The notes under the pieces were generated by a model. That model was not told where the DNA came from. It was given only the letters and a program-made list of their open reading frames with translations, and did not search any database. Shown here one piece after another: positions 1 to 36,301 of a stretch of 36,301 bases of DNA (position 1 is its first letter; every line of letters begins with the position of its first letter). Made by a program: the position numbers and the translations under genes. Origin of the DNA: a virus; IMG/VR virus record IMGVR_UViG_3300037231_000155, positions 1 to 36,301 of that record. The stretch is one strand, 5' to 3'.

Positions 1-45
1 TCTTAGAGCGTTTAAACAAAAACTGTAGGCATGCGGAGCGAGGAT

Positions 46-127
46 TTTTGAGTTTTGACGAGGCTTTGGCGAAGGAGCAGGTTTGAATAACCCTGTGACT
101 GAGCCGAAACGACGCCAAAACTCAAAA
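46..127. repeat. Large imperfect palindrome
   Basis: TTTTGAGTTTTGACG at 46-60 is matched in inverted orientation by 113-127, with one mismatch in 15. The interior contains a further weak dyad around 79-94 (CAGGTTT / AACCCTG). The whole segment could form a cruciform or a long RNA hairpin just downstream of the late operon. It resembles a dispersed miniature element more than a simple terminator, since no clear T-tract follows in the late-gene direction. Confidence 0.5.
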
Positions 128-148
128 GTAACACGCAACCCGTAGCCA

Positions 149-186
149 GAATGGGTCAAAGTAGCGCCTGGAATGGGTCATTTTAG
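149..186. repeat. Direct repeats of GAATGGGTCA, 22 bp apart
   Basis: GAATGGGTCA occurs at 149-158 and 171-180, each followed by a short stretch ending in TAG. An inverted partial copy (CGACCCA) lies at 197-203. A 22-bp period is about two helical turns, as expected for tandem transposase or regulator binding sites at the end of a mobile element. The motif also resembles ends of IS21-family elements. Which of these applies is inference. Confidence 0.4.
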
Positions 187-248
187 TAACCGAAAACGAC
201 CCACGGACGGTAGCGCGGGCGGCTCGCGTAACCGCCGCGCGGCCTTCG

Positions 249-530
249 TCAAGCCTTCGCCGTAACCGCGGTTGCGTTCGCTGGCGCCGGCGCGGCGGCT
301 GGGGGAGGCGTAACCAGGTCAATCAGATCGAGAATGGTGTTTTTCCCGATGCAGGTTGGGCACAGGTCCGTTTCGGTGACTGGTTCCGTGCCAGCGATGG
401 CATTCACGATGTTTTGGCCTCGAGGCTTGGGGGCGCCTTTAAAAACACCGAACGTGCGAATCCAGCCTGGCTCGTTTGTGGCATTGATCGCCGGACAGCC
501 GGCACATTTTTGGGCGGTTATATCACTCAT
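249..530 (-). CDS. Small putative zinc-binding phage protein
   Basis: A 93-residue protein that I do not recognise. It carries two CxxC pairs, C9/C12 and C57/C60, which together could bind one zinc ion. The C-terminal tail is rich in Ala and Pro and looks unstructured. It starts four bases after the preceding late gene ends, so it should be co-transcribed and is the last gene of the leftward late operon. Last genes of tail operons often encode adsorption or fibre-assembly proteins, but no specific function can be assigned from the sequence. Confidence 0.7.
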   Translation of the reverse strand: MSDITAQKCAGCPAINATNEPGWIRTFGVFKGAPKPRGQNIVNAIAGTEPVTETDLCPTCIGKNTILDLIDLVTPPPAAAPAPANATAVTAKA

Positions 531-534
531 AATT

Positions 535-999
535 TTATTGTGTTGATTCGTTGATTTGATCGAAGGAATAAAGTTGATTCAAGGTCTCTTTGCGTTTTCC
601 GCAGCCACAATCTTTGCCGAAGATTTTGCGATGCCATTCTTTGAACTTGTCGCCACCAATGGGGCCAATTAATCGTTCAACCATGTCGCCTAATCCGGCA
701 TCAGACGGCTTGCGGCCTGCACCGACCAATAAACGCAGCACCATCGGCCATTGATCATAGGGAATTGCCTTAGCTTTGATTACAGCGTCGTCATGTCCGC
801 GCACCGTGATATTGACGGCTGGCCGCGTGATCTTTTCGTCGGTCAGATAAACCAGCTCGTTCGGACAGCGCGAAATGATCGGCTGAGCCATGCGATCCTC
901 TACGGTCAAAGTATCGCCAGCCAAGTTCCCCAGCGGAATGAGATCGTGCCAGATATGGTCACACCCAGCGGCCATAATTGATGCAATTGAAATCTTCAT
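535..999 (-). CDS. Late-operon protein with CGCG-KR C-terminal motif
   Basis: A protein of 154 residues when started at the ATG at 999. That start overlaps the stop of the fibre gene as ATGA, the usual coupling in this operon; a longer frame upstream would be a read through the neighbouring gene. The centre has a soluble mixed alpha/beta look. The C-terminus carries Cys-Gly-Cys-Gly-Lys-Arg-Lys followed by a conserved-looking Leu-Asn, a pattern I have seen at the end of small phage-encoded proteins of unknown role. Function unknown; the position suggests a tail-tip or fibre accessory protein. Confidence 0.7.
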   Translation of the reverse strand: MKISIASIMAAGCDHIWHDLIPLGNLAGDTLTVEDRMAQPIISRCPNELVYLTDEKITRPAVNITVRGHDDAVIKAKAIPYDQWPMVLRLLVGAGRKPSDAGLGDMVERLIGPIGGDKFKEWHRKIFGKDCGCGKRKETLNQLYSFDQINESTQ

Positions 1000-3152
1000 G
1001 GGTAAATGACCGGAAATGTTGCGCCCGGCAGAGAAAGAGTGACACCGGTTCCAGTTGCCCATCCAAGAGTTACACTCACCGTGTGGGTTCCCGCGCTGAT
1101 GCCAGCTCTTGGGACTTGAACTGCTACATCAAAAGTAGCAATTGATGAGAGGCTCGTATAATCAACGTGTGATGCGGCGGTCGTGCATGCAAACGAATCG
1201 CTTATGACGGATACCGCTCCAGAATCAACAGTCAACGTATCTATGATACAGGACTGCCCTGCGCCAATAGAAGAGCCACACGAAGGCGAGCCGGTTACAA
1301 AAAAAGTCAGGTTTTGAACCTGCGCCGCATTCATCGTCAATTTTATATTCTGCTGATAAACGGGCGTGCTTCCACAGTTGGTTGATATTATTCCGCCATC
1401 CAAGCTGAGCGTGATTATCGGGTAAAGTGGATATGTAAGCGTTCCAATTGTAACACCATTCCGGGCAATCGAGATCGTCGCCGTGATCAATCCGCTAGTT
1501 GGGTCAGCGGTGCCTGATATTGTAGCCGACGTGGTTGCCAGAGCTGACAAAGTCACCACGACAGGGGTTCCAGGCGAAGTGATTCCGCCTGATGCCTCGA
1601 GCGTGACAGTAACGTTGTCCCATTCCACATCACTCAGATTCAAAATCTGAAAATCAAAATTCCAATTGGTCCCAGAGATCAACCCGATTCCGCACCCCGC
1701 CGGGTCCGGACGAAGCATCCCAATCGTGAAAGGCTGCCAGATTAGTTGCATGGTTGGGTTTTTGGATTGATTCACCCAGTTTAAAATTGGCGCATCGCAA
1801 TTTGTGCCCCCACCATACTGGGTGCCATACCATCCTCTTGACGTTACAAATGCTGTCCCGATAAAACCCGCCACGTTTGTGAACCAGCCGGTATCCGTGC
1901 AGGCCAGCGCAGCCTCAGCGAGCGCGCCAGTGTTGTATAAGGTTGAGTTGCTTCCGAACGATGGCGGACCAGCCGGAACGCCCCAATTACCTCCAACATA
2001 ACCAGAACCTCCAGTTTCCGTCCATGCCCCCTGTAAACTTGGACAGAAAAGAGGGGTGAAATCAGGTGAACCTGTGGATGATAAAATAAATGACACTCCC
2101 GGATTTGTTCCGCATTGAGCACAAGCAGAGTTTATCGGCGGTCCGCCAACATATCCCGGGCAGCACTCTCCACCGGCAGCAAAAAAACTTCCGCCATTCG
2201 TCGCCCAATCCCATATCCCATCGGCACCGTCGGTGGTATCCGACATGAGGCCACTATCGCAATTGGTGCAAACGCAGGTCCAATCCGCGCCCGTCCCGGG
2301 CGTAACAACACTATTTGTATCAGTGACAGAGAACAATCCTGTTTCCGGCATGTCCGGGTAGGTGAAATTAAGCTCAGTCAACAAGATAAAATCACTGGTC
2401 GTGTAGCTGCTCGCTGGGTTCCACATCGTCGGCAGTGCTGGCAAATTGAAAATAATGCCGCTCCAACTTAAATATCCAGTGCCGCCAGAATTATTAAAAC
2501 TTGGATTGTATTGCTGATAAAAATACCCACCGCAATACCTTATTTTCCAGTTACCCGGATCGAGAGGAAACGAACCAAACGAATAGATCGCATCGCTGGT
2601 CACATCCGATATTGTAATTGTTCCCAGGCAAATCTCATTAATCCAGTCCGGCCCGCAACTGTTGCAGCCGCCAAGTGTGAATGGTAGATATGTCCCCCAC
2701 GTCAGATAAACATTCCCGGTATCACCGGAAGCCAGGCCGTCAATTTGAATGGAATAAACCGTGCCAGCCGTGGCAGCAAAGGCAACGCTTGCAAAGTTGC
2801 TCGCGGCGTATCCTTCGCCACTGCCCTGATCCAGCAAAAGCGTTACGCGCGTAAGCGATCCAACCGCCGATCCGGTGAATGCCTGGATCGCGCTCTTGAA
2901 GTTGGTTCGATTCGCCCCGGTCAAATCGCGTGTGGAAAAAAAGTAATCCCCATCAGTCGGGCATGTCCACGAATACCAGATGGTGGCGAATGGGCCAATG
3001 ATGGCGCGCGCAACCGGATAGACCGGAAAGAGGCTGTAATTATAATGCCCCGGCTCACCGCTCTGGTGAGTCGCGCCGGCATTCGAGCCCGTGATTGAAC
3101 CAGACGCGCCGCTGATGACGGAAGCCGCTGAGAAATTGTCATTGGCTGGCAT
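996..3152 (-). CDS. Large Cys-rich tail fibre or receptor-binding protein with a Verrucomicrobia-type domain
   Basis: A 718-residue, Gly/Ser/Thr-rich beta protein without a signal peptide. Residues about 1-155 match a domain I know from secreted Verrucomicrobiota proteins: an NDNF start, GASGS.TGSN.GAT..GEP, a WYSWT strand, AFTGS.V..LT, and a final TAGT.Y.I..DG. The middle (about 160-440) is rich in Cys and Trp, suggesting several disulfide- or metal-stabilised modules. The C-terminal third is repetitive beta structure, possibly Ig-like. It is the largest gene after the tape measure, in the adsorption region, so host recognition is the likely role. The link to adsorption is by position and composition. 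Confidence 0.65.
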   Translation of the reverse strand: MPANDNFSAASVISGASGSITGSNAGATHQSGEPGHYNYSLFPVYPVARAIIGPFATIWYSWTCPTDGDYFFSTRDLTGANRTNFKSAIQAFTGSAVGSLTRVTLLLDQGSGEGYAASNFASVAFAATAGTVYSIQIDGLASGDTGNVYLTWGTYLPFTLGGCNSCGPDWINEICLGTITISDVTSDAIYSFGSFPLDPGNWKIRYCGGYFYQQYNPSFNNSGGTGYLSWSGIIFNLPALPTMWNPASSYTTSDFILLTELNFTYPDMPETGLFSVTDTNSVVTPGTGADWTCVCTNCDSGLMSDTTDGADGIWDWATNGGSFFAAGGECCPGYVGGPPINSACAQCGTNPGVSFILSSTGSPDFTPLFCPSLQGAWTETGGSGYVGGNWGVPAGPPSFGSNSTLYNTGALAEAALACTDTGWFTNVAGFIGTAFVTSRGWYGTQYGGGTNCDAPILNWVNQSKNPTMQLIWQPFTIGMLRPDPAGCGIGLISGTNWNFDFQILNLSDVEWDNVTVTLEASGGITSPGTPVVVTLSALATTSATISGTADPTSGLITATISIARNGVTIGTLTYPLYPIITLSLDGGIISTNCGSTPVYQQNIKLTMNAAQVQNLTFFVTGSPSCGSSIGAGQSCIIDTLTVDSGAVSVISDSFACTTAASHVDYTSLSSIATFDVAVQVPRAGISAGTHTVSVTLGWATGTGVTLSLPGATFPVIYP

Positions 3153-3154
3153 GA

Positions 3155-4108
3155 TTAAAAAGTTCCAGTGCTATTGACGTAAATGGCCGTTCCACCGCCG
3201 CTACCGCATGTATTTGCCTGAATCAATCCCGCCGCAATCGGCCACCAATAAACGGTGCCGGAAGTCGGCACCGGGATTTGAGGAATCTGGTTTCCGGTTG
3301 GACTTGCTGGCGTGCTTAATCCGTTGATTAGCATGTAAGTTCCCGGCAACACTGTGATGCCAGAAAGCGTGAATTGCGCCGCCACTCCCACTACGTCGCC
3401 ATTGGAATACGCCGTGCCGCCAGTGGTATCATACATGGTCAATTGACCACCCCCGCCGCCCCCACCCGCCGTCAGATCATTCCGCACAAGCTGCCGGATG
3501 TGTGCCCAATACGTCGCCGAATCCGTTGATGTATCCACCCAGCCGATCGGAATGTGATTTGCGTCCGGCGTGGGAAACGCCGTCCAACCGAGCGTTACGG
3601 GATCGCCGCCATTGCCGCTCACCGTCATGCCAGGGTAGCCGAAATTGATCACCGGCGCGGTGGGAACCGTGGCATCAATCCAGAAATAAATCTGCGTCTG
3701 ACCCGAATCCAGGGCGTATTCGTACCCGCTGAAATCAGTTCCGGATTCCGAAGGAAACATTTGCGCGTCCGGACCGCCAGGCACATAGTTTGTTGTGCCG
3801 GGCGCGGCAGCATCAACGCCGTCCGTCCCGGTCACTGCCACGCCCTGGTAAAAGCCACCGTGGATCCTGAATTTCAACCAGTCACTCGTGATGGCCGGCG
3901 TCGCCCGCGACGAGCTGGGGAATGAATAAATTTTGAACGGATAAAAAAGGTCTGATGAATCATCGAGCGCGAGATCGCGCGCGCCGGATGATGCCAGCGC
4001 GCGGCTGTCCAGATTCTCCTTGCGCGTGAAGTCCGCTCCCGTCGCCACACTGTTAACCGTGTTCCATTGGCGATTGAGGCTCTGCCCGGATTTAAGCGGT
4101 GGCAACAT
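3155..4108 (-). CDS. Putative tail-tip or baseplate structural protein
   Basis: A 317-residue protein if it starts at the ATG at 4108, directly after the upstream stop. The frame stays open to 4153, but that part is an out-of-frame read of the neighbour, so I prefer the short form. Residues about 60-180 look like a beta-sandwich, followed by a glycine run (GGGGGGG, about 218-224) that separates a second beta-rich C-terminal module of about 90 residues. This linker layout is typical of multi-domain virion fibres. I recognise no family. Confidence 0.6.
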   Translation of the reverse strand: MLPPLKSGQSLNRQWNTVNSVATGADFTRKENLDSRALASSGARDLALDDSSDLFYPFKIYSFPSSSRATPAITSDWLKFRIHGGFYQGVAVTGTDGVDAAAPGTTNYVPGGPDAQMFPSESGTDFSGYEYALDSGQTQIYFWIDATVPTAPVINFGYPGMTVSGNGGDPVTLGWTAFPTPDANHIPIGWVDTSTDSATYWAHIRQLVRNDLTAGGGGGGGQLTMYDTTGGTAYSNGDVVGVAAQFTLSGITVLPGTYMLINGLSTPASPTGNQIPQIPVPTSGTVYWWPIAAGLIQANTCGSGGGTAIYVNSTGTF

Positions 4109-4109
4109 A

Positions 4110-4889
4110 TCACGTTGGGTAGAGATCGGTATCCCAATAGCCATCCTGACCACCCAGCCAGGTCAGAGTCATCTTCCACATCGAGCCATTCACGCCGGCC
4201 GGTTCAAAACCATCCGCCAGGCGAATCCAATTGATCGTGGAATCATAGCTTGGCGTGACCGGACCGGTTGGCGTCTCAGTGATGCCCCCCACATTTATCG
4301 TCGGCAGCGTGTAGGTATAATAAACCCAGACGTATCTAAAACCGGCCTGGTAATAAGTCTCTTCACCCCGCTGAAGCTTGGCGGCCAGCGATTGCCCCAG
4401 TGTCGCGCTCGCCGCGATCGTCGCATCTCCGGAGGCGGCGCGACCCGCGAGCTGATCCAGGGCATTCTGCCGGGCAAAGGACGTGCTCGCGTGCATGGAG
4501 GCATAAGCGAGAGCAATATCCATCGGCAAAAGGAAACTGCCACTGTTCGCAAAAAAAGCATTACGCTCAATCTTTGGGTAAAGTTCCTGTGGCTGCAAAC
4601 TCACTTCGCCGGTTGGCAGCGGCTGGTCCGCGCCGGTGCCGCCCGCCTCCCAGTCAATCGTCAGTTTCCCAATGGTCCCGCGCGAAGTTTCAGTCGTGCA
4701 TTGATTAACCACCCAGCCGGCGCGGGAACCCGTGCCATAAGTGCCGCGCGCCAACATGCTCTCGGCGCAGAGCGATTGCGGACCGTTGTAAATATCCGTC
4801 GCCTTGACCCGGTCGCCATAAACCAGCGTCGGCGAATTATTTGCCAAAACCAGAGCATTGGTTGGACCTTTCCAGACGAGGAGAGACAT
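4110..4889 (-). CDS. Late structural protein, unknown family
   Basis: A 259-residue soluble protein with no recognisable motif, signal or membrane segment. It contains alternating beta-rich and alanine-rich helical stretches; residues about 120-170 form the helical part. It lies between the tape-measure-proximal small genes and the two large fibre-like genes, separated from its neighbours by only a few bases. In siphovirus-type tails this position usually holds distal tail or tail-tip proteins, which is the best guess here. Confidence 0.6.
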   Translation of the reverse strand: MSLLVWKGPTNALVLANNSPTLVYGDRVKATDIYNGPQSLCAESMLARGTYGTGSRAGWVVNQCTTETSRGTIGKLTIDWEAGGTGADQPLPTGEVSLQPQELYPKIERNAFFANSGSFLLPMDIALAYASMHASTSFARQNALDQLAGRAASGDATIAASATLGQSLAAKLQRGEETYYQAGFRYVWVYYTYTLPTINVGGITETPTGPVTPSYDSTINWIRLADGFEPAGVNGSMWKMTLTWLGGQDGYWDTDLYPT

Positions 4890-4892
4890 AAA

Positions 4893-5186
4893 TTATTTCT
4901 GTGCGGGACCTTTATTCGGAGGTTCGGCAAATTTCGGATTCACCGCCTCAAAGAGCGCGATCAATTCCGGCAACTGAATAACCGCATGATGCGGCCCGCG
5001 ATGATATTGCAATCCCCCCGGGCCGAGCTTGAATTGGCAGATCACGCCAGGAAACGGCATGTGAACCACATGGCTCAAAGTTCCCTGCGGTTCAAAATGC
5101 GTGCCTGGCGCCGTCGTGCCGGCTTTCAAGCCGGTAATCAGCGTCGTTTGCAAAAAATGTTTTTCCAGACCTTTGGGAATTTCCAT
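4893..5186 (-). CDS. Small late-operon protein
   Basis: A 97-residue protein. I chose the ATG at 5186 because a GAGG ribosome-binding sequence sits about seven bases upstream and because it lies just after the stop of the previous gene; a TTG at 5201 would overlap that gene. It has a proline- and histidine-rich centre (GPGG..YHRGPHH) and a polar C-terminus. I recognise no family. Its place after the tape measure suggests a tail-tip assembly factor. Confidence 0.6.
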   Translation of the reverse strand: MEIPKGLEKHFLQTTLITGLKAGTTAPGTHFEPQGTLSHVVHMPFPGVICQFKLGPGGLQYHRGPHHAVIQLPELIALFEAVNPKFAEPPNKGPAQK

Positions 5187-5188
5187 AA

Positions 5189-5434
5189 TCAATCCTCGCA
5201 ATTCTCATCATCACGATGGGCCTTCATTCTGGCCGTCTCCTCTTCTAAGAGTATCCATTCTTTAATATGGCCATAGCGCGCGAACCAGTTGCCGCGACCG
5301 ATGTGAATATTGACCGTTCCATGATTTTCAGTTGGCTCATGCCTTGTTACAAAAATTTGCACCGTGTCGAAATGCTCGATCAGCGTGCTGCAAGCTTTGC
5401 GCAGCAATATCAGATCAGGTTTATCATCGCTCAT
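5189..5434 (-). CDS. Small late-operon protein downstream of the tape measure
   Basis: An 81-residue acidic protein starting at the ATG at 5434, which overlaps the tape-measure stop as ATGA; the longer open frame to 5500 lies inside the tape-measure gene. The mid-section (HIGRGNWFARYGHIKEW) looks like a compact beta-hairpin followed by a helix, and the C-terminus is a charged helix. No known family. It is probably translationally coupled to the tape measure. Confidence 0.6.
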   Translation of the reverse strand: MSDDKPDLILLRKACSTLIEHFDTVQIFVTRHEPTENHGTVNIHIGRGNWFARYGHIKEWILLEEETARMKAHRDDENCED

Positions 5435-6921
5435 ATGGCGTTCTGGTTTGTCCCGCCGGCGCCCGATAACAGGTTCACCGTCGTTTCCATCAGCCCGCAC
5501 ATTTTTTGGACGCCATCCGCCGTGCGCCGGGCATATTCCGTGGCGGGATTCGATGCGCCGCCACTGACAAACCCCATCTTTTCAAACGCCGTAAAATCCG
5601 GTTTGTAAGTATATTTTTCCGTGGATAAATCGCCGCCGCCCGGCGTCGTGTCCGCCGATTTCGCCAGCGCCGGCACTTTGGCCATCAGTCCCGTCCAAAA
5701 GTTTTTCAATTTATCCTGCTCAGCGCCGCCACTGTTCGCCAGTGAAGTCTTGATCACCTGGTTCAGCTCCTTTGCACCCAGGCCAAAGAAAGATTGCCCC
5801 ATGCCCTCGATGGCCTTGACCGCTTCCATGCCGCCGGCGTCACGTTTCTTTTCGTCATCCAAATTTTGAGAAAACGTCTCGGCTTTATATCCGCTGATCC
5901 CCAGCGCCGCGCCGATCTTCGTTTTGCCAATCGCCTCGTAAAATTTCTGGAACGCCGTATCGAGCGAAGCCGTCAACACCTGTCCGATGGATGCCAGAAT
6001 CTCCAACACCTTCGCAAAGGCCGTCACAAACGAACCCACCATCACATTGAAAATCCCGGACCAAAAGGATCCACTGCCGAGCGTGTTGATGATCATGTTG
6101 GTCAAAAACTCCACACTCGCCGCAAAGGTCAGATTCAATAGCTCACCGATCTTGCCTTCGCGAAATGCTTCTGTGATCCCCGTGAAAATTTTCCCGATGC
6201 CCTGGCCGATGGCCGTGATCCCTGACTTGAAGGATTCCAACCATTTTAATCCTGCTTCCAGCGCCGGCGCGATGCCCTCGGCGATCCCGGCGAAAAAGCC
6301 TTCCCCGATCTCTTTGATCTTGGCCATTGCGCTGCTTACGTCATTAAAGAGCGGAGCGATCCGCTGCCAGTTTTGCGCCTCTTCGGCCGCATCAGCCATC
6401 GCGGCTCCAAAATCTTTGGTGCTATGCGAGAGCTGGATGATATTACCCGCGTTCATCCGGCCAAAAATCCCGGAGGCTGCATTAGCCGCATCCGAGGTTC
6501 CCAGCTTGCCCAACGCGGTGATGATCGAATTGATTTGCTGGGGCGCATTCTGCTTTTTCAGCTCCTGGATGGATAATCCCATCTTGCGGAAAATATCCGG
6601 CGTGCTCTCACCCATCTCATTCACGCCGCCCAGGGATTTTTCCATGTTGAAAAGCGTCCCTGAGACATCATCACCGCTTAACCCAGCCGCCTTGAAACCC
6701 TGCTCAAGCTGATAAATATCCGACACGGCGGCGCCAGTCCGGCGGTGCAGATTTTCCAATGCCGCACCTTTGCCAATCGAATCCATTATCCCATCCGTGA
6801 TCGCGCCAAAGCTGACAAAAGTGCCGATCAATCCCATGACTACATTGGAAGCCTTCCCGATCGCGCCAATGAACTGGCTCGTCGCCATTCCCAGGCTGAA
6901 TTGTAAAACGCCACTATTCAT
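5431..6921 (-). CDS. Tail tape measure protein
   Basis: A 496-residue protein that sets tail length and is threaded through the tail tube. Evidence: hydrophobic, Gly/Ala-rich helical segments (about 25-50 and 215-330), long amphipathic helices, few cysteines, and a position directly after the tail-chaperone frameshift pair. Residues 50-150 have the GAALENL...G.S..DIYQLEQGFKAAGLS pattern common to tape-measure N-terminal regions. Using the usual rule of about 0.15 nm per residue, the tail would be roughly 75 nm, which is short. I see no lysozyme or peptidase module. Confidence 0.85.
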   Translation of the reverse strand: MNSGVLQFSLGMATSQFIGAIGKASNVVMGLIGTFVSFGAITDGIMDSIGKGAALENLHRRTGAAVSDIYQLEQGFKAAGLSGDDVSGTLFNMEKSLGGVNEMGESTPDIFRKMGLSIQELKKQNAPQQINSIITALGKLGTSDAANAASGIFGRMNAGNIIQLSHSTKDFGAAMADAAEEAQNWQRIAPLFNDVSSAMAKIKEIGEGFFAGIAEGIAPALEAGLKWLESFKSGITAIGQGIGKIFTGITEAFREGKIGELLNLTFAASVEFLTNMIINTLGSGSFWSGIFNVMVGSFVTAFAKVLEILASIGQVLTASLDTAFQKFYEAIGKTKIGAALGISGYKAETFSQNLDDEKKRDAGGMEAVKAIEGMGQSFFGLGAKELNQVIKTSLANSGGAEQDKLKNFWTGLMAKVPALAKSADTTPGGGDLSTEKYTYKPDFTAFEKMGFVSGGASNPATEYARRTADGVQKMCGLMETTVNLLSGAGGTNQNAI

Positions 6922-6931
6922 TTAAATAATT

Positions 6932-6948
6932 GGTCCGGCTCAGCCGGT
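6932..6948. repeat. Palindromic repeat GGTCCGGCTCAGCCGGT, copy 1
   Basis: Contains the 13-bp palindrome CCGGCT-C-AGCCGG. An identical 17-bp copy lies at 13410-13426. This one abuts the stop of the frameshifted chaperone extension and precedes the tape-measure start, so it falls in the intergenic part of the mRNA. An 11-bp partial match occurs near the end of the small gene at 27189. It looks like a dispersed host-type repeat. Confidence 0.6.
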
Positions 6949-7178
6949 CATTTTGATTTGCGAGTCTGGCTGGCTTCCTGGAAGATGTATCCCTCTCCAT
7001 CAATCTCCATCTCGACCATCCCGTTATTGAGCCGCGAAAAGGCGACCAGCGCATGTGCGCGGATCAAGGGATATTTCATGGCCTCATGTTCGCTCATGTG
7101 AAATTTTTCCATCAAGGTTGCGACTATTTCGAGCCACCAGCCAAGTCCGTCCTGGCCGGTGGCTGAGTAAAAACCATT
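6948..7178 (-). CDS. Tail assembly chaperone C-terminal part made by -1 frameshift (gpGT-like T domain)
   Basis: This frame lies -1 relative to the end of the upstream chaperone gene and has no start codon of its own. It is open from just after a TGA at 7179-7181 to a TGA at 6948. It encodes YSATGQDGLGWWLE..., then a helical segment (EKFHMSEHEAMKYP) and an amphipathic C-terminus: 73 residues if ribosomes slip at 7168-7174. The joined product would be about 282 residues. This matches the G/GT arrangement of many long-tailed phages, where the T part recruits tail tube to the tape measure. It is too short and startless to be called by simple ORF searches. Confidence 0.7.
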   Translation of the reverse strand, partial: NGFYSATGQDGLGWWLEIVATLMEKFHMSEHEAMKYPLIRAHALVAFSRLNNGMVEMEIDGEGYIFQEASQTRKSK

Positions 7179-7795
7179 TCATCGCTTCCCTCCTGTGGCA
7201 CCGGTGAAACACTCAAGGCCGTGGAAAAACTTTCCATGTAATGCTCGCCACATGCCCGCTCCAGATCCGCGAGGATATTGGGATGCAATTTCCCGATCAC
7301 CTTTTGCGCCGCCCGCGTAAAATGACCGCGCCCATTATCCAGCAAGTCCTGGCATTTTTCCGGATCCGTCACAAAGGCAAAAACCGTCTCGATCGCCGCA
7401 TTCGCTTCCGGAGCGACCTTTTTCAATATCTCCGCCTGAATGGTTTTGAGCAACTTGGCGCATTCTTTTTCCCGCGCCTTCTCATTGGGATTTTCAGCGG
7501 CCGCCGTCAATTCCGCGGCATGTGACCGATAGATTTTCAGGATGTCCAGGATCGGCGAATCAATCCGCTTCAAGATCGCCACCTGCCAGCCTGTGACGGG
7601 CTGGAAGGTGAAACCGTGAAGCTTGCGCGGCTCGCCCGCGAAAGCCGCGCGCGACGCGCCTGGGAGGGGTTCCCCGCGCGCCGCCGTGGCCTCCGCGATC
7701 TTCCGTTGCATCGCCGCGACCTCGCGCGCGTAGCCCGGATAAGGAAGTTCCTTGGGATCGTCCGCGGGATCCTGCTTGGTATTTTGTGCATTCAT
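7124..7795 (-). CDS. Tail assembly chaperone (gpG-like)
   Basis: A 223-residue, mostly helical, charged protein between the tail tube and the tape measure, the position of gpG in lambda-like tails. The N-terminal 60 residues are Ala/Arg/Pro-rich; the core (65-190) is alpha-helical with no membrane segment. Its last 14 codons overlap a -1 frame that encodes the T extension, and a slippery GGTTTTT sits at codons 208-209. The protein would bind the tape measure before tail polymerisation. I assign it by position and by the frameshift, since this family is poorly conserved in sequence. Confidence 0.7.
   Translation of the reverse strand: MNAQNTKQDPADDPKELPYPGYAREVAAMQRKIAEATAARGEPLPGASRAAFAGEPRKLHGFTFQPVTGWQVAILKRIDSPILDILKIYRSHAAELTAAAENPNEKAREKECAKLLKTIQAEILKKVAPEANAAIETVFAFVTDPEKCQDLLDNGRGHFTRAAQKVIGKLHPNILADLERACGEHYMESFSTALSVSPVPQEGSDEMVFTQPPARTDLAGGSK
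7168..7194 (-). promoter_or_regulatory. Candidate -1 frameshift signal
   Basis: On the minus strand, AGGAGG at 7194-7189 lies about 14 bases upstream of GGTTTTTAC (slip codons GTT TTT at 7174-7169). An internal Shine-Dalgarno-like sequence upstream of a slippery run stimulates -1 shifting in dnaX. Zero-frame translation ends at 7124; -1 translation continues to 6948. The P-site re-pairing GTT to GGT is imperfect, so the exact slip codon is uncertain, but TTT re-pairs perfectly. Confidence 0.5.
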
Positions 7796-7815
7796 AATTG
7801 GGACCGCTCAGCGGC

Positions 7816-8265
7816 TTAGACCGTGATGTTCGGGCGGTAGGTGAGTGAATAGTTGATCATCATCTCCTTTTTCTTGGTGAGCGTTATCTCCGGAGGCGCG
7901 GCTACCAGGACCGTGTAAGTCACCACGCCACTGGCATACGAGGCGCTCCCACCATTGGCGGCGGCAGGTTCACCGAACGGGATGGCATTCGCACTAGCGC
8001 CAGCGAATGGAATCGCCAGCCCCATGTTGCTGCCTTCAATTGGCCAGGATTTGGAAGCGTCATACATCGCGCTCGTTTTTGCATTGAAGCCATCGCGCAA
8101 CATTACTTGAAAGGCTCCGAGGCCGCTATTGTCCTCGATCTCGATCGGCTCGCCGTTTTTGGCCGTGAGCGCGATGGATTCGATGATCGCACCGTTGGGA
8201 GTATTTGCCACGCCGCCGGTGCCCCAGACGATCGTGCCATTCCCGTTGATTTTGACTAATGACAT
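7816..8265 (-). CDS. Probable major tail tube protein
   Basis: A 149-residue beta-rich protein lying directly upstream of the chaperone pair, the usual place of the tail tube subunit. It begins with short strands (KINGNGTIVWG), has a mid-section EPIEIEDNSGLGAFQVMLRDGF resembling tube-protein strand-helix packing, and ends with ITLTKKKEMMINYSLTYRP. No signal peptide. About 150 residues is typical for a non-contractile tail tube. No sheath gene precedes it, which argues against a Mu-like contractile tail. Assigned from position and fold expectation only. Confidence 0.55.
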   Translation of the reverse strand: MSLVKINGNGTIVWGTGGVANTPNGAIIESIALTAKNGEPIEIEDNSGLGAFQVMLRDGFNAKTSAMYDASKSWPIEGSNMGLAIPFAGASANAIPFGEPAAANGGSASYASGVVTYTVLVAAPPEITLTKKKEMMINYSLTYRPNITV

Positions 8266-8290
8266 AGGTTTTTCCTGTTATTTTTGTTTG

Positions 8291-8644
8291 TTAATCCCCC
8301 AAATTCGTCACCAAATTTTCCGCCCGATAAAACATCGTCGCGTTTGTGAATTCATCCGTGGCCGCGCCCGACAACGCCACCGGTTCAATCCAGAACTGCA
8401 CATACGGCCCGGTGACGATTGGGCTATGCAAAATCGCCGTGCAAACATTGGGGATATTAAGAGTCGCCGGGCAATTGCTCCAAGTTACTGTGCAAACATT
8501 CCAGGCGACGTTCGTTGTTGGCGCAGCTATTAAAGAACTTTTAACGACTGACCCTGGTGGCAGCGGCGGCAGCGGCACCAACGCCCCCCCCACGACATGA
8601 GTGGACAGCAAAATTAAAACAAACAATGACGCGGTGGGTTTCAT
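8291..8644 (-). CDS. Small secreted protein in the tail operon
   Basis: A 117-residue protein with a clear N-terminal signal sequence (SLFVLILLSTHVVGGA, residues about 5-20), then a proline-rich linker (PLPPLPPGS) and a beta-rich domain with three cysteines that could pair after export. The start overlaps the stop of the 607-residue secreted protein as ATGA, so the two are coupled. It is the third consecutive signal-peptide gene inserted between tail-completion and tail-tube genes. No family recognised. It may form a surface complex with its two upstream neighbours. Confidence 0.6.
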   Translation of the reverse strand: MKPTASLFVLILLSTHVVGGALVPLPPLPPGSVVKSSLIAAPTTNVAWNVCTVTWSNCPATLNIPNVCTAILHSPIVTGPYVQFWIEPVALSGAATDEFTNATMFYRAENLVTNLGD

Positions 8645-10464
8645 TTCTTTGACATATAAATGCTTTGCGCATACTTCGATTGGTCGCCAGAGTAAACCCG
8701 CACGAATGCGATTGAACCATTCAGCGGATTAGAATCGCCAATATACCCACCAAGCGACCAAGGAAATGAACCATAATTGCCAGCAAGTCCTTCGCTTGTA
8801 TTAGGGCCAGTGGTGGGGTTATTCATCCCATCCAGATAGCAGGTTACTGATGGAATGGAACTAGAATTGTCAAATACGTAAACAATATTGTGCCAGTTAT
8901 TTATTGCTCCAATGTTGTCAAAAAACACATAAAATTGGTTATAGTCAGTCCACACAGAACCAGAAATCTCTCCATACCAAAAGTCTCCCTCGCCTATCAC
9001 GTTTCCGTTGCCGGCGGGACCACTTGAGAAGTATATTTCTGGAGCGCCACTTGAAGCAACAGATGGCTGGTTGACCCAAACGCTAACCGTTATTTTGTTA
9101 GTGCCAACCGCCCAAGCGAGCAAGTTTGTGGCAATCGCGTGGGTCGTATCACCTTCCAAAGCATCGGTCATTCCATCCGGGCCAGTTACCCAAGTTGCAC
9201 CAGTTCCCAAAGTCGCATTGTGTCCCCCAACAGTGTCCGTCAGTGTTCCTCCACTTCCACTTCCAACCCAATATGCCAAGTCGGGTGTTGGAGGTGAATA
9301 GGGAGCAACAACGGTAACACTAGCGTTTGTAAAAACCGATTTCACTTCCATCGCATTTGCATTTACTCGGTAAGTATAGGTGACACCATTTGTCACTGTA
9401 TTATCGGTATAGGAAAATGCCGTGTTTGTATTATAACTGGCCGCTGCTGGCTCAACATTGGTTGCCAATGCTATCCATGTCGTCCCACCATTCGTTGATC
9501 GGTCAATTTCGCTTCGTATGCCGTTTTGATTCCACGTCAGGTTGACCTGATTTGTCCATACCTCATAAACAGCCAATGAATTTGGAGCTGGAACAGAGAA
9601 CATCCAGCTTGGAACTGTGGCATTGTTTGAAATGCTTATCGAGACGGGACCTAAATAGTTCGAGCCGCCGGTATAATTCAAATACGATTGCAGCCACAAG
9701 TTTTCAAGCAGATTATTAACTGTGCTAGGCGCTTGTGCCGAACCAATCAAATTCCAATTCTGGTCAAATACAGCAATCTCACTTTCTCCGTTTACATTAT
9801 AGTTTGGGTCACCCTTAAGCAGCACATTGTAATTGCTGGTGGTAGTTGTGGCAATCACCCCGCTATAAGTAGAAACTGAATTCGTTTGTCCGTGAGTCTG
9901 AAAACCCGCCAGGGTTCCGCTGTAGAATTGCGCATCAACCCAGCCGCCATTAAACGATGCCCAAACCAGGTCCTGCTGAGCAATGGTGGCAAGCGCCCTT
10001 GTGCGAAAGTAAATTAGCACGGGTGTGTTGGAAATAATGCCGTTGAAATTGCATTGCAACGACTCCCAATAAGTTGAGGACGGTAGTTTGTTCGTGAACA
10101 GTAGGCAGGAATTGCTTGACCCGTAAATGACGCTGCCGTTATACAAAAGTGGTAATGAATATCCAAGATTTGTATTTGATAGGAAAGTGCTCTGGCTGAG
10201 TGTGCTAGAGCCATCAACGATAATGTTCCATGAGGTTGTGCCAAATGTGGTATCGGACATCGTGGCCGAATTAAGCGCCCCGGTTGTTACCAGTGTTCCT
10301 GGCGTCACGTTGTTTAGATTCAGCATGAAATCAATCGGCAGGGCGTTGACGGTGGAAGATGGTGGAATAGTTTCACCAAGCCAAAGATTTTGACCAATAT
10401 AAAGTTGTGCCCCCGCCAGCAACGGCAGCAACACAAAGAAGATTATAATCGTCTTAATGCGCAT
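8641..10464 (-). CDS. Secreted FN3 and LamG-like surface protein
   Basis: A 607-residue protein starting at the ATG at 10464. The frame is open to 10533, but the extra residues overlap the previous gene, while the internal start gives a textbook signal peptide (MRIKTIIIFFVLLPLLAGAQ). Residues about 291-388 resemble a fibronectin type III domain (VNLTWNQN.., YTDNTVTNGVTYTYRV). Residues about 398-600 resemble a LamG/concanavalin-type fold (ISVWVNQPS-like strand, WHNIVYVFDN, CYLDGMNN, IGGYIGDSNPLNGSIAFVRVYSG). Such proteins bind glycans at the cell surface. It overlaps the upstream gene by 11 bases. Export of a gene product from a tail operon is unusual; cell-surface display or a fibre acquired after export are both possible. 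Confidence 0.7.
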   Translation of the reverse strand: MRIKTIIIFFVLLPLLAGAQLYIGQNLWLGETIPPSSTVNALPIDFMLNLNNVTPGTLVTTGALNSATMSDTTFGTTSWNIIVDGSSTLSQSTFLSNTNLGYSLPLLYNGSVIYGSSNSCLLFTNKLPSSTYWESLQCNFNGIISNTPVLIYFRTRALATIAQQDLVWASFNGGWVDAQFYSGTLAGFQTHGQTNSVSTYSGVIATTTTSNYNVLLKGDPNYNVNGESEIAVFDQNWNLIGSAQAPSTVNNLLENLWLQSYLNYTGGSNYLGPVSISISNNATVPSWMFSVPAPNSLAVYEVWTNQVNLTWNQNGIRSEIDRSTNGGTTWIALATNVEPAAASYNTNTAFSYTDNTVTNGVTYTYRVNANAMEVKSVFTNASVTVVAPYSPPTPDLAYWVGSGSGGTLTDTVGGHNATLGTGATWVTGPDGMTDALEGDTTHAIATNLLAWAVGTNKITVSVWVNQPSVASSGAPEIYFSSGPAGNGNVIGEGDFWYGEISGSVWTDYNQFYVFFDNIGAINNWHNIVYVFDNSSSIPSVTCYLDGMNNPTTGPNTSEGLAGNYGSFPWSLGGYIGDSNPLNGSIAFVRVYSGDQSKYAQSIYMSKK

Positions 10465-11713
10465 AACCGTTAGTTGAGACAAAAGGAATAAAAATATTTG
10501 TGCCTCCAATGCTGTAATTCGTGCCATTGACAATCACGGGCATATACAACATCAACGTGCTATTCGTCGGCGCATAAACCGGCGTGCCAAGAGCAAAAGC
10601 TTGAAGGTTGGTCAGCTCGGAGCCGTTTCCGAAAAAAAAAGCTGCTTTATTCGTCCCGCTGATTGTTTCGTTGCCATTGGTGAGGTCACTCCAGCCATGT
10701 CCGTAACCATTGGTCGTGGTAAAATCACCGTTCATCCATTGCATATAATCGTCGCCCCGATTATTGTTTTCGCCGACAAAAAACGGTGAATGGGGCGCCG
10801 CGTTCGTATCCATTATGAAGTCAAAATCTTCGTGACAATAGATCCCCTGCGTTTCCGAACCCAAGACGACGGTGTATCGCTGCTGATTTTCAGAATAAAT
10901 GATGAAATTATTTAATCCGAGGTCATCCCCAGTATCATTCAGATCAAAATAATAACCGACGCCCGGCCCGTTCAAGTCCGAGAACTGTGAATTGGTGATG
11001 GCCGAAAATGAACCATTGCCCCTAAAAAGATTTGCGGTGTTCGTCAGATTCACTGCGGTTGACTGATTGTTTGTCAGAGCCGCCGCAATGACGAGTGACT
11101 GCGGGCCGGTGACTGTAACTGCTGAAGTTGCACTCGTTGCCGTCGCCGCGCTCCCCATCGTGTTGTTGGTCAGGGTGCCGGTGAGGTTCACCTGATTGCT
11201 GCCGCCAACCGTCATCCAAGCAGTGTTTTGGCCGGGGTAGAAATTGACGTTGGTGGCGTTTCCACCACTTCCCAGTCGGGCATATCGCAGATCGCTCGTG
11301 TAGGTATCGTAGGAAACCTGGCCGGATGGCAATGTATTCCCGGCATCAGCCGTGCCTTCATATTGCGCATAAACCGTGCCGTTGGTAACGGGCATTTGAA
11401 AAGTGAACGTCGCGTAATTGTCATCCACTGGCGCCAGTTGCCAATTGCCAGGCGAACAATTTGTCAGCGTAATCACTCCATTAGTCCCGCTCCATGCCGT
11501 GCCACGCCATTGCACCGCCGTGCCGCCATTCTGCGATTGTGGCGCCGAGGTGAAGGTCAATATACATTTCTCATTGGTGATGGCATTGCCAAAGCCATCG
11601 AGCAATGTGATGACCATATTCCCCGCCAATGCCCCGGGCGCGAACAAAGTAAAAAGAAAACCAAAGAGCAACCAGCACCGCGTAAATCGTAAATCGTAAA
11701 TCGTAAATTTCAT
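10454..11713 (-). CDS. Secreted fibre-like protein starting within a heptanucleotide repeat
   Basis: A 419-residue protein with an N-terminal signal (CWLLFGFLFTLFAPGALAG, residues about 13-31). Codons 2-11 are encoded by the (ATTTACG)4 array, giving FTIYDLRFT. A small beta domain follows (30-110), then a Thr/Asn/Ser-rich repetitive region with a collar-like YDTYTSDLRYARLG segment typical of phage tail fibres, and a C-terminal aromatic-rich domain. The start overlaps the gp37-like gene as ATGA. The mix of tail-fibre style sequence and export signal is odd. A one-unit change in the 7-bp array would shift the frame, so expression could be phase-variable. Confidence 0.65.
   Translation of the reverse strand: MKFTIYDLRFTRCWLLFGFLFTLFAPGALAGNMVITLLDGFGNAITNEKCILTFTSAPQSQNGGTAVQWRGTAWSGTNGVITLTNCSPGNWQLAPVDDNYATFTFQMPVTNGTVYAQYEGTADAGNTLPSGQVSYDTYTSDLRYARLGSGGNATNVNFYPGQNTAWMTVGGSNQVNLTGTLTNNTMGSAATATSATSAVTVTGPQSLVIAAALTNNQSTAVNLTNTANLFRGNGSFSAITNSQFSDLNGPGVGYYFDLNDTGDDLGLNNFIIYSENQQRYTVVLGSETQGIYCHEDFDFIMDTNAAPHSPFFVGENNNRGDDYMQWMNGDFTTTNGYGHGWSDLTNGNETISGTNKAAFFFGNGSELTNLQAFALGTPVYAPTNSTLMLYMPVIVNGTNYSIGGTNIFIPFVSTNGYAH
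11681..11708. repeat. Heptanucleotide array (CGTAAAT)4
   Basis: Four perfect 7-bp units on the plus strand, reading ATTTACG on the coding minus strand. The array encodes residues 2-11 of the secreted protein that starts at 11713 and lies next to the 3' end of the gp37-like gene. A similar four-unit array in the opposite orientation lies at 12606-12633. Seven is not a multiple of three, so unit gain or loss would switch the downstream frame. Confidence 0.8.
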
Positions 11714-12186
11714 GCTTCCTCCCCGTCGTCATTATCGGCTGCGACCACGATCTCGATCCGATAGGCATCCATCGTGATTCCTTCAAACGTCAAAAGTTCC
11801 GTGCCCTTGTAATAAGGCCGTGATTCACCATTGGCATCAAACCGGCAGCGCCGGACCGCGGTACCTGCCTCGGCAATCAGATCAAACATTGGCTTGCCAC
11901 CAGCGATGCCGGCGACCAGGGATTTCCCCGCGTAAGATTCGAGCGAATACCCGCGCGAAACGGCGATCCAATATTTCCGATCCACCCGGCTCGTCACATC
12001 GCTGTTTTCTTCATCCCGCGGAACTTCACTTACAAACAGGATCCCGGCGCGCGGAGCGCCCGGCGTTTCACCCAAAAGCTTGAACAAATGCGGAACGTCA
12101 TGCGCAAAGTGGACGGATCCTTTATTGAGCTTTGCCCAATTGCCCATGCCAGCCTGAATCTTTTCGATGTCTTCACGAATCGTCAT
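11710..12186 (-). CDS. Mu gp37-like tail completion protein (DUF1834-like)
   Basis: A 158-residue protein immediately downstream of the DUF1320 gene and overlapping it as ATGA, the same order as Mu gp36-gp37. Members of this group act at the head-tail interface or as tail terminators. The protein starts with a helix (IREDIEKIQAGMGNW), has a central strand-rich section with P..GILFVSEVPRDEE, and ends in a strand pair (ITMDAYRIEIVVAADND) that fits the terminator fold. The assignment rests mostly on gene order plus the fold-like pattern. Confidence 0.55.
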   Translation of the reverse strand: MTIREDIEKIQAGMGNWAKLNKGSVHFAHDVPHLFKLLGETPGAPRAGILFVSEVPRDEENSDVTSRVDRKYWIAVSRGYSLESYAGKSLVAGIAGGKPMFDLIAEAGTAVRRCRFDANGESRPYYKGTELLTFEGITMDAYRIEIVVAADNDDGEEA

Positions 12187-12599
12187 AACGAGGATCCTTG
12201 CAATGCACTGGGCCGCTGCGCGACTGCGCCAGGCGTGAACGCCGGGCGCTCAGTCGCGTCCAGACTTTCCTTGCGGTCCGAGATCGCTTTCAACCGTTCG
12301 CGCATTTCATTCGCGCGCGAAAGATAGGGATTCTTTTCGTCCGGAGCCTGCTTGCGCCGGTCATAAAGTTTCTCCATCACAAACACCAGCGCAGCTTCCG
12401 CCACGATCGCGGGCACTGGATTAAATGGTGTCACATAACGCCCCTGCAAATAGCCATCCACCGTCTGCGAGCACTTCTCGATGATCCGGCAAAGGCGCGG
12501 GACATCAATGTCGCCCGTGCCATCGTCGTCCAAGGCTTCAATCAAGCGGCGTTTGCCACCCATTTCGTCCTGAACAAGTTCCTGTGAGGTGTAGCCCAT
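12183..12599 (-). CDS. Mu gp36-like protein (DUF1320 family)
   Basis: A 138-residue head-completion or connector protein. The diagnostic pattern is present: an N-terminal Y.S..EL, then a helix with VDGYLQGRYVTPF.PVPAIVAEAALVFVMEKLYDRR, followed by NPYLSRANEMRERLKAIS, which is how DUF1320 proteins read. It is followed by the gp37-like gene. Its 5' leader consists almost entirely of the degenerate ATTTACG-type array (12606-12633), so no normal ribosome-binding site is visible. Confidence 0.8.
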   Translation of the reverse strand: MGYTSQELVQDEMGGKRRLIEALDDDGTGDIDVPRLCRIIEKCSQTVDGYLQGRYVTPFNPVPAIVAEAALVFVMEKLYDRRKQAPDEKNPYLSRANEMRERLKAISDRKESLDATERPAFTPGAVAQRPSALQGSSL

Positions 12600-12605
12600 T
12601 TTTTT

Positions 12606-12633
12606 ATTTACGATTTGCGATCTACGATTTACG
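12606..12633. repeat. Degenerate heptanucleotide array (ATTTACG-type, 4 units)
   Basis: Four 7-bp units on the plus strand: ATTTACG, ATTTGCG, ATCTACG, ATTTACG. It is inverted relative to the array at 11681-11708, so the pair flanks the gp36-gp37 genes. It supplies the TAA stop of the glycosyltransferase (12629-12631) and forms the leader of the DUF1320 gene. Confidence 0.7.
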
Positions 12634-13360
12634 CGCCCGCGGCCGTTGCCACCTGGTTAAAGGGGTTGCCAGCCTGTAGAGCCAATGGCCATTCAGCCCG
12701 GCCCGCGTGCCGCAAGACAACTTCGGTATCAGCAAACACTTTGCCGCCCATCAAATTCCAGCGTTCGCAGAAAAACCAGTCCTCGGTCAGCCAACGGTTA
12801 TTCGCCAAAGACTCGCGCCAGAATGCAAACTCACGGCGATGCGGGGGGAAATCAGATTGATAGCAAATCTCCTGGCCTTCATGCGCCAACATGGATTCAA
12901 ACACTTCGCGCTGGATGCACATGAAACCAGTTCCGATATAGCGCACCTGATGCAAGCCATCCTCGCGGACCTTGGTATCCGGCAAACCATTCAGGCACCA
13001 TTGCACCTCGGCGGTGTCGCGCTTGAGCGGATAGAGTCCGCCAACCACCGGTTCATCGTGACTGCATATCCGCGCCACGTCGTCCGGGTTGAAGCCGATG
13101 TCTGAATCAATGAAGAGCAAATGCGTGCAATCCGTCTCCAGAAAATTCGCGGTCAGAATATTCCGCGCCCGGTTGACGCTCGGATCCACTGACCAGCCGA
13201 TCTGGATGGAAATCTTCGGCTGGAACACCATCCGGCAAAGCGCCTGGACGAAGCTCAAATCATAATTCGCGTAATGGCCCGAGATCCCGATATAAATCTT
13301 GCGGACTTTTTTCTCCGGCGCAACTTCGCGAGCCATCCAATCAGGTATGGGAGTTTTCAT
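12629..13360 (-). CDS. GT-A type glycosyltransferase in the morphogenesis operon
   Basis: A 243-residue enzyme. The N-terminal part reads IYIGISGHYANYDL, followed by VNRARNILTANFLETDCTH and the metal- and sugar-nucleotide-binding DxD motif in LLFIDSDIGF (about residues 84-86). Downstream are PVVGGLYPLK, GTGFMCIQREVF and LTEDWFFCERW, where the ED resembles the late acidic motif of GT-A enzymes. It should transfer a sugar from an activated donor; donor and acceptor are unknown. Sitting between decoration and connector genes, it might glycosylate virion proteins, or modify the host envelope. It has no signal peptide. The stop codon lies in the heptanucleotide array, so the 3' end may have been remodelled. 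Confidence 0.8.
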   Translation of the reverse strand: MKTPIPDWMAREVAPEKKVRKIYIGISGHYANYDLSFVQALCRMVFQPKISIQIGWSVDPSVNRARNILTANFLETDCTHLLFIDSDIGFNPDDVARICSHDEPVVGGLYPLKRDTAEVQWCLNGLPDTKVREDGLHQVRYIGTGFMCIQREVFESMLAHEGQEICYQSDFPPHRREFAFWRESLANNRWLTEDWFFCERWNLMGGKVFADTEVVLRHAGRAEWPLALQAGNPFNQVATAAGA

Positions 13361-13409
13361 AGTGCATTATTTGTTGTGTGCGTTTTTTAAAAATTGATCC
13401 GGATAAATC

Positions 13410-13426
13410 GGTCCGGCTCAGCCGGT
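13410..13426. repeat. Palindromic repeat GGTCCGGCTCAGCCGGT, copy 2
   Basis: Identical over 17 bp to 6932-6948. It lies in the 144-base gap between the decoration-type gene and the glycosyltransferase, next to a stronger hairpin (13445-13480). The gap holds no gene; it holds this palindrome, the GC-rich hairpin and AT-rich sequence. Confidence 0.6.
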
Positions 13427-13444
13427 GCATTTTTTCCAAGAAAG

Positions 13445-13480
13445 GCGGGCCGCCAGAAATGCACTTAACCAGCGGCCCGC
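13445..13480 (-). terminator. GC-rich hairpin, possible partial terminator after capsid genes
   Basis: Arms GCGGGCCGC and GCGGCCCGC (9 bp, perfect) enclose an 18-base loop. In the direction of late transcription the hairpin is followed by CTTTCTT, a weak T-tract. An alternative pairing (GTGCATTT at 13425-13432 with AAATGCAC at 13457-13464) uses part of the loop and excludes the main stem. It lies just after the small gene that follows the capsid protein, where many phages reduce transcription to favour capsid expression. Confidence 0.45.
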
Positions 13481-13504
13481 TTGAAACGGTGATCACCAAA
13501 TGGT

Positions 13505-13924
13505 TTACTCGTTCATCCAGTCAATGGTGACAAGCACCGGATTGCCATTCGGATCGAGAACGTTGTTGCCGGCGCCCACCACGATCGCGACGCCGATCGG
13601 ACCGCGCAGGCCGGGATAAAGCGGAACATCCACATAGGCCGCGACCGCGCCGGTATTGGCCACGCCCGGGAACGATGCCTGGATCAGCGGATTGGTCTGC
13701 TGAAACGTTGCGCCGCCATCGCCGGAATCTGTAAGAGAAACCGTGATGCTATTGGCCGCATTGGTGAAGTTTGGCAGGTTCGCGTTTAACGCAACGCGCA
13801 GCCGGCCTTGCCGCCAGTTGTCACTGAATGCATTCGTGTCAACATTCAGATCCATCGGCGAGAGATTGACGGTCCCGCCGCCATTCGGCAGGTAACCTTC
13901 GAGGTGTAAAACAGCATCTTTCAT
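13505..13924 (-). CDS. Small beta-rich protein next to the capsid gene, possible decoration protein
   Basis: A 139-residue protein rich in Asn, Gly, Val and Ala with alternating strand-like segments (RLRVALNANLPNF, ITVSLTDSGD, AAYVDVPLYPGLRGPIGVAIVV). No signal peptide and no cysteine. It follows the capsid gene after one short exported protein and precedes a hairpin. Capsid decoration proteins have this size and composition, but I recognise no family, so the role is inferred from position. Confidence 0.55.
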   Translation of the reverse strand: MKDAVLHLEGYLPNGGGTVNLSPMDLNVDTNAFSDNWRQGRLRVALNANLPNFTNAANSITVSLTDSGDGGATFQQTNPLIQASFPGVANTGAVAAYVDVPLYPGLRGPIGVAIVVGAGNNVLDPNGNPVLVTIDWMNE

Positions 13925-13986
13925 TTTTTATGAGGGGTTGAATTAAATTTGAGACTTGGAATCAAGAGATGGTGGCCCTAACGCAG

Positions 13987-14412
13987 TTAGTGACCGACAG
14001 CAATCCAGTAAAGCGTCACGCTGACCGCACTCGTCTGGAAAACCACGTTGCTGGTAGTCACACTATTAATCGCCACCTGGCAATTGGTGATGCTGGCATT
14101 GGCAGTCACGAAAGGCGGCTGGCTATAAATATTCGTGCCAAAGGTATTCGTAACCAGCACAGTCGAGACCGGCCCGGCGGTTCCAGCCAGAATCCCATCA
14201 GCATATTGATGCGCCAAAGTCTGCGATGGAAACAGCGGCGTGCCGTAATTCTGGTTGTATTGAGCGGCGCCATATAACTGAGTATTGCCAGCGGCGCCAT
14301 TGTTGGTGAAATATTGCTGAGCCATCGCGTGGCGAGCCATGAAGGCAATCGCCAGCGCGGTGATCAACAAAAGGATTGTCACCAGGTAGAGTTTTTTTAA
14401 AGAGGTTTTCAT
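13987..14412 (-). CDS. Exported small protein between capsid and decoration genes
   Basis: A 141-residue protein starting at the ATG at 14412; a TTG at 14427 would add five residues. It has a strong export signal: basic residues, then YLVTILLLITALAIAF and a plausible cleavage site AMA|QQ near residue 32. The mature part is Asn/Gln/Tyr-rich at first, then beta-rich with one cysteine. A signal peptide on a gene directly behind the major capsid gene is unexpected. It may be a lysogen or late-infection surface protein riding on the abundant capsid transcript. Confidence 0.6.
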   Translation of the reverse strand: MKTSLKKLYLVTILLLITALAIAFMARHAMAQQYFTNNGAAGNTQLYGAAQYNQNYGTPLFPSQTLAHQYADGILAGTAGPVSTVLVTNTFGTNIYSQPPFVTANASITNCQVAINSVTTSNVVFQTSAVSVTLYWIAVGH

Positions 14413-14464
14413 GATCTTTGATTTCAATTTTTAGTTTTCGATTTTAAAAAAGTTTCGTGATGGT

Positions 14465-15439
14465 TTAGAACGCAGCTTGCAACTGAATGCCGTCCGTGAC
14501 ATAGATCGGCACGCCTTGAATATCCACCGTTGGAATCGGCGCGATCGTCGCCTGATCCGGCTTCACGCCAGCCTGGCCAAACAGTGTGACCGTGCGCGTC
14601 TGTTGCAGTGTTGCCCGGGCGCGTTTCGTGGCGAAGCAATGCGTCGGCACGATACCTGCCGGCATCAAAGCGTGAAGCTGAGCACTCAATTTGTCCGACC
14701 ACGGATTCGCCGCATTCACATTCTTGATGCACATGACACCCCAGGGATGAGCGCACGCCAGACCGATGAATCCGGAAATATTGCTGACCATGGCGCGATA
14801 GCGGGCATTTGAGCCCCCGAGGTATTGCCATTGCCAGGGATTCACATCGAGGGTTTTATTGCCGCCGAATAAAAATTGAACCGCCTGCGGATGCACCCAG
14901 ACATACCAGATACATTCCGTTGCCGGGCCCGCGCCGCCGGCGTTGACTACATTAACGATCGGTTGCCCGGTACGGGAATCCTTGACCTTGGAATAGATGT
15001 TCAAAAGGTCAATCAGCCCAGGGAAGCCATTGGCATTCAAACCAAGCCCGGCATAAAACTGCTGACTGAATTTAATCGCCTTGTCTTGCAGCGCGCCGGC
15101 AACTTCATCCGCCTGGAGATCGCCCAGGGAATCACCTTGCTGCTCAGCGCCGATCAATTCTGATTCGCGGATTTCCAATTGCGAATCGAAAAAGAAGGCA
15201 TTGAACCGCCGTTTTTCATAACTGCCAGCCGAGACCGAGACACTGCCATTGTTTCCCGGGAAAGCGCCGCCTTCAGGAATGGCAATTTGGATTTTAGCCT
15301 CAGTAAATGTGCCTGGGATGGTTCGCCCGGCAACTGTGGTGATTTCTGGCGCGTAGTTGATAATCTGCTGTACCAAGCCGATCTCTTTGTCATTGCCGCG
15401 ACGAGCGGCCAGGTCCATCAAAGTAAGAATTTGTTTCAT
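14465..15439 (-). CDS. Major capsid protein
   Basis: A 324-residue protein placed after the protease/scaffold gene, as Mu gpT is. The N-terminal helix (LTLMDLAARRG) is followed by ...EIGLVQQIINYAPEIT, a region rich in capsid-like long beta strands, an EKRRFNAFFFDSQLEI segment, a helical spine (QADEVAGALQDKAIKFSQQFYAGLG), and an A-domain-like C-terminal half ending in strands (IPTVDIQGVPIYVTDGIQL). These features fit the HK97 fold. Exact family membership cannot be confirmed by eye; the position is the strongest argument. It would assemble around the scaffold product encoded upstream. Confidence 0.7.
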   Translation of the reverse strand: MKQILTLMDLAARRGNDKEIGLVQQIINYAPEITTVAGRTIPGTFTEAKIQIAIPEGGAFPGNNGSVSVSAGSYEKRRFNAFFFDSQLEIRESELIGAEQQGDSLGDLQADEVAGALQDKAIKFSQQFYAGLGLNANGFPGLIDLLNIYSKVKDSRTGQPIVNVVNAGGAGPATECIWYVWVHPQAVQFLFGGNKTLDVNPWQWQYLGGSNARYRAMVSNISGFIGLACAHPWGVMCIKNVNAANPWSDKLSAQLHALMPAGIVPTHCFATKRARATLQQTRTVTLFGQAGVKPDQATIAPIPTVDIQGVPIYVTDGIQLQAAF

Positions 15440-15478
15440 TGAATTGGCGGTTTAATGTTGGGGTGTCGTTAAAAAAAA

Positions 15479-16126
15479 TTAGATGGCTGGGGCCGCGAGG
15501 CTATGACCGGCACGCTTGTTCTCGTCGTTAAAGACAGCCGAGAGGTCCACCACTTCCTTGCCGGTGGAATCCTTCACGCGATAATTCGTTTTCGTTTCAG
15601 TGGCATGACCCGCATTGCGTGCCGAGAGCGCAACCGTGACCGGCGTATTCGCAGAGAGCAATTGGAGCAAACTAACGTCGAGCGTCTTCAATTCATCGGC
15701 AGTGTAAGCCGTGCCATCCGCTTTCTTCGGCACCTTGCCATCGGCGGCAAACGACTTGACCAATTTGCTGCGCTCGGTTTCCGTCAACGCCAGTTCGCCA
15801 GCTTTGACTTTGGTTTCCAGCGCATCGAGGCGATCCAGCGTCTTCACCAAATCCTCGGCGCTGAAAGTGAGAACCTTGCCGCCGATCGTGGCCGACAGCG
15901 TGGCGATCTGTTTGGTCGCCGCATCCTCCATCTTTTTCAGGCGGTCCGGCAAATCGCCCAGGACGGCGGCAAAAGATTTGATCTTGCCATCTTCAATGGT
16001 GATCGCGGCTGAAAGCAGCGACAACAAACCGAGTCGTTGCATTAACGCTTCAGGGGTGGCATCAGCCTTCAGGCCGATCGCGGTGGCGAGTTGCTCGCCT
16101 GTAATTGGATCTTTGAGAGATTTCAT
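15479..16126 (-). CDS. Possible nested scaffold protein (Mu Z-like), internal start
   Basis: In frame with the protease, the ATG at 16126 begins MKSLKDPITGEQLA, a fresh-looking N-terminus right after a low-complexity Asn/Gln linker (TNQNQ). It would give 215 residues covering only the helical scaffold part. Mu and lambda both make their scaffold from an internal start of the protease gene. I see no strong ribosome-binding sequence before this ATG, so it stays a proposal. Confidence 0.35.
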   Translation of the reverse strand: MKSLKDPITGEQLATAIGLKADATPEALMQRLGLLSLLSAAITIEDGKIKSFAAVLGDLPDRLKKMEDAATKQIATLSATIGGKVLTFSAEDLVKTLDRLDALETKVKAGELALTETERSKLVKSFAADGKVPKKADGTAYTADELKTLDVSLLQLLSANTPVTVALSARNAGHATETKTNYRVKDSTGKEVVDLSAVFNDENKRAGHSLAAPAI

Positions 16127-16621
16127 TATTGTTTGGTTTTGGTTGGTTGCAGAAAAAAATTGAAGGCCGGTAACTTTGCCATTGGGAGTCAGCGCCACGG
16201 AATGAATCATCGTCACTTCCCGATTGTCATCCTTCAGCGCCGGCGAGATGTCCTCGAAGTTGCGGGCATGTTGAACACCGAGCGGAGTCCAGGTGATTTC
16301 CTCCAGCCAGATGCCGTCGCCGGGAATCGGATTCACGCGGCCATAACCGAAGATCAGCGGCGGCTGGCCCGCCCTCATCAGCTCCTTGTGCGTGTCATTT
16401 CCAGGCACCGTGCAATGATCGAAATCAATCGCCACCCGCTCGAAGCCGAATTTCTTCTGGTTCGCGGAAAGTGACGCGGCGGTTTTGTCGCCGGCGCGAT
16501 AAGCTCCATCCGTCGTTTCATTGTCGCCCCAGCCAAAAACTTTCAGGCGCGTCGGCAGGGATTCACCCTGCAACGCGCGGTTGGAAATTTTGAAAGTTTT
16601 TATCTCGGCGACATCTAACAC
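15479..16621 (-). CDS. Mu I-like prohead protease with C-terminal scaffold region
   Basis: A 380-residue protein with a GTG start at 16621 and no nearby ATG. The first ~165 residues read like the Mu I-type protease: FGWGDNETTDGAYR, VAIDFDHCTVPG, WLEEITWTPLGVQHARNFEDISPAL, and MIHSVALTPNGKVTGL, where the HS..LTP box is characteristic. After residue 165 the sequence becomes helical and charged like a scaffold (DRLKKMEDAATKQIATLS...LETKVKAGELALTETERSK). In Mu the scaffold Z is made from an internal start in the I gene; an ATG at 16126 could serve that purpose here. The enzyme would mature the prohead and remove scaffold. Confidence 0.75.
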   Translation of the reverse strand: MLDVAEIKTFKISNRALQGESLPTRLKVFGWGDNETTDGAYRAGDKTAASLSANQKKFGFERVAIDFDHCTVPGNDTHKELMRAGQPPLIFGYGRVNPIPGDGIWLEEITWTPLGVQHARNFEDISPALKDDNREVTMIHSVALTPNGKVTGLQFFSATNQNQTIMKSLKDPITGEQLATAIGLKADATPEALMQRLGLLSLLSAAITIEDGKIKSFAAVLGDLPDRLKKMEDAATKQIATLSATIGGKVLTFSAEDLVKTLDRLDALETKVKAGELALTETERSKLVKSFAADGKVPKKADGTAYTADELKTLDVSLLQLLSANTPVTVALSARNAGHATETKTNYRVKDSTGKEVVDLSAVFNDENKRAGHSLAAPAI

Positions 16622-16678
16622 GCCAAGACTTTATCGTGAGACAATCCTTTTTACTACGTAGCCACTACGCGGTTTTAC

Positions 16679-16708
16679 ATGGGAGGGACGGCGTGTCGCC
16701 GTCCCCAT
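16679..16708. repeat. GGGACGGCG palindrome, copy 1 (intergenic)
   Basis: Arms GGGACGGCG and CGCCGTCCC with a TGT loop, framed by ATGGGA and CAT. It abuts the stop of the virion morphogenesis gene (16709) and fills part of the 87-base gap before the protease gene. Copies lie at 19858-19888 and 29412-29440. In mRNA it would fold into a stable hairpin. Confidence 0.75.
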
Positions 16709-17149
16709 TCACTTTATTTCGCTATCCAACATTCGCTGGCCGGCCGCCGCAATTTTCTCCTCGGCCTTCGGCGTCAGTTTGCCATCAAGCACCGGGAAGA
16801 ATGGCCGCGCTGGAATCGGCGATCCGCGCCCTTCCGTGCGACCGAACTGATGCGTTGCCGCGTAGATCGTGGGATTGGAAACCGTCGCGCGCTGGTCCGT
16901 GACTTCGAGATGAAAACTCCGCGAGAGCGTGCCGGACTTTTGCAGTTTGCTCGGCGTGCCATCCTTTTTATTCACCCACGGCTTGGGCCGATACTCCGCG
17001 CCGACATCATTGAAGTTGCCCATCGTGATGGACATGAAGGTTGTGCCCATCGCCCGCAAAACGCGGATTGGATTCCTTGCCGTTGCCGCCATCTTGGCGA
17101 GCTTCGGCGAAATATCATTGCGCGTCAGTTTGAAACCAAATCCAGCCAT
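16709..17149 (-). CDS. Phage virion morphogenesis protein (Mu gpG-like)
   Basis: A 146-residue protein matching the Mu G-type morphogenesis family in order and pattern: an N-terminal NDISPKLAKMAATARNPIRVLRAMGTTFMSI, a middle with YRPKPWVNKKDGTPSKLQKSGTLSRSF, then VSNPTIYAATHQFGRTEGR and a C-terminal IPARPFFPVLDGKLT. The ...YA..HQFG....IPARPF motif is the family signature. It is needed for tail/head joining or tail assembly. It lies between the F-like gene and the protease, as in Mu. Confidence 0.85.
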   Translation of the reverse strand: MAGFGFKLTRNDISPKLAKMAATARNPIRVLRAMGTTFMSITMGNFNDVGAEYRPKPWVNKKDGTPSKLQKSGTLSRSFHLEVTDQRATVSNPTIYAATHQFGRTEGRGSPIPARPFFPVLDGKLTPKAEEKIAAAGQRMLDSEIK

Positions 17150-17253
17150 TGATTGACAATGTAAAGGTGAAGGCTTACAATGTCCATGATGCTATTGGAG
17201 TCGGTGACGGCGTTGAAGGTAGCAGCCGTGGCGGCGGTCACCCAAAGACACGG

Positions 17254-18117
17254 TTATTCTCCCTGCTGATAAATCAGCTTTCCTGTTTGGAACTTTTTTA
17301 ATTCCTGCTCAGCCAACCAATCCCAAACGCTGACGCCCGTTGCGAGCATTTGTTTTTGAGCATTTTTCTGAAACTCGCTCCAAACCTCCGGATCATATTT
17401 CGCCTCCAGATCCTTCAGCGGAATTTTCAAATCACCAGGATTCCATTTGAACCCGGAATTATCCGGGCCGTCAATCGTGATGTCATGCCGCTGACCATCG
17501 CGAATAATCGTGCCATGATTCAATTGCTTCAGCGCCGCGCCCTCGATCACATTCCGGTCCTCGGGATTTTTACCCTCATCCTTTGCGCGTTCATCAGCCA
17601 CGAAATCCGGATTCATTGGCCGCTTATAACAAACGCAGCCGAGATGCCCCCACGGGCCGGTATGCGTTTCCCAGAAAGGATCATCCTTCGGAACAATGAT
17701 TCCATTCAGCGCCAGGTGCGACGGCGTCGGCACCTGGCATTCCCCGTGGAGATATTGAAAGGCAACCGTGTCATCATCCGCCATACCGGCGTTATGGACC
17801 GTCGCACTGAAAGCCTGAAATGAGTTTACCCGCAGGACCAGCTCCGCCCGATAATCCGCACCATCGCCCAGATAAGGATCCAGCTCGTCCACGATCTGCT
17901 GTTTCGCTTCGTCCCAGGTCTGATCACCCATCGGCACCGCGGTCACTGCATCGCGGATCCGCTGCAACGCATTCGCGCTCTCGATGCCGGCGACCGTGAA
18001 AGCGCGGGCCTTGATCTCCGGCAGCAACTGATTAAACACCCGCTTCACCAAAACCGGTTTCCCGGAAATGATGTCCGCCGCTTCCTTGTTCGGCTTCGGT
18101 GAAAAATCAGAATCCAT
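17254..18117 (-). CDS. Mu F-like minor head protein
   Basis: A 287-residue protein of the phage Mu F/SPP1 gp7 head morphogenesis family, which joins the portal inside the head. The typical motif occurs at about residues 125-170: ...QYLHGECQVPTPSHLALNGIIVPKDDPFWETHTGPWGHLGCVCYKRP, where H.ALNG and H..C.C are the family marks. It sits between the portal and the morphogenesis gene as in Mu. The 104-base gap downstream (17150-17253) has an open reading extension in the same frame past the TAA but no convincing start. Confidence 0.85.
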   Translation of the reverse strand: MDSDFSPKPNKEAADIISGKPVLVKRVFNQLLPEIKARAFTVAGIESANALQRIRDAVTAVPMGDQTWDEAKQQIVDELDPYLGDGADYRAELVLRVNSFQAFSATVHNAGMADDDTVAFQYLHGECQVPTPSHLALNGIIVPKDDPFWETHTGPWGHLGCVCYKRPMNPDFVADERAKDEGKNPEDRNVIEGAALKQLNHGTIIRDGQRHDITIDGPDNSGFKWNPGDLKIPLKDLEAKYDPEVWSEFQKNAQKQMLATGVSVWDWLAEQELKKFQTGKLIYQQGE

Positions 18118-18140
18118 TCAGAAAATTCTGTTGATTCTGT

Positions 18141-19973
18141 CTAAACCTTTCCCGCGATCGCCCCTTTCGCCGCGCAAACTTGCATCGCCTCTTCCAGGAT
18201 CGAAGCAATTTTGCTCGACGGCCAATCCGCGAAAAACAATTTCAATTTGTCTTCAGCATCCGCGCGCGAGGTGGAATTGAGAATGATCGCCCGGACCGGC
18301 GCGAGATTGCCGCGGAACGTCTGCGCGAGCGTCGCCGAATGTTTTGCGACCACATCATCCACCGGTGTCACCGGCGCGCTCGTCGCCGACAACCAGGTGA
18401 GCCGTTTCACCGAAAACGCTTTCGCCTCTTTATCATCCTCATCGTCGTCCTCATCGTCGTCCTCGTCTTGATTATTTCCAGGCAACGCCGGCGGCGCCGG
18501 CACTGGCGCACGTTCCCACACCAGCCCGGTCCGCTCATTGGCAATCGGGATGGATTGATCGTTGAGCTGATAGCCGGCTGTTTTCATCGTGACCAGCAAA
18601 GTCGCGAAGGACGCCGCATCCACCGCACTCAATCCACCCCAGACAAATTTTACATTGCCCTTCAGGCCGTTGATGTCACGGAATGGCACTGCGATTTGCC
18701 GCTCGCATGTTTCCGCCAGCATCATCTGATCCGTCACGCGCACGTCCTCGCGCACGCTCTGTTGGAAATTATCCTGGCCGGCGTTCATGCCTGCCGGCTT
18801 GTCCCCTGATTTCAGGCCGGTGATATGGAATGAGATCGCATCATTACAGCGATTCAGAAACGCATCATAGCCTTGCGCCATTCCCGCCGTCATTGCCTCC
18901 ACCAATTCCACGCGACTGGATTCATCTACCACCAGGCCGCCGATCGTCTTCTGAAGATCAATCGCCTGGCGCATCAAGGCGACGGCCGCCGGATCATTCG
19001 CATCCGTGTACATCACCGGCCAGGGAGAAGCATACCGCTCCATGTCTCGCGCAAACCATTCCCGGCCCAGATTCCGAAGTAGCCACCAATTCAATATGCA
19101 GCGCCAGGGACCGCCCCAATCATCGCGGAACGTCTGCATCAAATGCCCGCGATGAACAATGTGACGCGCCGGATCCAGATAATTGGCATTGCTGGTGTCA
19201 TAGATGATCCGCCCCGCCGCATCAATCGGCCAGAGCTTGATGTATGGCTCCCATCGTTCGAGGTCTATAGTATATTGGCTGTTCGCAGTATCTTTGACAT
19301 CACCCGCCAGACCAGTGCCGCCCGCGCCCGGCTGGCCGGCCATCCCCGCCAATTGGATCGCGCTCGCCGTTCCCAATCCCACACCGCCCATCAAATAAGC
19401 CCATTGGTAGCAATGAAGCTGGTAATTGACCGGAACAAATTTGCGCAACGTATATTGCAGCTTCGGCTCGCCCGGCTTCGGTGCGTCCGCCGGCCGAAAC
19501 AAACGTTCCACGATGGAATTAGGCCACATCGTTCCATCCAACAGCGCCAGAATGCCCGCATTCCAATTCTCGCAATCGCGTTTCGCGCGCAACATGGCTG
19601 CGGCCAGAGCCACATCATCCGGATTATTCTTATCTTCCGGCAAAATCGCCAGCGGTTGCGCCAGAATCGCCAGCTTGCGAGTATTAAAGCAGGATTGAAT
19701 ATGCTCATCATTCAACAACACGTCCCGGTAAAACCGATAAAGCTGTTGCGTCTGGCCATTCTCCGCCTCGCGGATCGCGGCCTGGACGGCAATCACATTC
19801 GCATTCTGTGTGATATTGCTCGGCTCATAGCGCGGCGAAAGAAACTTGGTTTGCTTCATGGGAGGGACGGCGTCCCCGCCGTTCCCATTATTTACCGGCG
19901 GCAACTTCCCATCATCCGGCAGACTTCCATAAGACAGGAGCGGGATGACGCCAAAAAGTTTGATCTGTTTCAT
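18141..19973 (-). CDS. Portal protein (DUF935 family, Mu gp29-like)
   Basis: A 610-residue portal, the ring through which DNA enters the head. It has the DUF935 pattern: ...AIREAENGQTQQLYRFYRDVLLNDEHIQSCFNTRKLAILAQPL near residues 65-110, then DRxxGNWNAG.. helices, GPWRCILNWWLLRNLGREWFARDMERYASPWPVMY, and a C-terminal half with ADPTA-like helices. Near residues 508-523 is an Asp/Glu run (DEDDDEDDDEDD) from a 12-bp-periodic stretch. Two starts compete: the ATG at 19973 and one at 19860, which lies right at the border of the GGGACGGCG palindrome and encodes a similar MKQTKF N-terminus. The longer form includes the repeat-derived peptide NGNGGDAVPP. Confidence 0.85.
   Translation of the reverse strand: MKQIKLFGVIPLLSYGSLPDDGKLPPVNNGNGGDAVPPMKQTKFLSPRYEPSNITQNANVIAVQAAIREAENGQTQQLYRFYRDVLLNDEHIQSCFNTRKLAILAQPLAILPEDKNNPDDVALAAAMLRAKRDCENWNAGILALLDGTMWPNSIVERLFRPADAPKPGEPKLQYTLRKFVPVNYQLHCYQWAYLMGGVGLGTASAIQLAGMAGQPGAGGTGLAGDVKDTANSQYTIDLERWEPYIKLWPIDAAGRIIYDTSNANYLDPARHIVHRGHLMQTFRDDWGGPWRCILNWWLLRNLGREWFARDMERYASPWPVMYTDANDPAAVALMRQAIDLQKTIGGLVVDESSRVELVEAMTAGMAQGYDAFLNRCNDAISFHITGLKSGDKPAGMNAGQDNFQQSVREDVRVTDQMMLAETCERQIAVPFRDINGLKGNVKFVWGGLSAVDAASFATLLVTMKTAGYQLNDQSIPIANERTGLVWERAPVPAPPALPGNNQDEDDDEDDDEDDKEAKAFSVKRLTWLSATSAPVTPVDDVVAKHSATLAQTFRGNLAPVRAIILNSTSRADAEDKLKLFFADWPSSKIASILEEAMQVCAAKGAIAGKV
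19858..19888. repeat. GGGACGGCG palindrome, copy 2 (in the portal gene)
   Basis: A slightly diverged copy of the repeat at 16679 and 29412: the left half matches, the loop is TCCC and the right arm reads CGCCGTTCCC. It lies in frame near the portal N-terminus and encodes NGNGGDAVPPM. The second possible start (ATG at 19860) is part of the repeat. Confidence 0.7.
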
Positions 19974-19979
19974 AAAAAA

Positions 19980-20156
19980 TTAATGGGTCTGTCGAATAAC
20001 CGGTTTGAAATGGGTCAAATGATTGGTTGTAAAATCCACAGGGATGCCCTTCGCGCGTCCTCGCGCGGGGGTAGAAACGATTTTAGGGGTCATGGTCGCC
20101 CGAACGGGGCGCAAAGGTCGCCTTGGGGCTTCCCAGAGCTTCGCCAGACGGCTCAT
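19980..20156 (-). CDS. Small basic protein between terminase and portal
   Basis: A 58-residue protein, very basic and proline-rich (WEAPRRPLRPVRA at residues 8-20), too short for many gene finders. Support: the ATG overlaps the terminase stop as ATGA, and the TAA is six bases before the portal start, so it fits exactly between the two genes in the operon. No family recognised. A basic peptide here could touch DNA or the portal, but that is speculation. Confidence 0.6.
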   Translation of the reverse strand: MSRLAKLWEAPRRPLRPVRATMTPKIVSTPARGRAKGIPVDFTTNHLTHFKPVIRQTH

Positions 20157-21781
20157 AACGACGATCCTTTCTGCGAAGCCATATAGGCCATGCTCGGTTG
20201 CGGCGGCACAATCGTCCGGCTCGAATTGCCCTTCAGCGCATACCCGGCCAATTTGTCCCCGTCGAAGGTATCGCCATGCATACCCTTGTTATTGGGTTCG
20301 CAGACAAACTTGCCGCGATCCTTCATCACCAGCCGATAATCTTCCCGCGTATAAGCATCCGGTGGCAAGGTGAGATTATTGTCATCGAGCTTGGAAACGA
20401 GCTGGTCGCCCAAATACTCCTTATAGTTGGTTGGCTTATCCAGTCCCGGCTTATCCACCGATTCACTGGCGACAACCAAAATCACCGGCACTTTGGATCG
20501 CAACCGCTTCCGATTCGCCTCGGCATAATATTTTTCATTCGTGGCATCCTGTGCGAGCGCCTTGGCGCGGCCGCCAGGACGGGCGGTCCCATTCGGCTTG
20601 GCCACACAATCAATAATCATGTCCAACCGTTCGTTGGCAATATCGGGATCCTTCGTCTTCCAAACGAAACGCGCCCGCACGATCCAATCTGGGCCATGAT
20701 CTTCCATCAGGCTCACTACGCTGGGATTGGAAACACCCTTTGTCGTCGTCGCCACATCGAAACCGATGCCAACTTTTGCCTTCGGATCAATATTCGCTGC
20801 CAGCCAATTGATCGCGGCAACCATGTCCCGATCCGTATCAATCTCAAAATTCTGGCAAACGCCGGCGCCGCGTTCCTGGGCAACCTTCAGCCGCAAGAGA
20901 TCACAGGCCGCCGCCCCGCCAATCATCCACCAGAGCCAGTGCGCGATCCGATGGCCATCCTTGTTCGGCGCTTTTTGGAAAGCTTCCGACGGCGAGATTT
21001 CCGCGCCGGTCTTCAGATCGTAAATTTTCTTGCCACCCAGATTGGTATCGAATGCATCCGCGCGATGCACGCGGATCCCGGATTCACTCTCATACCAATT
21101 GCCCGCCGCATTCGGCTTGAACTCCAGCCCGGCCGGCGGCGCGAGCAATTCAAATGAATAATGCGTGTCGTTAAATTCCGGCGGCGTGGTGGAAAGCAAT
21201 AATTTGAAATCCGGATTCGTGGAGATGATCGGCAAAAGCGCCGTGATCAATTCGCGCAAATTCCGAATGAAGGCGATTTCGTCCAGAAGCGTCGTGCCGC
21301 TCCAGCTCCGCGCCGTGGCAATATTCGGCGCAATCACCTTCGTGCGGGAATAACTGGTGTTGGAATGCCATACCCGGAACTCCAATTTTTGCTGTGAAAA
21401 CAATTCCGTGAAATCCGACTCGCTTAATTTTTTAAGCGGCTTTTCCGTGTCGGCATTGAAGGTCTCAAACTTACGATCATTGCCAGCTTTCGCTTGCGCG
21501 CCATCCGCGAATTTCATGAGCAACCGGGCATCCGCTTCGACTAATTCTCGCGCGGTCATGTTCGCGCGGATGCTGGCCTTTAAAGTGATTTCCTGGGCGA
21601 GCAGCAAAGAGGCAGAGCCATAAATCACCGTCCGGTCTGCAAACCGGAGCATTTCATAGAGTGCGAAATCAGCGAAGGTTGTGGACTTCCCCGCCTGGCG
21701 TTCCCAAAGAAGTGCCCAGAGCCGCAAGCGCGTCTCGATAAACTCGCGGAGAGCTTCCTTTTGATAATCGCGTCTTTCCAT
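20153..21781 (-). CDS. Terminase large subunit (Mu gp28-like)
   Basis: A 542-residue packaging motor and nuclease. The N-terminus has a helicase-like Q-motif region (RDYQKEALREF) and a Walker A variant ERQAGKST (K32). A Walker B-like TTLLDEIAFIRN follows at about residue 165, then motif III-like LLLSTTPPE. The C-terminal RNase H-like nuclease starts at KVGIGFDVATTTKG with its first catalytic Asp, followed by further acidic positions. Headful packaging is typical of Mu-type phages. It follows the DUF3486 small partner and precedes the 58-residue gene and the portal. Confidence 0.9.
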   Translation of the reverse strand: MERRDYQKEALREFIETRLRLWALLWERQAGKSTTFADFALYEMLRFADRTVIYGSASLLLAQEITLKASIRANMTARELVEADARLLMKFADGAQAKAGNDRKFETFNADTEKPLKKLSESDFTELFSQQKLEFRVWHSNTSYSRTKVIAPNIATARSWSGTTLLDEIAFIRNLRELITALLPIISTNPDFKLLLSTTPPEFNDTHYSFELLAPPAGLEFKPNAAGNWYESESGIRVHRADAFDTNLGGKKIYDLKTGAEISPSEAFQKAPNKDGHRIAHWLWWMIGGAAACDLLRLKVAQERGAGVCQNFEIDTDRDMVAAINWLAANIDPKAKVGIGFDVATTTKGVSNPSVVSLMEDHGPDWIVRARFVWKTKDPDIANERLDMIIDCVAKPNGTARPGGRAKALAQDATNEKYYAEANRKRLRSKVPVILVVASESVDKPGLDKPTNYKEYLGDQLVSKLDDNNLTLPPDAYTREDYRLVMKDRGKFVCEPNNKGMHGDTFDGDKLAGYALKGNSSRTIVPPQPSMAYMASQKGSSL

Positions 21782-21784
21782 TTT

Positions 21785-22501
21785 TCATTTTCCAGCAATG
21801 GCGGGGCGAGCCGCGTCGCGTGGTTTCCAAAGGTCGCCGAAGAGATGCTGGCCCATCGCCTCGATCTTCTCCGCGTTCGTTCCCGCGCCGCCCTCGATTT
21901 GTTTCGCGCGATCATCCTTCAAAACTTTCAAGGCGATGGTCGCCGCGTCCGTCATGAATTTTTCACGCTCCAGCGCAATCGTTTCATCCCGCTGCTTTAG
22001 CTTTTTTTCATTCTGCGCCAGGCGAACATCATTTTGTTCAGATACGCGCAAGCTCGTCAGGGCGCCCGCGATGGACACCAAGTCCAGGACCGGCAGTTTC
22101 GCCCCGTCCGCACCCTTCAACGGCAAATCATCCATCGCCTCGAGCAGCTCCAGCAATTTCCCGCTGGCAATGCTCGCCGCGCCATCCGCGATCGTCGCAC
22201 CGTCCGCCTTCGATTGCTGCGCAGCATAGCGCGCCAGCTCACGCGTGCGTTCAATCCGATCGCGCCGGCGCAACCAATCCTGGTAACCCGTCTTCCGCCA
22301 GACCGACAAATTATTGTCACTAACCGAAAGCCCTTCGTAATCCAGTTTCAGAACCTTTTGAACTTCCGGCAAGCCATTCAACCAGGGCAGAATTTGCGGA
22401 CCCCGCTCGCCGTCGAACAGCCGCCGGCAAATTTCCTCCCGAATCTTCTCAGGCAAAGAAGCAATTTTACTGCGCGCGGAATTGTCAGGTTTATTTTCCA
22501 T
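21785..22501 (-). CDS. DUF3486 protein (Mu gp27-like), probable small terminase
   Basis: A 238-residue protein with the family opening SKIASLPEKIREEICRRLFDGERGPQILPWLN at residues 10-42. This is an HTH-bearing N-terminal region suited to DNA recognition. The rest is helical, with a coiled-coil-like section EKKLKQRDETIALEREKF near residues 168-185 and a short C-terminal tail that could contact the motor. It precedes the large terminase by three bases, as Mu gp27 precedes gp28. The small-terminase role is the accepted inference for this family. Confidence 0.85.
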   Translation of the reverse strand: MENKPDNSARSKIASLPEKIREEICRRLFDGERGPQILPWLNGLPEVQKVLKLDYEGLSVSDNNLSVWRKTGYQDWLRRRDRIERTRELARYAAQQSKADGATIADGAASIASGKLLELLEAMDDLPLKGADGAKLPVLDLVSIAGALTSLRVSEQNDVRLAQNEKKLKQRDETIALEREKFMTDAATIALKVLKDDRAKQIEGGAGTNAEKIEAMGQHLFGDLWKPRDAARPAIAGK

Positions 22502-22507
22502 GACCGG

Positions 22508-22780
22508 TCAAATCTCCCTGCGTTCCACCTTCAGCACGCACTCACTGGTCGCGCGCCAATAATTCGTGCTACCCAACCCATCCGGCGTAAATTCCGCCAG
22601 CTTCAAACCCTTGAGCAGTTCCAACGCCGCCACGACATCCGCCTCGTCAAACGGGAATGCCAGTTCCTTCGCGGCCGCCCGCTGGATCTGCCGCGGCGAT
22701 AACGCCGCCGGATGGCGCAAGGCCATGGCCTCGGCAACCGCGTGCCGCAAATCCTCGCGCTGTTGTGAATCAAGACTCAT
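22508..22780 (-). CDS. Mu gp26-like small winged-helix protein
   Basis: A 90-residue protein with a winged-helix-like core: AVAEAMALRHPAALSPRQIQRAA..., DEADVVAALELLKGLKLAEF and a wing GLGSTNYWRAT. In Mu-type phages a small protein lies at this place between the DUF2730 and DUF3486 genes. It probably binds DNA or the packaging complex. The family assignment is from gene order and fold pattern, not from a distinctive motif. Confidence 0.6.
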   Translation of the reverse strand: MSLDSQQREDLRHAVAEAMALRHPAALSPRQIQRAAAKELAFPFDEADVVAALELLKGLKLAEFTPDGLGSTNYWRATSECVLKVERREI

Positions 22781-22785
22781 AAAAA

Positions 22786-22983
22786 TTATTTAGCAGGTGG
22801 ATTGAACCAAAGTTTCTTGGCGATCATCCAAACGCCGCCATGGCTGATGACATATTCCGAAAGCTTGTACAAATCCGCGCGAACCCAAAGTGCCGCCGCC
22901 GCGATCGCGGGCCAATTGAATGAGGTCTGGACCGCATTCACGGCTTGAGCGGCCTGATAAACCGTATTGGTGTCAATATTCAT
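22786..22983 (-). CDS. Small amphipathic protein, possible lysis or packaging accessory
   Basis: A 65-residue protein with one moderately hydrophobic helix (FNWPAIAAAALWVRADLY, residues about 24-41) and another near the C-terminus (GGVWMIAKKLWF). It starts in an ATGA overlap with the DUF2730-like gene, so it is a genuine operon member. It could be a small holin-like or membrane-associated protein, but the helix is broken by charged residues. I cannot assign a function. Confidence 0.5.
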   Translation of the reverse strand: MNIDTNTVYQAAQAVNAVQTSFNWPAIAAAALWVRADLYKLSEYVISHGGVWMIAKKLWFNPPAK

Positions 22984-23378
22984 TGGTTGATGCCTTCGAG
23001 CTTCCCAATGATCTTTCCGAGCTGGAGCGAAATCACCTGGAACTTTTCCGTAATGTCCGCCCGGATCGCCATGTCCTCAGTCCGCAATCTTTCAATTTCC
23101 AAATCATGCGCATTTAACCGACGCTCAATTTCTACATGGCGTTGGTTTTCAAAATCCCAATTGAACCGCTTTGGCGCCTTCGCGACTTCAAACGGTTGCG
23201 GACCAACCTCGGTACGGACCGATTTTTTCGCCTGATGCTTGGCGAGTAAATATTGGAGGCCCGTGAACAACGCGACCACAACCGCGCAAATCACGCCAAT
23301 GCCGACAATAAAAAGAATGACCAAATCTTTAATGAGTCCAGGTGGTAACTGCCCTATATCCGCATCAGCAAGCATCAT
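22980..23378 (-). CDS. Membrane-anchored coiled-coil protein (DUF2730-like, Mu gp25 position)
   Basis: A 132-residue protein with one N-terminal transmembrane helix (LVILFIVGIGVICAVVVALFTGL, about 18-40) and a long C-terminal coiled coil (about 75-130, with the pattern RHVEIERRLNAHDLEIERL). Mu gp25/DUF2730 proteins have this build and this place just before the terminase genes. The topology also suits an inner-membrane spanin, so a lysis role is possible. It is coupled to the lipase upstream (ATGA at 23375-23378) and to the 65-residue gene downstream. Confidence 0.65.
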   Translation of the reverse strand: MMLADADIGQLPPGLIKDLVILFIVGIGVICAVVVALFTGLQYLLAKHQAKKSVRTEVGPQPFEVAKAPKRFNWDFENQRHVEIERRLNAHDLEIERLRTEDMAIRADITEKFQVISLQLGKIIGKLEGINQ

Positions 23379-24154
23379 GATTTTGAAAGGGTGTTAATAT
23401 TGGAAATCAAACTCTGGTATCGGGAAATTGAATGCATCTGGACCACATCCCGCGGCAACGCCGCGATGCGGACGCGTCCCACGCGCCAGGCAATGAAGAT
23501 TGAAGCGCAATCCACCAGGAGCATGTGCGCGGTGGATCGGCCAATCTCAATCGTCGGAAAATTCAATCGCGCATCACAAGGCGGCTCAGTCAAATAAACT
23601 TCCGTGCCGACATGGCGATAGGGAAGCCACCAGCCCGGCAACGGCAAATGCGGAACCACATCATATTGCGCCACGACGCGAAATGTCCGGTCGCCCAGGA
23701 GCCGATTGTAATACGCTTCAAAATCCTTGTCCCCAAAACGCATCCCGGCAAATGTGATTACTCCGGCAATATTGATTCCAAGTTGTGCGAGCAGATAAGC
23801 CGCCGCCGGCGCGCAGCCGCCGCCAAAAGAATGACCCGTCAAATAAATTTCCTGATTCGGTGGCAGCTTTTTGCAAGCCGCAATGATCAGCGGCAAGACA
23901 CTTTCCACCGCTCGGAGCACGCCGGAATGCCAGCGACCTTCCTTTGCCGATAAATCGCTCGGCCATGATAAATAAATTTCCGCATCATCCAGCGCCATGC
24001 GAAAATCATCCGTGCCCCGAAACGCAATCGCGGTCCGCTGGCCATCTGTTTCGATCAATACATGCGTATCAACCAAACTGCTGATGGAAGCGGATTGGTA
24101 AGCCCGCGCCGAAACGCCAGCCAGCCAAACTGCCAATTCGGAATCAAAGTTCAT
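23375..24154 (-). CDS. Class 3 lipase, candidate lysis enzyme
   Basis: A 259-residue alpha/beta-hydrolase of the lipase class 3 family. The catalytic nucleophile is S109 in GHSFGGG. The strand before it reads TAIAFRGTDD, the usual oxyanion-side box of this family. Downstream are YDVVPHLPLPGWWLPYRHVGTEVYL, where D...P.LP supplies the acid and the RHVG box is typical. There is no signal peptide. It sits at the head of the late operon, before DUF2730 and terminase, where Mu carries its endolysin. It may hydrolyse membrane lipids to finish release. Substrate unknown; a lysogenic fitness role is an alternative. Confidence 0.8.
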   Translation of the reverse strand: MNFDSELAVWLAGVSARAYQSASISSLVDTHVLIETDGQRTAIAFRGTDDFRMALDDAEIYLSWPSDLSAKEGRWHSGVLRAVESVLPLIIAACKKLPPNQEIYLTGHSFGGGCAPAAAYLLAQLGINIAGVITFAGMRFGDKDFEAYYNRLLGDRTFRVVAQYDVVPHLPLPGWWLPYRHVGTEVYLTEPPCDARLNFPTIEIGRSTAHMLLVDCASIFIAWRVGRVRIAALPRDVVQMHSISRYQSLISNINTLSKS

Positions 24155-24207
24155 GGGGATGGAAAAGTAGTGCCGGATGCTGGTTTATCATCTGCCAGCT
24201 TGCAGAC

Positions 24208-24230
24208 CCGCGATGACATTCGCGGTTTTT
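24208..24230 (+). terminator. Hairpin with T-tract on the plus strand
   Basis: CCGCGA-TGACAT-TCGCGG followed by TTTTT. It has the form of an intrinsic terminator, but oriented rightward, against the surrounding leftward genes. It could stop antisense transcription into the conversion genes. The 153-base gap (24155-24307) has no gene; besides this it holds a 6-bp hairpin (24293-24307) directly after the next gene's stop. Confidence 0.4.
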
Positions 24231-24307
24231 AACTTCGCAGCCGTCCGGCGCGGCGCTCATGCGGTTTTGGTATGTGTTAAGGAATGGGGCGTGCAGGCCG
24301 AGCCTGC

Positions 24308-24829
24308 TTAGAAGCTGTAACGGACGCCCGCCAGCGTTTCTTCGGAGGGTTCCAGCTTGGTGATCACCAGGCGCTCTTCCGCGACGGTTGAGAAATTGCC
24401 GAGGATGCTGGCGGTATTGGTTGAAGGGGTATAAGCAATCCCTCCACCCACGACGCCCTGCCAGGCACTCAGGCCGAAATTTCGCCGCCCCTCACCAAAG
24501 GCATATACCTTTACCGAGGTCCACGTCTTGCTGACACCTCCACCAACCCCAATGCTATTCACGACCGACGAGCTGGAGCCGGTATCAACTTCACCCCGCA
24601 AAAAATAATTCGTATGGATGTCGTAATCGCCGATTAAGGCTGCGGAGTAGGTGCCGCCCGATTGATATAATGGGCCAACAGTCACGCCGATGGTTTCATT
24701 GGCGAGTGTGCTGGCCGGCACATTGGTTAACAGATTGACAACCGAAGTGGATTGAGCTTTGCCAGCCAGCGGCATAAATGCCACCAGGGATGCGATGAAG
24801 ACCGCGCCGATAATTTTTAATTTTTTCAT
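24308..24829 (-). CDS. Outer-membrane beta-barrel-like secreted protein
   Basis: A 173-residue protein with a signal peptide (IIGAVFIASLVAFMPLAGKAQ, residues about 5-25; cleavage after KAQ or nearby). The mature part alternates amphipathic strands (YFLRGEVDTGSS, SIGVGGGVSKTWTSVKVYAFGEGRRNFG, GVVGGGIAYTPS) and ends in AGVRYSF with a terminal Phe, the usual outer-membrane protein signal. It could be a small barrel in the host outer membrane altering receptor access. A stable hairpin lies immediately before its ATG. The neighbours are two other membrane or export genes, so I group it with lysogenic conversion. Confidence 0.65.
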   Translation of the reverse strand: MKKLKIIGAVFIASLVAFMPLAGKAQSTSVVNLLTNVPASTLANETIGVTVGPLYQSGGTYSAALIGDYDIHTNYFLRGEVDTGSSSSVVNSIGVGGGVSKTWTSVKVYAFGEGRRNFGLSAWQGVVGGGIAYTPSTNTASILGNFSTVAEERLVITKLEPSEETLAGVRYSF

Positions 24830-24830
24830 A

Positions 24831-24872
24831 GGTTTAATGGTTCGTGTTGTTAAAACGCGAACGCATTAAACC
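24831..24872 (-). promoter_or_regulatory. Leader hairpin abutting the start codon
   Basis: GGTTTAATG+GTTCG (24831-24844) pairs with CGAAC+CATTAAACC (24858-24872) with a one-base bulge, 14 bp in all. On the minus-strand mRNA the hairpin ends one base before the ATG at 24829, and no ribosome-binding sequence is visible outside it. The structure should affect initiation or serve as a binding site. Confidence 0.5.
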
Positions 24873-24926
24873 ACTAAAGAAGCCAACTGATTATGTAGCC
24901 GCTACCCGCGAAGATGACCGACAATT

Positions 24927-25232
24927 TTAAATCCCAGCCGAAAGCGCCTTGTGCTGAACCATCAACTCCCGGGACAGATCCTCATTGTAACGCTGCACCA
25001 TTCCAAAAACGCGAAAGAAATCCACAAACCAGCCGATGACAAAAAAGCATCCGGTGAACCAGAAAGCAAACTGCATTCCCACGCGGCCCATGTAAAGGTA
25101 ATGCCACCCCAGAAAAAACCAGGCGATATATGCCGTTGAAACCACTTTCCTCCGTTTCCGAAAATCGCGTTCATAGGCCGCCTGTTGTTCCTGTGGAAGC
25201 TGATTGTATGCGCCTTTGATTGATGGATTCAT
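24927..25232 (-). CDS. TM2-domain membrane protein
   Basis: A 101-residue protein with two transmembrane helices joined by a short turn: AYIAWFFLGWHYLYMG (about 33-48) then FAFWFTGCFFVIGWFVDFFRV (about 55-75). The G.HY.Y.G.....F.....G....W...D pattern is the TM2 domain. The charged N-terminus and the C-terminal helix are cytoplasmic. TM2 proteins are widespread; their role in bacteria is poorly known. It sits between the Sel1-repeat and beta-barrel genes, well away from structural genes, as expected for a conversion gene. Confidence 0.8.
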   Translation of the reverse strand: MNPSIKGAYNQLPQEQQAAYERDFRKRRKVVSTAYIAWFFLGWHYLYMGRVGMQFAFWFTGCFFVIGWFVDFFRVFGMVQRYNEDLSRELMVQHKALSAGI

Positions 25233-25261
25233 TTGTAGTTTTGTTAATTCTGTAATTCTGT

Positions 25262-25960
25262 CTAAAGATTTTTCAACTCATCCGCCGCCGTGGAACTGCC
25301 GGCATCCGTTGCCCGCTGCAAATAATCCCGCGCCTTGGCCAGATCCTTCGGAACACCATCGCCATCGCGATACCGCTCGCCCATCCGCATCAATCCATAA
25401 GCATCACCTTTCGCGGCCGCATCCATGTTTGATTTGAGCGCTTTTTCCTCACCGGCCTTTTTCATCGCGTCCGCTTGGGCGTTTGCTTGCTCTGAATTTT
25501 GTTTTGCCACCGCAATTTGCTGCGGAGTAAAAACCGGCGGAGCGCAATCAAAAACCGGCATGGGCCGATTCATGATATTTGTAAAACCAACCAGCCGGGC
25601 CGTGAATGTCGCCAGTGGCATACCGACCGCCATCTTGCGAGGATAATTTTTCACGAAGATAAATTCAACATGTCTGGGCACATCCTCGCCATTGTCGTAA
25701 TCGTAAATCAGTTTTTCATAATTGCAGACCGCTCCATCCTGGCTGATCTGTTGAACCATGGCGTCACAATGGGGAGTGGGAATTTGCTGCCAGGTATAGG
25801 TTTGATTCATGGCATTCACCGCGGCCATGATTCCCGCATCTTGCGCCTGCTCACCCGCGGCAATGACGGTTTCATAATGAGATTCTTCGGACTGCGCCGG
25901 CGGGAAGCTTTGCGCAGCGCACGGTAGCGCCAAGGCCAGCGATATAAGCAGCGTCTTCAT
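25262..25960 (-). CDS. Secreted Sel1-repeat protein
   Basis: A 232-residue protein with a short signal peptide (LLISLALALPCAAQ, residues 4-17). The middle is a unique domain containing two or three cysteines (HCDAM, VCNYE, DCAPP) and a basic EFIFVKNYPRKM strand. The last 55 residues form a helical repeat of the Sel1 type (AAAKGDAYGLMRMGERYRDGDGVPKDLAKARDYLQRATDAG). Sel1 repeats mediate protein contacts. It would act in the periplasm or outside. It is the first gene after the folded intergenic region near 26.1 kb, 29 bases before the TM2 gene. Confidence 0.75.
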   Translation of the reverse strand: MKTLLISLALALPCAAQSFPPAQSEESHYETVIAAGEQAQDAGIMAAVNAMNQTYTWQQIPTPHCDAMVQQISQDGAVCNYEKLIYDYDNGEDVPRHVEFIFVKNYPRKMAVGMPLATFTARLVGFTNIMNRPMPVFDCAPPVFTPQQIAVAKQNSEQANAQADAMKKAGEEKALKSNMDAAAKGDAYGLMRMGERYRDGDGVPKDLAKARDYLQRATDAGSSTAADELKNL

Positions 25961-26048
25961 AAATAGTTATTCACATTTTTTCCGTTAGGTGAATTACCCA
26001 TTGCCCGAATTTCAATATTCGGCTTAAATTTTACTGTCGCTTTTGCGA

Positions 26049-26162
26049 CGGACTTGGAAGGACTGAAAACCGCGAATTTTCCTCTGACTACCAAGTGCCG
26101 ACGCGCCTTTTGGCGCGGCTCGGTACATTTGGTTAAAGGCGCTTCGCGGTGCCTCAGTCCTT
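26049..26162 (+). ncRNA. Candidate structured RNA with two competing folds
   Basis: Outer stem AAGGACTGA (26058-26066) with TCAGTCCTT (26154-26162), 9 bp. Inside is a long hairpin: CCAAGTG-CCGA-CGCGCC (26091-26107), loop TTTT, then GGCGCG-TCGG-CATTTGG (26112-26132) with 2-base bulges. A second hairpin, AGGCGC-TTCGCG-GTGCCT, lies at 26137-26154. Two positions pair as G-U only on the plus strand, suggesting plus-strand RNA. An alternative stem, CGG-ACTTGG (26049-26057) with CCAAGT-G-CCG (26091-26100), competes with the long hairpin. Upstream are two smaller hairpins (26005-26022, 26036-26049). The pairing was made by eye, with no family match. Confidence 0.4.
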
Positions 26163-26182
26163 GTGTGCCGGGTCCGCGCCTT

Positions 26183-26359
26183 ATGTTGCCAGACAAACAA
26201 GATGCAGAGAGAATCATGGCCGGCATGACCGCAGCGGAGCGACGCCAATTTTTGGACAAGCTATCCCTTTGTTTGGCAGTCTTCATCGAGGTTTCGATTC
26301 TGGCCGATTTAAAAGATCGGAAAATTGTTGACCCGCCTTCTCTATTCTCTCAGAACTAA
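26183..26359 (+). CDS. Possible small protein downstream of the folded RNA
   Basis: A 58-residue frame: acidic and helical N-terminus (PDKQDAERIMAGMTAAERRQFLDKL) with a hydrophobic stretch (SLCLAVFIEVSILADL). It runs opposite to the repressor and overlaps its 3' end by 77 bases. No ribosome-binding sequence is clear and no family is recognised. The composition is more protein-like than the antisense frames in this gap, but it could be chance. Confidence 0.25.
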   Translation: MLPDKQDAERIMAGMTAAERRQFLDKLSLCLAVFIEVSILADLKDRKIVDPPSLFSQN

Positions 26360-26711
26360 CCTTTAGTTTAAACTTCTCCGCCGACCGCTCAAAGACCCTA
26401 AATTGCCGACGTAACTTTTCCAGCTCATTAAAAAATTCCCCAGGGTCAACTGAATAAGCATGCGGTTCCTTGCGCCAGGCGCTTTCCGCCGGCTTTCGCA
26501 ATTCAAAAGCAGAGTCCTCTGCCGGAATCAGCTTCCCCGCGGCCACCATTTCGTGTTTAAGCAATTTAACTGCTGATGGCGATGGCTTTGTATTTCCAGT
26601 CACAATGCCATTGATGCCGCCCCGCGTTTTATTAATCCGCCGCGCGACCTCCGCTTGAGACCAGCCGCTGGCATGGAAAAGCTCTATAAATCGTTCCTTT
26701 GGAGTTTTCAA
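26283..26711 (-). CDS. XRE-family repressor (Mu c-like role)
   Basis: A 142-residue DNA-binding protein. The helix-turn-helix is at residues about 14-50: SGWSQAEVARRINKTRGGINGIVTGNTKPSPSAVKLL. The C-terminal half is a helical, charged segment (FFNELEKLRRQFRVFERSAEKFKLK) likely to dimerise. No LexA-type peptidase domain is present, so induction would not be by RecA cleavage of this protein. The start is TTG at 26711: the upstream codons in frame reach a TAA without any ATG. It is divergent from the early operon and lies four bases from a 22-bp dyad, the expected set-up for a lysogeny repressor. Confidence 0.75.
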   Translation of the reverse strand: MKTPKERFIELFHASGWSQAEVARRINKTRGGINGIVTGNTKPSPSAVKLLKHEMVAAGKLIPAEDSAFELRKPAESAWRKEPHAYSVDPGEFFNELEKLRRQFRVFERSAEKFKLKVSSERIEKAGQQFSDLLNRPESKPR

Positions 26712-26714
26712 AAT

Positions 26715-26736
26715 AATGTAATGTATTTGTTACATT
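26715..26736. promoter_or_regulatory. Candidate operator dyad
   Basis: AATGTAA, 8 bases, TTACATT: perfect 7-bp arms in an AT-rich intergenic stretch between the divergent repressor and Ner-like genes. It ends six bases upstream of the -35 box of the rightward promoter and lies four bases from the repressor start. It fits binding of the XRE repressor or the Ner-like protein. Confidence 0.5.
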
Positions 26737-26742
26737 TTACTA

Positions 26743-26771
26743 TTGACGTGTTCAACCACATGACGTATTGT
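26743..26771 (+). promoter_or_regulatory. Early promoter (sigma70-like)
   Basis: TTGACG (26743-26748), a 17-base spacer, TATTGT (26766-26771). Start of transcription would be near 26778, about 15 bases before the first early ATG, so the leader is very short. It is next to the candidate operator and faces the transposition genes. Confidence 0.6.
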
Positions 26772-26792
26772 CACCTTACTCAGAGCGACTAT

Positions 26793-26984
26793 ATGGTGAT
26801 TCAGTCAAATATCAACAGAAAAAATCTAAGAAGATTTTGCCACATTGCCGGGTTTGCAGGCATCACGGGCCTGTCTCGATCCATTGGAATTTCACGCAAC
26901 ACGATCTATGAAGCTGTCGGCAAGCCAAACAAATATCCGCGCGCCTATCCGCGCATCATTAAGGCACTCAATGTCCAAAACTGA
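26793..26984 (+). CDS. Ner/Cro-like early regulator
   Basis: A 63-residue protein with a helix-turn-helix in the centre (ITGLSRSIGISRNTIYEAVGKPNKYPRAYPRIIKAL, residues about 23-58). It is the first gene of the rightward operon, as ner is in Mu, and would limit early and repressor transcription. The ATG at 26793 is preferred because the -10 box lies at 26766; an in-frame ATG at 26760 would fall upstream of the transcription start. It overlaps the next gene by 14 bases. Confidence 0.7.
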   Translation: MVIQSNINRKNLRRFCHIAGFAGITGLSRSIGISRNTIYEAVGKPNKYPRAYPRIIKALNVQN

Positions 26985-27192
26985 ATCCATCCAAATTCTA
27001 GCCAAACACGTCATCCAGACTTTGCCGGATTCCCATTCCGCCCGGAAACAATTGTTGGAAGCCACCCGCGACGCGCTCCCTCAAGACGACGATCTGCGCG
27101 ACGACGCCGGACTCTTGCTCCATTTGATCCAGCAACAAGACGCCCTGCAAGCCGAACTCACGTTGTCCTATTCCACAAAGGAGACCGTATGA
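26971..27192 (+). CDS. Small early protein, unknown
   Basis: A 73-residue acidic helical protein starting at the ATG at 26971 and overlapping the Ner-like gene by 14 bases. It contains two long amphipathic helices (ESIQILAKHVIQTLPDSHSA and DDAGLLLHLIQQQDALQAEL). No family recognised. Its place directly behind the regulator suggests an early control or host-takeover role. Its stop overlaps the next start as ATGA. Confidence 0.6.
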   Translation: MSKTESIQILAKHVIQTLPDSHSARKQLLEATRDALPQDDDLRDDAGLLLHLIQQQDALQAELTLSYSTKETV

Positions 27193-27365
27193 CCTCTGAC
27201 GCCAAAACCGAAACGGATATTTTAAAATACCGCCTTCAGGCATGCCGCAACCTCGAAGGCGAAATGCTCGCCCTCGGCTGGCCTACGGACGCCGCCCATT
27301 TCCGCCAGCGCAGCCGCGAAGTCTCGCGTGAATTAAAGAAGCGGTCCGGCTCAACAGCCAACTAA
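27189..27365 (+). CDS. Small early protein, unknown
   Basis: A 58-residue helical protein, missed by length cut-offs. The ATG overlaps the previous stop as ATGA, and the stop is three bases before the next start. It is rich in Arg, Glu and Ala (YRLQACRNLEGEMLA, RQRSREVSREL). The last codons contain an 11-base match (GGTCCGGCTCA) to the palindromic repeat at 6932 and 13410, so its 3' end may carry a repeat remnant. Function unknown. Confidence 0.6.
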   Translation: MTSDAKTETDILKYRLQACRNLEGEMLALGWPTDAAHFRQRSREVSRELKKRSGSTAN

Positions 27366-27368
27366 CCC

Positions 27369-27833
27369 ATGATCCATCCCCGTATCATTCTAGCTTCAGC
27401 CGATGCCGTCGCGACCCACCGCGGCGTATCGTTGGAGGCTATTTATGACCAGGTGGATGGCGGCTTCGGTGACGAATCGTTTCTGTGGGTTTTCAACATC
27501 GCCAGCGATTTGAACGCCAAGCGCGAGTTGCGCTTCTGGTCTCGCGAAATCAATGCGCCCGAATCCACGCGCTCGCTGGATCTGGAAGACGTGATCAAGG
27601 CCATCGTTCCCCGTCGCGACGCGTTGCCCGGCCAATTCTGCGGCATGCGCAATTGGGAAGTCGGCGACCTTCTCCGCGTCTCCCGCCCCATGCTGCTCGA
27701 TCTCCGCGTAGAATTGGAAGCCGTCCCCCATAACGGCGGCATCTACGTACCGCGCGCCGCGCTGGAAAAGTTTTTTCGCCGCCGTTGGTGCTATCACAAC
27801 CACAACCAGCCGCTCCAGACCAAACTGATATGA
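27369..27833 (+). CDS. Putative HTH DNA-binding early protein
   Basis: A 154-residue protein. The N-terminal part (RIILASADAVATHRGVSLEAIYDQVDGGFG) is of unknown fold. The C-terminal 65 residues read like an excisionase-type helix-turn-helix: WEVGDLLRVSRPMLLDLRVELEAVPHNGGIYVPRAALEKFFRRRW, where the Gly-Gly-Ile-Tyr-Val-Pro piece would be the wing. It may control early genes or assist transposition. It overlaps the next gene as ATGA. Confidence 0.6.
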   Translation: MIHPRIILASADAVATHRGVSLEAIYDQVDGGFGDESFLWVFNIASDLNAKRELRFWSREINAPESTRSLDLEDVIKAIVPRRDALPGQFCGMRNWEVGDLLRVSRPMLLDLRVELEAVPHNGGIYVPRAALEKFFRRRWCYHNHNQPLQTKLI

Positions 27834-28036
27834 ACCAAAAATTCATTCTCGAATATGCCGGCTTGCCCGTCCGTTTCCACCATGGGCGCCCCGATTTTGT
27901 CACCGAGGAACAAGCCGACACGTTCGGCAGCGAGACCGAAGCCCTGGAAGCCGCGCGCAGCCACAACTTGAATCAGAAACATTGCCGCGCCGTGGACCTA
28001 AACGCCCGCAACGCCAAAGCCCAATTTTCCAAATAA
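27830..28036 (+). CDS. Small early protein, unknown
   Basis: A 68-residue protein starting in an ATGA overlap at 27830; the longer open frame from 27785 lies within the preceding gene. It has a beta-hairpin-like start (FILEYAGLPVRFHHG) and a helical, Asp/Glu/Ala-rich middle (TEEQADTFGSETEALEAARSH). It is followed without a gap by the DUF3102-type gene. No family recognised. Confidence 0.6.
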   Translation: MNQKFILEYAGLPVRFHHGRPDFVTEEQADTFGSETEALEAARSHNLNQKHCRAVDLNARNAKAQFSK

Positions 28037-28786
28037 ATGAAATCCCTCCAAAACATCGGTCAAAATCAAATAACGCACGATGCGTTATTTACAACTCAAT
28101 TGCGCTCAATGGCTTTGGAAGCCATCGCTTCCATTGAGGACGCCAAACAGAAGTGCATGGCAGTTGGGCAAAGGCTCAACGAAATCAAGGAAAAATGCGA
28201 ACACGGCGATTTTTTAAACCGGTTGAAAAATTGTTTGCCGGAAATCAGCTCTGATTCAGCCAATCGGTGGATGCGCGCCGCCGCTAATATCATCAAGGCG
28301 TTGCCGCCGGCGCCTATAGATATTGAAGTCTCGATCTCCACCATCCTCGCCACCGCAGACAAGGAATTGACCGCCGATCAGCGGAAATACAAACAGGACT
28401 GGTTCGATTTCACTGAAAACAAAACGATTAAGGAATGCCTCAACAGCGTCACGGTCTATGGTGATGACGCTCACCGGGTTGATCGCGCGATCAACGGCAA
28501 AACCAAGGGCGGCATCGGCAAGCAAAAGGACCGCAAGGCTTTTGAAAAATTCACTGCGGAAAAACTGCGCCACATCACCACGTTCCTCACGCTCCAGAAA
28601 AAATCCGTCGGCACCGGAAAAAAGAAAGTGTGCGGCTGGCGCAAAATTTCCCCCGTGCAGCAAACCCAGATCGGTGCCGCCTTCAACGTCTTCTGGGAAA
28701 CCGCGCCGCAATGGCTCCTGGAAGTCTGCGCCGACAAGATCAAAACCGAATCCAAACTCAACGACGGCGAACGCCTGGCAAGGTGA
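28037..28786 (+). CDS. DUF3102-like early protein
   Basis: A 249-residue protein. Residues about 25-85 resemble the DUF3102 family: ALEAIASIEDAKQKCMAVGQRLNEIKEKCEHGDFLNRL...LPEISSDSANRWMRAA, a helical unit seen in phage and plasmid proteins and thought to bind DNA. The rest is charged with a Lys-rich middle (GKTKGGIGKQKDRKAFEK) and a C-terminal helical section. It starts immediately after the previous stop. A perfect 10-bp inverted repeat (28068-28090) lies within codons 11-18. The role is likely DNA-related; details unknown. Confidence 0.65.
   Translation: MKSLQNIGQNQITHDALFTTQLRSMALEAIASIEDAKQKCMAVGQRLNEIKEKCEHGDFLNRLKNCLPEISSDSANRWMRAAANIIKALPPAPIDIEVSISTILATADKELTADQRKYKQDWFDFTENKTIKECLNSVTVYGDDAHRVDRAINGKTKGGIGKQKDRKAFEKFTAEKLRHITTFLTLQKKSVGTGKKKVCGWRKISPVQQTQIGAAFNVFWETAPQWLLEVCADKIKTESKLNDGERLAR
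28068..28090. repeat. Perfect inverted repeat, 10-bp arms
   Basis: AAATAACGCA, CGA, TGCGTTATTT. It lies inside the N-terminal coding region of the DUF3102-like gene. The symmetry suits a dimeric regulator such as the HTH proteins encoded just upstream, or an mRNA hairpin. No T-tract follows, so a terminator is unlikely. Confidence 0.6.
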
Positions 28787-28789
28787 TTT

Positions 28790-29065
28790 ATGAGCAACGA
28801 TCCAAAAACATTGATGGCGCATATTCCCATGACCGCAAAGGGAAACCTTGCTTGTCCGTTTTGTGGTCAGGTGAAACTCTCGCGCATCCAGCCCAGAGCA
28901 GATTCAAAAGTTTTTTGGATTCACTGCGATACCTGTGGTGCCACTGGCCCAAATATGAAACCCGATATTTCATGGAATATGCGGGCTTTCGGTGAATCGG
29001 TTTTTGCCAGACCGGACGACTTTAAAAAGTTGAAACGGGCAGGAATTTTGATTGAAAAGCCATGA
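28790..29065 (+). CDS. Lar-like restriction alleviation zinc ribbon protein
   Basis: A 91-residue protein with the Lar pattern: CPFCG at C22/C25, then a short beta section, a WIHCDTCGATGP box with C46/C49, and an N-terminal helix. Lar proteins relieve host type I restriction, probably by acting on the modification enzyme. The expected zinc ribbon with four Cys is complete. The C-terminal part (FARPDDFKKLKRAGILIEKP) is extra. As an early gene beside the transposase, a role protecting incoming phage DNA is plausible. Confidence 0.75.
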   Translation: MSNDPKTLMAHIPMTAKGNLACPFCGQVKLSRIQPRADSKVFWIHCDTCGATGPNMKPDISWNMRAFGESVFARPDDFKKLKRAGILIEKP

Positions 29066-29283
29066 ACCTCGATTTCGCCAACACCCTCGAAGCGCGCCTG
29101 CAAATGGTCGCGCCGCGCTTTGAATTGTTCATTGGCGAATCCGGAAAGCAAGTCATTCATCGCCATCGCTGCGTTTCCGAATCGTGGTTTTTTCCAACCG
29201 CCGGATCGCCCTTTAAATTGGAAATGCACACCGAACTAACCACCGTCAACGCATCTCCCTGGCTGGAAACCGGCCTCAATTAA
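29062..29283 (+). CDS. Small early protein before the transposase
   Basis: A 73-residue protein with no recognised family. It starts in an ATGA overlap with the Lar-like gene and stops one base before the transposase ATG, so it is translationally linked to both. The sequence is mixed alpha/beta with a central VIHRHRCVSESWFF segment. It might modulate transposition, but nothing in the sequence shows it. Confidence 0.55.
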   Translation: MNLDFANTLEARLQMVAPRFELFIGESGKQVIHRHRCVSESWFFPTAGSPFKLEMHTELTTVNASPWLETGLN

Positions 29284-29284
29284 A

Positions 29285-31501
29285 ATGAATCTTCCCACCC
29301 CCATCCAACGCTCGCTGACGGACGACGAATCTAAAACCGTTATTGAGCTTTCTAAAATCCCGGCGCCGGCATCGTCGGCCGTCGCCGAATTTTTCGACCT
29401 GGATATGGATGATGGGAGGGACGGCGTGTCGCCGTCCCATGAATTGCCAGCGCGCGCGACCGACACGATCATAAGGTCGGATACCAACAAACAGACCATC
29501 CGCGCGCTGGCCCCCTCTCATTATACGCCGCTGCAATATCAAACCCGCAACACAGATGAAACGCACAGCGAAGCCGAAGCCGTCGCCGCCATTTGCCGCG
29601 AGTTTGAAATCTTGATTGCGGATCCCACGCATTCGTTGCGCACCGCCGCCGCCACGCTTGGCAAGCCGGCCAGTTTCTTCAGCGGCGAAAATTCCATGTA
29701 TGCGCGCTACCAGCGCCACGGCGTCGCGGGCCTGTTGCCGGCGCAGCGCAAAGCCCCCGCGACCGGTAATGCCATGGACGTTCCGCCGTGGTTTGTTCCC
29801 GCCGCCCGCTTTTTCTACCTGCTCACCAATCGCACTTTTAACACCGGATCCATGCCCGAGGCCGTCCGCCGTACGATCTCCCTTCCCAATCTCCCGTTCG
29901 GTTGGACTGAGAAAATGAAAATGCGTTTTTTAAAGGCGCTGAATCTGGCCACGCCGCCGGAATGCCCTGCCGATCTCCGCGAACAGATCCTCGCCCGCCA
30001 GAGCGCCGGCCAGCCCCTCGTAACGCCGCGCCTGGCCAAACAGATCATCGTTAATGCATCCCTGGTCAAACTTCACCGATCGCCGCGCGATTGGAGTTTG
30101 GACAATCAGACTGCACCCGGCTCGCAACGCCGCTTTACCAATCAGTCTGGCGAACGCATTGCCATGTCCCCGGGCGACTGGTTCGGCGGTGATGATTCGA
30201 CGCCCGGCATTGCCATTTGCGTTCCCGTCTCGCCCAATGATGTTAGCACGGTCACATCACAAAAATTTAGCGTCCTACTCGGTCGCTTCCAATGGCTCGC
30301 CTATCACGACGCCCGCACCGATAAAATTCTGGCCTCGGATCACGTCATCCGCCCGCGGGGCAGTTATCGCGCCGAAGACATCTTGAACGGCATGGGCGCT
30401 GTCGTCCGCACCCATGGCGTGCCGCGCAAAGGCTGGCAATTCGAGGGCGGTACCTGGAACTCCAGGCTTGTCCGTAACTGCATTCAGGTAATGGGTTGCC
30501 AGCACTGGCGCACTTACTCCCCGCATCAGAAAGCCATTGAATCCGTTTTTAACCGCGTCTGGACGCGTCTGGCGGTCCAATTCCCGCAAGCGGACATGGG
30601 CCGGTTCCGGAATGAGAACGAAGCGAATTGCCGCCTCTATGAAGATTGCAAGGCTGGTCACAAGGATCCGCGCAAATTTTTCCCCACGCTGGAAATCGTC
30701 ATGCGCGTGTTTGAGGAAGAAATTGCCGCGCACAATTCCAAGCGCATCGCCAGCGTTCAATATGGCGCCTGGGTGCCGGACGAATTTTTCACCGCGTCCG
30801 TGGCGCAATCACCGCTCCGGAATTTCAGCCCGGAAATGGAATGGATGTTCTCGCCCTTCGCCGCCGAGCGCGTCGTCAAGGGAATGATGGTGAGCTGCCG
30901 CGTGCCGATGTTTGAAAAGTTTTCTGTGCCATTCGATTTCGGCGCCGACTGGATGCCTCTCTTCTCTGGCAAGAAAGTCCGGATCCATTTCAATCCTCGC
31001 CAGCCCAAATGCCAGGCCAAGGTTGTGTTGCTGGAAAATTTCCGCGAGCACAAGGCCGGCGAAATCCTCGGCGACGCCCAAATGATCGGCGAAGCCGCCC
31101 AACACATCCGCTATATCCTCGAGTGGGGTGACGACAATCAGCGCGCCGGCTATCTCGCTCGCCAGCGCGTCGCAAATTTCGTCCGCCGCGAAACCCGCGG
31201 CATCGGCGCCAGCGGCCGCGTGGATTACGCGCTCAGCGAACAACGCGACGGCATCTCCAAGGTGTCGCAAATCGAAAAGAATTTGGTCGGGATAACTACG
31301 ACCGGCAGTGGCGATCCGGGGATGCCTGTGCCCGATCAGCGGACTGTTCATCCGCGTTATACACAGTCGTCCGCATATAACGGCCGCTCAGCCCGGTCGG
31401 AATCACCACAGGCTGAACCCACTTTACCAACCGAGGACCGCGCAACCCGGCGGGCCGAACTGCTTGAATTGGAAAAACAGACCGCACACCTGTTCGCCTA
31501 A
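29285..31501 (+). CDS. Mu A-like DDE transposase
   Basis: A 738-residue recombinase. Residues about 95-150 form a helix-turn-helix ending in MYARYQRHGVAGLLPA, a linker typical of DDE phage transposases. The RNase H-like core begins near GDWFGGDDST (D303/D304 the likely first acid). The second acid appears as E387 in FEGGTW, where most relatives have Asp, and the third is E419 in KAIESVF, 32 residues later. A beta-barrel-like domain follows (about 560-620), and a charged C-terminal tail would contact the B ATPase. The ATG follows the preceding stop by one base. In frame near residues 43-53 lies a GGGACGGCG palindrome encoding DGRDGVSPS. Confidence 0.85.
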   Translation: MNLPTPIQRSLTDDESKTVIELSKIPAPASSAVAEFFDLDMDDGRDGVSPSHELPARATDTIIRSDTNKQTIRALAPSHYTPLQYQTRNTDETHSEAEAVAAICREFEILIADPTHSLRTAAATLGKPASFFSGENSMYARYQRHGVAGLLPAQRKAPATGNAMDVPPWFVPAARFFYLLTNRTFNTGSMPEAVRRTISLPNLPFGWTEKMKMRFLKALNLATPPECPADLREQILARQSAGQPLVTPRLAKQIIVNASLVKLHRSPRDWSLDNQTAPGSQRRFTNQSGERIAMSPGDWFGGDDSTPGIAICVPVSPNDVSTVTSQKFSVLLGRFQWLAYHDARTDKILASDHVIRPRGSYRAEDILNGMGAVVRTHGVPRKGWQFEGGTWNSRLVRNCIQVMGCQHWRTYSPHQKAIESVFNRVWTRLAVQFPQADMGRFRNENEANCRLYEDCKAGHKDPRKFFPTLEIVMRVFEEEIAAHNSKRIASVQYGAWVPDEFFTASVAQSPLRNFSPEMEWMFSPFAAERVVKGMMVSCRVPMFEKFSVPFDFGADWMPLFSGKKVRIHFNPRQPKCQAKVVLLENFREHKAGEILGDAQMIGEAAQHIRYILEWGDDNQRAGYLARQRVANFVRRETRGIGASGRVDYALSEQRDGISKVSQIEKNLVGITTTGSGDPGMPVPDQRTVHPRYTQSSAYNGRSARSESPQAEPTLPTEDRATRRAELLELEKQTAHLFA
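29412..29440. repeat. GGGACGGCG palindrome, copy 3 (in the transposase gene)
   Basis: Perfect copy: ATGGGA, arm GGGACGGCG, loop TGT, arm CGCCGTCCC, AT. It is in frame and adds roughly 10 residues to the disordered N-terminus of the transposase. Other copies: 16679-16708 and 19858-19888. Confidence 0.8.
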
Positions 31502-31509
31502 CGTAAAAA

Positions 31510-31803
31510 ATGAAACCAAAACTTCCAAAATCAATTTCCGAATCACAGTTCGTCATCGTCGGATATGGCGATGGCTACAACTCAAGAGTCGTAAAAGGTG
31601 ATCAGCTATATCCCGTCATGATGGATTGGATGTATGGCCGTGACTGGAAAAAAAACGCCTCCCTAGAGGACAAGCAAAGCTATTGGAATGAACTTTGTGA
31701 TGTAGATCAGTATTGGACCGCTGACCCCGACTTTGGGCCGATAATATGGCGCACAGACTGCGGCGAAACAGATCACATTGAAATTTTCAGAATCACCGAT
31801 TGA
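31510..31803 (+). CDS. Small protein between transposase and ATPase
   Basis: A 97-residue protein rich in Asp, Trp and Tyr (DWMYGRDWKKN, VDQYWTADPDFGP). No signal or membrane segment. Its TGA overlaps a TTG that could start the ATPase gene. A separate gene between A and B is unusual for Mu-type phages. No family recognised; its composition suggests a compact single domain. Confidence 0.6.
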   Translation: MKPKLPKSISESQFVIVGYGDGYNSRVVKGDQLYPVMMDWMYGRDWKKNASLEDKQSYWNELCDVDQYWTADPDFGPIIWRTDCGETDHIEIFRITD

Positions 31804-32885
31804 GCACAGTGAACCAAAAACAAAATGCACAAATGCACACACAAGAAAACATAACCAAACTCCGCCAGCTCGCCGCCGAAGTCCGAAACTACCAACAGGA
31901 ACGGGGCTGGTCCGATGCCCGTCTTTGCAAAGAGATCGCCAGCGTCGGATCCACGAAGACTTATAAACGCATCCTGGACGCCAATGACGATTTGGACGAA
32001 TTGAACCTCGAAAATCAGGTCCGCAATTTCCAATCCGCCATCGAGATCATTAATGGCCTTCGTCAAAAGGATCGTCCCGCTGAATTGGAATACGAGGATT
32101 TTACCAATCTGGAAAAATCCGCGATCGCCGTCCGCCGCGCTTCTCTCGAAGACGAGGAATGCGTTGCTCGCCTGGTAATCATCGAGGGCAATACCGCCAC
32201 CGGCAAAGACGCCGTGAAACGGCATTTGCTCAAAATGTTTCCCAACAACGCGATCGCGCTGGAGGCAACCGAATTGTGGCGCTTGTCACCCACAACACCC
32301 CTCATGTCCATACACGCCGCCTTGTGCATCATCCGCCGTCCGCAAGGTGATGACAACAAAGAGACACCCAAGCCGCCGCGCTACCCCCGCGAACTGCTCG
32401 GCGAGATCATCGCCGCTCTTAAGGAACGCAAACAAATCCTCATCATCAACGAAGCCCATCACCTCGGCGTCCCGGGTCTCAATATCGTCAAGACGATCCT
32501 GAACATGACGCCAACCATCGTGGTCCTGGAATGCATCCCAGCGCTGCTCACCCGCCTTTTGGGGGGTAGCTATGAAGAGGCCATCCAGCTCACTGGCAAT
32601 CGTCTCTGTGAACGCGTCTATCTGCCCTCACCGCCCGCCGAAGAAATTTTGATGATGATGGAACGCCGGGGCATCAGGTTTGAAAACGCCGAGACATCCA
32701 ATACCGCGGCAAAACAGATGGCCGCCGAAGCGCCAATGTATGGCAACTGGCGATTCGTTTCTCAGGTCACGCGCAGACTTTATGAGGCCACGAAGCGCGG
32801 GGCCGTTAACAGCAAAGTCATCGCCGACGCCATCGCCGCAGTCAAGGCCATGCGCACACGCATCATTAAACCAATGGAGACGTGA
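31800..32885 (+). CDS. MuB-like AAA+ transposition ATPase
   Basis: A 361-residue protein if the TTG at 31800 (overlapping the previous stop) is used; an ATG at 31833 would give 350 residues. The N-terminus is a helix-turn-helix (ITKLRQLAAEVRNYQQERGWSDARLCKEI), as in MuB. Walker A is GNTATGKD (residues 130-137), ending in Asp where Ser/Thr is usual. Walker B is ILIINEAHHL (about 217-226). A sensor-like TPTIVVLECIP strand and a LTGNRLCERVYLP box follow. It would bind target DNA and deliver it to the transposase. The C-terminal helical domain is short. Confidence 0.85.
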   Translation: MSTVNQKQNAQMHTQENITKLRQLAAEVRNYQQERGWSDARLCKEIASVGSTKTYKRILDANDDLDELNLENQVRNFQSAIEIINGLRQKDRPAELEYEDFTNLEKSAIAVRRASLEDEECVARLVIIEGNTATGKDAVKRHLLKMFPNNAIALEATELWRLSPTTPLMSIHAALCIIRRPQGDDNKETPKPPRYPRELLGEIIAALKERKQILIINEAHHLGVPGLNIVKTILNMTPTIVVLECIPALLTRLLGGSYEEAIQLTGNRLCERVYLPSPPAEEILMMMERRGIRFENAETSNTAAKQMAAEAPMYGNWRFVSQVTRRLYEATKRGAVNSKVIADAIAAVKAMRTRIIKPMET

Positions 32886-32888
32886 GTT

Positions 32889-33242
32889 ATGAAGCAAACA
32901 CCTTATGTCTATTCTGCTGGCTGTTCATGGCATGGTCCGATTAGTGAAGTCGGAAAAACATCCCTATTGGCGAAATCCGTGACCGTAAAGGTTGGCAGTA
33001 AGGAAATGGAGATTCCCAATCATGGGATTCCGGCCTGTCCATTCTGTGGATCTGTTCTGTTTCAGGTTAGAAGCGAACTGGAGTGGAATGTCGGAGCCGC
33101 ACTGCATGAACAGAAGGGCCATACAAATTATGTGTCCTTTTTAAATTGGACTCGGACGCAAAAGCGTTGCTGGCCTTCATTGCGAATTGCCGCAAAAGAT
33201 TATTTTTTGGAGACCGGTAAAAAAGTGAAATTTGACTTATGA
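32889..33242 (+). CDS. Zinc-binding early protein
   Basis: A 117-residue protein with C12/H15 and a CPFCG box at C50/C53, which together could bind one zinc. The second half is soluble and rich in aromatic residues (HTNYVSFLNWTRTQKRCW). The CPFCG resembles the Lar-like gene in this operon but the spacing differs. No family recognised. It starts three bases after the ATPase stop and overlaps the next gene by four bases. Confidence 0.6.
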   Translation: MKQTPYVYSAGCSWHGPISEVGKTSLLAKSVTVKVGSKEMEIPNHGIPACPFCGSVLFQVRSELEWNVGAALHEQKGHTNYVSFLNWTRTQKRCWPSLRIAAKDYFLETGKKVKFDL

Positions 33243-33649
33243 TGCCGCGCCAATATCCCAAGAACATCTGCGCTCATCCGAACGGGCTGCAAATCCACAT
33301 CCAGCGGAAAGGAATTTCATTCCATGCCTTTGTTTCCAAAAGCCATCCGACTCCACTGGCCCGCGCCATTGAAATCCGTGATCGGTTTCTACGGACCGTT
33401 AGCGATGTCAAACGCCGCAAGGCCCATCGCCCTCATCGTTCCAGTCCAAGCAATACCGGCGTCGTTGGCGTGACCGAAAGCACGCGCTGGAGCGGCGGCA
33501 AAGCCTATCCGTGCTTTACCTCCAATTGGTCCCGATCCGGGCGACGGCACATGCATCGTTTTCATTACACCGATTTGAAAAGCCGGGAAATCGCACTCAA
33601 AAAAGCCATCACGCTGCGCCATCGAAACGCGGAGGCCCAATATGTCTGA
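33239..33649 (+). CDS. AP2-like DNA-binding protein
   Basis: A 136-residue basic protein. Residues about 70-130 match the AP2-type pattern of phage proteins: SNTGVVGVTESTRWSGGKAYPCFTSNW, then a MHRFHYTDLKSREIALKKAITLRH strand-helix part. The Arg/His-rich linker before it (KRRKAHRPHRSS) would touch DNA. Many AP2 proteins in phages are parts of homing endonucleases; no nuclease domain is visible here. It overlaps the neighbouring genes on both sides. Confidence 0.65.
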   Translation: MMPRQYPKNICAHPNGLQIHIQRKGISFHAFVSKSHPTPLARAIEIRDRFLRTVSDVKRRKAHRPHRSSPSNTGVVGVTESTRWSGGKAYPCFTSNWSRSGRRHMHRFHYTDLKSREIALKKAITLRHRNAEAQYV

Positions 33650-33812
33650 TGGATATATCCAGATCACTGTTGATGGCGTCCCGTCCGGACAATTAATCCT
33701 GACCAAAAAAGACGCGCCGGACGCTCTGGTAGAAGTCCGCGTGAATCACGAAACCATAAACGTGAAATCCGAGTTGTTGAGCATTGCCGTCGAGACCATC
33801 ACCGGAACCTGA
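33642..33812 (+). CDS. Very small early protein
   Basis: A 56-residue protein. The ATG at 33642 overlaps the AP2-like stop by eight bases, and the TGA is two bases before the next gene. It is beta-rich (YIQITVDGVPSGQLIL, LVEVRVNHETINVKS), acidic and without cysteines. The tight fit between neighbours supports it; no function can be named. Confidence 0.55.
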   Translation: MSDGYIQITVDGVPSGQLILTKKDAPDALVEVRVNHETINVKSELLSIAVETITGT

Positions 33813-33814
33813 CC

Positions 33815-34285
33815 ATGAGTACCCCTCTCAGCAAAGATCAAAAGCGGATCCTTTCACAGTTCGCTCAGCGCGCGTTCAATCGCGACCGGGCGATCGCGTT
33901 GGGCCGTGGCGAGACTTTGCCGGAGACCGCGGATGAATATCGCCGACGCCACGTCGCCACCGCTTGCGGCAAGCACGGGCTGCGTTGTTGCAGTCAGGAT
34001 GACTACGGCCTGGTCAAAGCTCACTTCCAGGATCTCTTGGGCGAAACCGGCAAAGCCATGAACACCTTGGTCCATGCCGAGGGCAACGGCCGCCGTGTCG
34101 CCGAGCATAAATTAGTCAGGGCATGTGAAGCCGCAAAATTATCGGTGGCCTATGCCGCCACGATCTGTCGGAACCAGTTCAAATGTTCCCTGGAAGACGC
34201 CACCGAAAAACAGCTTTGGTGCCTGACCTTCACCGTTAAAAACCGCGCACGCAAAGTCACGTTTAGTCAGGAGATCCATGCATGA
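33815..34285 (+). CDS. Early helical protein, possibly in the gp16/GemA position
   Basis: A 156-residue helical, basic protein with three or four cysteines (GLRCCSQDDYG, CEAAKL, CRNQFKC, LWCL). The N-terminus (LSKDQKRILSQFAQRAF) and the C-terminal EKQLWCLTFTVKNRARK recall the general build of the DUF1018/GemA-type regulators found before Gam in Mu-like phages. I cannot confirm the family by eye, so treat it as unknown. It overlaps the next gene as ATGA. Confidence 0.5.
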   Translation: MSTPLSKDQKRILSQFAQRAFNRDRAIALGRGETLPETADEYRRRHVATACGKHGLRCCSQDDYGLVKAHFQDLLGETGKAMNTLVHAEGNGRRVAEHKLVRACEAAKLSVAYAATICRNQFKCSLEDATEKQLWCLTFTVKNRARKVTFSQEIHA

Positions 34286-34617
34286 GCTTAAAACCCGTAG
34301 ATTTCAGCATTCAAACATTTGAAGATCTCAAGTCTTCACTCAATGAGATTCGGCAGCGCGTTCACCGCGCCTGGCTCGCGCACGGTCCGGGAACCACTCG
34401 CGAGGTTGCCACGGCATCTGGAATTGACCTGCTCATTTTCCGTCCGCGCACAACCGAACTATTTCACCTGGGATTGGTCGAGCTTCTGGAAAATGTAGGA
34501 ATGAATGAAGGCCGAAATCATCAAGGCGTCTATCGCGCCCGAACCATGGAACAATGGGAAAAATTCATTGCTGCAAAACGCATCCATGCCAATCCCCAAC
34601 TTTCATTAACAGTTTAA
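34282..34617 (+). CDS. Winged-helix regulatory protein
   Basis: A 111-residue protein with a winged helix at residues about 25-90: a first helix (LNEIRQRVHRAWLAHGPGTTREVATASGIDLLIFRPRTTELFHLGLVELL) and a wing ending in GVYRA. This is the classical layout of a small transcription factor that senses or binds DNA. As a middle gene it might activate late transcription, as Mor does in Mu, though the fold differs. It starts in an ATGA overlap with the previous gene. Confidence 0.6.
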   Translation: MSLKPVDFSIQTFEDLKSSLNEIRQRVHRAWLAHGPGTTREVATASGIDLLIFRPRTTELFHLGLVELLENVGMNEGRNHQGVYRARTMEQWEKFIAAKRIHANPQLSLTV

Positions 34618-34644
34618 ACCATCAACACATCAAGAAAGGAAGAT

Positions 34645-35205
34645 ATGATTGCACCGTCAGAACAAGTCGCGAGACGAAATGTCACCCTCGCGCAAATCGA
34701 AACCTTCACCCAAAGCTATGAGCGCGAAAGCGTCACCTTGGAGTCAATGATTTCCGATCTGGAAAAGGATCTCGAGGCCGCGAAACAAAAGCATCTCCGC
34801 AATATCAAGCGCCAGGCCGGCGTAGTCGCCAATTGCGAAGCTGAGTTGCGCAGCCTGATCGAATCCGGTGCCGAGCTTTTCACCAAGCCGCGCACCATAA
34901 CTGTGCATGGCGTCAAGGTTGGCTATACCACCAGCACTGGTCGCCTGGAATTTGACGATGAAGAAACCGTCATTGCACTGATCAAAAAATTCCGCAAGGA
35001 CGATGCTGATTCATTTATCCGCCGGAAGGAGTCCGTCAATAAGGATGCGCTGAAAACGTTGGAGATCGCCGATCTGCGAAAATTAGGATGCGTCATTGAG
35101 GATTCCGGTGATGTCGTCGTTCTAAAACGCGTCGCCGGCGATGTCGAAAAAATCATTAACAAGCTGATCGGAAAACTCGTCGAAGCAATGGTCGAAACTG
35201 AATAA
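34645..35205 (+). CDS. gam: Mu Gam-like host-nuclease inhibitor
   Basis: A 186-residue protein of the Mu Gam family, a Ku-like dimer that covers double-stranded DNA ends and blocks RecBCD-type nucleases. The N-terminal half is a coiled coil (about 15-75: SYERESVTLESMISDLEKDLEAAKQKHL). The core then reads GVKVGYTTSTGRLEF, ETVIALIKKFRKDDADSFIRRKESVNKDALKTLE, and a final strand with LGCVIEDSGDVVVLKR; the FIR.KE.VNK.AL box is the family mark. A good ribosome-binding sequence (AAGGAAG) precedes the ATG. It would protect phage ends during transposition. Confidence 0.85.
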   Translation: MIAPSEQVARRNVTLAQIETFTQSYERESVTLESMISDLEKDLEAAKQKHLRNIKRQAGVVANCEAELRSLIESGAELFTKPRTITVHGVKVGYTTSTGRLEFDDEETVIALIKKFRKDDADSFIRRKESVNKDALKTLEIADLRKLGCVIEDSGDVVVLKRVAGDVEKIINKLIGKLVEAMVETE

Positions 35206-35247
35206 AAAAAATTTAGTAAACAGCAGTTAACACAAAAAATAAAACAC

Positions 35248-35610
35248 ATGAAAAAAATACAACCTACACACTTCCGTCAGGGAGATGTCCTCATTGAACG
35301 CATTGATCAGATCCCGGCGAAATCCACCAAACAGAAAAAATCCACGCGCATCATCCTCGCGCACGGGGAAGTTACCGGCCATCACCATTGCCTGGAAGTT
35401 GCCGAGCCGGCCGATTGGTGGAAAGAAGGAGAGATCGCCGCCACCAACGAGAAGCCCAAAACGTTGGCCGGTGAATTGTTCCTGACTCTACCGCATGGCG
35501 GCGTCGTGACTCATCAGGAGCATTCCAAGATCGAATTGCCGAAGGGCAATTACCGCGTCACGCGCCAGCGTGAATATTCCCCTGAAGCCATCCACAACGT
35601 CGCCGACTGA
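35248..35610 (+). CDS. Conserved phage protein with GDVL...GE.TGHHH motif
   Basis: A 120-residue protein. It begins FRQGDVLIERIDQIP and has LAHGEVTGHHHCLE at about residues 36-49, then LPHGGVVTHQEHSKIELPKGNYRV..QREY. The His-rich box and the later histidines could bind a metal. I know this pattern from a family often paired with DUF6745-type genes, and one follows here 23 bases later. The function of the family is unknown to me. The leader between this gene and Gam is AT-rich. Confidence 0.6.
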   Translation: MKKIQPTHFRQGDVLIERIDQIPAKSTKQKKSTRIILAHGEVTGHHHCLEVAEPADWWKEGEIAATNEKPKTLAGELFLTLPHGGVVTHQEHSKIELPKGNYRVTRQREYSPEAIHNVAD

Positions 35611-35633
35611 TCGGACTTTTCCATCGGAGAATT

Positions 35634-36301
35634 ATGAAAAAAATTGAATCACTGACGCCTGCGCAGCAGGCGCGATTTGGAGAATGGGCCAAGACCTGGA
35701 TTGAAATCGGATTGTCCACGGCACCGGCTGATTTTGAGGCGGCGACGGCCGCAGCCTTGCGTGGTTATGACCTGGCTAATTCAAAACGGCCCCTGGTCAT
35801 TTTGCGCTTCGGCTCACCTTATGCCGCGACCGTTGGCGGTGCCATGGCCTGGCTATTCCTGAAGACCATCAAGGACAAACTTCCGGCTCAGGTCTGGGAT
35901 CAGGTCCGGGATCAGGTCCGGGATCAGGTCCGGGATCAGGTCCGGGATCAGGTCCGGGATCAGGTCCGGGATCAGGTCCGGGATCAGGTCCGGGATCAGG
36001 TCGGGGCTCAGGTCCGGGATCAGGTCGGGGCTCAGGTCGGGGCTCAGGTCTGGGATCAGGTCGGGGCTCAGGTCTGGGATCAGGTCGGGGATCAGGTCCG
36101 GGCTCAGGTCGGGGCTCAGGTCGGGGCTCAGGTCGGGGCTCAGGTCGGGGCTCAGGTCTGGGATCAGGTCGGGGCTCAGGTCTGGGATCAGGTCTGGGAT
36201 CAGGTCTGGGATCAGGTCTGGGATCAGGTCTGGGATCAGGTCTGGGATCAGGTCCGGGATCAGGTCCGGGATCAGGTCCGGGATCAGGTCGGGGCTCAGG
36301 T
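35634..36301 (+). CDS. DUF6745-like protein, N-terminal part with tetrapeptide repeats (runs off the window)
   Basis: At least 222 residues are visible and the gene is cut by the window end. Residues 1-85 form a helical domain ([42 protein letters not shown], then [18 protein letters not shown]), which fits the N-terminus of DUF6745 proteins. From residue 86 comes an unbroken series of [Gln-Val-X-Asp/Ala] units, X being Arg, Gly or Trp, from 34 copies of a 12-bp repeat. The whole sequence keeps frame. Function unknown; it pairs with the preceding gene. Confidence 0.6.
35889..36301. repeat. 12-bp coding minisatellite, at least 34 units
   Basis: Unit CAGGTC-XGG-GAT/GCT, 34 complete copies from 35889 to 36296 plus a partial one. 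Only the first base of codon 3 (T, C or G) and the middle base of codon 4 (A or C) vary. The variants are arranged in runs (eight CGG-GAT in a row, later six TGG-GAT). The length is a multiple of three, so copy-number changes keep frame. Confidence 0.9.

Follow-up and report, generated by a model that had tools for sequence, protein, structure and literature searches.

Tailed phages are assumed to finish their particles in the cytoplasm, and export signals on fibre genes are hence unusual. Why would a phage carry three genes with such signals in the middle of its tail operon? The question is raised by genes of 419, 607 and 117 codons, flanked by the gp37-position and tail tube genes of a 36,301-bp IMG/VR virus record. 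This record was analysed in full and is called the window below. An earlier note had described these genes from the letters of the sequence, and we could confirm their coordinates and lengths on the minus strand. The overlaps are also as described there: 4 bp (ATGA) between the gp37-position and 419-codon genes, 11 bp between the 419- and 607-codon genes and 4 bp (ATGA) between the 607- and 117-codon genes.

The minus strand of the window carries a Mu-like head-tail module. In brief, it encodes terminase-like, portal, protein F-like and protein G-like proteins, a Mu-like protease and the capsid protein, and continues with gp36, the gp37-position gene, the tail tube and the tape measure protein. 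The portal matches Portal_Mu (E 2.3e-41), gp36 has a match at E 2e-15, and the order of the module is the same as in Mu, B3 and D3112. On the Mu-type portal, protease and gp36 together with this gene order, we count the phage among the Mu-like phages. The place expected for a MuA-type transposase holds a 738-aa protein with no match in Pfam or in a tblastn search of phages, and an AAA ATPase (E 7e-5) adjoins it. The window and its relatives, described below, form a small family of uncultivated phages that probably infects Verrucomicrobia. We infer the host phylum only from a capsid match to an Akkermansia phage (26%), a fibre match to phage P8625 and the style of the proteins, since no prophage relatives were found in scans of genome contigs.

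Signal peptides were predicted with a home-made rule set based on a charged n-region, an uncharged hydrophobic core and the -3/-1 rule. Applied to 11 known bacterial signal peptides as positive control, it recovered all 11; the lowest of their scores, 5.49, was used as cut-off. The export signals reported in the earlier note pass this rule set for all three products (7.33, 8.16 and 5.98 for the 419-, 607- and 117-codon genes). The block is thus real, but the set of signal-peptide genes reaches beyond the coordinates first given for it, into the neighborhood of the capsid gene, where a 141-aa protein absent from that note also scores above the cut-off. All four predicted leaders have the n-h-c layout with small residues at -3/-1. 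No gene reached 5.49 among 84 head-tail genes of Mu, B3, D3112 and Akkermansia phage Chantilly or among 25 genes of the isolated verrucophage P8625, for which the authors report no signal peptides using SignalP 4.0 (PMC4642752). The resulting counts, 0/109 control genes against 4/23 head-tail genes of the window, are descriptive, as related phages are non-independent samples and the rule set is our own. Chantilly was kept as a count control; we dropped it as an "empty site" control because pairwise comparison shows a recognisable relationship for its capsid protein alone.

Table 1. Head-tail features discussed in the text, with positions in the window (a slash marks the predicted cleavage site).
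Feature	Position	Strand	Basis or comparison
Major capsid protein	14465..15439	-	
141-aa signal-peptide protein adjoining the major capsid gene (AMA/QQYFTN... ends ..YWIAVGH)	13987..14412	-	Same position in L003, L008, L016
139-aa decoration-like protein without signal peptide	13505..13924	-	L015 homologue has a signal peptide
Mu gp36-like head-tail adaptor	12183..12599	-	Profile matches
gp37-position protein	11710..12186	-	Gene order
419-aa fibre-like protein	10454..11713	-	L003, L008, L015 and L016 have homologues here, with export-type leaders
Part of the 419-aa gene that codes for the signal peptide, contains (ATTTACG)4 at 11681-11708	11624..11713	-	
607-aa predicted exported protein, signal peptide 1-19 (AGA/QLY)	8641..10464	-	Rule set
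117-aa predicted exported protein, signal peptide about 1-21	8291..8644	-	Rule set
Tail tube protein	7816..8265	-	Gene order; 63% identical to L003
718-aa protein without signal peptide, distal end of the tail module	996..3152	-	Contrast inside the same phage

Outside the head-tail module, a 173-aa signal-peptide protein ending in AGVRYSF, possibly a small outer-membrane barrel, is encoded at 24308-24829 in the lysis/early border region. Another signal-peptide protein, 232 aa long, contains a Sel1 repeat (E 2e-7) and is encoded at 25262-25960; contig L005 seemingly has a Sel1-like protein too. A class 3 lipase (E 1.5e-22; 23375-24154), possibly a lysis enzyme, adjoins a holin-like protein (22980-23378), and similar lipase-like proteins are present in L005 and L015. 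The window also contains two identical copies of a 27-bp palindromic, REP-like element, ATGGGAGGGACGGCGTGTCGCCGTCCC, at 16679-16705 and 29412-29438, and a long array of GGGATCAGGTCC-like 12-bp repeats at 35789-36292, near the right-hand end.

The tube, capsid and gp36 proteins of the window served as queries in scans of viral contigs. Four relatives, Mu-like by gene content, were compared: 3300028666_000070 (L003), 3300030020_000072 (L008), 3300020045_018668 (L015) and 3300025481_000001 (L016), all from IMG/VR. With the window they make up a set of five related phages known from sequence alone, and each relative has 2 to 3 genes with a predicted signal peptide. The earlier note had proposed to look for the block in related phages. 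A fibre-like gene directly follows the gp37-position gene in all five, with a spacing of 0-30 bp or an overlap in the relatives, which strongly supports exported-type proteins as a conserved block amid the genes of the tail operon. The three genes do not form a fixed set: the first alone occurs in all five phages, and the second and third vary. The L008 contig ends within the fibre gene, and the comparison of these two genes covers the window, L003, L015 and L016. In second position L016 encodes a FISUMP-domain protein in place of the 607-aa protein of the window, and L003 and L015 have no such gene. A small third gene is found in the window, L003 (107 aa) and L015 (105 aa). The L003 and L015 products are similar to each other (BLASTP about 4e-4), whereas the 117-aa protein of the window gave no significant BLASTP match and is their counterpart by position only. 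The L015 product looks like a lipoprotein precursor with an atypical lipobox. Homologous signal-peptide proteins (39% identity) are also encoded at different places in L005 (15535-16329), adjoining the transposition genes, and in L016 (13776-14186), in the tail operon.

The proteins of the block have almost no matches in Pfam, PHROGs, NCBIfam or PDB sequences, and a tblastn search of 50,697 phage records gave no hit for the 419- and 607-aa proteins or for the L003, L015 and L008 proteins. The FN3 and LamG-like parts suggested for the 607-aa protein are plausible by eye, but no sequence match in any of the four collections supports them. Its gene has a GC3 of 0.456, compared with about 0.59-0.69 in most neighbors, and looks recently acquired.

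The 419-aa protein consists of a signal peptide (residues 1-30, ALA/GN), an N-terminal domain (mature residues about 1-86) and a variable C-terminal part that contains the fibre motif GNGSELTNL. Among the five fibres, identity averages 22% in the leader, 47% in mature residues 1-85 and 16% in residues 131-330, a pattern suggestive of a docking domain with an exchangeable binding part. The rule set places the cleavage sites of four fibres (ALA/GN, TLA/GN, VFA/GN and ASA/AD) in the same alignment column, and alignment places that of L016 at SLA/GN. The predicted cleavage abuts the conserved start of the mature protein, and the leaders ahead of it have diverged. The L016 leader has a long, repeat-rich n-region, scores 4.56, below the cut-off, and looks stretched by repeats. 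We considered a wrong-start artefact for the leader of the 419-aa protein and rejected it: a strong Shine-Dalgarno sequence, GGGGAGGAAGCATG, precedes the start codon, which puts the signal inside the gene.

The additional gene beside the capsid gene encodes a protein with a predicted signal peptide in the window, L003, L008 and L016 (4/4) and is absent in L015. Cleavage is predicted before QQYFTN, QQYYTN or QSYYTN, and the proteins end in GH. The best structural matches of the 141-aa protein, obtained with a low-confidence model (mean pLDDT 50.1), are the receptor-binding domain of the Pam1 tailspike, R-pyocin fibres and AP22 gp53 (Z 5.7-4.3). Against Pfam Gp53-like_C the L003 copy, and this copy only, gave E 0.35. 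The C-terminal domain thus weakly resembles tail-fibre knobs, and we regard these matches as leads rather than identifications. A reading as H-type lectin was also considered; agglutinins are among the structural matches (Z 3.7-4.1), ranking below the fibre knobs. The neighboring decoration-like protein has no leader in the window, nor in the relatives other than L015. Its L015 homologue (hhalign 98.4%, aligned from residue 26) matches phrog_427 from residue 26 (E 9.3e-9) and has its own putative leader ahead of the match; it should be noted that this gene has a GTG start and that the leader may be a wrong-start artefact. Based on its position beside the capsid gene, phrog_427 may be a decoration protein. 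Between the decoration-like gene and gp36, at 12629-13360, the window encodes a glycosyltransferase-like protein (phrog_1574). The L003, L008 and L016 proteins of this type are longer and seem to have a methyltransferase-like part at the N terminus; L015 has none.

The N-terminal segments could instead be hydrophobic anchors or assembly tags that stay uncleaved or are removed by a phage protease. The evidence for cleavage is prediction, and the L016 leader is atypical, both of which agree with this idea. We nevertheless find it improbable: two unrelated families both have AXA-type sites at a constant column, immediately ahead of the conserved start of the mature protein, and the leaders keep the n-h-c layout and their hydrophobicity while their sequence diverges. 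Alternatively, genes for host exoproteins may have been captured with their leaders and passively kept, with the leader having no function. The foreign composition of the 607-aa gene and the 7-bp arrays in the leader-coding parts of the 419-aa gene and of L016 genes fit such an origin. Passive retention is, however, very improbable, given that a leader is kept in 5/5 fibres and in 4/4 capsid-adjacent proteins despite divergence of the mature parts, and that the phrog_427 protein of L015 carries one ahead of its profile match.

The 7-bp arrays themselves are exact tandem repeats, of which shuffled sequence is expected to give none. In addition to the array in the 419-aa gene (Table 1), they occur at several places in L016 and L005. 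Of 10 places checked in L016, 4 lie in leader-coding segments, and the others, to the extent checked, avoid mature coding sequence; one of the arrays (3484-3504) spans the start of a gene. L005 has three AAATCGT arrays that stop 1-20 bp short of start codons. An array within a leader, as in the 419-aa protein, could shift the frame by slippage and so cause phase variation.

The earlier note saw a tail fibre in the 419-aa protein, a label that gains indirect support from the relatives and from the N-terminal fold. Structure comparison assigns the N-terminal domain to a transthyretin/CnaB-like fold (model pLDDT about 65 there), and the same domain of the L003 fibre matches PF13620 (E 2.7e-4). 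Models of the block proteins are otherwise of low confidence, with mean pLDDT values of 37.7 and, for the 141-aa protein, 50.1, and this domain alone is interpretable. Its structural matches are many pilin and enzyme domains of transthyretin-like fold, among them gp82N of cyanophage A-1(L) (VIA Z 7.4 over 81 residues, a score shared by many transthyretin-like domains). The top viral match is an SGNH hydrolase-type esterase protein of Pseudomonas phage LIT1 (C8ZKR7, E 1.1e-3). By eye, the L003 fibre contains an SGNH-like motif. The L016 fibre has HAEG-type repeats in common with the annotated tail fibre of P8625 (38.5% over 147 aa). The modules of the block so appear to be fibre modules, one of which the Verrucomicrobia phage P8625 uses without a leader. 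The leaderless P8625 fibre and the leaderless 718-aa protein of the window indicate that the leader is a feature of this lineage and of these genes, not of all verrucophage fibres.

We tentatively suggest, at slightly less than even confidence in the statement as a whole, that the block encodes fibre- and lectin-like appendages which are synthesised as Sec precursors, kept in the periplasm and attached to the virion at lysis. The steps that we infer, namely export, cleavage, docking, neck or head location, timing and host binding, would run as follows. Signal peptidase I would remove the leader and leave the mature proteins in the periplasm, where they would wait while heads and tails are assembled in the cytoplasm. 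Lysis would mix the two compartments, and the appendages would then dock on the particles with the conserved N-terminal domain and bind with the C-terminal part. The product of the gene after gp37 would form a neck fibre and that of the gene after the capsid gene a short head fibre. The gene position, the coupling within the late operon, the aligned cleavage sites, the conserved N-terminal domain with exchangeable, fibre-type C-terminal modules (HAEG, FISUMP, SGNH-like), the gp82N-like fold, the weakly knob-like capsid-adjacent protein and the L015 decoration-like protein with a leader all support virion appendages, and the leaders support export. Periplasmic storage is favored as it keeps both sets of features. 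The wider idea, that peripheral virion parts (neck and head fibre, and in one member a decoration-like protein) pass through the host Sec system and that particles are completed outside the cytoplasm at lysis, is a more doubtful proposition.

We know of no tailed phage shown to add periplasmic fibres to its particles, which counts against virion appendages. So do the lipoprotein-like third gene of L015, which favors a membrane location, the 718-aa tail-end protein, which could be the receptor-binding protein, and the low-confidence models, the common transthyretin-like fold and the low score of the L016 leader. Several of these points would suit exported non-virion proteins that are made late and act as lectins or adhesins in the periplasm, in the outer membrane or on the surface. 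Such proteins could mask or block receptors against re-adsorption to debris or to the dying cell, exclude competitors or make cells sticky. The export-type leaders, the possible lipoprotein, the lack of a leader on the tail-end protein of the same phage and the predicted exported proteins of 173 and 232 aa elsewhere in the window are all consistent with this, and lambda Lom provides an earlier example of a tail operon that encodes an exported protein which is no part of the virion (PMC12309495). The location between neck and tube genes with translational coupling to gp37, the docking-like conserved domain with exchangeable fibre-type modules and the leader of the L015 decoration-like protein speak against such proteins. 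We hold a role at the cell surface to be plausible, if on the doubtful side. Surface display and fibres built from exported subunits, both raised in the earlier note, are hence both retained, and sequence cannot separate them. For expression in lysogens, also suggested there, we see no support: the genes are closely packed within the late morphogenesis operon, and promoter-like sites were not in excess.

Conserved export-type leaders on fibre genes of a head-tail operon would point either to two-compartment assembly of appendages or to late surface display of fibre modules. The finding bears on phages of Verrucomicrobiota, of which very few isolates exist. We found no description of virion fibres with signal peptides in the literature searched, the coverage of which is incomplete. 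Mu, B3 and D3112 share the order protease, capsid, small protein, gp36, gp37 and tail tube with the window; they differ in having a short gene (about 60 aa) after gp37 and no signal peptides in their 68 head-tail genes. LIT1, which shares the N-terminal domain match and seemingly the SGNH-type motif of the L003 fibre, is another type of phage. Lambda Lom is likewise a signal-peptide protein encoded within a tail region, but it is an outer-membrane barrel rather than fibre-like, and its gene, found between those for the tail spike and the tail fibre, has another place than the neck-tube interval (PMC12309495). P8625 (NC_029047) has the tail fibre with HAEG-type repeats (15594-17498) and a ConA-like protein nearby; these genes follow the tape measure gene, and a signal peptide is reported in no protein (PMC4642752). 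The A-1(L) neck fibre, gp82-gp81-gp80 (PDB 8KEG), belongs to a myophage, has no detected sequence homology to the block, and signal peptides are not mentioned in the text describing it (PMC10966104). The likeness to the block lies in the arrangement of three genes in an operon, with a carbohydrate-binding module among them, and possibly in gp82N, a domain of pilin/transthyretin-like fold by which the fibre docks on the neck (PMC10966104).
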